In this document: in pieces, positions 1 to 64,000 of the stretch | Position numbering within the stretch: the stretch's first letter is position 1 | Layout: every line of letters starts with the position of its first letter | Assembly (NCBI RefSeq): GCF_001700965.1 | Contig: NZ_CP016756.1 | Location: 558,001 to 622,000 of the forward strand | DNA from: Stenotrophomonas nitritireducens | GTDB taxonomy: Bacteria > Pseudomonadota > Gammaproteobacteria > Xanthomonadales > Xanthomonadaceae | DNA length: 64,000 bases | Reading direction: 5' to 3' | The notes under the pieces: model-generated | What the model was told of the DNA's origin: nothing | Databases searched by the model: none | What the model saw: the letters and a program-made list of their open reading frames with translations, nothing else | Position numbers and translations under genes: made by a program

Positions 1-1
1 C

Positions 2-178
2 CGCCGCAGCGGCCACGAGCGCTGGTTGCGCAATATCGCCGTGGCGCTGGGCAATGCCGCGCCCTCGCCTGCCGTGCAGCAGGCACTGCAGACACGCCAG
101 TCGCATCCTTCCGACGTGGTCCGTGAGCATGTGCAATGGGCGCTGCAGCGGCATGCCGGTGACGCGCCGGAGCAATAG
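2..178 (+). CDS. queG: Epoxyqueuosine reductase QueG, C-terminal fragment
   Basis: This frame is open from the window edge and stops at 176-178, giving the last 58 residues. The visible tail has RRSGHERWLRNIAVALGNA followed by REHVQWAL, which matches the C-terminus of QueG. QueG is the iron-sulfur and cobamide enzyme that reduces epoxyqueuosine to queuosine in tRNA. The catalytic domains lie outside the window, so the call rests on the tail alone. About 170 bp separate it from xseA. Confidence 0.75.
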   Translation, partial: RRSGHERWLRNIAVALGNAAPSPAVQQALQTRQSHPSDVVREHVQWALQRHAGDAPEQ

Positions 179-346
179 ATGCAGCTACCGCACCGACAAC
201 ACCCTCGCCTGCGGTGATCTGCTGCAGCCAAGCACCTGCTGCCTCGAGCTGCTCGACTGCTCCGGTCGCTCCCGTAAGATAGTGACCAATAGTTCGCCTG
301 CACCAATGGCTGCGGCGGGCGCCCCACCGGCAAAAGCAGTTCAATA

Positions 347-1717
347 ATGGCCTCCAGCAACGACATCCTCACCCCCAACCAGCTCAACACCCTGGCGCGC
401 GATCTGCTGGAAAGCGCGTTTCCGCTGGTGTGGGTGGAAGGTGAGCTCGGCAGCGTCAGCCGCCCCGCTTCCGGGCATCTGTATTTCACCCTGAAGGATG
501 CGCGGGCGCAGGTCCGCGCGGCCATGTTCAAGCCCAAGAGCCAGTGGCTGAAATTCATTCCGCGCGAAGGCATGCGCGTGCTGGTGCGTGGCCGGCTGAC
601 CCTGTACGAGGCACGCGGCGATTACCAGCTGATCCTCGATCACATGGAGGAAGCCGGCGAAGGCGCGTTGCGCCGCGCCTATGACGAACTCAAGGCAAGG
701 CTGGAAGCCGAGGGTCTGTTCGACCCCGCACGCAAGCGGCCAATGCCCGCGCATGTGCGCCGGTTGGCGGTGATCACCTCGCCCAGCGGTGCGGCCGTGC
801 GTGACGTGCTGAGCGTGCTGGAGCGGCGCTTCCCGATGCTGGAAGTGGAGCTGCTGCCGTCGCTGGTACAGGGCGCCACCGCCGCACCGCAGATCACCTC
901 GCTGCTGCGCCAGGCCGATGCCAGTGGCCGCTACGATGTGATCCTGTTGACCCGTGGTGGCGGCTCGCTGGAAGACCTGTGGGCCTTCAACGACGAACAG
1001 CTGGCGCGCGCGGTCGCCGCCAGCACGACGCCGGTGGTGTCGGCGGTGGGCCACGAGACCGATTTCAGCCTGACCGACTTCGCCGCCGACCTGCGTGCAC
1101 CAACTCCATCGGTGGCGGCCGAACTGCTGGTGCCCGACCAGCGTGACCTGGCGCTGCGCGTCCGCCGGCTGGCACAACGCCTGAACCAGTTGCAGGTGCA
1201 TGCCCTGGGCCAGGCCATGCAACGCGCCGACCGTGCCGCGCTGCGCCTGCAGACCCACAGCCCGCAGGCGCGCCTGAGCCTGCTCGAACATCGCCAGCAG
1301 GCGGCCTTCGCGCGCCTGCAATCGCAATGGCGGCAGCAGCTGGAGCGCCGCACTGCGCGCTTGGCCCACGCCGCCACCGGGCTGCGTGGCAACCAGCCGC
1401 AGCGCCGCTTGAATGCCCTGGCTGAAAAGCTGGCGACGCTGGCGCCGCGTGCGCAGGCGGCCATGACCCGCCAGCTGCAGGGCGATGCCCTGCGGCTGCG
1501 TGGTATTGCACGTTCGCTGGAAGCGGTAAGCCCTTTGGCCACGGTGGCGCGCGGCTATTCCATCCTGACCCGGGTGGAAGACGGGGCGCTGGTGCGCTCC
1601 GCCGCACAGGTCAAACCCGGCGAGCAGCTACGTGCACGCCTGTCTGAAGGTGAGCTGCAGTTGCGCGTCGAGCAGGCGCACAGCACACCCGCCAACAGCG
1701 ACCCCACTCAGGGCTGA
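347..1717 (+). CDS. xseA: Exodeoxyribonuclease VII large subunit
   Basis: The 456-residue product has the usual XseA length. It opens with an OB-fold nucleic-acid-binding domain (about residues 9-100). The catalytic region contains [10 protein letters not shown] near 203-212 and [20 protein letters not shown] near 235-254. A long, charged, probably coiled-coil stretch follows. With the small subunit XseB, the enzyme degrades single-stranded DNA to oligonucleotides in both directions. No xseB lies next to it, which is common. The ATG at 347 has only a weak upstream Shine-Dalgarno but gives the normal N-terminus. The last 10 bp overlap the convergent AcvB-like gene. Confidence 0.96.
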
Positions 1718-2919
1718 GCCGGCAGCGCATCCCAGCGTTCGACGATGATCTGTGCCAGTTTGGCCGGGTCGCGGTCGAAATGATGCCCGCCCGGGCGTTC
1801 AACCGCCTGCATGTGCGGATCGCTCTGCAGGTCCCGGCACAGGCTGTCCTTTTCATCGGCGCCATAAATGCATTGCTGCGCAACCGGCTGCAGGCCCGCC
1901 AAGGCCGGCTGCACCGGCACCTCCTGGGCGCGGAACCATCCCAGCCAGCCGCCGACCCGCACTTCAAACGCCGCACCGTGGGCGAGCCCCAGCAGCGACA
2001 CCAGCCGTACCGAACGGCGTTGCGGCGTGCTCAGCAGCGGATAGGCGAATGGCATCACGTCCGCGCCGAAGGAATAGCCCACCAGCGCCACGTCATCGGC
2101 CTGCCATCGCTGGCGGTAGGTGCGCAGCACGCTGTCCAGGTCGGTGCCCAGCTGCGCTGCCGTGCGCTTTTTCCAGAAGTAGCGCAGGCTGTTCCAACCG
2201 ACCACCGAAATACCACTCTGGTTGAGCGCATGCGCCAAGCCCTTGTCGAGGTCGCGCCAGCCCCCATCGCCTGACATCAGCACCACCAGCCGCTTGCTGC
2301 CGGCAACCGGCATTTCGATCAGCGGCAGGGTGGCAATCCCCTGCACCGGAACAGCACCGAGCACTGTTGGCAGGGTCGCCACCAATCCCGCCTCTGTCAC
2401 CTGCCTGACAGGCACGACTGCCGTGCCGCCGTGGCAGGCGGTAGCAGCTGACGCATCGGCCGTAGTCACCAGCGCCGCTGCCATTTCACCCGGCGCAGCC
2501 CCGGCGGCACTGTCACGCACCAGCCCTGCGCTCCCGCCCTGGCCCAGCAGGACCGGCAGGAAGAACTGCTCAGCACGCGCGCGCTTGAGCAGCTTCTGGG
2601 TGAGCAGGGCCGCATCGTCCGCCATTGCCCGACAACTGCCGTTGCCCTTGTGCAACTGTTCCCGGTAGCGCGCCGCATCCACTATGGCCACCCACGCACC
2701 GGCCTGCGCCAACTGTGCGGCAAGCTGCAGGCGCTGCGCCTTGGGCAGCACCGGGTCGGCGAAATAAATGACCAGCCCGCGCGGGACGGAGGGTGGCTCA
2801 ACCACCTGTACGCGGCCATAGCGGCCGGCATTCATGCGCTTGGCATGTATCGCCCAGCCGCAGCTGACCACCACCATGATCAGCAACACCCCGAGCCCCA
2901 ACGCCGCACCACGTCGCAT
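1708..2919 (-). CDS. AcvB/VirJ-family virulence-associated alpha/beta hydrolase
   Basis: The 403-residue protein has one N-terminal membrane or signal segment (about residues 6-24). It then has two domains, as in AcvB and unlike the single-domain VirJ. The C-terminal domain contains [13 protein letters not shown] near 215 and the nucleophile-elbow motif GYSFGAD near 281-287. AcvB of Agrobacterium is reported to act on lysyl-phosphatidylglycerol in the periplasm. I infer a related envelope role here. The usual partner, an MprF/LpiA synthase, is not adjacent. The gene follows the M48 protease on the same strand after 84 bp. The substrate is not shown by the sequence. Confidence 0.82.
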
Positions 2920-3003
2920 CGTCTACCTCTGGCTTGCAACCCGCAAAGGCGACCAGCAGCCGCCGGCAGTCATCATGGTCTGTTCGATAGCTGGCGGCGC
3001 TGG

Positions 3004-3918
3004 TCAGCGCGCCGCTGCGCCTGCGCTGCAATAGCGCTGCCGGTACTCCAGCGCCTTGGGCATCAGCGCCTGCAGGTTCTGGATGCGAGTGCCGGGATTG
3101 GGATGGGTGGAGGAGAACTCCGGCGGTGCCTGGCCACCACTGGCCTGGCTCATGCGCTGCCACAGCGGCACCGCCTCTTCCGGGTTGAAACAGGCCGCCG
3201 CAGCGAGCATCAGCCCCACTTCATCAGCCTGGGTTTCGTGCGAACGCGCATACGGCAGCAGATAGCCGTAGCCCATGGCCGACATCATCATCTGTTGCTG
3301 CTGCACGTCCATGCCGCTGGCAGCGCCGGCCATCTGCCCGATCTGGGTCAGCTTCTGCTGGGCCATGCGCTGGGCGCCGTGGCGCAGCAGCGCGTGGGCG
3401 ATTTCGTGGCCCATCACCACTGCCAGTGCATCGGCGTTCTGCGCAACCGGAATCAAGCCGGTATAGACCGCCATCTTGCCGCCGGGCAGGCAGAAGGCAT
3501 TGGCTTCATCGGACTGCAGGACGTTCACGTCCCACTCGAAATCTTTGGCGAAATGCTGTGGCTGCAGGCCATGTTCCTGCGCCAATGAAGTCTCCACAAC
3601 GTCCACCTTGGCAATCAGGCGGCTGGCGATCTCACGCACCTGGCGGGCGATCTGCGAATTCGGGTCGACCGGGCGTTCCTGCGCAAGGATCTCCTGGTAG
3701 GCCTGCAGGCCCAACGCCTTCTCCTCACTGGCATCGAGCGAGCTGTCGATCAGCACCTTCTCGCCGGTATACGGGTCCACCGAACGATTGCCGAAGTAAT
3801 AGCAGCCGCCATATACCGCGAAGCCCAGCAGGATCACCCAGCGGATATTGCCGAACAGGCCGCCACCACGCCGACGTTGGCCGCCATTGCCTTGGTTACC
3901 GAAAGGATCTTGTCGCAT
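3004..3918 (-). CDS. M48-family membrane-anchored zinc metalloprotease
   Basis: The product has 304 residues from the ATG at 3918. I prefer this start to an upstream in-frame ATG at 3987, which adds an arginine- and proline-rich run unlike the family. There is a short basic, glycine-rich N-terminus and one membrane segment (about residues 26-42). The zinc site is HEIAH near 171-175, with the third ligand in SHETQADEVG near 226-235. STHPNPGTRI closes the domain. M48 proteases of this type (BepA/LoiP/YcaL relatives) handle envelope protein quality control. The substrate is unknown. The 290 bp upstream hold no gene that I recognise. Confidence 0.88.
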   Translation of the reverse strand: MRQDPFGNQGNGGQRRRGGGLFGNIRWVILLGFAVYGGCYYFGNRSVDPYTGEKVLIDSSLDASEEKALGLQAYQEILAQERPVDPNSQIARQVREIASRLIAKVDVVETSLAQEHGLQPQHFAKDFEWDVNVLQSDEANAFCLPGGKMAVYTGLIPVAQNADALAVVMGHEIAHALLRHGAQRMAQQKLTQIGQMAGAASGMDVQQQQMMMSAMGYGYLLPYARSHETQADEVGLMLAAAACFNPEEAVPLWQRMSQASGGQAPPEFSSTHPNPGTRIQNLQALMPKALEYRQRYCSAGAAAR

Positions 3919-4208
3919 GGTTGGATTCCGTCTGGGCCGGGCTGGCCGTGGCCGATGGTAACGCCAGCGGTTACAGAAAGTTGTCACGATGGAAAAGATG
4001 CGCCTGCAGCGCTGCCAAGCAGCCGGCCCTGGCCGCTGGCCTGCACCTGGCGCCCTGGCTGCGGAGCACGGCCTGCGCAGATCCGTCGCCCACCGGTCGG
4101 CTCAGCGACGCCATCATGGCTGTCGCTGGTGCATTGGTTCAGGGCAGATCGCCGCCAAACGGCGGCGGGTCGCCAAGCGGCCAAGGCGACTGCACGCAGA
4201 CAACGCCG

Positions 4209-5690
4209 CTATTTGCTGCTCGCAGCCATTTCGGCCAGCGCAGCCGGCGCGCTCTTGCTGGTCGGATCAAGCGTAAGTGCCATCTGGTAGCTGCTGCGCG
4301 CGGCATCCAGGCGACCGACCACACGGTAGGCTTCACCAAGGCTGTCGTGGGCATTGGCGGCATCCGGATGCTCGGCCACGCCCCACTCGAACACGCGCAC
4401 CGCCGCATCCTGCTTGCCTGCCCGCAGCAGTTTGTAACCGAGCACGTTGAACCCACGCTCGCTGCGGTCATACTCGGCCCCGCGCGCTCCCAGCCCTTCA
4501 TAGGCCTTGGTCATTGCCTGCAATCCTTCGTTGTAGACAATGGGCGTCAGCAGGTCATCAAGGCTGCGTTTAGCCAGTTGCATCGGCTTGCCGTTGAGCA
4601 CCTCCATCAGGTCATTGCCCATCGCCGCCACCAACGCGCCCTGCCAGAAATTGTCCAGAATGATCACAGCATCCTGATGCGGCTCCGAGCGCAGGTAATA
4701 GCTCTGATAGCCGGGGACGCTGCCTGTGTGCGACGCAACAGGCAAGGTACTGCCATCGGCAAGCTTCCACTGCTCCACTCCCCAGCCGAAGCCATAGGAA
4801 GATGCGTGTACCTGCAGCATCGTCCGCCGCATGTCCTCGTGCAGCAGACCGCTGCCATACAGCGCGCGGTCGAAGCGATACAGGTCTTCGGCAGTGGTAT
4901 AGATTCCCGCCGCTGCATAGGACACGCTCGGGTCGATCCATTGGGGATACACCAGCTTGCCGTCCGGGGTCCTGGTATAGCCCTGGGCGAAATCCTTCAG
5001 CACCGCGGCATCGGCGAACAGTCCGCTGGACGCCATGCCCGCCGGCGCGAAGATCCGGTCCTGCAGATTGCGCGCGAGTGTTTGCCCGGTTGCTTTCTCG
5101 ATCAACAGGCCGAGCAGGAAGAAACCATTGTTGTTGTAACGCCACTGCTGCCCTGGAGCCTCAAGCTGGGTCGGCTTGATCCATAGCCGCGCGAACTCCA
5201 TCGGCACATAGCTGCGACGGGCGGAGGTCAGCCACCAGTCGTCGGTATAACGCGCAGGAAGGTCGGCAATGCCGGAGGTATGGCTGAGCAACTGTGCAAC
5301 GGTTACCGAGGCCGACGGCGTCGCGGCGTAGAGTTCCGGAAGATACTCGCCAAGTGTTCCATCCAGCCGCAGCCTGCCTTGCTCCACCAGCTGCAGTGTG
5401 AGCGTGGCAACCAGCGGTTTGGTCAGTGAACCGATGCGATACCGTCCCTCCATCCGGTTCGGTACCGACCACTCGACATTGGCTTGGCCATAGGATGCGC
5501 GCAACAACACGTTGCCTTCGCGGGCGACCAGTACCGTGCCGTTGAAGCCACGCCGGTCCGCGTAACTGTCCACCAATTGCTTCAGTTGCTCCGCTGTCGT
5601 CGGAACGTCGACATTGGCGTTGGCGTCGGTGTTGACGAAAAAACCACACAAAAGCAGGACAGCACCGCATACGTTGCGAAGTTGGCGCAT
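4209..5690 (-). CDS. Secreted beta-lactamase-fold serine hydrolase with TPR-like tail
   Basis: The 493-residue protein has a Sec signal peptide (about residues 1-26) and the class C beta-lactamase/D-aminopeptidase fold. The three active-site motifs are present: SLTK (about 88-91), YNN (about 185-187) and HTG (about 321-323). The last 110 residues look like helical TPR repeats, with alternating small and aromatic residues around AVRVFEWGVAEHPDAANAHD. Family members include esterases, D-amino-acid peptidases and penicillin-binding relatives, so the substrate cannot be assigned. It stands alone, with about 140 bp to the next gene upstream. A second family member nearby (9814-11001) is broken. 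Confidence 0.85.
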   Translation of the reverse strand: MRQLRNVCGAVLLLCGFFVNTDANANVDVPTTAEQLKQLVDSYADRRGFNGTVLVAREGNVLLRASYGQANVEWSVPNRMEGRYRIGSLTKPLVATLTLQLVEQGRLRLDGTLGEYLPELYAATPSASVTVAQLLSHTSGIADLPARYTDDWWLTSARRSYVPMEFARLWIKPTQLEAPGQQWRYNNNGFFLLGLLIEKATGQTLARNLQDRIFAPAGMASSGLFADAAVLKDFAQGYTRTPDGKLVYPQWIDPSVSYAAAGIYTTAEDLYRFDRALYGSGLLHEDMRRTMLQVHASSYGFGWGVEQWKLADGSTLPVASHTGSVPGYQSYYLRSEPHQDAVIILDNFWQGALVAAMGNDLMEVLNGKPMQLAKRSLDDLLTPIVYNEGLQAMTKAYEGLGARGAEYDRSERGFNVLGYKLLRAGKQDAAVRVFEWGVAEHPDAANAHDSLGEAYRVVGRLDAARSSYQMALTLDPTSKSAPAALAEMAASSK

Positions 5691-5832
5691 AGATCACGTT
5701 GGTGGCTGGATTGAACGCTGGACACTATCCATGACTACAAATGTAGTCAAGTGCAACATGGCCACTTGGATCAGTTACTGCTCGTTAGTGCCGCGATCCG
5801 CCGGCGGAGCACCAGCGTAAGCCGCGGCCATG

Positions 5833-7782
5833 TCAAATGCCGCGCACCAGGCGGAAGCCGATGCGTGCCGAGGTGACGTCCGAGTCCTGTGACTGCCGCC
5901 ACGCCGCGCGGGTCTGCTCCGGCGCGTTGGCCCAGTTGCCACCGCGGATCACCCGCTGCCGGCAACCCGGGTTGTACCAGGCCGCGCCATCGGCCGGTGC
6001 ACGCCGGTAGCTGGCATGCCAGCAGTCGGCCACCCACTCGCTGACATTGCCGCTGACATCGTGCAGGCCCCAGGCATTGGCGCGGAACATCGCAACCGGC
6101 GCCGTGCCCCAGAACCCGTCGCCATAACCGATGAAAGCATTGTTCCAATGGCGGCCGCTGGGTGACACATCCAGGCTGCCGGTGAAGTTGCCAGCGTTCT
6201 CCGGCGGCGTCATCGAACGCCCCCACGGGTAGCGCCCCTGGTTGCCGGCGCGCAGCGCGTATTCGAATTCCGATTCACTGGGCAACCGGTAATAGCGCCC
6301 GGTCTGCTCGGACAACCAGGCCGCATAGGCCTCGGCATCACGCACGCTCACGTGCATGACCGGGCTGTTGGGCGCGGCCTTGGCGCCGTTGTAGTCGGAC
6401 TGCCAATCCACCCCGCTGCGACGGATGAAATTGCCGCTGCGCTCGTCATACACAATGGAATGGCCGCGACGGGTAGCGCGCGGCCGCGCCTTGGCCGCTT
6501 CCACGAAGCGGCGGAAGTCGGCCACCGTGACCTCGGTGATCGACATCGCAAACCCGCGCTCGAAGCGCACCTGATGCTGCGGCCGCTCCGCATCGCTGCT
6601 GCCGATCTCGCCTTCGGCCGCGCCCATCTGGAAACTGCCGTACGGCACCACCACCATCTGCGGCCCGCGGCTGCCATCGGCCAGCGCATCGCTGAATACC
6701 TGGCCCGGACGGAAGCTGCCGTAATGGGTGACCAGCTCGATGCGCGCACGCAGCAGCGCCACGGTGCGGTCATCGGGCAGCGCGATCCGTTCGGCCTGGG
6801 CCAGCTTCAGCTGCGCGTCCTTCAGCCCTTTGGACGACACCAGATCGCGCAGGCCGCCTTCGCGCAGCGCATCAAGCTGGGCGGTGCGGATGTTCTCGAT
6901 GCGCACCCGCGCATCCTTCAGGGTCACCGCTTCGCCACGGATGGTGGTGGCCTTGTCCAGCCAGCGCGCCGCCGCGTCGAAATCGGACTCCACCGCGGCG
7001 GCGTACTCAGCGCGGCGGATCAATCCACTTTCCACCGCGGCCAAGCCCTGCCTGGCCCGGCTGTTGAGCGGGTCGGTAGCCAGCACTTCGCGGAAGGCTG
7101 CCTGCGCACCACCGCCATCCTCACCAAACTGATGCTGGCGCAGAGCCTGCTCGCCAGCCCGATTCAACGCCAGCAGCCGCCGCGCCACCGCGATGCGCTG
7201 CTGCAAGGCCTGCTCGGCCTTGCCTTCCGGCGCCAGGGCCACGGCAACGCCGGCGATTTCGGCCGCCTGCGCCAACGCCTGGCGCTGGTTCTCGGGCTGG
7301 GCCATCAAGGCCGTAGCCTGCGCGCGCAGACGTTGCCGGGCCTTGTCCAGGCCGCGCTGCGCGGCCCGATCCTGCGGTTGCAGGGCCAGGATGGCCAGGT
7401 ACAGCGGAATCGCATCCTCGGCGTCGCGGTACAACCTGTCCTCGGCCAAGGCCTTGTCCGCGGCCTTCCGTGCCTCGGCCAGCTCGCCGGGCTGCAGGCT
7501 CACTTCCGGCGCGTTCCAGACCGGCAGCGCGATGCTTTCAACCTGCGGTGCAGGGTCTGGCGTCGTCGCCCTCGCCTGCACGGCAGCCGCTGCTTCCGCC
7601 TCGGCTTTGGCTTTGGCTTCAGCGCGCGCCTGGACCCGTGCCTCCAGCCGCTCGGTCAGCGTCGGACTTTTTGCGGGCGCCGCATCGGGCGCGGCCGGTG
7701 GCGCACTGCCACCGCACCCCGCCAACACCAGCAGCGTCGCCAGACCCAACAATTGGCCGGTTTTACCCAAAAACGCCTCCAT
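5833..7782 (-). CDS. SUMF1/formylglycine-generating-enzyme-like lipoprotein
   Basis: From the ATG at 7782 the product has 649 residues. A GTG at 7794 would add four. A lipobox (LVLAGC) follows the first membrane segment, so the protein is a probable lipoprotein. A charged, Ala/Glu/Lys-rich region and a long helical middle (about 100-360) lead to a C-terminal FGE-sulfatase domain. That domain has PYGSFQMGA near 375, ITEVTVADF, and the terminal IRGGNWANAPEQTRAAWRQS and ARIGFRLVRG. Genuine formylglycine-generating enzymes use paired Cys. This domain is more like the non-catalytic or PvdO/EgtB-related members, so an enzymatic role is uncertain. It is divergent from rnd, with starts 84 bp apart. 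Confidence 0.8.
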   Translation of the reverse strand: MEAFLGKTGQLLGLATLLVLAGCGGSAPPAAPDAAPAKSPTLTERLEARVQARAEAKAKAEAEAAAAVQARATTPDPAPQVESIALPVWNAPEVSLQPGELAEARKAADKALAEDRLYRDAEDAIPLYLAILALQPQDRAAQRGLDKARQRLRAQATALMAQPENQRQALAQAAEIAGVAVALAPEGKAEQALQQRIAVARRLLALNRAGEQALRQHQFGEDGGGAQAAFREVLATDPLNSRARQGLAAVESGLIRRAEYAAAVESDFDAAARWLDKATTIRGEAVTLKDARVRIENIRTAQLDALREGGLRDLVSSKGLKDAQLKLAQAERIALPDDRTVALLRARIELVTHYGSFRPGQVFSDALADGSRGPQMVVVPYGSFQMGAAEGEIGSSDAERPQHQVRFERGFAMSITEVTVADFRRFVEAAKARPRATRRGHSIVYDERSGNFIRRSGVDWQSDYNGAKAAPNSPVMHVSVRDAEAYAAWLSEQTGRYYRLPSESEFEYALRAGNQGRYPWGRSMTPPENAGNFTGSLDVSPSGRHWNNAFIGYGDGFWGTAPVAMFRANAWGLHDVSGNVSEWVADCWHASYRRAPADGAAWYNPGCRQRVIRGGNWANAPEQTRAAWRQSQDSDVTSARIGFRLVRGI

Positions 7783-7866
7783 GACCTTGCACACTTCTCC
7801 GGGAGCGGCCCGACGTTAGGCTATTCTCGCCTGCCTGAGCAAACCCTGCAGTTGACGGAACCCCAC

Positions 7867-8949
7867 GTGGCTTACTGGATCAAACACCCGGCGGAGTTGG
7901 AAGAACGCTACCGCCAGCGCCCGAGCCGGATCGGGCTGGACACCGAATTCATCCGCGAACGCACCTATTGGCCGCAGCTGGCCTTGGTGCAGATGGCAGT
8001 CGGCGACGAAATCCTGCTGATCGACCCGCTGATACCCGGCATGTGCGAGGCGCTGAAACCCTGGCTGACCGACACCTCGATCACCAAGATCATGCACAGC
8101 GCCAGCGAAGACCTGGTGGCCTTCAAGTGCGCCTGCGACGCGCTACCGCGGCCGCTGTTCGACACCCAGATCGGTGCCGCCCTGGCCGGCATCGGCGGCG
8201 GCATGGGCTACCAGAAGCTGGTGGCCGAGATCACCGGCGTCACCCTGCCCAAGGGCGAGACCCGCTCGGACTGGCTCAAGCGCCCGCTCAGCGATGCCCA
8301 GCTGGAATACGCCGCCGACGACGTGGAATACCTGTTCGCCCTGCACGACACCATCAGCGCCAAGCTGCAGGCGGCAGACCGCCTGCAATGGCTGCAGGAC
8401 GATGGCGAGCGCCTGCTGGCCAGCGTCGAAGGCGACGAAGGCGAGCATTGGCCGCATCTGTCGATGCGTTCCTCGCAGGTCCTGGAACGCGACGCCCAGC
8501 TGCGCCTGCTGCGCCTGCTGCGTTGGCGTGACCAGCAGGCTCGCAGCAGCGACAAACCGCGCAGCTGGATCCTCGACAACGAGCTGGCCAGCCTGCTGGC
8601 ACGCACCCCGCCGGCTGACTACGACAGCATGCTCAAGCTGTTCGGTCGCTTCCCCAAGGCCCCGCGGAAACTGGCGCAGCCGCTGTGGGAAGCCCTCAAC
8701 ACCCCGCTTGCCGACGAAGCTGAAGCACCGATGGCCCTGCCCGCCACCGACGGCAACAAGAACACCATCAAGCGCCTGCAGGACGCAGTGAGCAAGCGCA
8801 GCGCCGAGCTGGAACTGCCCGACGGCCTGCTGGCCTCGCGCAAGCACCTGGAAGCACTGTTGGAAAGCGGCAACTGGCCCACCGCACTGGCCGGCTGGCG
8901 CCAGCAACAATTGGAACCGGTGCTGCGGCCACTGCTGCCCAACACCTGA
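7867..8949 (+). CDS. rnd: Ribonuclease D
   Basis: No ATG fits. I chose the GTG at 7867, which has ACGGAA 6 bp upstream and gives 360 residues, the normal length. A TTG at 7852 is the alternative. The DEDD exonuclease motifs are all visible: DTE in GLDTEFIRE near residue 25, the HSASEDL block near 77, and YAADDVEYLF near 140. A C-terminal HRDC domain follows. RNase D trims 3' ends of tRNA precursors, and two tRNA genes lie just downstream on the other strand. The stop is followed by a perfect 12-bp hairpin. Confidence 0.93.
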   Translation: MAYWIKHPAELEERYRQRPSRIGLDTEFIRERTYWPQLALVQMAVGDEILLIDPLIPGMCEALKPWLTDTSITKIMHSASEDLVAFKCACDALPRPLFDTQIGAALAGIGGGMGYQKLVAEITGVTLPKGETRSDWLKRPLSDAQLEYAADDVEYLFALHDTISAKLQAADRLQWLQDDGERLLASVEGDEGEHWPHLSMRSSQVLERDAQLRLLRLLRWRDQQARSSDKPRSWILDNELASLLARTPPADYDSMLKLFGRFPKAPRKLAQPLWEALNTPLADEAEAPMALPATDGNKNTIKRLQDAVSKRSAELELPDGLLASRKHLEALLESGNWPTALAGWRQQQLEPVLRPLLPNT

Positions 8950-8955
8950 GCGACA

Positions 8956-8982
8956 GCGCGCCCCGACCACGTCGGGGCGCGC
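8956..8982 (+). terminator. Hairpin after rnd, probable terminator
   Basis: A perfect 12-bp GC-rich inverted repeat with a CAC loop begins 6 bp after the rnd stop. It lacks a U-tract, so intrinsic termination is uncertain; it may instead protect the mRNA 3' end. Confidence 0.55.
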
Positions 8983-8994
8983 AAGAACGCCACT

Positions 8995-9149
8995 GTAGTG
9001 CCGAACCATGCTCGGCAAAAACGATCGAGGAACGCTTGCACACGCTCTTGTGGGAGCGGCGTAAGCCGCGAAGCTTGGCTTGCCGAAACTGCAGTGCAAG
9101 TCTGCGATCTTAAGGGCTGTTGGTTTCGCGGCTTACGCCGCTCCCGCAA
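8995..9149. repeat. REP-like palindromes: one GTAG element and one inverted pair
   Basis: A GTAG-headed palindrome (GTAGTGCCGAACCATGCTCG) sits at 8995-9016. An inverted pair of the second family lies at 9050-9075 (GTGGGAGCGGCGTAAGCCGC) and 9125-9149 in reverse. The same two families recur at 19.7, 32.6, 35.6, 36.8, 39.4-40.2 and 44.1 kb. The GTAG head is typical of the Stenotrophomonas SMAG REP families. Confidence 0.75.
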
Positions 9150-9189
9150 ACACAATTGCAAGCGGCGCAAAACCGGTGCAAACGAACAA

Positions 9190-9221
9190 CAAAAAAGGGC
9201 TCGCATTTCTGCGAACCCTTG
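9190..9221 (-). terminator. Intrinsic terminator of tRNA-Phe
   Basis: On the minus strand, GGGTTCGCA and TGCGAGCCC pair across a GAAA loop and are followed by TTTTTT, directly downstream of tRNA-Phe. Confidence 0.9.
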
Positions 9222-9227
9222 AAATTT

Positions 9228-9303
9228 TGGTGGCCGAGGACGGAATCGAACCGCCGACACGGGGATTTTCAATCCCCTGCTCTACCAACTGAGCTACTCG
9301 GCC
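9228..9303 (-). tRNA. tRNA-Phe (GAA)
   Basis: The minus strand folds as a complete cloverleaf of 76 nt with encoded CCA. The acceptor GGCCGAG pairs with CTCGGCC. The anticodon stem GGGGA/UCCCC encloses the loop UUGAAAA, so the anticodon is GAA. The T loop contains GGTTCGATTCC. Confidence 0.97.
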
Positions 9304-9510
9304 ACTTTGTTTTGTTTTCGTCGGCGTTGCTGCCGTCGAGGAGGCGTATATTACGGAGCTATTTCGATTTCGGCAAGCCAATTTCACAAAAATTTTCACA
9401 TCCGCTGAAAATTCCTTGAAATGCCTTGTGCGGCCGAGCTTGCGCGCCACAGAGCAACAGCAAGGCCTGGCGAAAATTTGATCAAACCACCCACAACCAG
9501 CGCACAAACG

Positions 9511-9543
9511 CAAAGAGCCGCATCATCCGACGCGGCTCTTTGT
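9511..9543 (-). terminator. Intrinsic terminator of tRNA-Ala
   Basis: AAAGAGCCGC and GCGGCTCTTT pair across a 10-nt loop. The element lies 10 bp downstream of tRNA-Ala on the minus strand and is T-rich on both sides. Confidence 0.85.
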
Positions 9544-9552
9544 TTGAATACT

Positions 9553-9628
<76 letters not shown>

Positions 9629-9813
9629 ACGGTGAACCGAGCATAGCGCGACATCGGCACCTTCGCCACTGGATTGCCAGCACCCTTCCCGGCCGCCCTC
9701 CTTTACCCAGCAGAGACCGCGCCGGTGGCGAATTGCCACGCACCGTCGCACCCTCATCAACAGTGACCCCTATGTCACCGGGCTGCGTGCGACCCACCTA
9801 GACCACGCGCCAC

Positions 9814-11001
9814 CTACTTCGCGGGTGTAGCGACCGCCGCGGCTGGCGCCAACTCCGGGAACACCGCACCCATCGCGCCCATGGTTGCCTTGTCCGCGCC
9901 CATGTCTTCGGCAGCATTGGCAATGGCGATCAAGCCATTGCCGCTTTCCGGAAACAGTGCGACCCAAGCGAGCCAGTTGCCATCAGAGCCGCCATGGGTC
10001 AGCACCGGCCCCTTGCGCCCGGCGATCGATGGCTGCACACCCCAGTCCATCGCCGATGGACTTCCACTCTGCGGGGTCTGCATCAAGCGATAGGACGCAT
10101 CGCTCAGCAACTTGCCTTTGCCGCGACTGCCCTCCATCTGGTCGATGGAGAACTTGGCCATGTCCTGCAAACGCATATGCATGTTGCCGGCCGGCGTATA
10201 CATGGCCGGCACGCCATCGTCCGACTTACGCGGTGCCGTGGTGACCGGCTTGCCGGCACGATGTCCTTGCGGCTGACCGGAGGGCGTAGGGCCGAAGCCT
10301 GCACCGTCCATTCCCAAGGGTTTGAATACCTCACGCTGCATCAGGTTTTCAAACGAGATACCGGTAGCACGCTCGGCAATCACCGCCGCGATCAGGAAAC
10401 CACTGTTGCTTTACGCAAACTCAGTGCCCGGAACATTGACCGGAGCCTCCTGCAGCGCCGCACGGATGTAGGCCTCGCGCTGTACGGGCAATGCCCGCGA
10501 ATCGGTGAAGTACGCGTCCAGAGCGGCAATATCACCCAGGTTCTCCGGCAGCCCAGCGCGATGCGACAACAGCTGCACCAAGGTCACGTTGCGATAAGCG
10601 GGATCGAACTTCACCAGATCAGGAAGCATGCGCGACAGCGGCGCGTTCCAATCCAGCACGCCCTGCTCCACCAAGCGCGCAATCAGCGCACTGGTCATGG
10701 GCTTGCCGGTGGAGCCCATCAGCCATACGTCGTCCAACTGCACCGCTGTGGCACCGTCGTTGCGGCGCACACCGCGCGCAGACTGCTGATCTATCTTGCC
10801 GTCGCGGATGACCAGCATCGCCATTGCGGGCGTCTGCGTCCCTTCCATCGCCGCAGCGAGGATGGGATCCAACTTGCTTTCAGCCTGCGCACTGGCGCTC
10901 AACGGAAGCCCAAGCGCAAACAGCGTTGCAAACAGGAAGCGCCGCGGATGAGTCGAACGCCGAGGGGAGCCAATCGCGCTGCGCTGCATGAAGGAAGTCA
11001 T
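9814..11001 (-). pseudogene. Serine hydrolase gene with nonsense codon at the catalytic Tyr
   Basis: One reading frame runs from the ATG at 11001 (AGGA about 8 bp upstream) to the stop at 9814. A TAA at 10411-10413 interrupts it. Upstream are a signal peptide, the motif STGK in WLMGSTGKPM, and GTEFA. Directly after the stop come SNSGFLIAAVIAERATG and the rest of a beta-lactamase-fold domain, including THGGSDG. In relatives the sequence is FAYSNSGF, so TAA replaces the Tyr codon of the YxN active-site motif. No frame change is needed to rejoin the halves. It may be a recent null allele or a sequencing error. The 275 bp between it and the GH9 gene hold nothing I recognise. Confidence 0.88.
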
Positions 11002-11276
11002 AGGTGATCCTGGGCATGGGGAGGTGATCAAAACAAGGTCCTCGTCCAGCCATTCGCAACACGGAAGATCGCGAGGAAAATGCTTCAGGACAACGGACGC
11101 CTCATACTGAACAGGCCACCATTTCAGCTGACAGTGCCATTCGGCATAGCGGCTCCTGGGCACCGGGTAACACGCATCTCTGCAGCGTTTTCCCTGCGCG
11201 ATCTCGCATCAGCCACACCGTTTCACCCAGCGCGGGAATGTCCTTGAATGACACCCCCGCATTGACAGCAACACCC

Positions 11277-13148
11277 TCAACCCTCACTCATCGCCATAGC
11301 CGCAAACAACATCCAGGTGGTGTGCGGAATCCACTGCTCCACCCAACGCCACTGCTCCGAGTCGGGTCCGGGGGCGAAGCTGATGCCAGCGCCTATGTCG
11401 CTACCCGGTGCGCCGGTGATGCCATTGGAAATACCGCCGACGAACATTTCGCCAGCGCTCTCCAGCACAGTCGGCGGGTTCTTCTGGCCAAAGCCGTACA
11501 GCATGGAAATGCCGTAGGGGTTGCGCCCCAGCGTCCAGTCGATCTGGTTCTGTGCATAGCCTGCTCGCGCCGCTGACACGCCGTAGCCCGCCTTGCCTTC
11601 TGCAGCCAGCTTGCGGCTGCCTATCACCATCGCCGCGCCGAGCGATGCGAGGCGGGCGCTCTCGCCCTGCCACCAATAGCCGGTTTCATTGCGGTGCGGT
11701 ATGAAGAAGCCTTCCAGCACCTCACCTGCCGCCTTGCCATCCTCGGCCAACTGGAAGCGCTGCCGGGCGTAGCCATATGGATTGGCTACCGAACCGGTGA
11801 TCGCCAGTTCGTGCGCAAGTGCCGAACCGATTGCCGCCAGCGCCCGCTCGCGATCCGTGGCCTGCGTCTCGATATCCACATAGGCGGACAGGCTGATCAC
11901 CGGCAGGCCGGCTTCGGCTGCATGGTAGTAGGGGCGGCTGCCACCGTCGCTGATGAAGCCACCATCGGCCTGCTGGCGCGCCATCAAGCTGGCCGCGCGT
12001 TTGCGCGCATCCTGCAGGTAACGCGAATGACCCGTGGCATTGTGCAGTTCCACCAGCGCCATCAACGCGGTGTAGTCGTCGATGATGTTTTCCTTGCCGT
12101 CGGCGCAGTACTGCGGATTGAACTGCTGCAGATGTGCATAGGCGCGCTCGGCATCGGCCAGGTATTGCGCGCCACTGAACTCCCCCTGCCGTCCGGATGC
12201 CTTGGCCAGCATCGATGCCCGCGCCAAGGCGGCGATGGCCATGCCGCCACCGGCGCGGAACGCGGAGCGATAGAGCGTGGTGTAGGTTCCGGCTGCGCCT
12301 TCATAGCCGGTGACCATGCGCTCGACGCCTGGCGTGCCCCACTGGTCGAACACCGTCGTATAGAAATAGCCGTCCGCATCGAGGATGCGGTGTAGGTAGT
12401 CCGCGCCCCAGAACGTCTCGTCCTCTACCTGCTTCTGCAGCCCGTGTGCGGCAAACAGGCCTGCACGCGCATGTGCCCCGTAGGCCAGCACCCACGCCGC
12501 CATTGATGCCTGCTGCGGATTGAAGTGATTGGCATAACCCAGATGGGACAGGTATTTGCCCTTGTCGCCACCGGCGTCCTGCCAGCCACCCCAGACATCC
12601 ACCTTGCGCGAGGTCTGGAAGATGCGCAGGTCACGGTCGGCGGCATCGGTATGGCGGCTGCGCTTGAAGTAGCCCAGCAGCTGTGCGCCTGTCGTGGCGA
12701 ACACCGCGTTGTCGGCTACCGTCACCGGCGCCGAGCGCACGTGCTGCTGCCCCACCTGCACGTCCAGCTGGTACTGGCCGGCCTGCTCGGCATCGGTGAA
12801 ATCAATGCGGAAGTACTGTTTGCCAGCGCCCCATTCGGAGAACCCCGGCAGCGGCTGCAGATCACCGCTACGCAGCGGCTGGCCATCGCGCAGCACCGTA
12901 TAGGTGCCCGCGCTTGCCGCACCCACAGACTCGACGACCGCCAGCTTGGGCCCGCGCCGCTCCAATGCCACCTGGTTGATCTGCACCAGCAAGGGCTCGG
13001 TGGGCAGGCTCACCGATACAGTGGTCTTGGCCGGCTCCTCGGCTGGGGCCGCGGCTGCCACCGGCAGCAAACTGGATAGCGCCAGAGCCATTGCGGCGCA
13101 GAGCTGGACGCTGGTCTTGCGGGAATGCGACAAAGGAGGCATCTGCAC
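11277..13148 (-). CDS. GH9 glycoside hydrolase with N-terminal Ig-like domain, probable exo-glucosaminidase type
   Basis: The 623-residue protein starts at GTG 13148 or ATG 13142. It has a signal peptide (about residues 10-34), an Ig-like CelD_N domain (about 50-145) and a GH9 (alpha/alpha)6 barrel. The catalytic Asp motif reads GGWQDAGGDKGKYLSHLGYA near 187-206 instead of the cellulase GGWYDAGDHGK. The proton-donor Glu lies in the tail WRWVEQWIPHTTW. From memory, this variant with KYLSHL and NPQQ resembles Vibrio VC0615-type GH9 proteins, linked to exo-beta-D-glucosaminidase activity in chitin gene sets. That favours glucosamine oligomers over cellulose, but cellulase activity is not excluded. 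It is divergent from the ROK regulator. Confidence 0.85.
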   Translation of the reverse strand: MQMPPLSHSRKTSVQLCAAMALALSSLLPVAAAAPAEEPAKTTVSVSLPTEPLLVQINQVALERRGPKLAVVESVGAASAGTYTVLRDGQPLRSGDLQPLPGFSEWGAGKQYFRIDFTDAEQAGQYQLDVQVGQQHVRSAPVTVADNAVFATTGAQLLGYFKRSRHTDAADRDLRIFQTSRKVDVWGGWQDAGGDKGKYLSHLGYANHFNPQQASMAAWVLAYGAHARAGLFAAHGLQKQVEDETFWGADYLHRILDADGYFYTTVFDQWGTPGVERMVTGYEGAAGTYTTLYRSAFRAGGGMAIAALARASMLAKASGRQGEFSGAQYLADAERAYAHLQQFNPQYCADGKENIIDDYTALMALVELHNATGHSRYLQDARKRAASLMARQQADGGFISDGGSRPYYHAAEAGLPVISLSAYVDIETQATDRERALAAIGSALAHELAITGSVANPYGYARQRFQLAEDGKAAGEVLEGFFIPHRNETGYWWQGESARLASLGAAMVIGSRKLAAEGKAGYGVSAARAGYAQNQIDWTLGRNPYGISMLYGFGQKNPPTVLESAGEMFVGGISNGITGAPGSDIGAGISFAPGPDSEQWRWVEQWIPHTTWMLFAAMAMSEG

Positions 13149-13172
13149 GGTTCCGGATAGACTAGGAAACGA

Positions 13173-13201
13173 AACTTAGCCATCCGGTCATCCCGCGTCA
13201 A
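13173..13201 (-). promoter_or_regulatory. Sigma70-type promoter of the GH9 gene
   Basis: On the minus strand TTGACG (13201-13196) is followed after exactly 17 bp by TAAGTT (13178-13173). Transcription would start near 13166, leaving an 18-24 nt leader. The proposed ROK operator sits 3 bp upstream of the -35 box. Confidence 0.6.
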
Positions 13202-13204
13202 TAA

Positions 13205-13223
13205 ATACTTCACGTGGATGTAT
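13205..13223. promoter_or_regulatory. Proposed ROK operator, site 1
   Basis: The 19-mer ATACTTCACGTGGATGTAT is an imperfect palindrome with half-sites ATAC-TC and GA-GTAT. It lies between GH9 and the ROK gene. A second copy lies at 14537-14555 with the same spacing to its promoter. AT-rich arms with a short centre fit the style of NagC/Mlc-type ROK operators. Binding is inferred. Confidence 0.6.
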
Positions 13224-13277
13224 GAATAATACAGGCACCTGTTCCACCTCCCCTACCCCCACGTTCACTCGGTTTCA

Positions 13278-14534
13278 ATGCCTATGAATATCGGCCGTGG
13301 CGCCACCCAGCAGTCCAGCGCCCCCTATAACCGTCGCCTTGTCCTGGATTTCATCCGCCAGCACGGCGCAGCGTCACGCAAGGACATCCAGGAAAAGGTC
13401 TCGCTCAGCCCGCAGACGGTGGCCAACATCACCAATGAGCTGGAGTCCATCGGCCTGATCGTCTCGCGCAGGCAGAAGGACCTGAAAACCCGCGGCCAGC
13501 CGCCCATCGCCTTCGAGATCAACCCGGACGCCGGTCAATCCATCGGCATCAGCCTGGAGCCTGGCCGCGCCTCCGGTGCGCTGGTCAACCTGGTGGGGCA
13601 GATCGATGCCCGTTGCGAAGTGCGCCTGCAGGGCTGCGATCGCGCGCAGTTGCTGGCCGGCCTGCTGGAACTGGTCGCCAGCCTGCGCCGCCAGGCCAGC
13701 GCCCGGCTCTGGGGCATAGGCGTGGCCCTGCCCGGCCCGCTCGGCGATACCGAGCTGAGCTTTGTTGGCCCCACCGCGCTGGAAGGCTGGAAGGACCTGT
13801 CCATCCTCGACCAATTGCAGGAAGCCACCGGCCTGCCGCTGTTCCACAGCGTGGACAGCGTCGCCGGCGCGCTCGGTGAAACCCTGTACGGGGTGGCCCG
13901 GCACTTGGACAACTTCTTCTACCTGCACCTGAGCGTGGGCCTGGGCGGCTCGCTGATTGTCGGCCGCAACACCTACCGCGGCGCCGACGGCAACGCCACC
14001 GAGATCGGTCATGTGCCGGTCGTTCCCGGCGGCACGCCCTGCTACTGCGGCAACCAGGGCTGCCTGGAACGTTACCTCTCGCTGCACTCGCTGGCCGAGG
14101 CGCTGGGCCTGGATGACGGGCAGATCCGCACATCGGACCTGCTCAGCCGCCTGGACGACCCCAACGACCACGCATTGCAGCAATGGTGCCAGCAGGCAGC
14201 CCAGCGCCTGCGCGATGCCATCTGCATGATCGAGAACCTGCTCGATCCACAGACCATCGTCATCGGCGGCTCGGCCCCGCAGAAGCTGGTGCAGCGCCTG
14301 GTCGAACTCGCCCAGCCGCTGCATCGCTCGGTCCGTGGCCGCCCACAGCCGGAACTGCCGCGCATCATGATCTCGCTACGCGAAGAGGATTGCTCGCTGT
14401 TAGGCGCAGCGGTCCTGCCCATCCACGAACTGTTGTCGCCGCGCCTGGAAGGGGTCCAGCGCGACGATCAGGGCGAGGCCCAGGCCGCCGAGCTGCTCGG
14501 CCACCGCACGGCAGCAGGTGGACGCCGGATTTAA
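13278..14534 (+). CDS. ROK-family transcriptional regulator (NagC/Mlc type)
   Basis: The 418-residue product has an N-terminal winged helix (about residues 18-80, with SRKDIQEKVSLSPQTVANIT) followed by a ROK sugar-kinase-like domain. The ROK zinc motif is complete: EIGHVPV then CYCGNQGCLE near residue 255. Regulators of this kind bind a sugar or sugar phosphate and control uptake and catabolic genes. It is divergent from GH9 and followed after about 60 bp by the kinase gene, so it is the obvious controller of this locus. ATGs at 13278 and 13284 are both possible starts. Confidence 0.9.
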   Translation: MPMNIGRGATQQSSAPYNRRLVLDFIRQHGAASRKDIQEKVSLSPQTVANITNELESIGLIVSRRQKDLKTRGQPPIAFEINPDAGQSIGISLEPGRASGALVNLVGQIDARCEVRLQGCDRAQLLAGLLELVASLRRQASARLWGIGVALPGPLGDTELSFVGPTALEGWKDLSILDQLQEATGLPLFHSVDSVAGALGETLYGVARHLDNFFYLHLSVGLGGSLIVGRNTYRGADGNATEIGHVPVVPGGTPCYCGNQGCLERYLSLHSLAEALGLDDGQIRTSDLLSRLDDPNDHALQQWCQQAAQRLRDAICMIENLLDPQTIVIGGSAPQKLVQRLVELAQPLHRSVRGRPQPELPRIMISLREEDCSLLGAAVLPIHELLSPRLEGVQRDDQGEAQAAELLGHRTAAGGRRI

Positions 14535-14536
14535 TT

Positions 14537-14555
14537 AAACTTCCACTGGATATTT
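14537..14555. promoter_or_regulatory. Proposed ROK operator, site 2
   Basis: The 19-mer AAACTTCCACTGGATATTT has a near-perfect core palindrome, TCCA-C-TGGA, with AAA and TTT ends. Compared with site 1 in the same orientation to the promoter, the palindrome plus the adjacent TTATTGAC matches at 19 of 28 positions. It ends 3 bp before the kinase -35 box. Confidence 0.6.
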
Positions 14556-14558
14556 TTA

Positions 14559-14588
14559 TTGACAGGCGCAAATTGGGGTGACTATAGT
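14559..14588 (+). promoter_or_regulatory. Promoter of the kinase-permease-receptor operon, possibly leaderless
   Basis: A perfect -35 TTGACA (14559-14564), an 18-bp spacer and TATAGT (14583-14588) predict a start near 14594-14596. The kinase ATG is at 14595, so the transcript would be leaderless or nearly so. Confidence 0.6.
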
Positions 14589-14594
14589 CGCCCC

Positions 14595-15542
14595 ATGAGC
14601 AACGATCAGCCCCAGTTCAGCATTATCGGCGACGTCAGCGTGGACCTGGTCCTGGGCACGCTGAGCCGTTGGCCCGAGATCGGTACCGAGCAACTGCTGC
14701 CCCGCAGCGAGCTGCGCGCCGGCGGTTCAGCGGCGAACTCGGCACTGGCCGCCCGCCATCTCGGGCTGAGCCCACGCCTGATTGGTGCGATCGGCGACGA
14801 CGACCTCGCCCAGTGGCTGCTGCTGCAGCTGGCCGGCATCAATGTCGAACTGCAGAGCTGTTCCAGCGACACGACCATGTCGGTCGGGCTGTTGCACGCC
14901 GATGGCGAGCGCACCTTCTTCACCAGTTGCGGGCATCTGCAGCACCTGACCCCGGCCTTTGTGCTTGCACACCTGCCGCAGGCAGCGGCGGGCAGCATCG
15001 CCCTGTTCACCGCGCCCTTCCTGCTGCCCAATCTGCGCGCGCAGTTCTGCGAACTGTTGGTGGAGGCCTCTGCCCGCGGCTATCAGGTTGCGCTGGATAC
15101 CGGCTGGCCGCCCGAGGGCTGGACCCCGCAGGTGCTTGAGGAAGTCGAGGGCTGGCTGGCGCATTGCGACCATCTGCTGCTCAACGAACTTGAAACCATG
15201 AGCATCGCCGGCAACCAGCAACTGCAGCCGGCCGTGCAACAGGTAGCCCGCCTGCTCAAGCCCGGCGCCCACCTGATCGTCAAGCTGGGCGCTGCCGGCG
15301 CGCTGGGCCAGGTCAGCGGCCAAAGCACCCGCTACACCGGCGTAGCGGCCGCCGACATCTTCGACACCGTCGGTGCCGGCGACAGCTTCAACACCGGTTA
15401 CCTGGCGGCATCCTTGAACCACGCCAACCTGCGCGACGCACTGGCTGCGGGTTGCCGCACCGCTGCAGCAATCCTGCCGCGCTTCCCCCGCAAGAGCATC
15501 GCGGCGGGCGAGCTCTCCCATTGCCTGCAGTCGTATCCCTGA
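14595..15542 (+). CDS. PfkB-family sugar kinase
   Basis: The 315-residue protein starts at the ATG at 14595 (MSNDQPQF). An upstream TTG at 14559 lies inside the -35 box and is rejected. It has the PfkB pattern: IIGDVSVD at the N-terminus, the RAGGSAANSALAARHLG substrate/dimer region near residue 42, and the nucleotide/anion-hole signature DTVGAGDSFN near 257. The family phosphorylates ribose, fructose, 2-keto-3-deoxygluconate and other sugars. Sequence alone does not give the substrate. The context suggests an amino sugar. It is co-transcribed with the permease, 16 bp downstream. Confidence 0.88.
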   Translation: MSNDQPQFSIIGDVSVDLVLGTLSRWPEIGTEQLLPRSELRAGGSAANSALAARHLGLSPRLIGAIGDDDLAQWLLLQLAGINVELQSCSSDTTMSVGLLHADGERTFFTSCGHLQHLTPAFVLAHLPQAAAGSIALFTAPFLLPNLRAQFCELLVEASARGYQVALDTGWPPEGWTPQVLEEVEGWLAHCDHLLLNELETMSIAGNQQLQPAVQQVARLLKPGAHLIVKLGAAGALGQVSGQSTRYTGVAAADIFDTVGAGDSFNTGYLAASLNHANLRDALAAGCRTAAAILPRFPRKSIAAGELSHCLQSYP

Positions 15543-15558
15543 CCCCGGAGCCACGACC

Positions 15559-16776
15559 ATGACGCACCGGCCGTTGATCATCAGCTACATCCTCCTGATC
15601 TGGTTCGCCATCTCCTTCATCACCAACCTGATCGGGCCGCTGATGCCGATCGCCATCCAGGATTTCAAGCTGAGCCTGACCATGGCCGGCTTCATGCCGT
15701 TCTCGTTCTTCCTCGCCTACGGTTTGATCTCGATCCCCGGCGGCATGCTGATCGAGGTCCGCGGCACCCGCTTCACTCTCTTTACCGCCTTCGCATTGAA
15801 TTTCATCGGTGCCATGGCCATCGCCGTGATGCCAGGCTATGTCTCCGTCGTCGCTGGCCTGTTCGTCATCGGCCTGGGCATGGCACTGCTGCAGGTGGTG
15901 ATCAATCCCTTGATGCGCACCGCTGCCGGCGAACAGCATTTCGCGTTCTATTCGGTGATGGCGCAGCTGGTGTTCGGCCTGGCCTCCTTCCTCAGCCCCC
16001 TGGCATTCCGGCTGTACATGCAGCGCCCGGACGTGCAGGGGCAGCCGCTGGCCTGGCTGGCCTTCTATTGGTATTTCGCTGCAGCCTTCGTGCTGTTGGC
16101 CCTGCTCAACTACAAATTGCCATTGCCTACCGTGCAGCTGAAAGACGATGAGCGCGCCGGCAGCCGGGCGGTATACGGCAGCCTGCTGCGGCGCCGCGAT
16201 GTGCGCCTGTTTTTCCTGGCCATCGTCGCCTATGTCGGCACCGAGCAATCCATCGCCAACTGGATGTCGCAGTTCCTGCACAGCTATCACGGCCTATCGG
16301 CCACCGAACAGGGCGCCATCGCCGTCAGCCGCTTCTGGGGCCTGATGTCGCTGGGCTGCCTGGCAGGGTTGGGGCTGCTGAAACTGCTGGATTCCAAACT
16401 GGTATTGGCCATTTTCTCCACGCTGGCCATTGCCTGCCTTGCACTCGCCCTTTTCGGCCCGGCAGCCATCTCTCTGTTGGCCTTTCCTGCTGCGGGCTTT
16501 TTCTTGTCGGTGATGTTCTCGGTGATCTTTTCGCTGGGCCTGAATTCTGTCACCCAACACCACGGGGCGTTCTCGGGAATCCTGTGCAGCGGCATTCTCG
16601 GCGGCGCCGTCGTGCCGCTGTTGATCGGCGTGGTCGGTGACCACCTTGGCCTGCGCGCAGGCATGTCGCTGGTATTCATCCCCTTGCTCTACATCCTCAG
16701 CGTCAGCGCCTGGGCCAGGCCGCTGGTGCGTAACCAGACTGTGTATTCCGGGAAGAACACCCCCGCCTCGCCCTGA
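15559..16776 (+). CDS. FHS-type major facilitator sugar permease
   Basis: The 405-residue protein has about 12 hydrophobic segments. It shows the N-terminal pattern of the fucose/hexose permease branch of MFS (SYILLIWFAISFITNLIGPL, then LIEVRGTR after helix 2). Members of this branch include FucP and the N-acetylglucosamine permease NagP of other Proteobacteria. It probably imports the monosaccharide released by the periplasmic glycosidases for the kinase to phosphorylate. The start has GGAG 9 bp upstream. A 67-bp gap separates it from the receptor. Confidence 0.86.
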   Translation: MTHRPLIISYILLIWFAISFITNLIGPLMPIAIQDFKLSLTMAGFMPFSFFLAYGLISIPGGMLIEVRGTRFTLFTAFALNFIGAMAIAVMPGYVSVVAGLFVIGLGMALLQVVINPLMRTAAGEQHFAFYSVMAQLVFGLASFLSPLAFRLYMQRPDVQGQPLAWLAFYWYFAAAFVLLALLNYKLPLPTVQLKDDERAGSRAVYGSLLRRRDVRLFFLAIVAYVGTEQSIANWMSQFLHSYHGLSATEQGAIAVSRFWGLMSLGCLAGLGLLKLLDSKLVLAIFSTLAIACLALALFGPAAISLLAFPAAGFFLSVMFSVIFSLGLNSVTQHHGAFSGILCSGILGGAVVPLLIGVVGDHLGLRAGMSLVFIPLLYILSVSAWARPLVRNQTVYSGKNTPASP

Positions 16777-16843
16777 TCGGGCAACCGCAGCAACCACCGC
16801 GCGGGCCTGCCGGCCCAAGTCGCCGCACAACCAGGAGCCAACA

Positions 16844-19513
16844 ATGAGAAAGCATCCCAGCGCTGTTCGACCGACCGGCATCGCCGCCGCGGTGGCAGCG
16901 GTATTGATCAGCTGTGCGGCCGCTCCGGCGCTGGCGCAGTCCACCGGCACGGACGAGGAGCAGAAGCCCGGCACCGGCAACGCCCAAACCACGCTGGAAA
17001 CGGTGCGTGTATCCGCCACCCGCGTTGAATCCGACCTGCTGAAAACGCCGGTCACCGTTACCGCCGTCACCCAGGAAGCGCTGACCCGCGAAGGCATCCG
17101 CGACGTACGTGGCCTGTCCGGCAGCATGCCCAACCTGCAGATTGCCAATGGCCCGGATTCCGGCGTGCAGGTCAGCATCCGCGGCATCGGCGCCAACAAC
17201 TTCACCGAGATCGGTGACCCTGCCGTTGGCCTGCATGTGGCCGGCCTGTACTCGCCGCGCCCGCAGGGTGCGCTGGCGCTGATGTTCGACGTGGACCAGG
17301 TGGAAGTGCTGCGCGGCCCTCAGGGCACCTTGTTCGGGCGCAACTCCACCGGCGGCAGCATCAACATCATTCCGGCCAAGCCGCGCTTCGATTCCACCTT
17401 CGGCAGCACCGAGCTGGAGCTCGGCAGCTACAACCTCCGCCAGCTCAATCTGATCCAGAACTTTGCGGTCAGCGAGCGCTTCGCTCTGCGCGTGGCGGCG
17501 ACCAAGGTCGAGCGCGATGGCTGGATCGACCAGCAGCAGGATTTCACCGATGTGAACATCCCAGAGCGCGGTTTCATCGCCGATGGCATCCCCGACGTGG
17601 ACCAGCGCCGCAACCGCAAGGTCTCGCGCAAGGACTACTACTACAACCGCGACGAGTGGGCAGCGCGTATCGCCGCACGCTTCGCCATCACCGACGATGT
17701 CGAGTGGCTGCTGTCCTACGAGAAGTTCCAGAACTCCGGTGCCGGCCAGGTTGGGGTGAAGGACTGCGACCAGGCCGCCGGCACCCGCTTCGCCTGCGAA
17801 GGCGGCAAGTGGGACGTGAAGATCAACGTGCCGGGCCGCACCGACATGTCGATCGACACTGTGCGCTCCAACCTCAACTGGTTCCTCAGCGACAGCAACA
17901 GCATCGAGTACAGCGTGGCCTTCGCCAACCAGAAGCGCTTCCAGATGTCCGACGATGATGGCGGCTACCACGAGATCCCCTCGCAGGTAACCGCCACTCT
18001 GCCGGTACCTGCAGAGGGCGACTGGGGCGTCTGGCCGGTGCGCGACAACACCTCGATAACTCTGGACTCGCAATACAAATCATTCGTCCACGAGCTGCAG
18101 TTCAAGCATCAGGGCGAGCGTTTGAATCTGGTCTCCGGTTTGTTCTGGATGCGCGAGAAGAACGCGATCAACTACGCGCAGGAAATGCTGGTCAACGCGC
18201 CATACGGTTTCCCGATCAGCCAGTTCTATCACCAGCCTGATCGCCAGATCGACGCCAAGGCGATCTTCTCGCAGGCCGATTGGCACTTCGCACCAACCTG
18301 GACCGCCACGCTGGGCGCGCGCTACAGCCGCGACTCCAAGACCGACCGCGGCGGCCAGGTGTATGGCGGCTGGGATGCCACCTCGGCGGCGTATTACAAC
18401 GACTTGTACAACCCGGGCACGCCGGGCGAGCCTGGCTTCCGCCCGCACAATGGCCGCGACCTGACCGAGCAGATGGGCCCGTTCGGTGGCATTGATGCCT
18501 ACAAGCTGTGGGGGCCGCCGGCGGAAAACGCCCACTCCGAATCATGGAGCAAGGTCACCTGGCGCCTGGGCCTGACCAAGGACCTGTCCGAGGACGAAAT
18601 CCTGTTCACCTCCTTGTCCACCGGCTACAAGGCCGGCGGCTTCGGCGACAAGGACGATATCTGTGGCGGCAAGGAGTGTCTCGATGGCCCGGCAGGCCCG
18701 CAGTATTCCTTCTTCCCCTACAAGCCGGAAACCATCACCAACCTGGAGATCGGCTACAAGGGGCTGCTGCTGGACAAGCGCCTGAGTCTGGCAGTCACCG
18801 CGTTCTACAGCCGCTACAAGGACATGCAGGTCACCGGCGATTTCTATGCGGCCAAGGTGCACGTCAACGAACCCTGCCCGGATTGGGACCCGACCTGCGA
18901 TGTGATCAAGAAGTGGCAGACGGTGAACGTCGGCACGGTGAACATCCCCGGCCTGGAAGTGGAAGTGGACTACCTGCCCACCCCAAACACGCGTATCGGC
19001 GGCTTCTTCTCGTACATCAACAGCAAGATCAAGGACTACCCGACCTTCAGCGATGAGTGGAACTGCGGCGTGCGCGAAGAATTCGGCGCCGTGCCCTGCC
19101 CCGATCCGTATACCGGTCCGGACCCCACCCTGGCCGGCCGCCAGATCTACGACATCACCGGCAACCACCTGCCGATGACGCCGAAGTTCACCGCCGGCGT
19201 CAACGTCTCCCACACGTTCAAGTTCGGCAATGGTTACGAGCTGGTGCCGTGGTTCAACGTGAAGTGGCAGGACAAGATGTACTTCACCCTGCGCAACATC
19301 GACAACCCGCACATCTCCGATGGCCAGAAAGCCTATGCCACCGTTGATGCCAGCCTGAGCCTGCAGTCACCCTCGTTCTGGCGCGCCGAGCTGTACGTGC
19401 TCAACGCCACCGACAAGATGACCAAGAACTGGGCCGACGATGCCGGCGGCTTCATCCGCGCCTATTGGAACGACCCGCGCACCGTAGGCCTGCGCGTGCG
19501 CTTCGATTACTGA
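16844..19513 (+). CDS. TonB-dependent outer membrane receptor, no STN domain
   Basis: From the ATG at 16844 (AGGAG 7 bp upstream) the product has 889 residues. A signal peptide ends near ALAQ (about residue 31). The plug domain begins at LETVRVSATRVESD and contains VEVLRGPQGTLFGRNSTGG. A 22-strand barrel follows, ending in Tyr (GLRVRFDY). Several Cys pairs occur in the loop regions. No N-terminal signalling domain is present, so it is not a transducer. Position after the permease, without a visible promoter, suggests it carries the oligosaccharide across the outer membrane. A siderophore-type substrate remains possible from sequence alone. Confidence 0.88.
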   Translation: MRKHPSAVRPTGIAAAVAAVLISCAAAPALAQSTGTDEEQKPGTGNAQTTLETVRVSATRVESDLLKTPVTVTAVTQEALTREGIRDVRGLSGSMPNLQIANGPDSGVQVSIRGIGANNFTEIGDPAVGLHVAGLYSPRPQGALALMFDVDQVEVLRGPQGTLFGRNSTGGSINIIPAKPRFDSTFGSTELELGSYNLRQLNLIQNFAVSERFALRVAATKVERDGWIDQQQDFTDVNIPERGFIADGIPDVDQRRNRKVSRKDYYYNRDEWAARIAARFAITDDVEWLLSYEKFQNSGAGQVGVKDCDQAAGTRFACEGGKWDVKINVPGRTDMSIDTVRSNLNWFLSDSNSIEYSVAFANQKRFQMSDDDGGYHEIPSQVTATLPVPAEGDWGVWPVRDNTSITLDSQYKSFVHELQFKHQGERLNLVSGLFWMREKNAINYAQEMLVNAPYGFPISQFYHQPDRQIDAKAIFSQADWHFAPTWTATLGARYSRDSKTDRGGQVYGGWDATSAAYYNDLYNPGTPGEPGFRPHNGRDLTEQMGPFGGIDAYKLWGPPAENAHSESWSKVTWRLGLTKDLSEDEILFTSLSTGYKAGGFGDKDDICGGKECLDGPAGPQYSFFPYKPETITNLEIGYKGLLLDKRLSLAVTAFYSRYKDMQVTGDFYAAKVHVNEPCPDWDPTCDVIKKWQTVNVGTVNIPGLEVEVDYLPTPNTRIGGFFSYINSKIKDYPTFSDEWNCGVREEFGAVPCPDPYTGPDPTLAGRQIYDITGNHLPMTPKFTAGVNVSHTFKFGNGYELVPWFNVKWQDKMYFTLRNIDNPHISDGQKAYATVDASLSLQSPSFWRAELYVLNATDKMTKNWADDAGGFIRAYWNDPRTVGLRVRFDY

Positions 19514-19533
19514 GGTCTGCATCTTGTGTTGAA

Positions 19534-19563
19534 GCAACCCTCTTCGCGGACGGAGAGGGTTGC
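19534..19563 (+). terminator. Hairpin after the receptor gene
   Basis: A perfect 10-bp stem GCAACCCTCT/AGAGGGTTGC with a 10-nt loop lies 20 bp after the receptor stop. No T-tract follows, so it may be only an mRNA end structure. Confidence 0.5.
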
Positions 19564-19688
19564 GAACATAGCGGCGCGCATAAGTCGCAATTCGCACGCG
19601 CACCGGTTCGATCCCGCAAACCACCCGCAAGGGTGGTTTTGCCATCTGCGCGATTCAAAACGGGGCAACAAACGTCACCGTAGTCACC

Positions 19689-19763
19689 GTAGCCCGGGTA
19701 AGCGAAGCGCACCCGGGAGCTGTTCGCGAAAAATCCCGGGTGCGCTGCGCTTACCCGGGCTAC
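19689..19763. repeat. Inverted REP pair with GTAGCCCGGGT heads
   Basis: GTAGCCCGGGTAAGCGAAGC at 19689 onward is repeated in reverse, ending at 19763, around a short centre. This third palindrome family lies between the convergent receptor and GH20 genes. Confidence 0.8.
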
Positions 19764-19791
19764 GCGATCCTTTCACCGCAGCTCGACCGTC

Positions 19792-21300
19792 TTACTCGGG
19801 CTTCGCCCACCCCAGATCCGGCTCCGGGTGGTACTGCACACCCAGCGCATCCAGCTGTGGGCGCAAGGCGCCCATGCGTTGTGCGAAGGCGGCATAGCTG
19901 CGCTGCCCTGCCGGACTCCAGCCAAGCTCCGCTACCGCCGCCAGGCGCGGCCACAGATGCGCATCCGCCGACGCATCGGTGTGCACGAATTCGGTCCACA
20001 GCGCCGCCTCGATTCCGACCGCCGTCTTGAATGGCGCCGGGTCGAAGCTGTAAAGGCGTTTCAGCGGCACGCCTTCCGCACGGCACCAATCGGCACCGGG
20101 CTGGCCCGCGTAATTGCCATGGTCGATGTACAGGTAGGAGCAAGGCGACAGAATCAGTGGGTGACCCTTGGCGACCGCAGCATCGATGGCATAGCCGTCA
20201 TTCCACAGCTGCAGTATCGCGCTGGGCTTCATGTCCGCCACGGAACCTTCTTCCCATACGATGGGAGTACGCCCCATCTCATCCATCATCGCTGCAGTCC
20301 GCGTCACAAAATCGGCGTACAGCGGATCCTTGATCTCATCACCGCCGATGTGGATTTCCTGGGACGGGAAGATCGCCACCACTTCTTCCAATACGTTGCG
20401 GACGAAGGGATAAACGACCTCGGGCTTCTCCAGGCAGAACACACTGAAGCCAACCTCCACGCCGGAATATGGGGACAGGTTCTTTACATCTGCGCAGGCC
20501 AGCTCGTTGTAGGAGGCCAGCGCCGCCTGCACGTGCCCCGGCATGTCTATCTCCGGCACGATGGTGACGCCGCGCGCCTGCGCATAGGCCACCAGATGCT
20601 TGAGTTGTTCCTGCGTGTAGTAACCGGCACGCCCACCTTCCACTGCGCTGCGGCCGCCGATTTCCACCAGCTTCGGGTAGCGCTTGATCTCGATGCGCCA
20701 GCCCTGGTCGTCGGTCAGATGCAGGTGCAGGCGGTTCAACTTGAACAGCGCCATGCGGTCGATATGCTTTTCCAGATATTCAACCGGCAGAAAGCTGCGC
20801 GCCACATCCAGCGAGACGCCGCGCCAGCGGTAGGCAGGCACATCGCGGATAGCCAGCTGCGCCAGCCGGTACTCGGCCTGCTTTTGTGCCGGCAACAACT
20901 GGCGCAGGCTCTGTGCGCCATGCAGCAGCCCTGCATCGGTCCGCGCACTGAGCCGGATGGCATTGTCGATCACCAGCCGATAGCCTTCCTCGCCCAATTC
21001 CGCCTCATCAACCAGCTGCAGGTGGAGGGTTGCCGATGTTGCACCTGATCCGTCCAGCCCAAGTCTCGCCAGCAGTTCGGTCAGCGCCTGCGTGGCATGG
21101 GGCGTGCCTGCCGCTGCTTCGACCTTGATCGAGGAAAAGCGTAGTTCTCCCGCTGCCGGCTGGATCGTCTGTGGAATCGGCACGATCGACGTCAACGCTG
21201 ATGTAGGTTCTGTGACCTCGGTGCGCTGCGCGCAACCGGTTGCCGCTGTCGCGGCTACAAGACAAACGATCAGAGCGTGAAGCTTGAAGGGCAATCTCAT
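19792..21300 (-). CDS. GH20 beta-N-acetylhexosaminidase, lipoprotein
   Basis: The product has 502 residues from the ATG at 21300. The N-terminus has a lipobox (ATGC near residue 23), so it is probably membrane-anchored. A GH20b-like N-terminal domain precedes the TIM barrel. The barrel has the substrate-assisted catalytic pair in HIGGDEIKDP near residue 317 and LTDDQGWRIEIKRYPKL near 197. GH20 enzymes release terminal GlcNAc or GalNAc. It ends convergently with the receptor of the ROK locus and follows the M20 gene after 240 bp. That gap holds a hairpin (about 21408-21437) and no gene. Confidence 0.9.
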   Translation of the reverse strand: MRLPFKLHALIVCLVAATAATGCAQRTEVTEPTSALTSIVPIPQTIQPAAGELRFSSIKVEAAAGTPHATQALTELLARLGLDGSGATSATLHLQLVDEAELGEEGYRLVIDNAIRLSARTDAGLLHGAQSLRQLLPAQKQAEYRLAQLAIRDVPAYRWRGVSLDVARSFLPVEYLEKHIDRMALFKLNRLHLHLTDDQGWRIEIKRYPKLVEIGGRSAVEGGRAGYYTQEQLKHLVAYAQARGVTIVPEIDMPGHVQAALASYNELACADVKNLSPYSGVEVGFSVFCLEKPEVVYPFVRNVLEEVVAIFPSQEIHIGGDEIKDPLYADFVTRTAAMMDEMGRTPIVWEEGSVADMKPSAILQLWNDGYAIDAAVAKGHPLILSPCSYLYIDHGNYAGQPGADWCRAEGVPLKRLYSFDPAPFKTAVGIEAALWTEFVHTDASADAHLWPRLAAVAELGWSPAGQRSYAAFAQRMGALRPQLDALGVQYHPEPDLGWAKPE

Positions 21301-21540
21301 GGTGCCGGCGCGTCCGCAAGGAGTACCTCGGCATGATGCCCAGTTAATGCTGACGACGCCACGGCTCGCGCACTGCGCCACGGCAAGCATCGCAGCAATC
21401 GAGCGGCGACCCGATGGAGGGGATCGGGCCGCCGCCCCTGGAGCGATGGGCTACCCAGCAGCACCACTCCGGGCGTTACCTTGCCCGCGCGGCGGTGAAG
21501 CCCGCGTGGACCGGAGATTTCAGAGCGGAGACAGCGCGTC

Positions 21541-22983
21541 TCAGTCTTTCGGCTTGCGGCGATAGTCCAGCGGTGGCGCATCCCGCTGCAGCAATGGTAC
21601 GTAGCGGAAGCCTGCGCCGCGGCGCTCATCGAACTCCTGCCTGGCCTTGGCTACCAACTCCGGCGACTGCAGCAGCTGCACGCCAGCGAGGGCCATCACC
21701 TTGGCCGCCTTCAACGCGCCCTTGGCACCAATCGACATGCCTGAGGCCGCTACCGCCTGCCAGCTGTGCGCCGGCGTGCCGGGCACCCAGGTTGCTGTGC
21801 CGACGCCGACGGTCGGCACGTTCCAGCTGACATCACCCACATCCGTGGATGCGCTGCCGGCCAGATCGGCGCGATAGGGTTGCAGCTGTGTTGCCTGTTG
21901 CAGGCCCGGGCGCTTTTCCAGACTCTCCTGCAGTTTCTTCGCAAACGCCTGTTCGGCCGCGTCGTACTGCACACCGCCAACCTGCTGCAGCGCTGCCTGC
22001 ATCACCCGCCCAAGCGTGTCGTTGGGTAGCAGCGAGTACACGCCGCCGGTCGGTTCGAACTCGACCGTGGTGCCGGTCCCCATTGCTGCACCTTCGGCGG
22101 CCTTCTGCAGGCGTTCGATTACATCGCGCACCACAGCCGGATCGGTATGGCGTACGTAGTAATAGGCCTCGGCTGCATCCGGTACCACGTTGGGTGCAGC
22201 GCCGCCATTGCTGATCACGTAATGGATGCGGGTGCCGTCGGGCACGTGCTCGCGCATCATGTTGGCCATGTAGTTGAGCGCTTCTACCCCGTCGAGCGCC
22301 GAGCGGCCACGTTCCGGCGCGATGGCTGCATGCGCGGCTCGCCCATGGAAACGGAACTTGCCGCTGATGTTTGCCAGGCTGGTGCCCTGTGCGGCGGAGT
22401 TCTCGGCGGACGGGTGCCAGTGCAGCACCACGTCGACATCATCGAACAAGCCAGCCTTGGCCATATAGACCTTGCCGGAGCCGCCCTCTTCCGCAGGCGT
22501 TCCATACAGGCGCACTTCGCCGGGGGTACGGGCCTGCTGCATCCATTGCGCCAATGCCCGCGCCGCGCCTACCGAGGCAGCGCCGAACAGGTTGTGCCCA
22601 CAGGCCTGGCCGGCGTCCTGCCCCGCAATCAGGCTGCGTACCGGCTCGGCGGCCTGCGCCATGCCGGGCAAGGCATCCATTTCCGCCAGCAGCGCAATCA
22701 CTGGCCCTTTGTTTCCACTGCGGTAACTGGCGACAAATGCGGTCGGCATACCGGCAACGTTGGCCTGGATGCGGAAGCCGGCCTGTTGCAGTTCCTGCTG
22801 CAGCAAGGCCGATGAGGCATGCTCCAGATAGCCCAGCTCAGGCTGCTGCCACAGTTGCTGGCCGACTTCGGCCTGCCGTGGCGCATAGGCGTCCAACGCG
22901 GCGATCACATCCGCCGCGAACGCTGCGCCTGCCAGTGGCAGCAAGGCAGCCAACAAGCCGGCACGCAAACAACGCTTCTTCAT
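21541..22983 (-). CDS. Exported M20-family amidohydrolase, AbgB-like
   Basis: From the ATG at 22983 the product has 480 residues with a signal peptide (LLAALLPLAGAAFA). An ATG at 23001 overlaps the upstream TGA as TGATG and would add six residues. Metal-site motifs are visible: LLAEMDALPG, GQACGHNLFGAAS near residue 127, and GTPAEEGGSGK. This pattern is closest to AbgB, the p-aminobenzoyl-glutamate hydrolase subunit. M20 relatives also cleave N-acyl amino acids, including auxin conjugates. E. coli AbgB is cytoplasmic, so the export signal here is notable. It is coupled to the amidohydrolase gene upstream. Confidence 0.87.
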   Translation of the reverse strand: MKKRCLRAGLLAALLPLAGAAFAADVIAALDAYAPRQAEVGQQLWQQPELGYLEHASSALLQQELQQAGFRIQANVAGMPTAFVASYRSGNKGPVIALLAEMDALPGMAQAAEPVRSLIAGQDAGQACGHNLFGAASVGAARALAQWMQQARTPGEVRLYGTPAEEGGSGKVYMAKAGLFDDVDVVLHWHPSAENSAAQGTSLANISGKFRFHGRAAHAAIAPERGRSALDGVEALNYMANMMREHVPDGTRIHYVISNGGAAPNVVPDAAEAYYYVRHTDPAVVRDVIERLQKAAEGAAMGTGTTVEFEPTGGVYSLLPNDTLGRVMQAALQQVGGVQYDAAEQAFAKKLQESLEKRPGLQQATQLQPYRADLAGSASTDVGDVSWNVPTVGVGTATWVPGTPAHSWQAVAASGMSIGAKGALKAAKVMALAGVQLLQSPELVAKARQEFDERRGAGFRYVPLLQRDAPPLDYRRKPKD

Positions 22984-23000
22984 CCTGCCGCCCTCACCCA

Positions 23001-24830
23001 TCAATAGAAGCTGACGTTGTCGATCTCGAACCACAGCTTGCTGCCGGGTTCGCCGCTGCCGGAGACCACCAGTTGTTGCAGGTCGTCCCCCTTCCACACC
23101 GCTACCGGCGCCTTGGCGCGGTACGGCGGCTGTCCCTGCAATGCAGCGAAGGGGATTTCCACCGTCTGCCACTGCGCCCCGGCCTGCAGTGGCGCTGTGA
23201 AGCGGCGATTGCCCAGCGCCCGCACTTCCAATTGCAATTCAGGTGCGCTGCCGCGCAGCTCCAGGCGGATGCCGCGATAGGCGCGTGCATCCACCGGCGC
23301 TACCGAACCGCGGCTCAGCGGCAGGATGGCCGCAGCAAAAGCGTTGTCCTTGCTGGACAGCTTGGCTTGGGTTGCAAGTGCGTTGCCGCCGGTCTCGCGC
23401 GCGACGATTTCGGTCACCTGCGCGGTACGGTCGTTGCCGCCGTCAGCCTCGTCCACGCGCAGCGTGTCCAGCGCGGTGCGGCCATCGCTGCGTTCGAAGT
23501 CATCAACCAAGGCCTGCACCGGTTGCGCAGGCAAGGCCAAGGCCTTGTTGCCGGCCGGCAGTACCGCGCCCTTGCCCTGAACCTGACGGCCAGCGACATA
23601 GACCTGCTGGGTGTTGCGCACGTCGCCGATGCGCTCCCACGGACGACCACGCACCAGCAGCAGATCCGCGCGTTTGCCGACCTCGATGCTGCCGCGGTCA
23701 CCCACACCCAAGGCCTTGGCGCTGGCCGAGGTGCCGGCTAACAAGGCTTCGCTCGGGGTCAGCCCGGCCTGCACCAGCAGTTCCAGCTCGCGCAGGGTCG
23801 ATGCGCCATGCGGCGTACCGGTCATGCCGGCGTCGGTGCCAACAACGACCGGAATACCGGCATCGTGCAGCGTCTTGACGTTGTGCAGTGCATTGGCGAA
23901 ATTCTGCTCGCGCTGCGCCAGCACGTCGGGCTTGCCGTTGTTGCGGCCACTGCCATCCACCCGCTCGGGCAGGTACACGGCCAGGGATGGTGCATAGGCC
24001 GTGCCGTGTTCACGCATCAACGCGATCAGCTCGGCATCGGCCGGGCCGTCCTGCACGCTGTGGGCGATCACATCCACGCCAGCGCGTGCGGCGGCCTTGC
24101 CACGCTTGACCATCACCGTATGGGTGAACACCTTGAGACCGTGCTTGTGGGCCTCATCTACCAGCGCGGTGAGGGTTTCCTCATCCATGCTGCTGTTGTC
24201 GGCCGCGTTGGAATAGCGCCAGCCATCGGTGAACGCCTTGATGAAATCGGGCTTGTAGGCGGCAACTGCCTGCACCCCTGCGCGCGCGGCTTCGGGCGAA
24301 TTTACCCAGCGCGTGGTGTTCTCATCACCCCAGTCGGCACCATGGCCCAGCGGCGTGCTCATGCGCGCAGCGAACTTGACGTCGGGTGCTGCGATCGAGG
24401 CCAACCAGGCACGTCGCGGCGCGTAGGCTTCCGGCGGCTCGTGGAAATCGCTGACCGTGGTGACGCCTGCCGCCATGTACAGGTTGGCAACCTGCGGCAG
24501 TTCCGATGGCGTGGCATTGGGCGTCCAATGCGTGTGCAGGTCGAAAAGGCCGGGCAGCAGCGCCTGACCGCGCGCATTGACCACGCGTGCGCCCTTCGGC
24601 GCGGCCAGCTCCGCACCAATGGCAGCGATGCGACCGTCCTCGACCAGCACGCTGGCCGGGTACGCTGCGCGGCCAGTGCCGTCGAACACCATCGCATCAC
24701 GAATCAGGAGCGCGTTGTCGCCGGCGGCAGCGGCCACGGCGGCCTGCTCTGCCCTCAGCAATGCGACGGCGAGTACCGCCAAGGCGAAACCACGCCTGTT
24801 GTTGTAGTGCATGTTTCTATCCGGGTTCAT
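23001..24830 (-). CDS. Exported amidohydrolase with C-terminal CIA30/CBM11-like domain
   Basis: The product has 609 residues from the ATG at 24830; ATG 24812 is an alternative. After a signal peptide comes an amidohydrolase barrel of the imidazolonepropionase/prolidase-like group. It has LFDLHTHW near 96-103, the Lys motif FIKAFTDGWR, later His in FTHTVMVK and IAHSVQDG, and VVVGTDAGMTG. From about residue 445 a beta-rich domain begins with VDDFERSDGRTALDTLR and ends KLWFEIDNVSFY. This is the pattern of CIA30 or family 11 carbohydrate-binding modules. The ATG overlaps the FecR stop as ATGA, which implies translational coupling. The substrate is unknown. Confidence 0.85.
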   Translation of the reverse strand: MNPDRNMHYNNRRGFALAVLAVALLRAEQAAVAAAAGDNALLIRDAMVFDGTGRAAYPASVLVEDGRIAAIGAELAAPKGARVVNARGQALLPGLFDLHTHWTPNATPSELPQVANLYMAAGVTTVSDFHEPPEAYAPRRAWLASIAAPDVKFAARMSTPLGHGADWGDENTTRWVNSPEAARAGVQAVAAYKPDFIKAFTDGWRYSNAADNSSMDEETLTALVDEAHKHGLKVFTHTVMVKRGKAAARAGVDVIAHSVQDGPADAELIALMREHGTAYAPSLAVYLPERVDGSGRNNGKPDVLAQREQNFANALHNVKTLHDAGIPVVVGTDAGMTGTPHGASTLRELELLVQAGLTPSEALLAGTSASAKALGVGDRGSIEVGKRADLLLVRGRPWERIGDVRNTQQVYVAGRQVQGKGAVLPAGNKALALPAQPVQALVDDFERSDGRTALDTLRVDEADGGNDRTAQVTEIVARETGGNALATQAKLSSKDNAFAAAILPLSRGSVAPVDARAYRGIRLELRGSAPELQLEVRALGNRRFTAPLQAGAQWQTVEIPFAALQGQPPYRAKAPVAVWKGDDLQQLVVSGSGEPGSKLWFEIDNVSFY

Positions 24831-25831
24831 TGCATGGACCGCGCCGAATGCGGCACGGCTTCTGGGGAACTCAAGCGCACCACGTCACCGTGCTGCTGCA
24901 CCCGCAGCCCCAGGCTCAGCGCAACACTGTTGGCGAAGCCACGCGGGTCGCTGGCCGAGTACAGGCCAACGATGCGGCGGCTGCCGACCAGCGGATCATC
25001 GATGACGATGCGGGTATCGCTGTAACGCAGGAACTGCGCGGCCGCCACCGACAAGGTGTCGCCGTTGAACGACAGCATGCCCTCACGCCAGGCCAGTTGC
25101 TGGTCCACATCGTCTGTCGGCACCGCCTCGATGCGGATACCGTGGCTGCGGTTGGCCAGCGCGCGGTAGTTGGCGACCAAACGAGTCGGCGCGACGGCAC
25201 CCTGGGTATCGGTCACATCGACGATACCTTCGCGCACCAGCACCTCAACGCCACCACTGCGGCGCTCGGTGAGGCTGACCGCAAAACTAGTACCCACCGC
25301 CGTCACATCGGTTTCCTCGGCGCGCACCACGAACGGACGCTGCGGGTTCTTGGCCACGTCGAACAAGGCCTCGCCCTGCAGCAACTGGATATCACGACGG
25401 GTAGCACTGAACTGCACCCGCACCTGCGAGTCCGAGTCCAGCGTGATCGCCGAACCATCCGCCAATGGCACGCGCAGGATTTCGCCTTTGCGGGTAGCGA
25501 AATAGTCCGCGCCATCATCCTGCCGCTGCACGCCGATGGCCAGTACGCCAACCACCGCAGCCAAGCCCACCGCCCAGCGCATTACGCGCCGTGCACGGTG
25601 CGGGGTGCGCGCCGTATAGGCACGACCCATCTCACCGGCCGACAACGCGCGGGCGCGGTCGGTCCTTGCCAGCACCGCGTGCGCGCGCGCATAGGCGCCA
25701 AAGTGGCGCGTATCGGCTTGCAGCCAGTCATCACGTTGCACACTCTCCTCCGCCGTGAGTTGCGCGCGGTCCTCGCGCGCCACCCAACGGGCGGCTACAT
25801 CATCAATATTCGCATCAGCGCCGACGCGCAT
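24827..25831 (-). CDS. FecR-family anti-sigma regulator
   Basis: The ATG at 25831 has AAGGAG 6 bp upstream, so I prefer it to an in-frame ATG at 25885 deep inside the sigma gene. The 334-residue product has an N-terminal cytoplasmic domain (DDVAARWVARED) and one membrane helix near residues 86-105. The periplasmic FecR domain carries GSAITLDSDSQVRVQFSATR and FDVAKNPQRPFVVRAE. FecR proteins relay the occupied state of a TonB receptor to their sigma factor. It overlaps the sigma gene by 17 bp and the amidohydrolase start by 4 bp. Confidence 0.92.
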   Translation of the reverse strand: MRVGADANIDDVAARWVAREDRAQLTAEESVQRDDWLQADTRHFGAYARAHAVLARTDRARALSAGEMGRAYTARTPHRARRVMRWAVGLAAVVGVLAIGVQRQDDGADYFATRKGEILRVPLADGSAITLDSDSQVRVQFSATRRDIQLLQGEALFDVAKNPQRPFVVRAEETDVTAVGTSFAVSLTERRSGGVEVLVREGIVDVTDTQGAVAPTRLVANYRALANRSHGIRIEAVPTDDVDQQLAWREGMLSFNGDTLSVAAAQFLRYSDTRIVIDDPLVGSRRIVGLYSASDPRGFANSVALSLGLRVQQHGDVVRLSSPEAVPHSARSMQ

Positions 25832-26402
25832 GCCTTGCTCCTTCCGCGGCGGACCGCTCACTACTTTTCTGCAATCCGTTGTCATCGTGCTTCATTGAAT
25901 CCATCAACACCCGGATCCCTTTGCAGATGTGCTTCTCCACGGTGTTCTCGCTGATCTGCATGCGTTCGGCGATCTCGCGCTGCGAGTAGCCTTCCACCCG
26001 CCGCAGCACGAACGCCTGCCGGCATTTTTCCGGCAGGCTGTCGATCAATGCGCCGATGCGCGCCAGCTCCTGTCGCGATGAGGCCATCCGTTCCGGGCTG
26101 ACCTCATCGCCGACGATGGCGACGCGGTCAATCTCGGCCACCGCCTCGATCGACACCACCTGCGCACGCCGCAACTGCTGCAGCACCACCGAATGCGCGA
26201 CTGAATACACATAAGCGCGCGGCTGCAGGATATGCGACACATCAGCCATGCCGGCCAGGATGGCGTAGGTTTCCTGGATCACGTCATCCACGTCCTGGCG
26301 CAGCGACAGTCGCCGCCGCAGCCAGTCGCGCAACGCCGGTTCACACGGCAGGATATGCTCGGCCAGCCAAGCGGCGCGCTCGCGTGCAAGCGCCGCGTTC
26401 AT
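25815..26402 (-). CDS. FecI-like ECF sigma factor
   Basis: The 195-residue product has sigma region 2 (about 20-90, with DDVIQETYAIL and RAYVYSVAHSVVLQQLRRAQ). Region 4 (about 125-175) has LPEKCRQAFVLRRVEGYSQR and a helix-turn-helix in ISENTVEKHICKG. This is the FecI group, which works with FecR and an STN receptor in cell-surface signalling. The receptor gene lies immediately upstream, 52 bp away, so the order is receptor-sigma-FecR rather than the usual sigma-FecR-receptor. Confidence 0.93.
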   Translation of the reverse strand: MNAALARERAAWLAEHILPCEPALRDWLRRRLSLRQDVDDVIQETYAILAGMADVSHILQPRAYVYSVAHSVVLQQLRRAQVVSIEAVAEIDRVAIVGDEVSPERMASSRQELARIGALIDSLPEKCRQAFVLRRVEGYSQREIAERMQISENTVEKHICKGIRVLMDSMKHDDNGLQKSSERSAAEGARHARRR

Positions 26403-26454
26403 CGCGGCACCTGCCTGTCGCCCGCAGCGGGGCGAATTGAAACGTCTCTGCGCA

Positions 26455-29400
26455 TCAGAACGCCTTGCTCACGTTGACGTACCAGTAGCGCGGGTTGGCC
26501 TGGTACACGCCCGACGGGTAGCCGAACACATCATCAGCAATCGGTGGACGCTTGTTGGCGATGTTTTTGGCGCCGATCTTGACTGCGACGTTGCTGAGCC
26601 AGCCTTCGCGCTCGAAGTCGTATTTGACGAAGGCATTGGCCAGCGTCTGCGACTTCACCGTCCACGGCGTGCCATCGGCCAGGGTCAGGCCGTTCTCGAC
26701 ATAGGAGCTGGCATAGCGCGCGTTCGCACCCACCGAGAACTGCTGGTAGCGCCAGGTCAAGGTGCCGGACCACTTCCATTCCGGGTTGCCGCCATTGCCG
26801 ATCAGGTCGCCGCCGCCGGTGATGCGGATGGACGGATCAACCAGACCGCCGGCCTTGGCATCTTCCAGCGCCTGCAGCGCCGGCGAACGCTGGCGGTAGA
26901 ACTCGATCAGGTGCGTGCCGGTGACCGACACATCGAAGCGGCCAATCGCGGTTTCCGGCGAGTTCCAGCTGAAGTTGTAGTCAACGCCGCGCAGGGTCTG
27001 CGGTTCCAGGTTGACGTACTGGTCGGTGACGTAGAGCACCTTGCCTGCCGGATCCAGACCGGTACCGGCGAACCGCGCGATGTCGTCGGCGGTGGCATCG
27101 GCACGCACCACGGCGGCGTTGCTGCCACCCTGCTGGCGCAGCATGTAATCCAGGATCAGTGCATTGCCTTCGCCGAACAGGCCGATGATGCCTTCCTGCT
27201 CATACTTGTAGTAATCCACGGCGAAGCTGAAGCGGCCGTAGTTCTCGGGGATGAAGCGCGGCTGGAACACCAGCCCGGCGCTGGTATTGGTGGAGGTTTC
27301 CGGCTTCAGGTCCGGATTGCCCGAGCGCCGCGCGGTGGTGGAGTAGCTGTAACCGCCGCAATTGGAGAACGCCGGCTGCGCGCCATTGCGCTTGTCCGCC
27401 TCACACTGGATGTAGTCGGTGCGGGTATTGGAGCGGCTCACCACCGTGGCGTTGATCTGCTCCAGGTTGGGCGCACGGAAGCCCTTTGCCCACGACGAAC
27501 GCAGGGTGAGGCCGTCGAACACCTGCCAACCCAGCGCCACCTTCGGCTTGGCGACATTGCCGAAGTCGTTGTAGCGCTCGGCACGGCCGGCCAACTGCAG
27601 GTCCAGCGAGCGCACCAGCGGAATGTTCATTTCCGGCGACACCAGCGGCACCGAGAATTCGGCGAACAAGCCAGCGACGGTACGCGAGCCGTAGGTGTCC
27701 GGGGTCGGGCTGACGCCGTACATGTCGCTGGGATAGGCAACGCCGGTGATCGCATCGGTGAAGGTCACCGAGCCGTCGACGCGCGCATCGCGGTCATCGC
27801 GCTGGGTTTCATGGCGCACTTCCAGACCGGCCGCCATGCCAACGCCACCGGCCCAGGTCTTGAACAGGTCAGCGCGCGAAGCCTTGAAATCCCACAGGAA
27901 CAGTTCGGTCTTGCTCTGGCGCTGCGCCTTGTAGAAGAACTGGTCCAGCTTGTCCCAGTCATTGCAGCCGCCACAGAACGGGTTGTACGCCGATGCGGTG
28001 GGGTTGGCCAAGGACTGCTGGAACAGTGACATGCTCACTGCATCCTGGGTGTCCTTGACCCGCGCCGCGGAGTACAGCGCTGCGCTTTCCCAATCGAAGC
28101 CGTAATGAAAACCACGCAGACCGGCCAAGGCGCGCACCTGGGTGTTGTTGACCTCGATGCGGGTTGGCCGCTCGAAACGGTAGCTGGTGATGGTCACCGG
28201 CACACCGTTGGCGCCGATGTTCAAGCCCTGCAGACGGTTGGGGTTGAGCGAGCCATCGGGCAGATACATTGCACCGAACGGGTTCCAGTAATTGTTGGCC
28301 GCTACCGTCATCGGCAAGGCGGTGATGGTGTTGACGCCATTCTGCAGGCTGTAGGCACGCGAGTTGTAGACGCCGGCCTCGCTGAAGAACGACAGGCCAT
28401 TGTCGAAATCATGCTTGCCGGTAACAAACAGGTTGAGGCGGCGCACGTCCGGACTGATCGACAGCGGGTACTGGCCCTGCTGGTTGTCGCGCAGGTTGGC
28501 GTCAGCGCCAGACGTGGCCTTGCTGCCGGACTGCACGCACAGGCCATCGGCAATGGTGGCCGCACAGCCACTATTGCTGGTCGGCTGCACATGGAAGGCG
28601 CCGGCAGTGGTGGTCAGCCAGGTGCCGTTCTTCGACACGCGCGGGCCGACCACGGTGAAGTTGCCCCACGGGCTATTGGTGTTGCGGTTGTCGGTACCGG
28701 CCAGCCCTTCGAATGGCGTACCGGCGAAATCCGCCGCACGGTTGCCATCGCGGGTCCAGTTGTGGTCCAACGAATTCAGGCCGGTGGTGTTGTAGTAGTT
28801 GAAGGCGATGGTGATGTTGGAGCGCAGGTCCTCGGAGTTCTTGCCCCACATGCCATTGATGCCGACATCACTCAGGTCGGTCCCTTCGCCGAAGCCCTTC
28901 TGCACGCTGATGGTGCCGCCATCCATGTCGTCACGCAGCACATTGTTGACCACACCGGCGACCGCGTCGGTGCCGTAGATGGCGGCCGCGCCGTCCAGCA
29001 GCACTTCAACGCGGCGCAGGTTGGACACCGGCACGGCGTTGGCGTTGTAGGTCAGCACCGGCACCAGATTGCCGTCGGCCTGGCTGGTGGGGTGCACCAC
29101 GGTGCGCCGGCCATTGATCAGCAACAGCGTATTGCCCACGCCCAGGCCGCGCAGGTTGACCGAGGCGATGTCGCCACGCGCGTAGTTGGAGCTGTTGCCG
29201 CCATTGGTGCCACTGAACGAGACATCGCCCATCTGCGGGATGGAGCGGTACAGGTCGTCGCCGGATACGGCGCCGGTGGCCTCGATCTGCTCGGCCTGCA
29301 AGGTCGCAACCGGCAGGATCGCAGCGGTCTTGGCGCCCTTGATCTGGCTGCCGACCACGGTGATCTGGTCCAGTGTGCTCACGCTGGGGCTGGTCGCTGC

Positions 29401-29814
29401 CGGTGCAGTCACCGGTTCGGCCGCCTGCGGCTGCACCGCCTGCCCTGCAGCCAGCCCGCCAAGGCCGGACAACGAAGCCAGCATCGGCGAGGCCGCGCGC
29501 AGGGTGATGGTGCGACCATCATCCGAGGCCACGCTCAGGCCGGTGCCGGCCAGCAACCGGGCCAGGGCCTGGCGCGGCTCCATCTGCCCTTTCAGCTCGG
29601 CCACTGCAATCCGCTGGGCTCCGCCTGAATGCGCGGGGGCAATGATCTGCACACCTGCCTGTCGGGCGAATTCCGGCAATACATCCTCGATGTTGCCCGC
29701 CTGAAGATCGAACTGCGGCGGCGCAGCCAGCGCCGAAACCCCGGCGCACAGCGCCACAACTGCCAGACCGCCGCGGATAGCGCTTGCAAGCGGCAACAAC
29801 TTGAATGAACGCAT
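26455..29814 (-). CDS. TonB-dependent transducer with N-terminal STN signalling domain
   Basis: From the ATG at 29814 (GGGGA upstream) the product has 1119 residues. A signal peptide is followed by an STN (secretin/TonB short N-terminal) domain at about 30-105, with FDLQAGNIEDVLPEFARQAG and PRQALARLLAGTGL. A Pro/Ala-rich linker leads to the plug (TLDQITVVGSQIKGAK, then RVEVLLDGAAAIYGTDAVAG). The long barrel ends in Phe (NVSKAF). STN domains contact FecR in the periplasm, which fits the downstream genes. The plug resembles receptors for peptides or oligosaccharides rather than classic siderophore receptors, but the ligand is not readable from sequence. Confidence 0.9.
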   Translation of the reverse strand: MRSFKLLPLASAIRGGLAVVALCAGVSALAAPPQFDLQAGNIEDVLPEFARQAGVQIIAPAHSGGAQRIAVAELKGQMEPRQALARLLAGTGLSVASDDGRTITLRAASPMLASLSGLGGLAAGQAVQPQAAEPVTAPAATSPSVSTLDQITVVGSQIKGAKTAAILPVATLQAEQIEATGAVSGDDLYRSIPQMGDVSFSGTNGGNSSNYARGDIASVNLRGLGVGNTLLLINGRRTVVHPTSQADGNLVPVLTYNANAVPVSNLRRVEVLLDGAAAIYGTDAVAGVVNNVLRDDMDGGTISVQKGFGEGTDLSDVGINGMWGKNSEDLRSNITIAFNYYNTTGLNSLDHNWTRDGNRAADFAGTPFEGLAGTDNRNTNSPWGNFTVVGPRVSKNGTWLTTTAGAFHVQPTSNSGCAATIADGLCVQSGSKATSGADANLRDNQQGQYPLSISPDVRRLNLFVTGKHDFDNGLSFFSEAGVYNSRAYSLQNGVNTITALPMTVAANNYWNPFGAMYLPDGSLNPNRLQGLNIGANGVPVTITSYRFERPTRIEVNNTQVRALAGLRGFHYGFDWESAALYSAARVKDTQDAVSMSLFQQSLANPTASAYNPFCGGCNDWDKLDQFFYKAQRQSKTELFLWDFKASRADLFKTWAGGVGMAAGLEVRHETQRDDRDARVDGSVTFTDAITGVAYPSDMYGVSPTPDTYGSRTVAGLFAEFSVPLVSPEMNIPLVRSLDLQLAGRAERYNDFGNVAKPKVALGWQVFDGLTLRSSWAKGFRAPNLEQINATVVSRSNTRTDYIQCEADKRNGAQPAFSNCGGYSYSTTARRSGNPDLKPETSTNTSAGLVFQPRFIPENYGRFSFAVDYYKYEQEGIIGLFGEGNALILDYMLRQQGGSNAAVVRADATADDIARFAGTGLDPAGKVLYVTDQYVNLEPQTLRGVDYNFSWNSPETAIGRFDVSVTGTHLIEFYRQRSPALQALEDAKAGGLVDPSIRITGGGDLIGNGGNPEWKWSGTLTWRYQQFSVGANARYASSYVENGLTLADGTPWTVKSQTLANAFVKYDFEREGWLSNVAVKIGAKNIANKRPPIADDVFGYPSGVYQANPRYWYVNVSKAF

Positions 29815-29999
29815 GGATAAATCCCCAGAAAATGACGCGAATGACGGCAACCTCTGCCCCCTGCATGACTCGATGCATGAGCGCGCCGGTTCCGCCATCC
29901 CATCGCCATGGTCGCTGATCTGGCATACCTGTACCCAGCAAGCCGCCATACGCCGTAGTATTCTCCGTGGATAAGCTCAGGAACCGAGGACCACGCCCC

Positions 30000-30476
30000 A
30001 TGCGTTTTCGCCCCCAGTACGCCTTGATGGCCGTGCTAGCCCTTGTACTCACGGCCTGCGGCAATGGCCCGGTCAAACGCGTTTCCGAACCGGCCGCCAG
30101 CATCCAGCAGTTGAGCGTTGGCAATGACGGCAACTGGGAGGTGGAACTGCGCCTGCGCAACTACAGCTCCATGCCGATGCGCTTTGACAGCGTGTCGCTG
30201 GCGGTGAAGGTTGGCGACGAAGCGGCCGGCACGCTCAGCGCCAGCCCAGCCTTGTCGATCGGCCCGGAATCGGCCGACGTCATCAAGGTGCGCCTGCAGC
30301 CGTCCTCCTCGGCCCGCATCGTCGTGGCCGATGCACTGGCAGGCGGCCGCTCGCTGTTCTACGAGCTGGAAGGCAGCGTCAGCGCCACCCCTGAAGAAAA
30401 GAAGCAACGCAGTTTCGACATCAAATCACGCAACAGCCTCAACCAGGCCCCTGGCCTGCCCGGCGTGCTGCGCTGA
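30000..30476 (+). CDS. Small lipoprotein with LEA-type-2-like domain
   Basis: I chose the ATG at 30000, preceded by GAGGA; a weaker start lies 33 bp upstream. The 158-residue product has a lipobox LTAC with Cys near residue 20. The body is beta-rich and resembles the WHy/LEA-14 fold (VELRLRNYSSMPMRFDSVSLAVKV). Such proteins are poorly characterised envelope lipoproteins, sometimes linked to desiccation or stress. It precedes the acyl-CoA dehydrogenase by 37 bp and may share a transcript with it. Confidence 0.78.
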   Translation: MRFRPQYALMAVLALVLTACGNGPVKRVSEPAASIQQLSVGNDGNWEVELRLRNYSSMPMRFDSVSLAVKVGDEAAGTLSASPALSIGPESADVIKVRLQPSSSARIVVADALAGGRSLFYELEGSVSATPEEKKQRSFDIKSRNSLNQAPGLPGVLR

Positions 30477-30513
30477 TCCCCCACCCGTTTCCGCATCGTT
30501 CGAGAACCGTCTG

Positions 30514-32304
30514 ATGAGCAACTACAAAGCCCCCGTTACCGATCTTCGCTTCGCCCTGCACGATGTACTCAAGGCCGAGTCCCTGTTTGCCGCCATGGGC
30601 TTTGAAGAAGCCAGTGCCGATCTGATCGACGCAGTGCTGGAAGAAGCCGGCCGTTTCAGCAGCAGCGTGTTGGCCCCGCTCAATGCGGTAGGCGACCAGA
30701 CCGGCTGCAAACTGGACAAGGCTACCAATGAAGTCACCACCGCACCGGGCTTCAAGGAAGCCTATGCGCAGTTTGTGGAAGGCGGCTGGACCGGCCTGAC
30801 TGCATCGCCGGATTTCGGCGGCCAGGGCATGCCGGAAACCATGGGCATGGCCTTGAGTGAAATGGTGTCCTCGGCCAACCTGGCCTGGAGCCTGTTCCCG
30901 ATGCTGTCTCACGGCGCGGTTGAAGCGCTCAAGCATTACGGCGAGGACTGGCAGAAGGAAGCCTTCCTCAAGCCGCTGGTGGCCGGCAACTGGACCGGCA
31001 CCATGTGCCTGACCGAGCCGCATGCCGGCACCGACCTGGGCCTGCTCAAGACCCGCGCCGAGCCCAATGCCGACGGCAGCTACTCGATCACCGGCACCAA
31101 GATCTTCATCACCGCCGGCGAGCACGACCTGGCGGACAACATCGTGCACCTGGTGCTGGCCAAGCTGCCGGATGCACCGGCCGGCCCGAAGGGCATCTCA
31201 CTGTTCGTTACCCCCAAGTACAAGGTTGACCGCGACGGCAAGCAGGGCGAACGCAACGAACTGCATTGCGGCGCGCTGGAGCACAAGATGGGCATCCACG
31301 GCTCGTCCACCTGCGTGATGAACTTTGACGGTGCCCAAGGCTACCTCGTCGGCCAGCCGCACAAGGGCCTGCAGGCGATGTTCGTGATGATGAACTCCGC
31401 CCGACTCGGCGTTGGCGTGCAGGGCCTGGCCCAGTCCGAGCGTGCCTACCAAGGTGCCTTGGCGTATGCCCGTGAGCGCCTGCAGTCGCGCGCGCCCAAG
31501 GGCGCCGTGCAGCCGGACAAGCCGGCCGACCCCATCATCGCCCAGCCCGACGTGCGCCGCATGCTGCTCACCACCAAGGCCTTGACCGAAGGTGGCCGCC
31601 TGCTCGCCGCGCATGCCTACACGCAGCTGGATGCGGCCAACCGCAGCGCCGATGCACAGGCCCGCGCCGACGCCGATACCCTGGTCAGCTTCCTTACCCC
31701 GATCGTCAAGGCCTGCCTGACCGAGTGGAGCATTGAAGCCACCTACAACGGCCAGCAGGTATTCGGCGGCCACGGCTACATCGCCGAGCACGGCATGGAG
31801 CAGTACGCACGCGACGCGCGCATCACCACGCTGTATGAAGGCACCACCGGCATCCAGGCACTGGACCTGATCGGCCGCAAGACCGCGGCCTCGCAGGGCG
31901 CCGGCCTGAAGCTGTTCCTGGCCGAGATCGAGCAGTTCATCGCCGCCAATGCCAGCAATCCAACGGTGGCCGAGTTTCTGCCGGCGCTGGGCGGCAAGGC
32001 CAAGGAATGGGGCAAGCTGACCATCGACGTGCTTCAGCGCGCCGCCGCCAACCCGGAAGAACTGGGCGCAGCCAGCTGGGATTACCTGTTCTACAGCGGC
32101 TATGTCGCCGTCGCCTACTGGTGGGCACGTTCGGTGGTTGCCGCACAGGCCTCCAGCCACCCGGAAGCGTTCAAGCAGGCCAAGTTGGAGACCGCGCGTT
32201 TCTACTACGCCCGCATCCTGCCGCGCACCCTGAGCCACGCCGCCGGCATCGCCGCCGGTGCCGACTCGCTGATGGCAATGGAGTCGGTCCGCTTCGGCGA
32301 TTGA
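30514..32304 (+). CDS. Acyl-CoA dehydrogenase, long form with C-terminal extension
   Basis: From the ATG at 30514 the product has 596 residues, longer than the 380-residue short-chain enzymes and typical of bacterial DUF-extended forms. The FAD-binding motif MCLTEPHAGTDLG lies near 163, and the catalytic Glu lies in TLYEGTTGIQALDLIG near 442. FNNG-type sequence is replaced by YNGQQVFGGHGYIAEHG. The enzyme oxidises acyl-CoA to enoyl-CoA in beta-oxidation. Chain length cannot be judged. The ORF is open upstream of 30514, but that part belongs to another frame of the lipoprotein gene. Confidence 0.93.
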   Translation: MSNYKAPVTDLRFALHDVLKAESLFAAMGFEEASADLIDAVLEEAGRFSSSVLAPLNAVGDQTGCKLDKATNEVTTAPGFKEAYAQFVEGGWTGLTASPDFGGQGMPETMGMALSEMVSSANLAWSLFPMLSHGAVEALKHYGEDWQKEAFLKPLVAGNWTGTMCLTEPHAGTDLGLLKTRAEPNADGSYSITGTKIFITAGEHDLADNIVHLVLAKLPDAPAGPKGISLFVTPKYKVDRDGKQGERNELHCGALEHKMGIHGSSTCVMNFDGAQGYLVGQPHKGLQAMFVMMNSARLGVGVQGLAQSERAYQGALAYARERLQSRAPKGAVQPDKPADPIIAQPDVRRMLLTTKALTEGGRLLAAHAYTQLDAANRSADAQARADADTLVSFLTPIVKACLTEWSIEATYNGQQVFGGHGYIAEHGMEQYARDARITTLYEGTTGIQALDLIGRKTAASQGAGLKLFLAEIEQFIAANASNPTVAEFLPALGGKAKEWGKLTIDVLQRAAANPEELGAASWDYLFYSGYVAVAYWWARSVVAAQASSHPEAFKQAKLETARFYYARILPRTLSHAAGIAAGADSLMAMESVRFGD

Positions 32305-32727
32305 TCCAACTGCCGGGGCAGATCAAAGCCCCCTCATCCGCCCGTTGGGCACCTTCTCCCGCACGCGGGAGAAGGGAGCGATCGAGCAAGCCTGTGATCT
32401 GAAAGCCCTCTTCCCGCACGCGGGAGAAGGGAGCGATCGAGCAAGCCTGCGATCTGAAAGCCCTTCTTCCGCACGCGGAAGAAGGGAGCGATAAAACAAG
32501 CCTGCGACCTCGAAGCCCCTCTCCCGCCTGCGGGAGAGGGGTTGGGGTGAGGGCAGCTTCTGCTTAGCCCCCTCCCTTGCGCCGAAGGCGGAGGGGAGGG
32601 TTGGGGAGGGGTAAGCTTTTGGGCAGCCGAAACACCCCCAGCTTCGCGGCTGACACCGCTCCCACAAACCCAACCGCCAGCCGTCTTTACACAAACTGTC
32701 ACGCATCGTGTATAAGCTGTTAACCCG
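32305..32727. repeat. Intergenic repeat region including a four-unit 55-bp palindrome array
   Basis: No gene is seen. Palindromes based on CTTCTCCCGCACGCGGGAGA recur at 32358, 32413, 32468 and 32523, each exactly 55 bp apart. The linker (GGGAGCGATCGAGCAAGCCT) is nearly identical in units 1-3. Unit 3 carries paired changes in both arms, so the stem is kept. GC-rich palindrome remnants and half of the GTGGGAGCGGCG family (about 32640-32668) follow. Confidence 0.85.
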
Positions 32728-33393
32728 ATGGAGACAGACACTACACCGCGTAGTCTGATCGATACCGGAGCCGGGAATACCGCTCCGACAGACGGGTTTT
32801 CACTTCCGCCCTCCCTGCACCGCCTTGGCTCCGTGCGACTGCTGTCGCTGGATGCGCATGGGCGGGTGCTGGACTGGATCAACTGGCAGGACGCTGCCTG
32901 CCTGTACGCACGCGATGCCGTCGCCTGGACAATGGGCGACCCCTGCCTGCACGTGCACGGCGCGATCTCGCGGCTGACCGGCCTGCGCAGCGGCATGGAC
33001 CTGCACCCGATCATTGCCTCTCGCGGCCATGCCCGCTCGCGCGCGATCGATCCCACGCCCAACCTGACCAACACCGCGTTGTTCGCCCGCGATGCGCAGT
33101 TGTGCCTGTACTGCGGCCACCACTTCAGCCGCCCGCAACTCACCCGTGACCATGTCTTGCCGGTCTCCAAAGGGGGCAAGGACACCTGGGAGAATGTGGT
33201 CAGCGCCTGCTTCCACTGCAACTCGCGCAAGAGCAACCGCACCCCGCAGCAAGCCAACATGCCGCTGCTGGCCGTGCCCTACCGGCCCAGCTGGATTGAA
33301 CACCTGATCCTGTCCAATCGCAACATCCTTGCCGACCAGATGGCCTTCCTGAAGGCGCAGCTGCCGCGCAAAGCCCTGCAACGCGGGCTTTGA
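32728..33393 (+). CDS. HNH endonuclease family protein
   Basis: The 221-residue protein has an N-terminal region without known motifs. An HNH domain near 125-185 is built as CLYCGHHFSR, RDHVLPVSKGGKDTWENVV and ACFHCNSRKSN: two CxxC zinc pairs around the D-H...N core. Proteins of this layout are widespread in Xanthomonadaceae and cyanobacteria, and their cellular role is not established. It has its own putative promoter region in a T-rich stretch after the repeat array and precedes dxs by 166 bp. Confidence 0.86.
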   Translation: METDTTPRSLIDTGAGNTAPTDGFSLPPSLHRLGSVRLLSLDAHGRVLDWINWQDAACLYARDAVAWTMGDPCLHVHGAISRLTGLRSGMDLHPIIASRGHARSRAIDPTPNLTNTALFARDAQLCLYCGHHFSRPQLTRDHVLPVSKGGKDTWENVVSACFHCNSRKSNRTPQQANMPLLAVPYRPSWIEHLILSNRNILADQMAFLKAQLPRKALQRGL

Positions 33394-33559
33394 ACCGGGC
33401 CGACAGCCACTGCGCATTCATGCGCAGCTGCCATCCAGGCTGAACAGGATCTTCATCTTGGTGCCAAACCACCTCATCCGGCACTCATCGAGTGTGTGCT
33501 TTGCTTGCCCCACCCTCTCCGGACGGGGAAAATACCGTTTCGAGTGAAACGCGAAGACC

Positions 33560-35470
33560 ATGATCGACTCTGCCAGCTACCCGCGCCTGTCGCGCATCAA
33601 AACCCCCGATGACCTGCGTAAGTTCGACGAGAGCGAACTGGGGGCCATCGCCGGCGAGTTGCGCGCCTACCTGATCGAATCGGTGGGCAAGAGCGGCGGT
33701 CACTTCGCTGCCGGTCTGGGTGTGATCGAGCTTACGGTCGCTCTGCACTATCTGTATGACACGCCGGTCGATCAGCTGGTGTGGGACGTGGGCCACCAGA
33801 CCTACCCGCACAAGATCCTCACCGGACGCCGCGACAGCATCCACACCGTCAAGCAGAAGGACGGCGTGGCGCCGTTCCCGAAGCGCGAGGAAAGCGAGTT
33901 CGACACCTTTGGCGTCGGCCACTCCTCGACCTCGATCTCCGCCGCGCTGGGCATGGCCATTGCGCGCCAGAACCAGGGCGATGACCGCAAGGTGATCGCG
34001 GTGATTGGCGACGGCGCAATGACCGCCGGCATGGCCTTCGAAGCATTGGCCCACGCTGGTGGCATGGACGACGAGCCGAACGTGCTGGTCATCCTCAACG
34101 ACAACAACATGTCCATCTCCGAAGCCGTCGGTGGGCTGACCAAGATGCTGGGCCGGGCGACCGCCAGCCGCACCCTCAACGCCCTGCGCGAGAGCGGCAA
34201 GAAGATCCTCGGCGACAAGCGTCACAGCCCCCCTGCCCGCTTCGTGAAGCGCTGGGAAGAACAGTGGAAGGGCATGTTCGTGCCGTCCACCGCCTTCGAG
34301 CAGATGGGCTTCCATTACACCGGCCCGATCGACGGCCATGATCTGCCGCTGCTGGTTTCCACCCTCAAGCACCTGAAGGATGCCAAGGGCCCGCACCTGC
34401 TGCACATCATGACCACCAAGGGCAAAGGCTACGAGCCGGCCGAGGACGACCAGATCGGCTACCACGCTGTCGGCCCATTCGACCCCAGCAAGGGCCTGCC
34501 GGAAAAGGGCGCACCGAAGAAGCCGACCTATACCGACATCTTCGGCGACTGGCTGTGCGATGCCGCCGCGGCCGATCCGCAGCTGCTGGCGATCACCCCG
34601 GCCATGCGCGAGGGCTCTGGCCTGGTGCGTTTCAGCAAGGAATACCCGCAGCGTTACTTCGACGTCGCCATCGCCGAGCAGCATGCGGTGACGCTGGCTG
34701 CCGGCATGGCCACGCAGGGCGCCAAGCCCGTCGTCGCGATCTATTCCACCTTCCTGCAACGCGCCTACGACCAGCTGGTGCATGACGTTGCCACCCAGGA
34801 TCTGGACGTGCTGTTCGCCATCGACCGCGCTGGCGTGGTCGGCCCGGACGGCGCCACCCACGCTGGCAACCTCGACCTGAGCTACCTGCGCTGCGTACCC
34901 AACATGGTTGTCATGGCCCCGGGCGATGAAGCCGAGTGCCGGCAGATGCTCAGCACCGGCCTGCAGTACAAGGGCCCGGCCGCGGTGCGCTACCCGCGCG
35001 GCACCGGCCCCGGCGTTGCTGTCGGCAAAGATCTCTCTACGCTGCAGATCGGCAAGGCACAGTTGCGCGTGCAAGGCAGTCGCCTCGCCATCCTCGCTTT
35101 CGGTGCCGCTGTACCGGCTGCCGAACACGTGGGCCGCGAGCTGGGCCTGAGCGTGGTCAACATGCGCTTCATCAAGCCGCTGGACAAGGCGATGCTGCTG
35201 GAACTGGCACGCACGCACGACGGCTTCATTACTGTTGAAGACAACGTGGTTGCCGGTGGCGCCGGTTCGGGCGTGTCCGAACTGCTCAACGCCGAAGCGG
35301 TGGTGATGCCGATGCTGCACCTCGGCCTGCCAGACAGCTACCAGCATCACGCCAGCCGCGAAGACCTGTTGGCCGAGGCAGGGATTGATGCAGCCGGCAT
35401 CCGCGCCGCCATCCTCAAGCGTTGGCCCAAGCTGCAGGACAGCGCAGCGCCATTGAGCGCAGCCAGCTGA
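33560..35470 (+). CDS. dxs: 1-Deoxy-D-xylulose-5-phosphate synthase
   Basis: The 636-residue length is standard for Dxs. Thiamine-diphosphate motifs are intact: [14 protein letters not shown] near 151-164 with NDNNMSIS about 30 residues later. The catalytic Glu lies in [14 protein letters not shown] near 373-386. The enzyme condenses pyruvate and glyceraldehyde 3-phosphate in the cytosol, the first step of the non-mevalonate isoprenoid pathway and also a route to thiamine and pyridoxal. It is monocistronic here, with its own terminator. Confidence 0.98.
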
Positions 35471-35534
35471 CTTGAGCAAGCGATAGCGGCGCAGTGCGCA
35501 TTGCGCATTGCGCTTCACTTGACCGAGTCACCCG

Positions 35535-35570
35535 AAAAACCGATGCCGTATCCCAGGCATCGGTTTTTTT
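35535..35570 (+). terminator. Intrinsic terminator of dxs
   Basis: ACCGATGCC and GGCATCGGT pair across a short loop and are followed by TTTTTTT. It lies 65 bp after the dxs stop. Flanking A and T runs would allow activity from both strands. Confidence 0.9.
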
Positions 35571-35669
35571 GTGGGAGCGGCGTAAGCCGCGAAGAAACAA
35601 CCCTCTCCGATGACATGGAGACCAGGGGCTCAACCCGCCTCAGCTTCGCGGCTTACGCCACTCCCACAA
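35571..35669. repeat. Inverted pair of GTGGGAGCGGCG repeats
   Basis: GTGGGAGCGGCGTAAGCCGC starts directly after the dxs terminator, and its reverse copy ends at 35669. The pair fills the gap to the TraB/GumN gene. Confidence 0.8.
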
Positions 35670-35687
35670 CGGCGCAGGCCCTGTCGT

Positions 35688-36710
35688 CTACGGCGACTCA
35701 ACCTCGTAACCACGCGCCTGCAACTGCGCCAGATAACCATCGGCTTCCAGCAATCGATCCACCGGCAACATCGCAAACGTTTCTTCATTGCGCTGCAACG
35801 CAGCTTCCGCAATCGACAGCCAATGCTGCCGCACGCGCGCCCTCAGATCACCGTAGCCACGGTTGCGCACAAAGCCCGACTCGGTCACCGCCTGCAGGCA
35901 GGCACTGCCCGCATCCTCATAAGGCGAGCGTCGCAACGCCTCGATATCGCCTACTGCCCAGGCATTTGCCCGCTCCACCAGGGTGGGCAGATCGTGTTCG
36001 ATCAAGGCTACGGTGCGTTCAAGACACGCCGCGTCGTCGATACCGCCTTCGCGGAATTCGCGAACAGCAGCCTTCGGGTCGTCAATCTTTATTTTCCACG
36101 TCGTCGGCGTCGGGGTGATGCCCGCCGCCTTTGCCGCCGCATCCACCACCGGCCAGACAATCTTTCTCTGGCCCAGACCTATCGACTTCATGGCCGCCGA
36201 CTGCAACTCCATGGCGGCGAACATCGGACGCTTGCGTTCAATCCCACCATCGCGCGGTAGATAGCGTTGTTTGACAGCAAGCCAGCGCGCATAGAATGCA
36301 GGTGCAAGCACATCGTTCAACTCTGCACCGTCCTCGTTGCGCATGCCTTTCCAAATCGATGGCAGCAATGCCACCTTGCCGAAGAAACCAACGTCCGCAT
36401 CGAACATCACGCCCGGCGGCAGCAACACCTGACCCGAGCGCGCGATCACCGCCCGAACCTCATCGGCCCGCCATTCGATCTGGTTGGGCAAAGGCGACAC
36501 CGTGCCCAGGATCCAAAGCACACGCCCGTCCTTGCTCACCCGCCACAAACCCGGGCCGGGCTGCGCACCGTGGACGACAACAGCCTCAAGATCGCGGATC
36601 GGCGCCGCCTCCACATCAGCACCCGCTTCAGCCAGTGCCTGCGCGGAAGCGCTTCCAACAAAGAAAGCTGCCAACAGACACCAACCACGCAAGCTGTGCA
36701 CGACCGACAT
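35688..36710 (-). CDS. TraB/GumN family protein
   Basis: The 340-residue protein has a signal peptide ending near SASA. The TraB/GumN opening motif is LWRVSKDGRVLWILGTVSPL (about 55-74), and conserved charged positions run through to the C-terminus. Bacterial members are named after GumN of the Xanthomonas xanthan cluster and after plasmid TraB-like pheromone-shutdown proteins. A membrane-linked protease-like fold has been proposed for the family. The function here is unknown. It is a single gene between repeat-filled gaps. Confidence 0.82.
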   Translation of the reverse strand: MSVVHSLRGWCLLAAFFVGSASAQALAEAGADVEAAPIRDLEAVVVHGAQPGPGLWRVSKDGRVLWILGTVSPLPNQIEWRADEVRAVIARSGQVLLPPGVMFDADVGFFGKVALLPSIWKGMRNEDGAELNDVLAPAFYARWLAVKQRYLPRDGGIERKRPMFAAMELQSAAMKSIGLGQRKIVWPVVDAAAKAAGITPTPTTWKIKIDDPKAAVREFREGGIDDAACLERTVALIEHDLPTLVERANAWAVGDIEALRRSPYEDAGSACLQAVTESGFVRNRGYGDLRARVRQHWLSIAEAALQRNEETFAMLPVDRLLEADGYLAQLQARGYEVESP

Positions 36711-36834
36711 GAAGTCTTCCTTGAAGCGACCTGGCTGGCGACATTAGCCATTTCCTTGAGTCGATGCGTTAGAACCTCGTTCTGTCAGAATAGGTAGGCC
36801 AGACCACCACCAGCGCGAACAGCCAACCCCATAT

Positions 36835-36902
36835 AGTGCCGAGCCATGCTCGGCAGGGGGCATTCCCCTGGCAATTCTTGCCGAGCATGGCTCGGCACTA
36901 CA
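36835..36902. repeat. Inverted pair of GTAG-family palindromes
   Basis: TAGTGCCGAGCCATGCTCGG and its reverse copy GCCGAGCATGGCTCGGCACT flank a short spacer between the TraB/GumN and phosphatase genes. Confidence 0.85.
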
Positions 36903-36941
36903 CTGTGTCCAAAGAGCTATGGCTCAACTCCTGGAGAAGGC

Positions 36942-37295
36942 CTAGCGCCGCCCGCTACCGCCCGCGACCTCCGAGGCCAAGCATGCAGTAATGCACACAT
37001 CAAGCAGTGCCACCAAGGCAGGTTCCATGAAGCGGTAATCGTCGGGAATATCCAGGCAGTGAACACGCTTATGCTCGAGTAGGCGTGCGAACGTCGCCCG
37101 CAAGCGGTCACGATGTTTGGTTTCCATTACCAGGACGACATCAGCCCAGCGGATATCCGCCGGGCTGATGGTTCTGCGCGCATGTGGACTGGTACCTGCC
37201 GAGCGGGCCTCAAACCCGTTCCGTTTGCTCCACATCACTTCGGCAGTGGGGCTGCGTAGTTGATTGCGGCTGCAAACAAACAGCAGGCGTGTCAT
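36942..37295 (-). CDS. Low-molecular-weight protein-tyrosine-phosphatase-like protein
   Basis: From the ATG at 37295 the product has 117 residues. The signature CSRNQLRS near residues 8-15 satisfies C(X)5R-S. A possible general acid lies in DIPDDYRF near 87. The protein is shorter than classical LMW-PTPs (about 150) and matches a compact bacterial subgroup. Its ATG overlaps the stop of the small basic gene as ATGA, so the two are translationally coupled. The substrate is unknown. The C-terminal tail (ASEVAGGSGRR) is probably disordered. Confidence 0.8.
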   Translation of the reverse strand: MTRLLFVCSRNQLRSPTAEVMWSKRNGFEARSAGTSPHARRTISPADIRWADVVLVMETKHRDRLRATFARLLEHKRVHCLDIPDDYRFMEPALVALLDVCITACLASEVAGGSGRR

Positions 37296-37501
37296 GACTC
37301 GTCCAAAAGCAATTGCCGCACTGTCCGCACCGGATACTGAAAGCCCAGCTGCCTGGCCCGTGTACATTTCGCACTACGGGTGTACATCAGCTTCCAGTTC
37401 TTCTCGGGCTTGAACTTCTGCGGTGGCGCAATGCGGTCACCCGCATGATTACGCGACTGGAAGCGTCTCCAGCCACGGGTTCTTTCCATGTCCATGATCA
37501 T
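37292..37501 (-). CDS. Small basic protein coupled to the phosphatase gene
   Basis: The 69-residue ORF is rich in Arg, Lys and Trp (RTRGWRRFQSRN, FKPEKNWKLMYTRSAKC). It ends in TGA overlapping the phosphatase ATG. I do not recognise a domain. The overlap, the strong basic character and a GAGAG sequence before the ATG at 37501 support a real gene. ATGs at 37495 and 37489 are alternatives. An RNA- or nucleic-acid-binding role is possible but not shown. Confidence 0.6.
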   Translation of the reverse strand: MIMDMERTRGWRRFQSRNHAGDRIAPPQKFKPEKNWKLMYTRSAKCTRARQLGFQYPVRTVRQLLLDES

Positions 37502-37774
37502 CTCTCGTAAGTACCGGGTTCAGCAGCCGCGGCAGTACGAGTTGCGCGCATGGTACTGCATGATTGCCGCCCTGACAAAGCCCGAGCTTGTCGATCAAAA
37601 CCGTCGGCTGTCGCCGGTATCCGCCCAACTCAAATCCGCCTCCATCGCGCGACCGACTGATATCGGTGGATTGCGACTTGGAATGGCGAAGCCCCTACTC
37701 TGAAAGCTCACCCGTCACGCGCCGCCAGCGGCAGTTGGCGCATCCTGCCTTGCGACCAAACACAGGCACTGGAA

Positions 37775-38305
37775 ATGCTTAATAAGAATATCGCCCTTAC
37801 GGCACTGCTGACTGCTGCATCATCCGCCCACGGCGCCGAAGTGAAGTCCGTCGACAACATCGACCTGCAACGCTATGCCGGTACCTGGTATGAGCAGGCG
37901 AACTTCCCGATGTACTTCCAGCGTAACTGCGCGCGCAATACAACAGCCAACTACCGCCTGCTTGCCGATGGCAGGATCGAGGTCATCAACCGCTGCGAGA
38001 AAACCGACGGCGATACGCTGCAGGCGGAAGGCGTTGCCAAGCCTTCAGGCAATGGCCCAGCCGAACTGAAGGTGCGCTTTGCACCCGCCTTCCTGTCGTT
38101 CCTGCCATTCGTATGGGCGGACTATTGGGTCATTGCACTTGATCCGGACTACCGGTGGGCGGTTGTGGGCACGCCCAACAGGGAATACCTGTGGATTTTG
38201 AGCCGTGACAAGAAGATTCCCGAGAGCCAGCTGAAAGAACTCAGCGAGAAAGCAGCGCTACAGGGTTTTGATGTGTCGAAACTGCGCGTGACCGAGCAGA
38301 GCTAG
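37775..38305 (+). CDS. Lipocalin family protein, Blc-like
   Basis: The 176-residue product has a Sec signal peptide (cut near AHGA) and the lipocalin opening RYAGTWYEQANFPMYFQRNC near 32-51. Later motifs are YWVIALDPDYRWAVVGTP and LWILSRDKKI. E. coli Blc is an outer-membrane lipoprotein that binds lysophospholipids. This protein lacks a lipobox Cys and is probably free in the periplasm. It stands alone, with about 190 bp of unassigned sequence downstream. Confidence 0.92.
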   Translation: MLNKNIALTALLTAASSAHGAEVKSVDNIDLQRYAGTWYEQANFPMYFQRNCARNTTANYRLLADGRIEVINRCEKTDGDTLQAEGVAKPSGNGPAELKVRFAPAFLSFLPFVWADYWVIALDPDYRWAVVGTPNREYLWILSRDKKIPESQLKELSEKAALQGFDVSKLRVTEQS

Positions 38306-38494
38306 CGCCCTTCCCTGTTTCGATCATCAGTCGCAACAGCTGGCTGGCGGCGCATCCGAAGTTGGCTCTCGATATCGACGATCAACTGAATCGGGCCGTC
38401 GAAGTCATTTTCGGCTGCGCAGTGAACCACGCGCTTGGATTGGTCTAAGCACAGACGCCAACTGGTTCACCCAGCCCATGCGCCCCATCGGACC

Positions 38495-38764
38495 CTAGTT
38501 GGTACCGGCCGCATTGTCGCGCCGGAACAGCTCCCATTCTTCGATCTGGGTGCCATCAGCAAGATGGCAGATGCCGTATTCGCCGCCCTCGCTGTTCTTC
38601 CTGATCTCCAGCTTGCCGCCCTTCTTCACGCAGTACTCGGAGGCCGGATTGGCAATGCCAACGCGCGGTGGAGCGACCTCAGTCTTGGCGTCATTCTTCG
38701 GGGCACAGGCTGCCAACGCACCCACCAAGGGCAGGACCGCAATACAATGAACAAGGAATTTCAT
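38495..38764 (-). CDS. DUF333-domain lipoprotein
   Basis: The ATG at 38764 has GGAG 7 bp upstream and gives 89 residues. A lipobox LAAC near residue 19 is followed by the DUF333 core NPASEYCVKKGGKLEIR, then GEYGICHLADG and EEWELFRRD. DUF333 proteins are small secreted or lipid-anchored proteins, some annotated as hemolysin-like without proof. The in-frame extension to 38806 lacks a signal-like start. Confidence 0.87.
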   Translation of the reverse strand: MKFLVHCIAVLPLVGALAACAPKNDAKTEVAPPRVGIANPASEYCVKKGGKLEIRKNSEGGEYGICHLADGTQIEEWELFRRDNAAGTN

Positions 38765-39073
38765 GGGTGCACTCCAGGGCCATGGCCCGTCACTGTTTTC
38801 AGGCACAGACTAGCCAAGGATTGTAGTGCCCTCGTGGCACACGGACCAAGGCATCAGATCGAGTGCATTCGCAGCAGTGTGCGGAACTGTTGCACACCCA
38901 AGCCTCACTCACCGGGAGGCGGCCATGGGTGTTTCACTCCCAAATTGCCACCCCACCAACAGCCTGCATGCGGCAGCAACACAGCCAGCGGCGGCTCCAC
39001 CACAACAACATCACTGGACTTGAACGCCGATCTGCCAGCCAGCAAGGTTCGCGCTTCGAATCAGGAGAGAGAT
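38765..39073. other. 309-bp stretch without recognisable genes
   Basis: Between the DUF333 gene and the hypothetical gene at 39074 I see no coding frame with a plausible start and no repeat or terminator. It must hold the two divergent promoters, but no convincing -35/-10 pair stands out. Confidence 0.5.
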
Positions 39074-39382
39074 ATGCCACAAGACGAGCTGCTTCACGAC
39101 ATGTTGACCACCCTGGATAGGCTCATCGCCGTCTTCGCTTCCGCCACTCCGGATGAGAAATCCTGGCGAGACGCGATCACCGAGATGCGCGCTATCCGCG
39201 CATCCTTGCCCGCATCTGCGGTATTGGAAAGATTCGTTGGTAAGCGCATCAGACAGTCTCTCGACATGCGCGGCTTGAGCCTCACCAACGGCCCAGCTAC
39301 GCGAGCGCTGCTCGGCCCCAGCATCGCTACCAACCTGACGCTCGCCAGGCAAGTCCTGGAAGGCTACCTGGGCAAGCGCTGA
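39074..39382 (+). CDS. Hypothetical protein, 102 residues
   Basis: The ATG at 39074 has AGGAGAG 5-11 bp upstream, one of the better ribosome sites in the window. The product is soluble, helical and without known motifs (DELLHDMLTTLDRLIAVF, RFVGKRIRQSLDMRGLSL). There is no signal peptide. It sits beside the composite repeat array and may be lineage-specific. Confidence 0.6.
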   Translation: MPQDELLHDMLTTLDRLIAVFASATPDEKSWRDAITEMRAIRASLPASAVLERFVGKRIRQSLDMRGLSLTNGPATRALLGPSIATNLTLARQVLEGYLGKR

Positions 39383-39436
39383 GGATGGGGATGGGCTGTG
39401 ACTGTTTTCGCATCAGTGCACCAGCCCAACACCCGC

Positions 39437-40221
39437 CTGTAGGAGCGGCGTAAGCCGCGAAGCTGGCAGCAATGAAACGCCGGTCATCCCCGCGATCTGG
39501 CCGACTACGAGCTTCGCGGCTGACGCCGCTCCTGCAAAACCTGATGGACTATCGGGAAGGCCTCTGCCGAGCATGCTTGGCACTACGATTGCTCATGCTC
39601 CCAGCGTTGTAGGAGCGGCGTCAGCCGCGAAGCTGGCAACAATGAAACGCCGGTCATCCCCGCAATCTGGCCGACTACGAGCTTCGCGACTTAGGCCCCC
39701 CCTACAAAACCTGGTGGACTATCGGGAAGGCCACTGCCGAGCATGGCTCGGCACTACGATTGCTCATGCTCCCAGCGTTGTAGCAGCGGCGTCAGCCGCG
39801 AAGCTGGTAGTAGTGGAACGCCGGTCATCTCTGCAATCTCGCCGACTACGAGCTTCGCGGCTGACGCCGCTCCCACAAAACCTGATGGACTATCGGGAAG
39901 GCCTCTGCCGAGCATGACTCGGCACTACAGTTGCTCACGCTCCAAGCATTGTGGGAGCGGCGTCAGCCGCGAAGCTGGCAGTAGTGGAACGTCGGTCATC
40001 CCCGAGATCTGGCCGACTACGAGTTTCGCGGCTTACGCCGCTCCTACAAAATCTGATGGATTATCGGGAAGGCCTCTGCCGAGCATGTGGCTCGGCACTA
40101 CGATTGCTCTCGCACCAAGCTTTGTGGGAGCGGCGTAAGCCGCGAAGCTGAGGCTGCTTACATGCCAGCTGCTGTGCCAACCCGCCATTTGCGTGCTTCG
40201 CGGCTTACGCCGCTCCTACAA
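39437..40221. repeat. Five-unit tandem array of composite REP elements
   Basis: Units start at 39441, 39611, 39782, 39953 and 40126, a period of 170-173 bp. Each unit holds a GGAGCGGCGTMAGCCGCGAA palindrome, a spacer with CGCCGGTCATC and GGCCGACTACGA, and the reverse palindrome. A linker CTGATGGACTATCGGGAAGG and a GTAG-family palindrome (GCCGAGCATG.CTCGGCACTAC) follow. The last unit keeps only the outer pair with a different spacer. The array fills the gap between two small unknown genes. Confidence 0.92.
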
Positions 40222-40367
40222 AAGCTTTGCTCTTCACCCACTTGAGGGAAGGCCATTCGGCGGGATGAGTCCGTCGAACGCGAACGCACTCCATGCAAGC
40301 CCGACAAGGGCCGACCTCCCTGCGGTAGGCTGTTGTTTCCAAACAAACAGCCCGCATGGAGGGCAAT

Positions 40368-40589
40368 ATGGACACTCAACTGCTGGAAGACATTCGAGCG
40401 CTGCTGATCAGCAAGCGCGCGCGGGAAATCCGGATCAACCTGCAGCGGGCCGAGTCCGACGCGGATATCGAAGAAATCGACATCGAGGGTGAGCTGGTAA
40501 GCGTTCTCACGCTGGAAGCCGCCATGCGCGCCGCAGTGAAGGAGTTCAAGCGCAACAAGCAGCTCATCAGCACCATCCTGGCGGAGTAA
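40368..40589 (+). CDS. Hypothetical protein, 73 residues
   Basis: The ATG at 40368 is preceded by GGAGGG with 5-bp spacing. The protein is acidic in the middle (ESDADIEEIDIEGELV) and basic at the end (VKEFKRNKQLI). It is probably helical, with no membrane segment or known motif. An ATG 12 bp upstream is less likely. It follows the repeat array. About 215 bp of unassigned sequence separate it from tRNA-Pro. Confidence 0.6.
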   Translation: MDTQLLEDIRALLISKRAREIRINLQRAESDADIEEIDIEGELVSVLTLEAAMRAAVKEFKRNKQLISTILAE

Positions 40590-40753
40590 CGGCTAGACGG
40601 AGCGCCGCCTGGACGAACGCGCGGATTCAGGCGCTCAAGCGCCAAAGAAACGTGGCAATCACCATGCACCATCTCGGTGACCGTGAGGCACTTTGGCAGT
40701 GCCATCAAGCATCGGCATCACTCTGCCGAGACAGAGCAAAAAGGCACCACAAC

Positions 40754-40789
40754 GAAAAAGGGCATGCGCAATGAAGCGCAAGCCCTTGT
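40754..40789 (-). terminator. Intrinsic terminator of tRNA-Pro
   Basis: On the minus strand GGGCTTGCGC and GCGCATGCCC pair with one mismatch around TTCATT and are followed by TTTTT, about 16 bp after the tRNA. Confidence 0.85.
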
Positions 40790-40804
40790 TCGTGTTGCAG
40801 TAGT

Positions 40805-40881
40805 TGGTCGGGACGGCCGGATTTGAACCGACGACCCTCTGCCCCCCAGGCAGATGCGCTACCAGGCTGCGCTACGCCCCG
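40805..40881 (-). tRNA. tRNA-Pro (GGG)
   Basis: This is a 77-nt minus-strand cloverleaf with encoded CCA. The acceptor CGGGGCG pairs with CGTCCCG. The anticodon stem UCUGC/GCAGA encloses CUGGGGG, so the anticodon is GGG. It follows the merR gene on the same strand after about 60 bp, the usual neighbourhood in Xanthomonadaceae. Confidence 0.96.
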
Positions 40882-40942
40882 ATCGTTACTGCTTTCGCCT
40901 TGCGGCGAGCCGGTGATTATACCGGCTTTCACACAAAAAAAC

Positions 40943-41299
40943 TCAGCGTCGGAGCAGTTGCAGTACTTCTTCCAGCTCCATGCGCACCTGCTTGATGATC
41001 TGGTTGCTCAGCGCCGACTCTTCGCGGGCACCCTCGCCTTCCAGTCGCAGGCGGGCGCCACCAATGGTGTAGCCCTGTTCGTACAGAAGGCCGCGGATCT
41101 GCCGGACCATCAGCACATCGTGGCGCTGATAGTAGCGGCGGTTGCCACGGCGCTTGGCCGGCTCAAGGCTGGGGAACTCGGTTTCCCAGTAGCGCAGCAC
41201 GTGCGGCTTTACGTCGCACAGCTCGCTGACCTCACCAATGGTGAAGTAGCGCTTGGCCGGAATCGGCGGAAGTTCGCGGTTACTGCCCGGATCCAGCAT
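40943..41299 (-). CDS. MerR-family regulator downstream of ihfA
   Basis: The 118-residue protein has a MerR winged helix: [20 protein letters not shown] near 19-38 and [15 protein letters not shown] near 54-68. A short dimerisation helix follows, with no metal-binding Cys cluster. A MerR-like gene directly after ihfA is a conserved arrangement in gammaproteobacteria, and its target is not known. The start overlaps the 3' end of ihfA by 20 bp. Confidence 0.9.
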
Positions 41300-41579
41300 A
41301 TGCCTCCACCCGCTCCTTAAGCTTCTGGCCCGGACGGAAGGTGACTACCGTACGGGCGGAAATCGGAATTTCCTCGCCGGTCTTGGGGTTGCGACCCGGG
41401 CGCTGGTTCTTGCGCCGCAGATCGAAATTACCGAAGCCCGACAGCTTCACTTGACGTCCCTGCTCCAATGCATCGCGCAACACATCGAAAAACGCGTCGA
41501 CAAACTCCTTGGCCTCGCGCTTGTTCAGACCAACTTCGTCGAACAAACGATCCGCCATCTCCGCCTTGGTCAATGCCAT
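41280..41579 (-). CDS. ihfA: Integration host factor subunit alpha
   Basis: The 99-residue length and sequence are typical Ihf[21 protein letters not shown], the arm region [20 protein letters not shown], and Pro in QRPGRNP for DNA intercalation. With IhfB it bends DNA in recombination, replication and transcription. It lies 21 bp after pheT in the same operon. Confidence 0.98.
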
Positions 41580-41600
41580 GCCTGCTCCCTGTATCCCGCC

Positions 41601-43982
41601 TCAGCCACGGATCTTTGCGCCGTGCCCGTGATCAATCGCCGCCACCACATCGGTGACTACGGCTTCCACGTCACGGTCCGTCAATGTGCGCGACTTGTCC
41701 TGCAAAATCAAGCCCATAGCCAAACTCTTGAAGCCTGGCTCGACGCCCTGGCCGACATAACGGTCGAACAGTGCGACATCACGCAGCAACTCGCCGCCCG
41801 CAGCGCGGATGGTAGCCGACAGCGCTGCCCAGCTGACTGATTCAGCTACGACCACAGCAAGGTCACGGCGAACCGCCGGGAAACGTGACAGTTCGCTGGA
41901 ACGCGGCAGTGCGCGCGCGGCCAGCGGCGCCAGGTCCAGCTCGAAGCCGTAGACCTCCACGTCCACTTCCATGGCCTTGGCCATGCGCGGATGCAGCTGG
42001 CCGATCCAGCCGATGCACTGGCCGTCGCGCCAGATATCAGCCGAACGTGCCGGGTGCGCATACGGGCGCTGCGAGGCGCGGAATTCCAGCACGGCGCCCG
42101 ACGCGGCGGCCAGCGACTCCAGGTCGCCCTTCAGGTCATTGAAATCGACCTTGCGTGCCTTCTCGCCCCACTGCAGGGCAGCGGCATCGCCGCATACAGC
42201 CGCGGCGATACGCACGGTTTCCTTGGGCGCGAGCTTGCCCTCACCGGCCTGCGCTTCAAACACTCGGCCGATCTCGAACAGACGCACGCGGCCGGCCTGG
42301 CGGGCCACGTTGCGGCCCAGTGTGGCGACCAGCCCCGGCAGCAGCAGCGGGCGCATCACCGCCAGCTCGGCCGACAGCGGGTTGGCCAGCGCGACCAGGC
42401 CTTCATTCTGCTGCCACTGCGTCAGCAGTTCGGCATCGACGAAGGCGAAGTTGATGGTTTCCAGCATTTCGCGGGCCACGAGTTGGCGGCGCACGCTGAG
42501 GTCATCCAAACGGGTTTCGCTGGGCATGGCGATGCGTGCAGCGCCGCCCGGCAAGGTGGTCGGGATGGACTCGTAGCCGTGGATGCGGGCCAGTTCTTCG
42601 ATCAGGTCTTCTTCGATGGCGATATCGAAGCGACGGCTCGGGCCGGTCACGTTCCAGCCATCGGCGGCAGCTTCAACCTGCATGCCGAGGGCACGCAGGA
42701 TGCGCTCGACTTCGGCGTCTTCAATCTGGATGCCGAGCACGCGCAGGATGCGGGCGCGGCGCAGGTGGATGCTGGCAGCAACCGGCAGATCGGCTTCGCG
42801 CACGGCCTCGGTGACCGGCGACGGCGTGCCGCCAGCCAGGTCCAGTACCAGCTGGGTGGCGTATTCGATGGCGGTGCGCGGCAGCTGCGGGTCAACGCCG
42901 CGCTCGAAGCGGTGGCCGGCATCGGTATGCAGGCCGAGCTTGCGGCCACGGCCCATGATCGCGGCCGGAGCGAAGTGCGCTGCCTCCAGGAACACCTTGC
43001 TGGTGGTATCGGTGACGCGGGTGTCGAAGCCACCCATCAGGCCGGCCAGACCCACCGGACGGTCGGCGTCGGTCACCACCAGGAAGCTGTCGTCCAGCGC
43101 GGCATCGCGGCCGTCGAGCAGCTTGAGGGTTTCACCGGTGCGCGAGCGGCGCACGGCGATTTGCCCCTTCAAGGTATCCAGATCATAGGCGTGCATCGGC
43201 TGGCCAAGTTCCAGCATCACGTACTGGGTGATGTCGACCAGCAACGACACCGGGCGCACGCCACTGCGACGCAGGCGCTCGGCCATCCACAGCGGGGTGC
43301 TGGCGGCAGCGTTGACGCCTTCGATCACACGGCCCAAGTAACGCGGCGCTTCAGCACCTGCGTCGAGCTGGATGCTCAACTCACGTGCGCCCTGAGCCAG
43401 TACGGCGTCAGCGGCGAACGGCTTCACTTCACTGCGGGTAGCGGCGGCCACGTCGAAAGCGATGCCACGCACGCTGAAGCAGTCGGCGCGGTTCGGGGTC
43501 AGCTTGATCTCGATGCTGGAATCCGGCAGGCCGAGGTAGTCCACCAGCGCGGTGCCAACCGGCGCGTCATCGGGAAGTTCCAGCAGGCCGGAGGCGTCGT
43601 TGTCCAGTCCAAGTTCCTTGGCCGAGCACAGCATGCCGTTGGATTCCACGCCGCGCAGCTTGGCCGGCTTGATCTTCAACTCGCCGATCTGTGCCCCGAC
43701 CATGGCCAGCGGTGCAACCAGACCCGGACGCGCGTTCGGCGCGCCGCAGACGATCTGCAGCAGCTCGGCCTGGCCGGCGTCGACCTTGCAGATCTGCAGG
43801 CGGTCAGCCTCTGGATGGCGAGTGGCTTCAACGATGCGCGCAACCACCACGTTGTCCAGGCCCGCGCCCAGTGCGGTGACCTCTTCGACTTCCAGGCCGA
43901 TGGCGGTCAGCACGGCGCTGAGTTCGTCACGCGATGCGCTGGTCGGTACATGGCTGCGCAGCCAGCTTTCAGAGAATTTCAT
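41601..43982 (-). CDS. pheT: Phenylalanyl-tRNA synthetase beta subunit
   Basis: The 793-residue product has the full domain set. It starts MKFSESWLRSHVP and has an EMAP-like tRNA-binding domain (about 40-150, with VVARIVEATRHPEADRLQIC). B3/B4 editing and B5 domains follow, and a C-terminal anticodon-binding domain ends near VEAVVTDVVAAIDHG. With PheS it forms the alpha2beta2 enzyme that charges tRNA-Phe and removes mischarged Tyr. A gap of 125 bp to pheS holds one GTAG-family palindrome. Confidence 0.98.
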   Translation of the reverse strand: MKFSESWLRSHVPTSASRDELSAVLTAIGLEVEEVTALGAGLDNVVVARIVEATRHPEADRLQICKVDAGQAELLQIVCGAPNARPGLVAPLAMVGAQIGELKIKPAKLRGVESNGMLCSAKELGLDNDASGLLELPDDAPVGTALVDYLGLPDSSIEIKLTPNRADCFSVRGIAFDVAAATRSEVKPFAADAVLAQGARELSIQLDAGAEAPRYLGRVIEGVNAAASTPLWMAERLRRSGVRPVSLLVDITQYVMLELGQPMHAYDLDTLKGQIAVRRSRTGETLKLLDGRDAALDDSFLVVTDADRPVGLAGLMGGFDTRVTDTTSKVFLEAAHFAPAAIMGRGRKLGLHTDAGHRFERGVDPQLPRTAIEYATQLVLDLAGGTPSPVTEAVREADLPVAASIHLRRARILRVLGIQIEDAEVERILRALGMQVEAAADGWNVTGPSRRFDIAIEEDLIEELARIHGYESIPTTLPGGAARIAMPSETRLDDLSVRRQLVAREMLETINFAFVDAELLTQWQQNEGLVALANPLSAELAVMRPLLLPGLVATLGRNVARQAGRVRLFEIGRVFEAQAGEGKLAPKETVRIAAAVCGDAAALQWGEKARKVDFNDLKGDLESLAAASGAVLEFRASQRPYAHPARSADIWRDGQCIGWIGQLHPRMAKAMEVDVEVYGFELDLAPLAARALPRSSELSRFPAVRRDLAVVVAESVSWAALSATIRAAGGELLRDVALFDRYVGQGVEPGFKSLAMGLILQDKSRTLTDRDVEAVVTDVVAAIDHGHGAKIRG

Positions 43983-44076
43983 GTCTTTACCTTGATGGGA
44001 GGCGGGCCTCCCGTTGCGGTGTTTTTTTTGTTGATGCCCGGCGCTTTGCGCCTAGCGTTGGTCAACGTTTAAAAGC

Positions 44077-44100
44077 TGCCGAGCATGGCTCGGCACTACA
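44077..44100. repeat. GTAG-family palindrome between pheS and pheT
   Basis: GCCGAGCATGGCTCGGCACT lies within the operon, 8 bp after the pheS stop. As a stable hairpin it could modulate the relative output of pheS and pheT. Confidence 0.75.
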
Positions 44101-44107
44101 GCTGCGG

Positions 44108-45256
<1,149 letters not shown>

Positions 45257-45303
45257 TCACCACAGCCGTTGCGCGTGAACGCTACAACCGCTGCAGGAAG
45301 AAC

Positions 45304-45663
45304 TTATGCCGCCAGTGCGCCCTTGGCCTTTTCTGCCAGAGCGGCAAAACCGGCTGCGTCGTGCACGGCGATATCAGCCAGAACCTTACGGTCCAGGGTG
45401 ATACCAGCCTTCAGCAGGCCGTTCATGAAACGGCTGTAGCTCAGGCCGTTGATGCGGGCAGCCGCATTGATGCGGGTGATCCACAGCGAACGGAAATTGC
45501 GCTTCTTCTGCTTACGGCCAATGTAGGCGTACTGCTGTGCCTTGATGACTGCCTGCTTGGCAACGCGGAAGACCTTGCGACGGGCGTTGTAATAGCCCTT
45601 GGCGAGATCCAATACTTTCTTGTGGCGGCGGCGCGCCTGCACACCACGCTTTACTCGTGCCAT
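45304..45663 (-). CDS. rplT: 50S ribosomal protein L20
   Basis: The 119-residue protein is strongly basic, starts [20 protein letters not shown] and has the conserved core [21 protein letters not shown]20 binds 23S rRNA early in 50S assembly and, in E. coli, represses its own operon at the mRNA level. It lies 10 bp after rpmI. Confidence 0.99.
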
Positions 45664-45673
45664 GGTTCAGTCC

Positions 45674-45871
45674 TCAGAGATAGGGAAGCATACGGTCCAG
45701 ACGGCCTGCGTCTTCTGCGCGGACGTGATTCGTCTGACGCAGGTTACGCTTCCGCTTGGTCGCTTTCTTCGTGAGGATGTGGCTACGGTTGGCGTGACCG
45801 CACTTGTACTTGCCGGAGGCGGTCTTGCGGAAACGCTTGGCCGCCGCCCGGTTGGTCTTGATCTTGGGCAT
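45674..45871 (-). CDS. rpmI: 50S ribosomal protein L35
   Basis: The 65-residue protein starts [20 protein letters not shown] and ends with the conserved [20 protein letters not shown]. The length and sequence are standard. It lies between infC (286 bp upstream) and rplT (10 bp downstream). The infC-rpmI gap may carry the L20 control region or an extra promoter. Confidence 0.99.
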
Positions 45872-46157
45872 TGCTATGTCCTTGATGGTCTCTTTTCACT
45901 GACTGGGCGGTGGTTTTACCCACACTTTCCATCCCTGCCCTTGTCTGTTTAAAGCCCACGCTCCCACTGGAGGCAGGCAGGTCCTGGGTGAAGCAAACAA
46001 CAAACCCGGCGAACCGGGCCGCCCATTATGCCTTGCGCGCCAGTCACTTGCAAACAGCAAGGCAACGGGCGCGCAGATCAGCTGAACAGGCATGCAAACA
46101 GGGAGGCAGCCGCAGCCCCTCCCCGTTCAGCAAAGCAGCGGCCTACAGGCCGGCGGC

Positions 46158-46682
46158 TTATTTCTTCTTCGGCGCGATCATCATGACCATCTGCCGGCCT
46201 TCCAGGCGCGGACGGGACTCGATCACGATGTCCTCACCCAGATCAGCCTCAATCCGGTTGGCCATTTCGCGACCCAGTTCCTGATGGCTCATTTCGCGGC
46301 CACGGAAGCGGATGTTGACCTTGATCTTGTCGCCCTCTTCGAGGAAACCGCGCATCTTGCGCAGCTTGATCTGGTAGTCGCCCTCGTCCGTGACCGGACG
46401 GAACTTCACTTCCTTGATCTCGACCTGCTTGGTCTTCTTCTTGGCCTCGTTGGCCTTCTTCTGCGCTTCGAACTTGAACTTGCCGAAGTCCATGATCTTG
46501 CAGACCGGCGGATCGGCCTGCGGCTGGATTTCAACCAGATCAAGACCTTCGTCTTCGGCCATGGACAGCGCCTCGTCGCGCGTGAGCACGCCGATCATTT
46601 CACCATCGCTTCCGATCACGCGTACGCGCGGAACGCGGATTTCCTGGTTACGACGGTTCTGTTTGTTGTCAGGGATACTGAT
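46158..46682 (-). CDS. infC: Translation initiation factor IF-3, non-AUG start
   Basis: The conserved IF-3 sequence extends upstream of the first GTG (46619) through [17 protein letters not shown]. The frame has no ATG, GTG or TTG there. An ATC at 46682-46680 stands 8 nt after GGAG (46694-46691), giving 174 residues, close to E. coli IF-3 (180), whose gene starts at AUU. The body has [19 protein letters not shown] and ends [14 protein letters not shown]-3 checks start-codon fidelity, so a rare start codon allows autoregulation. It follows thrS by 68 bp. Confidence 0.9.
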
Positions 46683-46750
46683 ATTGCAATCTCCAAGTGG
46701 ATTAGTACCGGCCCTGCGGAGTGTCCGCCGGGGCCGGGGCCCTACTTACT

Positions 46751-48655
46751 TCAGTGTTTCAATTCTGCCTGCAGCCGCTCGACGAAGGCCTGAACCGACA
46801 TCGAGCCAAGATCTTCACCGGACCGCGAGCGTACCGCCACGGCCCCGTTCTCCTTCTCGCGGTCGCCCACGACCAGCAGATACGGCACCCGCTGCAGCGT
46901 ATGCTCGCGAATCTTATAGCCGATCTTTTCGTTGCGCAAATCGGCGTCAACCCGGAAGCCTTGATTTGCAAGGCTTTTGCGAACTTCGTCGACGTAATCG
47001 GCCTGGGCGTCGGTGATATTGGCCACCACCACCTGCACCGGTGCCAGCCAGGTCGGGAACGCGCCGGCATGCTGTTCGATCAAAATGCCCAGGAAACGCT
47101 CCATCGAGCCGACAATCGCCCGGTGCAGCATCACCGGATGGCGCTTCTGGCTGTTCTCGTCCACGTATTCAGCGCCGAGACGGCCCGGCATCATGAAGTC
47201 GACCTGCATCGTGCCCAGCTGCCAGGTACGGCCGATGGCATCCTTCAGGTGGTACTCGATCTTCGGCCCGTAGAACGCACCCTCGCCCGGCAGCTCCTGC
47301 CACTCGACGCCGCAGCTGGACAGCGCGGTGCGCAGCGCGCCCTCGGCCTTGCCCCAGGTCTCGTCATCGCCCAGACGCGATTCCGGACGTAGCGCGATCT
47401 TGATCTGGATTTCCTCGAAACCGAACGCCTTGTACACCGCCAGCGCCTGCTGGTGGAAGGCCGTTACTTCGGCCTCGACCTGGCTTTCGGTGCAGAAGAT
47501 GTGGCCATCGTCCTGGGTGAAGCCGCGCACGCGCAGGATGCCGTGCAGCGCGCCCGACGGCTCGTTGCGATGGCAGGCGCCAAACTCGCCGTAACGGATC
47601 GGCAGGTCACGGTAGCTGTGCAGGCCCTGGTTGAACAACTGCACGTGACCCGGGCAGTTCATCGGCTTCAGCGCATAGGTGCGCTTCTCCGATTCGGTGA
47701 AGAACATGTTGTCCTGGTAGTTGTCCCAGTGACCGGACTTCTTCCACAGGCTCACGTCGAGGATCTGCGGGCAGCGCACTTCGCCGTAACCGCTCTGGCG
47801 GTACACGTTGCGCATGTACTGCTCGACGACCTGCCAGATCGACCAGCCCTTCGGATGCCAGAACACCAGGCCCGGCGCTTCCTCTTGCAGGTGGAACAGA
47901 TCCTGCTGCTTGCCGATGCGGCGGTGATCGCGCATTTCGGCTTCTTCGATGCGCTTGATATAGGCCTCAAGCTGCTTCTTGTCGGCCCAGGCGGTGCCGT
48001 AGATGCGCTGCAGCTGCTCGTTCTTGGCATCACCGCGCCAATACGCACCGGAGATGCGCGTCAGCTTGAAGGACTTCAGGAAGCGGGTATTCGGCACGTG
48101 CGGGCCACGGCACATGTCCACGTATTCCTGGTGGTAGTACATGCCCATCGCAGTGATGTCGTCGGACATGTCCTCGATCAGGCGCAGCTTGTACTCCTCG
48201 CCACGCGCCTTGAAGATTTCAACCACTTCCGCACGCGGCGTGACCTTCTTGACGACGTCATAGTCCTGCGCGATGAGCTCGCCCATGCGCTTTTCGATCG
48301 CCGCCAGGTCTTCCGGCGTGAACGGGCGCTCGTTGTAGATGTCGTAGTAGAAGCCTTCAGCGATGACCGGGCCGATCACCATCTTGGCTTCCGGGTACAG
48401 CTGCTTCACCGCATGACCCACCAGGTGGGCGCAGGAGTGGCGGATGATTTCCACACCCTCCTCGTCCTTGGCCGTGATGATGCGCAGCGAGGCGTCGTGA
48501 TCGATCACGTCGCTGGCATCAACCAGCACGCCATCAACGGCACCAGCAATGGTGGCCTTGGCCAGACCCGCACCGATGGACTGGGCAACGTCCATGACGC
48601 TGACCGGGTTTTCGAACTGACGGACGCTGCCGTCTGGGAGAGTGATGTTGATCAT
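46751..48655 (-). CDS. thrS: Threonyl-tRNA synthetase
   Basis: The ATG at 48655 ([14 protein letters not shown]) gives 634 residues. A TGS domain comes first, then the editing domain ([16 protein letters not shown] with HxxxH, later Cys in MCRGPHVPN). The class II core has motif 2 in [19 protein letters not shown]. The anticodon domain runs to the C-terminus. The enzyme charges tRNA-Thr and hydrolyses Ser-tRNA-Thr. It heads the translation operon. Its leader carries a short Thr-containing ORF and a terminator (see those entries). Confidence 0.98.
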
Positions 48656-48744
48656 GGGGTCACCAAAGGTCACGGCCCGCCGGGCGGGCTGGAAACTACG
48701 CCAACAGGCGCAGCTTCAAGGGAGTTCATGGGAATCGGAGCAAT

Positions 48745-48767
48745 AAAAAAGCGCCACAACGGCGCCT
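48745..48767 (-). terminator. Intrinsic terminator in the thrS leader, possible attenuator
   Basis: GCGCC and GGCGC pair over GTTGT on the minus strand and are followed by TTTTTTATT. It lies 90 bp before the thrS ATG. An upstream CGCCAC (within 48771-48790) could pair with GTGGCG of the 3' arm and give a competing structure. Confidence 0.75.
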
Positions 48768-48790
48768 GGCATCTAGGCGGTGGCGGCAAA

Positions 48791-48817
48791 TCAGCAATGG
48801 GCGATGGTAGTGCTCAT
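48791..48817 (-). CDS. Possible thrS leader peptide, MSTTIAHC
   Basis: An 8-codon ORF with adjacent Thr codons (ACT ACC) and one Ile codon ends 23 nt before the thrS leader terminator. This is the spacing expected for ribosome-mediated attenuation. The Shine-Dalgarno is weak (GAGCG) and only two Thr codons are present, so chance is possible. Confidence 0.35.
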   Translation of the reverse strand: MSTTIAHC

Positions 48818-49054
48818 GTCACACGCTCGGCCGGCGCTTTGCGCGGGCCACCTTGGCTGCCGAAGGGGTTACTGCAGTGATATTAAACCAATCACGACAA
48901 AACTGCCCGGAATCGCCTCACACATGCAACAGCGGCCCATCGACGAATGCCACTCACATGACGAACAGCCACAGCACTGACCGCCAAACGGATTCCGACG
49001 CCCCGCCTTACCCGCCCTTTCAGCAGAAGCAGCCAGCCGCCACAGCACGGTAAC
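48818..49054. other. thrS upstream region
   Basis: No gene is supported here. A TAATAT on the minus strand (48885-48880) is the best -10 for thrS, but its -35 is poor. Confidence 0.4.
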
Positions 49055-49069
49055 TGATACTCATTATCA
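49055..49069 (+). promoter_or_regulatory. Fur box
   Basis: TGATACTCATTATCA is a 7-1-7 inverted repeat with 6 of 7 pairs and matches the Fur consensus core. It lies 40 bp before the small membrane protein gene, where it would block the promoter in iron-replete cells. Confidence 0.75.
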
Positions 49070-49108
49070 TCAATAAACCAGGCAACTTGTTGCAAGGAAA
49101 GCTCCGCA

Positions 49109-49345
49109 ATGCGGCCTATCTCCCACAATCCGACCCGAAGCCTGCTGGCACTGACCCTCGTCACACTCGGCGCCTTGGGCGCAACCACGACAACCCGCGG
49201 CAACCTGGCAATCATCGCAGCCATCACAGCAACAATCTGCGCGCTGACAGCCGCATTTGTTTCCCGAACCTCCAAGCCACGAGCCGTCATCTGGATGACT
49301 ACCCTGACAAGCCTTTGCCTTGTCCGATTGATATGGATCATCTAA
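49109..49345 (+). CDS. Small membrane protein under a Fur box
   Basis: The 78-residue protein has three hydrophobic stretches (SLLALTLVTLGALG, LAIIAAITATICALTAAFV, WMTTLTSLCLVRLIWII) and almost no soluble part. GGAAAG precedes the ATG. I cannot assign a family. It recalls the small DUF3325/DUF3649-type membrane proteins encoded near iron-uptake genes, but only by size and context. The next gene starts 13 bp downstream, so both probably respond to iron. Confidence 0.65.
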   Translation: MRPISHNPTRSLLALTLVTLGALGATTTTRGNLAIIAAITATICALTAAFVSRTSKPRAVIWMTTLTSLCLVRLIWII

Positions 49346-49358
49346 CGGGAAAATCGCC

Positions 49359-50202
49359 ATGCATCACAAACTATTCGCGACAGGGCTGCTCACACTAGGC
49401 TTCCTGCAAAGCGCCGACGCCCAGGAATGGCCTGCAGCACAATGTGAAAGCTGCTCCCCTCAGCAAATGCAAGCCGCCGCCAGATCCGAAATCGACTTTG
49501 GCGCTGTCGCAGTCTTCAGCCTTTCCACCGCAGACCTCAAGACCTACGTAATTACCGGCAACCTCGAACTCCACGAATCAACCCCACCAGCAGCCCTGGA
49601 CGACTACTTCGTCGACCTGATCGCGGTTATATCAGGCCAATGGCAACTCATTGCGGGTACACGTGGACATAGCCGATCTGGCGACCATCCAGGCCAGTAG
49701 TTCCGAGCGCAGCGCTGCGCCTGCAGCCCAAGCAGAATTTCCCGAAAGCGCCTGGGAGGCAATCAACAACTCAGCGAAAATGAACAACCTGCTGGACGAT
49801 ATGGACTACCGGTGGCCGGCCCTGATCGCCGGCGGCAACAGCGTGTTGCGGGTACTCAACCCGTACACATGGCTGAAATCAGATGGTGCCCAGGTGACGG
49901 TCGAACCAGGCTTCAGCGACGGAAGCTCGATGGAAATCTTCTATAACGTCAAGACCAAACGCTGGGAAGAGGACTCAAACAGTGCCAAGGACGCGCACAA
50001 CAACTCCATCCCAAGAAGCAACGAAGATTTCGCCAAGGGTGGATACCGTGAATACGAGTTTAATGGCCCACCCGCAACCGATCTACAGAACTTCTTGATC
50101 GAGGCGCAAAGAAGGGGCATTCCGCTCACCGGTCCACTCGGCCCCAGCTTCCGTATTGGCTGCGCTTCCGCCAATGGCATCACCACTTGTCAGGCCCGCT
50201 GA
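49359..50202 (+). pseudogene. Secreted hypothetical protein gene, frameshifted
   Basis: Frame 1 (49359-49700) encodes a signal peptide and a Cys pair (CESCSPQQ) and then runs into an unrelated tail. Frame 2 is open from 49621 to 50202 and continues sensibly as RLYQANGNSLRVHVDIADLA. Adding one CG unit to GCGG near 49622 would join the frames as DLIARLYQANG, so a 2-bp contraction of a GCGCGG run is the simplest cause. The restored protein would have about 280 residues and a C-terminal region with FSDGSSMEIFYNVKTKRWEE. The function is unknown. Short ORFs on either side of the break may still be translated. Confidence 0.7.
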
Positions 50203-50340
50203 CTCAACGACCGGCCGGCCAAGCCATGAGGCGCCCCGACAACCGGAACGCCGTTACCGAGGATGCTCGAAGCTTCGCCTTCCCCGTGGCAGCTCACGAT
50301 AAGCCGCCGCAACAAGAGCGCACCGCCAACCACCGGACAC

Positions 50341-50370
50341 AAAAAAACCGGCACATGTGCCGGCTTTTTT
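50341..50370 (+). terminator. Bidirectional intrinsic terminator
   Basis: AAAAAAACCGGCACATGTGC and its complement form a perfect stem ending in TTTTTT. It separates the plus-strand pseudogene from the minus-strand tRNA-Val genes and serves both sides. Confidence 0.9.
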
Positions 50371-50406
50371 AACTTTTCACCTCGATCCGTTTGCCGGAAC
50401 CCGAAG

Positions 50407-50481
50407 TGGTGGGCGGTACAGGGTTCGAACCTGTGACCCCTACCATGTCAAGGTAGTGCTCTACCGCTGAGCTAACCGCCC
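50407..50481 (-). tRNA. tRNA-Val (GAC), copy 2
   Basis: This is a 75-nt minus-strand cloverleaf with encoded CCA. The acceptor GGGCGGT pairs with ACCGCCC. The anticodon loop UUGACAU gives GAC. It is identical in sequence to the copy at 50600-50674. Confidence 0.96.
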
Positions 50482-50552
50482 GCTTTGAAACCTATCCACG
50501 CTGCAAAGGGCCAAACCCACCCCTACTGCAACGCGTAACATCATCCGGAAAC

Positions 50553-50582
50553 ACAAAGCCCGGCCTGCGCCGGGCTTTCGTG
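50553..50582 (-). terminator. Hairpin between the two tRNA-Val genes
   Basis: AAAGCCCGGC and GCCGGGCTTT pair on the minus strand. The run after the stem is short (TTTG), so read-through into the second tRNA is plausible. Confidence 0.7.
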
Positions 50583-50599
50583 GCCACTTCCCAAGGGAG

Positions 50600-50674
50600 T
50601 GGTGGGCGGTACAGGGTTCGAACCTGTGACCCCTACCATGTCAAGGTAGTGCTCTACCGCTGAGCTAACCGCCC
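50600..50674 (-). tRNA. tRNA-Val (GAC), copy 1
   Basis: The cloverleaf is identical to the one at 50407-50481. It is the first to be transcribed, and it lies about 100 bp downstream of uvrB on the same strand. Confidence 0.96.
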
Positions 50675-50770
50675 TTCTCAGCAACAATTCTTCGCTGCGA
50701 GGGCGCGTATCTTAACCCTGCTCTTCACGAAGAACAACCGTTTTCTGGAAAAACTTCACAGCGGCCGATT

Positions 50771-52786
50771 TCAGCCCAGATTCGCCTCCTTGAGGCGATG
50801 GATCTGGTCGCGCACGCGGGCTGCGTCCTCGAATTCCAGATCGCGTGCGTGCTGGTACATCTGCTGCTCGAGCTCCTTGAGGCGTGCAGCCAGCTTGGCC
50901 GGCTCCAGCGGCAGGTAATCGCTCTCGGGCTCGGCCACGCGCCGCCCCTTGCCCTTGGCGCTGGACTTGGGCGAGCCCTCGTCGTGCGCACCTTCCAGAA
51001 TATCGACGATGGGCCGCACCACCGACTGCGGCACGATGCCGTGCTCCTGGTTGTACTCCACCTGCTTCTGGCGACGGCGGTCGGTCTCGTCAATGGCCGC
51101 CTGCATCGAACGGGTCATCTTGTCGGCATACAGGATGGCCTTGCCGCGTACGTTACGCGCGGCGCGGCCAATGGTCTGGATCAGCGAACCGGTCGAGCGC
51201 AGGAAGCCCTCCTTGTCCGCATCCAGGATCGCCACCAGCGACACTTCCGGCATGTCCAGACCTTCGCGCAGCAGGTTGATGCCGACCAGTACATCGAACT
51301 TGCCAAGGCGCAGATCGCGGATGATTTCCACCCGCTCCACGGTGTCCACGTCCGAGTGCAGGTAGCGCACGCGAATGCCGTGCTCGCTGAGGTATTCGGT
51401 GAGGTTTTCGGCCATACGCTTGGTCAGCGTGGTGACCAGCACGCGGTCGCCCATCTTGATGCGTTCATTGGCCTGCGACATCAGGTCGTCGACCTGGGTG
51501 CCGACCGGGCGGATCTCCACTTCCGGGTCGATCAAACCGGTTGGGCGCACCACCAGCTCGGTGATGTCGTTACCGGACTCGCGCAGTTCATACGGCCCCG
51601 GCGTGGCCGACACATAGATGGCACGCGGCGAGCGCGCCTCCCACTCCTCGAAACGCAGCGGGCGGTTGTCCAGTGCCGATGGCAGGCGGAAGCCGAATTC
51701 GACCAGGGTTTCCTTGCGCGAGCGGTCGCCCTTGTACATGGCGCCGATCTGCGGAATGGTCACGTGCGACTCATCGATGACCAGCAAGGCATCCGGCGGC
51801 AGGTAGTCGAACAGGGTCGGCGGCGGCTCGCCCGGCGCCTTGCCGGTGAGGTGCCGCGAGTAGTTCTCGATGCCGTTGCAATAGCCGACTTCGGCCATCA
51901 TCTCGAGGTCGAACTGGGTGCGCTGGGCCAGGCGCTGCGCCTCGACCAACTTGTTCTGCGCATACAGTTGCTCCAGCCGCTCCTTCAGCTCGGCCTTGAT
52001 GGTATCCACCGCCGCCAACACCCTTTCGCGCGTGGTGGCGTAGTGGGTCTTCGGGTAGATGGTGTAGCGCTGCATCTTGCGCAGGCTTTCACCGGTAAGC
52101 GGGTCGAACATGCTGAGCTGCTCGATATCGCCATCGAACAGCTCGATGCGCAGCGCCTCGCTGTCCAGCTCGGCCGGGAACACATCAATCACTTCGCCAC
52201 GCACGCGGAAGGTACCGCGCTGCAGCTCGTATTCGTTGCGGGTGTACTGCAGCTGGGTCAGATGCTTGATCAGATCACGCTGATCAATGCGCTCGCCTTT
52301 GGACAGGATCAGCCGCAGCGACAGGTAGTCTTCCGGCGCGCCCAGGCCGTAGATCGCCGACACCGTCGCCACCACGATGGCATCCGGGCGCGATAGCAAG
52401 GTCTTGGTCGCCGCCAGACGCATCTGCTCGATGTGCTCGTTGATCGAACTGTCCTTCTCGATGAAGGTATCCGAGGACGGCACATAGGCTTCAGGCTGGT
52501 AGTAATCGTAGTAGCTGACAAAATATTCCACCGCGTTGTGCGGGAAGAACGCCTTGAACTCGCCGTAAAGCTGCGCAGCCAGGGTCTTGTTCGGCGCCAT
52601 CACCAGAGTCGGGCGCTGCACCTGCTGCACCACGTTGGCGATGGTGTAGGTCTTGCCCGAGCCGGTCACGCCCAGCAGGGTCTGCTTGGCGATGCCCGCT
52701 TCAAAGTTGGCCACCAGCTTTTCGATGGCGGCCGGCTGGTCGCCGGAGGGCGAATACGGCGATACGAGCTGGAAGCTGTCTGACAT
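50771..52786 (-). CDS. uvrB: Excinuclease ABC subunit B
   Basis: The ATG at 52786 ([20 protein letters not shown]) gives 671 residues, the normal length. A 111-codon upstream extension is rejected. Helicase motifs are complete: [14 protein letters not shown] near 38, the beta-hairpin [20 protein letters not shown] near 93, DESH near 338, and [12 protein letters not shown] near 540. The C-terminal UVR domain binds UvrC. UvrB verifies damage in nucleotide excision repair. No clear LexA box is seen in the short upstream gap. Confidence 0.98.
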
Positions 52787-52939
52787 GTCGACCACTGGGC
52801 GGGGTTGACCTTCGAGTATAGCGAGCACCGGGTTGACCCCAGCGCATGGAGTAACCCGATGTTCAGCCAAGCGGTGCAGCGAGCCTGTTACGGAGCCCGT
52901 TTGGCGACCATAGACGCAAACGCCCCTGCCGGCCCTGCC

Positions 52940-53497
52940 ATGCGCCCCTCTCGAAGCCACCCGTTCGCCCGTCCTGCGCGCAACAAGGGCTTCACGCTTG
53001 TACAGATGCTTGTCTGTGTGGCGGTGATCGGAATATTGGCCGCTATCAGCACGCCCTACCTGCCGCACGTATTGCAGCGGCAGCGGGCGCTGACCACACA
53101 GCATGCCCTGGTTGGCCATCTACACCTGGCCCGTAACAGTGCGATCTGGCAGCGCAAGAACACCGTACTCTGCCCCTCCACGAATGGCCGCGAATGCGCT
53201 GGCAATACGGACTGGGGCAGCGGCTGGCTGGTGTTCATAGATGCCAACGGCAACGGGCGCCCGGACCACCATGCCGACATCATCCGCACTACCCTGCATC
53301 CCGCCCACACTTCACTTCGCATCCACAGCGGCGCCGGACGCAGCAACATCCGCTATCTGCCGGACGGGCGCAGTGCGGGTTCGAACACGACCATCTCCAT
53401 CTGCAATGACACCGACATCCTGCTGATGCAGGTTGTGGTCAACAATGCTGGACGCGTGCGCAACGCCCACCCAAGGGCAGACCAACCCTGCAGATGA
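52940..53497 (+). CDS. GspH/FimT-type pseudopilin with Gln at position 5
   Basis: The prepilin cleavage site is [20 protein letters not shown]. The residue at +5, normally Glu, is Gln (codon CAG). The rest fits a FimT/GspH minor pilin: one N-terminal helix, then a beta-rich domain with [19 protein letters not shown] and paired Cys. From the ATG at 52940 the leader is 17 residues. An ATG at 52859 has a much better Shine-Dalgarno (GGAG, 8 bp) but gives a 44-residue leader, long for a prepilin. It stands apart from the pilin operon, separated by tRNA-Asn. Position 5 is explained in the findings. Confidence 0.82.
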
Positions 53498-53506
53498 ATC
53501 CGGGTA

Positions 53507-53535
53507 TTGCACACAATCTTTCCACCAAGTAGAAT
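53507..53535 (+). promoter_or_regulatory. Promoter of tRNA-Asn
   Basis: TTGCAC (53507-53512), a 17-bp spacer and TAGAAT (53530-53535) place the start within 10 bp of the tRNA 5' end. Confidence 0.7.
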
Positions 53536-53544
53536 TTGCCTCCC

Positions 53545-53621
53545 GCCCGAATAGCTCAGCCGGTTAGAGCACTTGACTGTTAATCAGGGGGTCGTTGGTT
53601 CGAGTCCAACTTCGGGCGCCA
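53545..53621 (+). tRNA. tRNA-Asn (GUU)
   Basis: This is a 77-nt plus-strand cloverleaf with encoded CCA. The acceptor GCCCGAA pairs with TTCGGGC. The anticodon loop CUGUUAA gives GUU. Confidence 0.97.
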
Positions 53622-53633
53622 AATAAAAAAAAC

Positions 53634-53663
53634 AAAAAAGCTTGCCGATAGGCAGGCTTTTTT
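53634..53663 (+). terminator. Intrinsic terminator of tRNA-Asn
   Basis: AAAGCTTGCC and GGCAGGCTTT pair over GATA with one wobble and are followed by TTTTG. Confidence 0.85.
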
Positions 53664-53712
53664 GTTTTGCCTAATCCCGATGACGCACCGTGAAAGCCTT
53701 CGCTGCGCGCAC

Positions 53713-53743
53713 GAAAAAGCCCGCAATGCACGGCGGGCTTTTT
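53713..53743 (-). terminator. Terminator of the pilin operon
   Basis: AAAAAGCCCGC and GCGGGCTTTTT form a perfect stem, 30 bp after the pilE stop on the minus strand. The A and T runs make it functional from either side. Confidence 0.9.
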
Positions 53744-53773
53744 CTGGGCAAGCATTACTGGATCAGACCGAAA

Positions 53774-54214
53774 TCACCAGCATTCGGCAACCGTCGCACT
53801 ACCGCTCTTGGTGCGAACACCCTGAGCATTGATCGACAAGGTCCCGCACTTTGAATCCTTCTGAATCGCCGTCGGCACCGCCCCTAGGATGAAAGCACGG
53901 GCGGTGGGAGCACCACCCTGGAAGCCTACCGTGTAGAAGTTTGTCAACGCCGCTTCGCAGCTAGGCGCCGGAGCCCCGACATAAGTCAAGTTTGTCGTGT
54001 AATAGCGTTCCATGAGTTGCGCCCCCTGCTGCAGGCAACCAGCGACCGCTGCACGTCGCGCCTTGATCACGTGCTGTTGATAGCTCGGGTAAGCAATGGC
54101 CGCCAAAATCGCGATAACCACGACCACGATCATCAATTCGATCAAGGTAAAGCCAGCGATGTGTCGAGCCAATGAGACCCGCCTGCCGCGATTTGCATGA
54201 ATCATGCTCTTCAT
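53774..54214 (-). CDS. pilE: Type IV pilin PilE-like protein
   Basis: The ATG at 54214, 9 bp after GGGGGA, gives a 146-residue product with a leader of about 24 residues. A TTG at 54223 overlaps the pilY1 stop and an ATG lies at 54205. The cleavage site AG|FTLIELMIVVVVIAILA has the normal Glu5. The C-terminal disulfide loop lies between Cys in SKCGTL and AECW. In Pseudomonas and Xanthomonas the minor pilin PilE completes the tip set with PilVWX and FimU. It is the last gene of the operon. Confidence 0.92.
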   Translation of the reverse strand: MKSMIHANRGRRVSLARHIAGFTLIELMIVVVVIAILAAIAYPSYQQHVIKARRAAVAGCLQQGAQLMERYYTTNLTYVGAPAPSCEAALTNFYTVGFQGGAPTARAFILGAVPTAIQKDSKCGTLSINAQGVRTKSGSATVAECW

Positions 54215-54219
54215 CCGTT

Positions 54220-57200
54220 TCAATCCCCCATCAACTCACGCCAGGAAACACGCTTGATGTTGCCGTTATTGGTATTGGTCTTGGTTTTTGCATAAGTGCC
54301 ATCATCAAGACTGGTGTACATGTTGTCACCGATGAAAATCGGGTTATTCGGACTGCTGCCATAGCCGATACCGGACACAGGCGTACCGTCCAACGAATCC
54401 TTGCCGTCGACCACACCATCACCATTGGCATCAAAGAACCCACCAGACAGGCGTCCACCGGTAAATGGATCGATCGCCATGGTGTAGCCTTTGCCGGTCG
54501 GGCTACAGACGTCGGCCGAATCAGGGATACGAGTGGTGCCAATAAGCGTCAGGCCCTGGAAGAAGTTCGGTACGACCATGCGTTCACCTTGGGCAACGCC
54601 AGTGGAAGGAACCAGATTCATGTACCAGCCATTCTCCCCCACCGCAGCTACACGCTCGATCACGCGAACATCGTAAGCACCGATCACACCCTCATCAAGA
54701 ATACTGACCTCCTCCAATCCACCCGAAATAGCCACTCCCTTGTCAATCAAGCCATACCAGGTTTGAACGTTCTTGTTGGCTCGGTCAGCCGAGTTGAGAT
54801 AACGACCAGTACCTGCGAACACCCATGTCTGCAGCGTTTTCGGGTTGACCGCGACCAGCGGCGCAGCGGTGAACGGCTTGGTTTCACCGGCGGCATACAG
54901 CTTGCTGACGCTGCCATCGGAGAGCTTGAAGCGCCACAGATTGCCCTTCATGTCGCCGGCATACACAGTGTCGACCAGCCCATTACCCGCCGCTGACCAT
55001 GCGTTGATACCAGCCAGACCATTATCAGTACCGGTCGCAGTCGAGATGGTGGAAACGCTGCCGGTGGTGATATTGATTGACACCAACTTGGCGATGCCAT
55101 CGGCGCTGTTCGGGCCATTGCCCAGCAGTACGCGCCATTCGCCATTGCTGACCTGCGAGATGATCGGCTGCCCCAGATTGTTGCCAAGAGATGCGTCACT
55201 GACCTCCCACATCATCTTGGGCGTCGCAGGGGTGGTGACGTCCAGCGCAAAGATGGTCTTGCCACCGCGCCCCATCGTACCGATCAACGCAGTCCGCCAC
55301 TTGGCACCGTCGTACCAGTCGGCCGCAGTCATCGCTCCGTCAACGGTATACGCGTGCTCATATGCTGGGTCAGTGAACCCCAGTGCACCCGAGAGCTTGG
55401 ACATGCCTTCGGTCGGCACAAATGCAAACACTTCCTTACCGGTATTGGCGTTGAACGCGTGCAACATGCCGTCATTGGCACCAACGTAAACAATCGGTGT
55501 ACGCGTAGACTGCCCGGAAGCAAAAGCCGCATAACCCGTCGCACCAGCGAACGAGCTGTTGGTGTACAGACGAGGGTTGGGCGCGCCGACATAAACCGGC
55601 TGCGAATTAACGATATCGCCCAGCAAGCTCAAACGATTGCGGAAGGCGCCACCTCTGCTCTTCTCACCAGACCGGTCCCCGCGCAGGTAATTCACCACTG
55701 AAGAGGACAGACCGCCAACCGTCCCCTGGAAACCAGCCAACGTGCCGCCGTTGTTGTAGAAGATCTGCCGAGCACCCGTAGTCGCGTTGTTCGGCCCCCA
55801 GATCGGGAACTGATCAGCCGCCGACCAGGCCTGGGTCAACGCACCCGTACTCGTGTTCACGTCGTAGGCAAACAAACGCCCAGCCCACTCACGATTCTGG
55901 CCAGTGACAAACTGCGCCTGGAAGGTACGCGCACCGGCCTCGAGCTTGGTCGAGTTGCTGGCGAACGAACTGGCTGAACCTTCAGCCTTGCGTGCGATCG
56001 ACTCGAAGGCCTGGCGCAGGCTGGCCACCATCTTGTCGGCCTCGCTGGCCACGTAGAAGTTGTCAGGGCGCGGATAGGTGTTGACCGTACTGGTGACCCC
56101 GCCGCCGGAGCCACTGGTCAGGTAATCCAGATTGGTGTGCCACCACGACGTCGCCAGACCGGTTGTGGTCAGCGGATCGAAGTCCTGCGAAGGAACATCA
56201 AAGCCGCCGTATTTGGCGGTGAGCCAATACTGGTTGGTTGCTTTCGGCTCAAGGATCTGGTTCTCGCGCACGTCCACCCAATAAGTAGACAGGGTCTGCT
56301 TGCCAAGCGTATTGGGTTTTCCAGCCACATCGGTACGGATGTCATTGGTGTTGGCGTAGTACGCCAGACCCGCGATGAAAGCGGAATTGCCGCGACCACT
56401 GAAACTCCCAGCGTTTGCCTTGGTGGTAATGCCTTCGAGATCGAAGATCTTCTGCGTGTACTTGATCGCCAGATCCAGATCCTTGTCAGGCGTATTTGGA
56501 ATATTGCGATCTTCATGGGTATTGACGTCACCAATGCCCAGCGCCGCGTTCACCTGACAGGAATAGCGGATCGGATCGTCCCAATCGGTGATGACCGGAA
56601 ATCCATCGGCAAAGGTGTAATTGATGTTATTGGTGTACTCGGCAAGGTTGCCCTGCCCACGGAAATAACGCAGGGCCGCGTAGTACAACTCGCTGACCGG
56701 GTCATTGCTCTTGGGCGAAGCGGTGGTCATCTGACCAAACTTGTTGAGGTAGTTGATGACGCCACTGTCCAGGATGCCGGTGGCTGCCGTCGCACTCGCA
56801 TCCGCCGGGTTGGGGTTGCGCACCAGCACGCCCGTTGCGGGGTCCCACTCCCTGGCCGTGTTGGCAAGGATGCCCGCTTCAGGGTAATGGGTCTGGGGAC
56901 CAACGAACTTCTGCCGAGCACGCAGGACACCACCATTACGCTGATTTCCTGACTCGTTGAGAAAGCCGAAAATGCTGTACGTGATGCGCTTGGAGTACTC
57001 CTGGATCAAACCTTCGGGCTTGTAATTGCTGCCGTAGCGAACGCAATTGGCTTCCAGACCCACACTGACATCGCAGACCTTCACACGGACGCTGACTTCA
57101 TAGACAACGCCGGGATCACTGTTCTTGCCCGAGGGTGTCAGAGTGTGCTTCGAAGGGTCATAGGGAACTGGACTAGTGGTATTCAAGTCGCCACTTGAAG

Positions 57201-57807
57201 TGAAGCGCATGCGATTGCCAAGACCTTCAATCTTGACGGTAAGGCTGTTCCAGGTCGCACCGGTCAGATTCTTGACCGAGGTTGCATTGGAGATCGCGCG
57301 GTTGGGGAACAGCCCCGAGCCGTGATGCCTGGCCTTCTCGAGAATGGTCGTTGTCGGCGTATCGACTACGCGATAGCCACCGGTCAGACCCGAGCGGAAT
57401 GGATCGATGGTCTGGGTAGCAGCCCAGTTCATGTAATTACCGCTCCACTGCTTGTCAGTGGGGCAATTGAATGAGCTGGCTGCCCCGGTCGGGTAGAAAT
57501 ACCGATCCGTCTCGATGCTGCTGTAGTTGTACAGATAGCACTTATTGGGATCGAAATAACCCGAATAACGACGAGAACTATCGTAGTTGCCGATATTCGC
57601 CTGACTGATCAGCGTCGGGTACTCCACCGAAGGCACCAGCACCAGGTTGCCGGGAACGTCGCTGCCGACGAACATCGGCGACTGTGCGATTTCCACCGCA
57701 GGCGCGCTCATTGAGCAAACGGCCGCGAACAGTCCAATGGCAATACCGCCGAACCTGCTTTTGATCAGGCCTGGCTGTTTGTTTTTAGTGCCGGGATAAG
57801 TATTCAT
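54220..57807 (-). CDS. pilY1: Type IV pilus tip adhesin/assembly protein PilY1
   Basis: The 1195-residue protein has a signal peptide (cut near APAVE). A variable N-terminal half has von-Willebrand-like features only weakly visible. The C-terminal half is a PilY1/PilC beta-propeller with [32 protein letters not shown] and [18 protein letters not shown]. A calcium-loop candidate [14 protein letters not shown] lies near the end. PilY1 caps the pilus, controls retraction and mediates adhesion. It lies 29 bp after pilX. Its stop overlaps the pilE upstream TTG. Confidence 0.95.
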   Translation of the reverse strand: [1195 protein letters not shown]

Positions 57808-57836
57808 GATCTTTCAGAGCCCCATGGCGACGGTAC

Positions 57837-58400
57837 TTACTTGACCGTGATGTTGGATTGCAGGACGACGACCGCGCGATCCGCCGCTGTGGCTGGATCG
57901 TGGCTGCGCGCGATGATGCGATAGAACGACTCCAGGGTCACACCGCCACCACCGCCATATTGGTTTGCGTTGGCACTCTGATTCTGCTGCAGCTCATCCG
58001 TGCTCTCGCGTTGCCCGAGGTACTGGACGAAATACTGCGGGCGGCCAGCTGCCTGGCTCTGGGTTGCCGTGCCATTGACCCAGCCGGCGCCACCGCCGGT
58101 ATAGGTACCGGCTGGCGGTATGGGACAGACCACACCGGCCACGCTGCAGTCGGTACCGATCGAGCTGCCCGCCACAACGGCGGCTCGAACCGCAACCTCG
58201 GCTTCACGCAAGGCGGACTCCGCCGATTGGAACGCCAGGCTGCGGTCATACATATTGCCGCTCATGCGCTCGCGCAGCAGCGTGCCGCGGATGCTTGCGA
58301 GGCCAATCAGGGTGATCACGATCAGGATCAGCAGTACGACCAGCAGACTCGCGCCCCGTTGCCGGGTGGCGCAGACGTCCACGCGATTATTGATGTTCAT
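57837..58400 (-). CDS. pilX: Minor pilin PilX
   Basis: The 187-residue protein has the PilX-type N-terminus RG|ASLLVVLLILIVITLIGL followed by RERMSGNMYDRSLAFQSAE, a hallmark of the family. The sequence lacks the canonical Glu5 pattern, as is usual for PilX. Its ATG overlaps the pilW stop (ATGA), indicating coupled translation. PilX is part of the priming complex at the pilus tip. Confidence 0.92.
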   Translation of the reverse strand: MNINNRVDVCATRQRGASLLVVLLILIVITLIGLASIRGTLLRERMSGNMYDRSLAFQSAESALREAEVAVRAAVVAGSSIGTDCSVAGVVCPIPPAGTYTGGGAGWVNGTATQSQAAGRPQYFVQYLGQRESTDELQQNQSANANQYGGGGGVTLESFYRIIARSHDPATAADRAVVVLQSNITVK

Positions 58401-59338
58401 TGCGCACGATTCCTCAAGGTAACCACCTGCTCCAACTGACGCGTCAGCGGGACATTACCGCTGCCCACCGGGCTGTCGCTGTTGACGGTGAAGGTGATAC
58501 GGATCGACGTCACGTCCTGCCAGCCCGCGACTGCGCCTGCAGCCACATAATCGGTAGTGGCAGCGTCCTGCAGGTACTCCAGCTGCATGTCTGAAACACC
58601 CTCGACCATTTCCTCACGCGCGCCGCCATTGAGGACACGAAACAGCGAGCTTCCACCACGGCCGTTGCTGGCCACGAACCAGCGCACGCCATTGAGTTTG
58701 CTTATCACCGAGTTTTTCGGATAAAGGTAAGCGGGAGCCGCAGCGTTACAGGGGGCCGGCAGCACGTTCAAGCTGGTACTGCAGTTGCCCGTGTTGGCAT
58801 GACTGATCGTGGTAGCACTGACCGGGCCCGCGCGGAATACGGCAACCTGCCGGGTATCGCAGACCATCAGCACGTCGTTGGCGGCCAGACCAGTGGATTT
58901 GTCCACGGTGAAAACCGTACCTGTCTGGGACGACACGTTGGCCAGCTCATCGCCGACCAACAGCAGCTGCAATGCGTCGCTGCCCGCGACGGAGCCAGTC
59001 AAGCTGCCGTTGTCATAACCATTCACCGCCTGCGACCAGGTACTCCACCAGTTGGCGCCACCAAGGTCGGCCACGTTTGCAACCGGCAAACCGATATCGC
59101 ATGGGTTGCCCCCCGCTTCACGGATATCCCTGCTCATCATCTCGAAACCGAACTGCATGTTCTCCTGGACCTTGCCCAGTCCGTCCGTAGTCCGATAAGC
59201 CTGTTGACTGGACACGAAGATCATTACCACCGCGCCCAGTACGATCAGAGCGATGATCATTGCGATCATCAGCTCGATCAGGGTCATGCCCGCCATTCCG
59301 GCGGGTGATTTCATTCGAATTGCACGCATCCGCGTCAT
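58397..59338 (-). CDS. pilW: Minor pilin PilW
   Basis: The 313-residue protein has the cleavage site AG|MTLIELMIAMIIALIVLGAV and the PilW segment SQQAYRTTDGLGKVQENMQF. The large C-terminal domain contains Cys pairs. The ATG at 59338 overlaps the pilV stop (ATGA). PilW links PilX, PilV and PilY1 in the tip complex. Confidence 0.93.
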   Translation of the reverse strand: MTRMRAIRMKSPAGMAGMTLIELMIAMIIALIVLGAVVMIFVSSQQAYRTTDGLGKVQENMQFGFEMMSRDIREAGGNPCDIGLPVANVADLGGANWWSTWSQAVNGYDNGSLTGSVAGSDALQLLLVGDELANVSSQTGTVFTVDKSTGLAANDVLMVCDTRQVAVFRAGPVSATTISHANTGNCSTSLNVLPAPCNAAAPAYLYPKNSVISKLNGVRWFVASNGRGGSSLFRVLNGGAREEMVEGVSDMQLEYLQDAATTDYVAAGAVAGWQDVTSIRITFTVNSDSPVGSGNVPLTRQLEQVVTLRNRAQ

Positions 59339-59841
59339 AGCCTCACCACCGTTTGCGCCTGACGCTCCGCGCCACCCTCGACATTGTCGGCCGCCGCATC
59401 GCTTTTGCTCCCGCGTGTGTCATCCCACTGCACAGTCACCGTACAAACGCCCGCCACACACGAAATCTGCCCACAGATGCTCTCGTCGTCAGGATCGCTG
59501 GTCATGCCGTTTTTCAACGACTGGATCCACCGGCTCACATCATTCTGGGCCAGCGTGCCGCCAGCTGGCACTGTGCACTCCATGCCATCGGTGTTGTAGG
59601 CACCTGCAAGCGCTGCCTGGCGATTGGCGCGCATCGCATCAATCGCCGAATACGAATATGCAACCACTTGGCTACGCTCCAGCGAACTCTGCCCGTTTCG
59701 CAAAGCGGTGGCCTGCATGGCGGCAATGCCGAGCAGCGCAACCCCCAGCACCAATACCGAGACCATCACTTCGATCAAGCTGAAGCCTGCCAGTCGGCGG
59801 GGCGGAGCTGCGCTGCGGGAATAGGCGTTTCCAATTTTCAT
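59335..59841 (-). CDS. pilV: Minor pilin PilV
   Basis: The 168-residue product has the site AG|FSLIEVMVSVLVLGVALLGI with Glu5 and the family feature MQATALRNGQSSLERSQV. Cys residues in SICGQISCVAGVCTV probably form disulfides. It lies 16 bp after fimT and is coupled to pilW. Confidence 0.93.
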   Translation of the reverse strand: MKIGNAYSRSAAPPRRLAGFSLIEVMVSVLVLGVALLGIAAMQATALRNGQSSLERSQVVAYSYSAIDAMRANRQAALAGAYNTDGMECTVPAGGTLAQNDVSRWIQSLKNGMTSDPDDESICGQISCVAGVCTVTVQWDDTRGSKSDAAADNVEGGAERQAQTVVRL

Positions 59842-59857
59842 CTACCCTGACCTCAGT

Positions 59858-60388
59858 TCAAGGACACGCACCGCCACCATTCACCCGGCTGCTGGCGATA
59901 CGCGCAGCCGAAGCGAGGGTGACAGTGCGTTGGTTATCTGCCGGACTTCCGGTTGGAATACAGAAAGTCACCGCACTATTGACGGCTGTACTGGACAAGC
60001 CATCAGGACGAAAGGTGATCCGCTGCACACCCGAAGTCACCTGGACCGGGGGCTTGGCTTGGTTTACCCGCAGCACCGTGCTGTCAGACTCGATGACCGT
60101 CAACCACGTGCCCCAGCCACCGCCGCAGTTCGCGCCATCGGCACTGCCGCAGACCGATACCCGCGTATTGCGCTTGATAGCCTCGCTGCGTGCCTGCTGC
60201 AGCGAGCCGACCAACTCGTTGGCCTGGCTGGTCAAACGGTTGGAATTGATGATAGAACGGAACGACGGAGTGGCGATCGCCAAAAGGATGGCCGCGATGG
60301 CCACCGTCACCATCAGTTCGACCAGGCTGAAGCCTCGGACACGGCCATGCGCCGACGCGCGTTCAGCTGCTGGAAGAATGCTGGGCAT
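59858..60388 (-). CDS. fimT: Minor pseudopilin FimT/FimU (GspH family)
   Basis: The 176-residue protein starts at an ATG with AAAGGG upstream. It has the site RG|FSLVELMVTVAIAAILLAIA with normal Glu5 and the GspH domain (LVGSLQQARSEAIKRNTRVS, then CGSADGANCGGGWGTW). In Pseudomonas FimU primes pilus assembly with PilVWX. FimT in relatives binds DNA during transformation. It is the first gene of the operon and divergent from the AlgZ-like kinase. Confidence 0.92.
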   Translation of the reverse strand: MPSILPAAERASAHGRVRGFSLVELMVTVAIAAILLAIATPSFRSIINSNRLTSQANELVGSLQQARSEAIKRNTRVSVCGSADGANCGGGWGTWLTVIESDSTVLRVNQAKPPVQVTSGVQRITFRPDGLSSTAVNSAVTFCIPTGSPADNQRTVTLASAARIASSRVNGGGACP

Positions 60389-60523
60389 ACCCTTTCCCCA
60401 TATGGACGGCTTACTCTATTTGCTGGAGACCAGCCACTCCACCAGTTCAGGGATGAACGGCTCGATCCGGCGCATGAATGGCTTAGTTCGCACTCCCCTT
60501 GCTTCCACGGAAACCAACGCCGC

Positions 60524-61558
60524 ATGTCCACGCCCCAGCCGGCAGAACTGAACCCTCTGGACCCACTCTCCCAGGCGCAGACCATCATCCGCATCATGCT
60601 GGCTGGCGAGGCATTGGCCGCACTGCTGACCTTGTCCCAAAGTGCACGCGTCGACCTCCTCACCTACTTCGGCTTGGCCTCGTTCACCATCCAATGGGTG
60701 GCCCTGGCATCGCTTGCCCTGCTTTACATCGCGCGCCGACACCTGCGCCGCAGCAGCCCAACGCAGATCTCGGTGGTAGCGTTGATGGCATTGCTTTGCA
60801 GTACCTGGCTGGTCACGGCACTGGCAACGGTCCTGCTGAAAGACACGTGGCTTGCCCCGCCGGAAGGCTGGGCGATATTTGCGGCAAAGCTGAGCACAAT
60901 GGCGCTGCTGATAGGCCTTGTAGCGCTTATCGCCTTCCAAAGCCATTGGCGTCTAAGGCAACTGGCGGTGCGCGCCAAACAAGCCGAGTTGGAAGCACTC
61001 CAGGCCCGCATTCGCCCCCATTTCCTGTTCAATACCCTCAACACCGGCGCTGCCTTGGTCCATCAACGCCCACAGGATGCCGAGCGTCTGCTACTGGACC
61101 TTGCCGACCTGTTCCGAGCGGCACTCGCCGGTCCACGCACGATCCCTTTGAGTGAGGAAATAGCATTGTCCCAGCGCTACGCCGAAATCGAAGGATTGCG
61201 CTTCGGCGACCGCATGCAGATTCACTGGCATCTACCTGCCCCCATACCTGAGCAACGTGTGCCGACGCTTTCCATCCAACCCCTGATCGAGAACGCGATC
61301 CGCCACGGGGTTGAGCCATCGCCTGAAGGCGGCGAGATACAAGTTCGCATGCAACAGCTGGCAAACGCACTCAACATCACCATCGAGAACGCCCTACCCC
61401 CTGCCGGCGCCCCCAACCTGAGAACCGGCCACAAGGTGGGGCTTGAATCCTCGCGCGCGCGCATCCAGGCCATGACCGGCGGGTTGGGCGATGTAACAAC
61501 CCGCGTTGAAAACGGCCGCCACATCACCACCATCACCCTGCCTGTTTTACCGCACTGA
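60524..61558 (+). CDS. AlgZ/FimS-like sensor histidine kinase (LytS type)
   Basis: The ATG at 60524 (MSTPQPAELNPLDPLSQ) gives 344 residues. Four membrane helices (about 20-150) precede a short helix and the kinase core. The core has RPHFLFNTLNTGAALVHQRP with the phospho-acceptor His near 166, the N box QPLIENAIRHGVEP, and a divergent G box GHKVGLESSRARIQ. In Pseudomonas AlgZ and AlgR activate the fimU-pilVWXY1E operon, and here the kinase gene is divergent from that operon. No LytTR regulator gene is adjacent. Its stop directly abuts the ppnN stop. Confidence 0.87.
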   Translation: MSTPQPAELNPLDPLSQAQTIIRIMLAGEALAALLTLSQSARVDLLTYFGLASFTIQWVALASLALLYIARRHLRRSSPTQISVVALMALLCSTWLVTALATVLLKDTWLAPPEGWAIFAAKLSTMALLIGLVALIAFQSHWRLRQLAVRAKQAELEALQARIRPHFLFNTLNTGAALVHQRPQDAERLLLDLADLFRAALAGPRTIPLSEEIALSQRYAEIEGLRFGDRMQIHWHLPAPIPEQRVPTLSIQPLIENAIRHGVEPSPEGGEIQVRMQQLANALNITIENALPPAGAPNLRTGHKVGLESSRARIQAMTGGLGDVTTRVENGRHITTITLPVLPH

Positions 61559-62947
61559 TCAGGCAACCACCTGATAACAAGGGTGATATTCGCCGGAAAT
61601 CTTCATCCGGCGCTGCTCGACGAAGGCGCGCAGCAGTTCGTCCAGCGCCTGCATCATCTCGGAATCGCCGTGGATCTTGAACGGGCCGAATTCCTCGATC
61701 CGGGCCATGCTCTCTTCCTTGACGTTGCCGGCGACGATGCCGGAGAACGCACGTCGCAGGTCGGCGGCCAGATCCGGTGCCGAGCGTCCCTTGTGCAGGT
61801 CCAGGCCCGCCATCGCCTCGTGGGTAGGCACGAACGGCTGCTGGTAGGCCAGCGGGATCTCCACCTGCCAGTTGTAGAAGAACGAATCGCGATGCGCCAG
61901 GCGGAACTCGCGCACCCGCTTGATGCCCTGCGACATCTTCCGGGCAACGCCAACCGGCTCGCCGACGATGATCTCGTAGCGCTCTGCAGCCTTGTCACCC
62001 AGGGTCAAGCGGATGAAACGGTCGATCTGCTGGAAGTAAGGCGCGGCGATGGCCGGGCCGCTGAGGATCAGCGGGAACGGCAGATCCTTGTTTTCCTCGC
62101 GCAGCAGGATGCCGAGCAGGTACAGGATTTCCTCGGCGGTGCCCACGCCGCCCGGGAACACGATGATGCCGTGGCCAAGACGGACGAAGGCCTCCAGGCG
62201 CTTCTCGATGTCCGGCATGATCACCAGGTGATTGACGATCGGGTTCGGCGACTCGGCCGCGATGATGCCCGGCTCGGTGATGCCGATGTAGCGGGTGTTG
62301 GTCTTGCGCTGCTTGGCGTGGGCGATGGTGGCGCCCTTCATCGGGCCCTTCATCGCGCCCGGGCCGCAGCCGGTGCAGATGTCCAGGCTGCGCAGGCCCA
62401 GCTCGTAACCGACCTGCTTGGTGTACAGGTACTCATCGCGGGAAATCGAGTGGCCGCCCCAGCACACGACCAGGTTGGGGTCGCTGGGCTGCAGGATGCG
62501 CGCATTGCGCAGCACGCCGAACACTGCGTTGGTGATGCCGTCGGAGGTCTCCAGATCGGAGGCGTATTCCGGGCCCAGTTCGATGGCCATGTAGGCCAGG
62601 TCGCGCACCACCGAGAACAGCAGCTCGGCGATACCGCGGATGATCTCACCATCAACGAACGCCATCGCCGGCGCATTGCTCAGGTCGATGCGGACGCCAC
62701 GGTCCTGCTGGGTCACCTGCACGTCGAAATCAGGATAGAGGTCGCGTGCAGCGCGCGGGTCATCCGAGGCGCTGCCACTGGTCAGCACTGCCAGCGCACA
62801 GCGCCGCAGCAGCTCGTGCATGCCGCCACTGGAGGCGTCGCGCAACCGCGCCACTTCCGTCCGCGATAACACATCCAGCCCACCGCGGGGATAAATACGT
62901 GCGTCCTGCACCGGCAGCGCCCTCGCTGGCCCTTCATTCTTGGTCAT
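61559..62947 (-). CDS. ppnN: Pyrimidine/purine nucleotide 5'-monophosphate nucleosidase PpnN
   Basis: The ATG at 62947 (MTKNEGPARALPVQD) gives 462 residues, close to E. coli PpnN (454). A start at 62998 is possible. The LOG-type Rossmann domain carries the signature FPGGVGTAEE near 280, and flanking N- and C-terminal domains match PpnN. The enzyme splits nucleoside monophosphates into base and ribose 5-phosphate and in E. coli is stimulated by (p)ppGpp. It is unrelated to the pilin genes. Confidence 0.93.
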   Translation of the reverse strand: MTKNEGPARALPVQDARIYPRGGLDVLSRTEVARLRDASSGGMHELLRRCALAVLTSGSASDDPRAARDLYPDFDVQVTQQDRGVRIDLSNAPAMAFVDGEIIRGIAELLFSVVRDLAYMAIELGPEYASDLETSDGITNAVFGVLRNARILQPSDPNLVVCWGGHSISRDEYLYTKQVGYELGLRSLDICTGCGPGAMKGPMKGATIAHAKQRKTNTRYIGITEPGIIAAESPNPIVNHLVIMPDIEKRLEAFVRLGHGIIVFPGGVGTAEEILYLLGILLREENKDLPFPLILSGPAIAAPYFQQIDRFIRLTLGDKAAERYEIIVGEPVGVARKMSQGIKRVREFRLAHRDSFFYNWQVEIPLAYQQPFVPTHEAMAGLDLHKGRSAPDLAADLRRAFSGIVAGNVKEESMARIEEFGPFKIHGDSEMMQALDELLRAFVEQRRMKISGEYHPCYQVVA

Positions 62948-63005
62948 TTCCACAACTGCTCCTTCCTCTTTGGCGATCGACTTTAGCGCTCCCCCCATTA
63001 AAAAG

Positions 63006-63033
63006 AAAACGGCCGGGTCGCCCCGGCCGTTTT
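63006..63033 (-). terminator. Intrinsic terminator of the Oar-like receptor gene
   Basis: AAAACGGCCGGG and CCCGGCCGTTTT pair, with TTTTCTTTTT following on the minus strand, 27 bp after the receptor stop and before ppnN. Confidence 0.9.
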
Positions 63034-63059
63034 CGGTTTACATCCGATCAATCAGACGA

Positions 63060-64000
63060 TCAGAACTGGTAGCGGAAGCCCAGCTGCAGCGACCACTGCG
63101 AGACACCCTGATTGAAACCATCGGCGTCCGCGTTGGCGGCGGTCGGCTTGTCGTTGTACAGCTTGTCGTAGACGTACTTGCCATCGACCATGCCGGCCAG
63201 ATTGGCACCGCGGGCATTTGCATAGAAGCCGTAGTCGTAGATCTGACCCCACTTCTTGTTCAGCATGTTGCCCACGTTCTGCACGTCAAGCCAGATTTCC
63301 GACTTGTGGCCCTTCATGAAGCCCGGCAGTTCCTGCGACACGCGGATGTCGAAGGTATTGATCCAGCCGGTACGGAAGCCATTGGCCGGCGCGTAGCTGC
63401 CAGCGTACTTGGCGAGCTGCGGGTTCTCTGCCAACCAGGCAAAGAACTGCTCCTCCAGCTTCGGGTCGGCCTTGAACACGCCGGTCTTGGAGTCGAAGCC
63501 GCCGAACAGCACGTCACCCGGGCCCTTCGGCACGTAGAACAGGTCGTTGGAGTTACGGCCGTCACCATTGGCGTCGCCGTTGAAGATGTAGCTGTACGGA
63601 CGGCCGCTGCGGCCTTCATACACCAGGCCAACGCGGGTCTGGTAGTCACCGAAGAACTTGTGCTTCCAGTCCAGCGAACCGGAGACACGGTCCTTGATCT
63701 CGTAACGCGAGGTGGTCTCGGTGTCCGAGTTGACGTTGAAGGAATACTGGTTACCCCAACCCGAGCTGGCGGTGGAGCTGGTCAGCGAACCCACTTCGGT
63801 GGCGTCGGTGTAGGTGTAACCCAGGCTCCAGGACCAGTCGCTGCCTTCGGTGAACGGCTTGCTCAGCGAGACGGTGAACTGGCTGGTGCGGCCCTTGTCG
63901 GTGTTGTCGATCAGGAAGACGTCGCTGTACGCCTTATTACGACCAGCGCGGTTGTCGTCCGTAGTCCAGGAGCCGTTGACGCTCTTGGCCGGGTTCCAGT
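63060..64000 (-). CDS. Oar-like TonB-dependent receptor, C-terminal part
   Basis: The frame is open to the window edge, so only the last 313 residues are seen. They are barrel strands of the Oar/CarboxypepD_reg-type receptor: YSFNVNSDTETTSRYEIKDR, GLVYEGRSGRPYSYIFNGDA, FDIRVSQELPGFMKGHKSE, and the terminal LQLGFRYQF with Phe last. Receptors of this group in Xanthomonadaceae usually have an N-terminal carboxypeptidase-regulatory-like domain and are linked to protein or peptide uptake. That part is outside the window. Confidence 0.88.
   Translation of the reverse strand, partial: WNPAKSVNGSWTTDDNRAGRNKAYSDVFLIDNTDKGRTSQFTVSLSKPFTEGSDWSWSLGYTYTDATEVGSLTSSTASSGWGNQYSFNVNSDTETTSRYEIKDRVSGSLDWKHKFFGDYQTRVGLVYEGRSGRPYSYIFNGDANGDGRNSNDLFYVPKGPGDVLFGGFDSKTGVFKADPKLEEQFFAWLAENPQLAKYAGSYAPANGFRTGWINTFDIRVSQELPGFMKGHKSEIWLDVQNVGNMLNKKWGQIYDYGFYANARGANLAGMVDGKYVYDKLYNDKPTAANADADGFNQGVSQWSLQLGFRYQF

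Follow-up and report, generated by a model that had tools for sequence, protein, structure and literature searches.

A compact run of five genes in Stenotrophomonas nitritireducens appears to form a cell-surface-signalling operon that amplifies its own expression in response to a peptide-like or N-acyl-amino-acid nutrient, a reading to which we assign a probability of roughly 60%. The block lies on the minus strand of the 64,000-nucleotide stretch analyzed here (the window), running from position 29814 to 21541, and encodes, nearly without gaps, a TonB-dependent receptor/transducer, a FecI-like ECF sigma factor, a FecR-like sigma regulator, an amidohydrolase and an M20 hydrolase. Reading frames and Pfam domains placed all five genes where the first-pass annotation had put them, on the same strand. 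Tight spacing, a single predicted promoter and co-conservation further bear out its description of the genes as one unbroken unit.

The receptor (26455..29814, 1119 amino acids) has a signal-peptide-like start followed by STN, plug and barrel domains, and its translation ends in the residue F. Its TonB barrel (97.3 bits) and Plug (46.7 bits) scored well over the Pfam cut-offs, while STN (PF07660) was marginal, with 28.6 bits against a cut-off of 28.4. The sigma factor (25815..26402, 195 amino acids) contains Pfam sigma regions 2 and 4, the latter as Sigma70_r4_2 with 64 bits and over its cut-off, and exceeded the TIGR02937 cut-off, and the FecR-like protein (24827..25885, 352 amino acids) matched PF04773 with 75.6 bits. 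Neither reached its narrower equivalog model, the sigma factor scoring 68.9 of 260 for FecI and its regulator 84.5 of 385 for FecR. The FecIRA-type arrangement, in which a FecI-like sigma factor and FecR adjoin an STN receptor, is nonetheless present. PF04773 occurs three times in the genome, the block copy included; a second copy adjoins an ECF sigma factor with a divergent STN receptor and the third lies in a protein judged by eye to be LysM-like.

Gene junctions had been described as overlaps of 17 bp, ATGA and TGATG. The ATGA overlap between FecR and the amidohydrolase is correct. The 17-bp sigma/FecR overlap holds if FecR begins at the ATG at 25831, giving 334 amino acids, but grows to 71 bp for the longest FecR frame. 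At the amidohydrolase/M20 junction, TGATG is present in the sequence, but an M20 start at 22983, 17 bp past the stop, is plausible; it yields a plausible signal peptide and agrees with several close relatives. Across loci with all five genes, spacing ranged from -1 to 61 bp between receptor and sigma factor and from -17 to 53 bp between amidohydrolase and M20, the latter gap widening to 69-142 bp in four loci without the regulators. Gene starts in relatives were picked by script and are approximate, and an over-extended sigma frame in L089 creates a false 308-bp overlap. Crude pN/pS ratios of 0.13-0.44 across the five genes, from two relatives compared per gene, are as for constrained genes.

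Both hydrolases carry conserved metal-ligand motifs and, as the first-pass annotation had proposed, both appear to be exported: signal-peptide-like N-termini, judged by eye, point to a periplasmic location. The amidohydrolase (23001..24830, 609 amino acids; Amidohydro_1, 95.2 bits) most resembles Cc2672-type dipeptidases and ochratoxin hydrolases and possesses the HxH, Lys, His, His, Asp binuclear site and the fold of the Cc2672-kind (COG1228/M38) group. It shares this fold and six-ligand pattern with the dipeptidases Cc2672, Sgx9359b and Sgx9260c and the ochratoxin hydrolases ADH3 and AnOTA, but is only 23-29% identical to them, has its own sensor in the block and bears an extra CIA30/CBM11-like C-terminal domain (about 23004-23528). 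Pfam CIA30 missed its cut-off here, whereas two of the three relatives examined reached or narrowly passed it, and precomputed annotation lists CIA30 or CBM11 in some homologues; VIA-align rows barely reach this domain. The protein also scored under the cut-off of the Xaa-Pro dipeptidase equivalog NF051886 of NCBIfam (148.6 bits versus 500). The M20 metallohydrolase (21541..22983, 480 amino acids) comprises the Pfam M20 (Peptidase_M20, 49.5 bits, over cut-off) and dimerization domains, exceeded the TIGR01891 cut-off and is AbgB-like, sharing M20 motifs and 39% identity over 474 residues with AbgB, a subunit of the Escherichia coli p-aminobenzoyl-glutamate hydrolase; unlike AbgB, it is apparently exported and has no adjoining AbgA or AbgT. 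HmrA and PM20D2 may be kin by fold, matches that lend weak support because the mean pLDDT of the M20 structure model is only 69.

Conservation across the Xanthomonadaceae, which the first-pass annotation had suggested examining, was tight where the block occurs but did not extend family-wide. A genus-wide search with the sigma factor, the amidohydrolase and M20 as queries, receptor and FecR being scored in the fetched loci, found orthologues of all three in an identical set of 16 of 91 genomes. Identities were at least 70% for the sigma factor (next best 52%), at least 73% for the full-length amidohydrolase (next best 33% and partial) and at least 76% for M20. Of the 15 relatives fetched, 14 had the whole block in the same order; in the fifteenth, the contig ends inside FecR and the sigma factor lies on another contig. 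Among 247 family genomes, a further ten full-length amidohydrolase orthologues (55-65%) came from six other genera; six of these lay within whole blocks and four were accompanied by M20 only. These four pair-only loci (L086, L087, L090 and L091) belong to a single genus and have neither receptor, sigma factor and FecR nor the promoter-like motif discussed below, while L085, the fifth from this genus, contains the whole block. Conversely, two loci from Rudaea and an unassigned bin (L111 and L113) harbor receptor, sigma factor, FecR and amidohydrolase without a recognizable M20; together with the pair-only loci, they indicate that neither half strictly needs the other. Ten loci from 38 other genomes, found at E values of 1e-30 or better, contained no receptor, sigma factor, FecR or M20 of the system at 50 bits or more. 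The block is patchily distributed yet tightly conserved. It was found in records of Stenotrophomonas humi, S. acidaminiphila, S. mori, a Lysobacter, Luteimonas wenzhouensis, Pseudoxanthomonas taiwanensis and ‘Xanthomonas massiliensis’, and is cut at a contig end in S. pictorum. A record labelled Bacillus subtilis SK7B5 (L162) also contains a Stenotrophomonas-type block at 76% identity and is probably a mislabelled assembly.

In every full block read, the receptor-sigma-FecR order was constant. Outside full blocks, among loci where all three genes were seen, the order was sigma-FecR-receptor in 12 (L046-L049, L051, L123, L127, L128, L133, L140, L172 and L174), divergent in eight (L143, L145, L147, L150, L152, L156, L163 and L169) and receptor first in two (L160 and L161). 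The first of these groups includes the five of seven paralogous sigma loci in which all three genes were detected (L046-L049 and L051). The earlier characterization of a receptor-first order as unusual is therefore fair, whereas ‘unique’ would not be.

Aligning 20 upstream regions, with the near-duplicate L032 excluded, revealed one strongly conserved element. In the window it reads TGGCGGAAC-N11-TGCATC (29872..29897, minus strand), ends 57 bp before the receptor ATG and is predicted to be an ECF sigma promoter. As TGGMGGAA-N13-KCATC, it recurs in 23 of 24 receptor-bearing loci, a set that includes near-duplicates, and stops 57-73 bp short of the receptor ATG; L115, the one exception, differs by one base in the first half. 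We take its GGAA/CATC layout to resemble that of ECF promoters, and a sigma-70 promoter scan of 21200-30100 returned none. The pattern was absent from 60 more distant amidohydrolase loci, from 10 paralogous amidohydrolase loci and from the aligned upstream regions of Caulobacter loci whose sigma factor is about 48% identical. At a paralogous sigma/FecR/receptor locus of S. humi (sigma factor 48% identical), it precedes both the sigma and the receptor gene, which supports, without proving, recognition by the sigma factor of the block; six of the seven paralogous sigma loci lack it. On this sequence evidence, the motif is probably the promoter read by that sigma factor. The S. humi system (L046, 9550-16847), with its two motif copies, is followed by two exported proteins that, judged from translation only, are solute-binding-like.

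The motif alone is not specific: 76 of the 91 genus genomes have its exact pattern among the matches listed, for the most part outside the block. Within the window by itself it was not significant, with one match at two or fewer mismatches and 23 of 100 shuffles also containing one, and the wider pattern had four matches in the 4.54-Mb genome. A stray N13 match lies away from the block in L141, and looser N11 or N14 matches were found in L031, L032, L102, L113 and L145. Six other motif sites (L194-L199) were rejected as regulon support, having no clear promoter position. One further site in the S. nitritireducens genome lies outside the window, 156 bp before the start of a second TonB receptor, P0007 (locus L186: motif 1365-1390, receptor 1547-4393). 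Upstream regions of P0007 were compared at 30 loci, nine from block-bearing genomes and 21 from genomes without the block, with G054 found separately. The motif precedes P0007 in six block-bearing genomes (G000, G055, G010, G075, G048 and G054), and one-base variants occur in G076 and G018; it is absent in block-bearing G002 and G074, and a copy with a single mismatch is present in G051, which lacks the block. Block-bearing G027, G056, G031 and G072 have P0007 with no exact site among the matches listed, and G001 and G059 have no P0007 orthologue of 70% or more. As the positive genomes are close relatives, this site serves as a lead only. In two related S. acidaminiphila-like genomes (L192 and L193), the motif also occurs 177 bp before the gene for the sodium/glutamate symporter GltS. 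These sites might together outline a surface-signalling regulon for organic nitrogen instead of iron, in which the sigma factor would drive its own receptor and the two periplasmic amidases, along with P0007 and, in genomes like that of S. acidaminiphila, GltS, a speculative extension that we regard as rather unlikely.

The wider surroundings of the amidohydrolase were assessed in named genomes using the best 80 of 147 relatives; neighbors were clustered for 71 loci (L111-L181), nine Stenotrophomonas loci being excluded. In this best-80 set, a receptor belonging to a single similarity cluster, itself a mix of at least two types, lay near the amidohydrolase in 54 of 71 loci, a sigma factor in 20 and FecR in 19. 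Further neighbors comprised a Met-zincin (DUF4953; 17/71), gamma-glutamyltranspeptidase (12/71), M20 of the block’s kind (11/71) and M14 carboxypeptidase (10/71), and single loci added an aspartyl protease, a peptide-binding protein and an oligopeptide ABC protein. These clusters rest on Pfam searches of one or two representatives each, with frames called mechanically, export judged by eye and genera unevenly sampled. Alphaproteobacterial relatives, in particular, adjoin receptors and peptidases. This context may carry over poorly to S. nitritireducens, whose genome has no Met-zincin; receptors and exported peptidases also abound in these bacteria, and the loci do not count as independent. Among six genomes picked for a locus copy, the Met-zincin was present once in five and twice in one; of four other locus genomes, three have it elsewhere and one has none. 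Gamma-glutamyltranspeptidase is commoner, with 1-5 copies per genome and two in S. nitritireducens, and its neighborhood consequently says less. Apart from the operon, the Met-zincin (DUF4953/DUF5117) loci L129, L131, L154, L163, L167 and L177, from several genera, provide a lead to the function of that family. At L124 (11717-13398), in a bin assigned to Phenylobacterium, the amidohydrolase is flanked by a receptor that appears as two short frames, either broken or wrongly assembled.

The operon is followed by a GH20 hexosaminidase gene of like orientation (19792-21300, minus strand) and, farther on, by another TonB receptor gene (16637-19513, plus strand). We left GH20 out of the operon because no match (40% identity over 40% length) was found in the loci of 15 relatives, which extend about 2.6-6.3 kb past M20 where the contig allows. 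Frames R1-R4 in the relatives’ loci were discarded as mechanical antisense frames over other genes.

Among known systems, FecIRA-type signalling (fec, has, hxu, pup and the S. maltophilia HemI-HemR-HemAD) likewise places an STN receptor, a FecI-like sigma factor and FecR side by side in one direction; here, in contrast, the block opens with the receptor and includes two amide hydrolases, and no Fur box was found. Lasso peptide clusters (PMC9266682) likewise set surface signalling beside peptide cleavage, combining sigma/anti-sigma genes and a TonB transporter with an enzyme that cuts peptides, but with different genes and unrelated enzymes. No lasso biosynthesis gene or isopeptidase was detected among 15 Pfam-scanned window proteins, which were limited to Pfam-sized frames. 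The first-pass annotation had known of no described system with exactly this set, and the matches listed in a literature search, covering titles and the beginnings of abstracts with few subscription journals, contained no published description of it.

In the operation that we propose from the protein families, a ligand would bind the receptor and be imported in a TonB-driven manner while the STN domain signals to FecR. FecR would then free the sigma factor, which would transcribe the receptor gene, its own gene, FecR and both enzyme genes from the conserved motif. The periplasmic amidohydrolase and AbgB-like M20 would cut amide bonds of the imported compound, one perhaps shortening it and the other setting free an amino acid. 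Fold relatives and neighbors are consistent with the substrate class suggested by the first-pass annotation, a peptide-like or N-acyl-amino-acid compound. Counting against this nutrient-sensing operon, besides the loci that have one half without the other, are an STN domain barely over its cut-off and the lack of the motif at six of seven paralogous sigma loci.

One competing reading treats receptor, sigma factor and FecR as one unit and the two enzymes as another, the two merely travelling together, as the enzyme pair standing alone at four loci would allow. We consider this unlikely, given the overlapping genes with one predicted promoter, the presence pattern shared by the sigma factor and both enzymes in 91 genomes and the same-cluster receptor found close to the amidohydrolase at 54 of 71 further loci from the best 80 of 147. 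The block could instead serve iron: the receptor would import a peptide siderophore and the hydrolases would split its amide bonds to free the metal. Most FecIRA-like systems covered by PMC12772443 do serve iron. Against this, the best Xanthomonas Fur-box match within 250 bp upstream of the block reached 10 of 19 positions, equal to simple base shuffles (mean 10.1); at 21 further loci the match never rose above the best shuffle. The Pfam-scanned window neighbors (the GH20 enzyme, LEA2, an acyl-CoA dehydrogenase, HNH, DXP synthase, TraB and the further TonB receptor) moreover include no iron transporter or reductase, making an iron system quite improbable.

Specialized use of the hydrolases offers two other explanations. 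One, a folate-catabolite system, would import p-aminobenzoyl-glutamate or polyglutamates for the AbgB-like enzyme to free glutamate. It draws on the resemblance of M20 to AbgB, the motif before GltS and the recurrence of gamma-glutamyltranspeptidase near amidohydrolase relatives. However, the GltS site is confined to two close relatives, and the amidohydrolase would be left without a role. p-Aminobenzoyl-glutamate is small enough for porins, so that a TonB receptor for it would be odd. M20 is flanked in the window by the amidohydrolase and the GH20 enzyme, with neither AbgA nor AbgT adjoining, and its signal-peptide-like start contrasts with E. coli AbgB, described in PMC5082436 as one subunit of a non-secreted heterotetramer with AbgA. 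A folate-catabolite system is accordingly very doubtful, and the first-pass suggestion of a plant conjugate or folate catabolite specifically is not supported, despite the AbgB identity. Under the detoxification reading, finally, the amidohydrolase would, like ADH3, break down a harmful amide such as ochratoxin A. With only 26-29% identity to ADH3, dipeptidases at least as near, an uptake receptor ill-suited to excluding a toxin and peptidases as the relatives’ recurrent neighbors, we judge this highly improbable.

FecI/FecR surface signalling has been studied mostly for iron, and here it is joined to two apparently periplasmic amide hydrolases. The compact operon with its sharp predicted promoter would offer a simple route to a non-iron signal. 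If the organic-nitrogen regulon were true, the sensed nutrient would likely be glutamyl or gamma-glutamyl conjugates. The block further provides a genomic entry point to the Cc2672-kind amidohydrolases and the AbgB-like M20 enzymes, both large groups with poor functional assignment.
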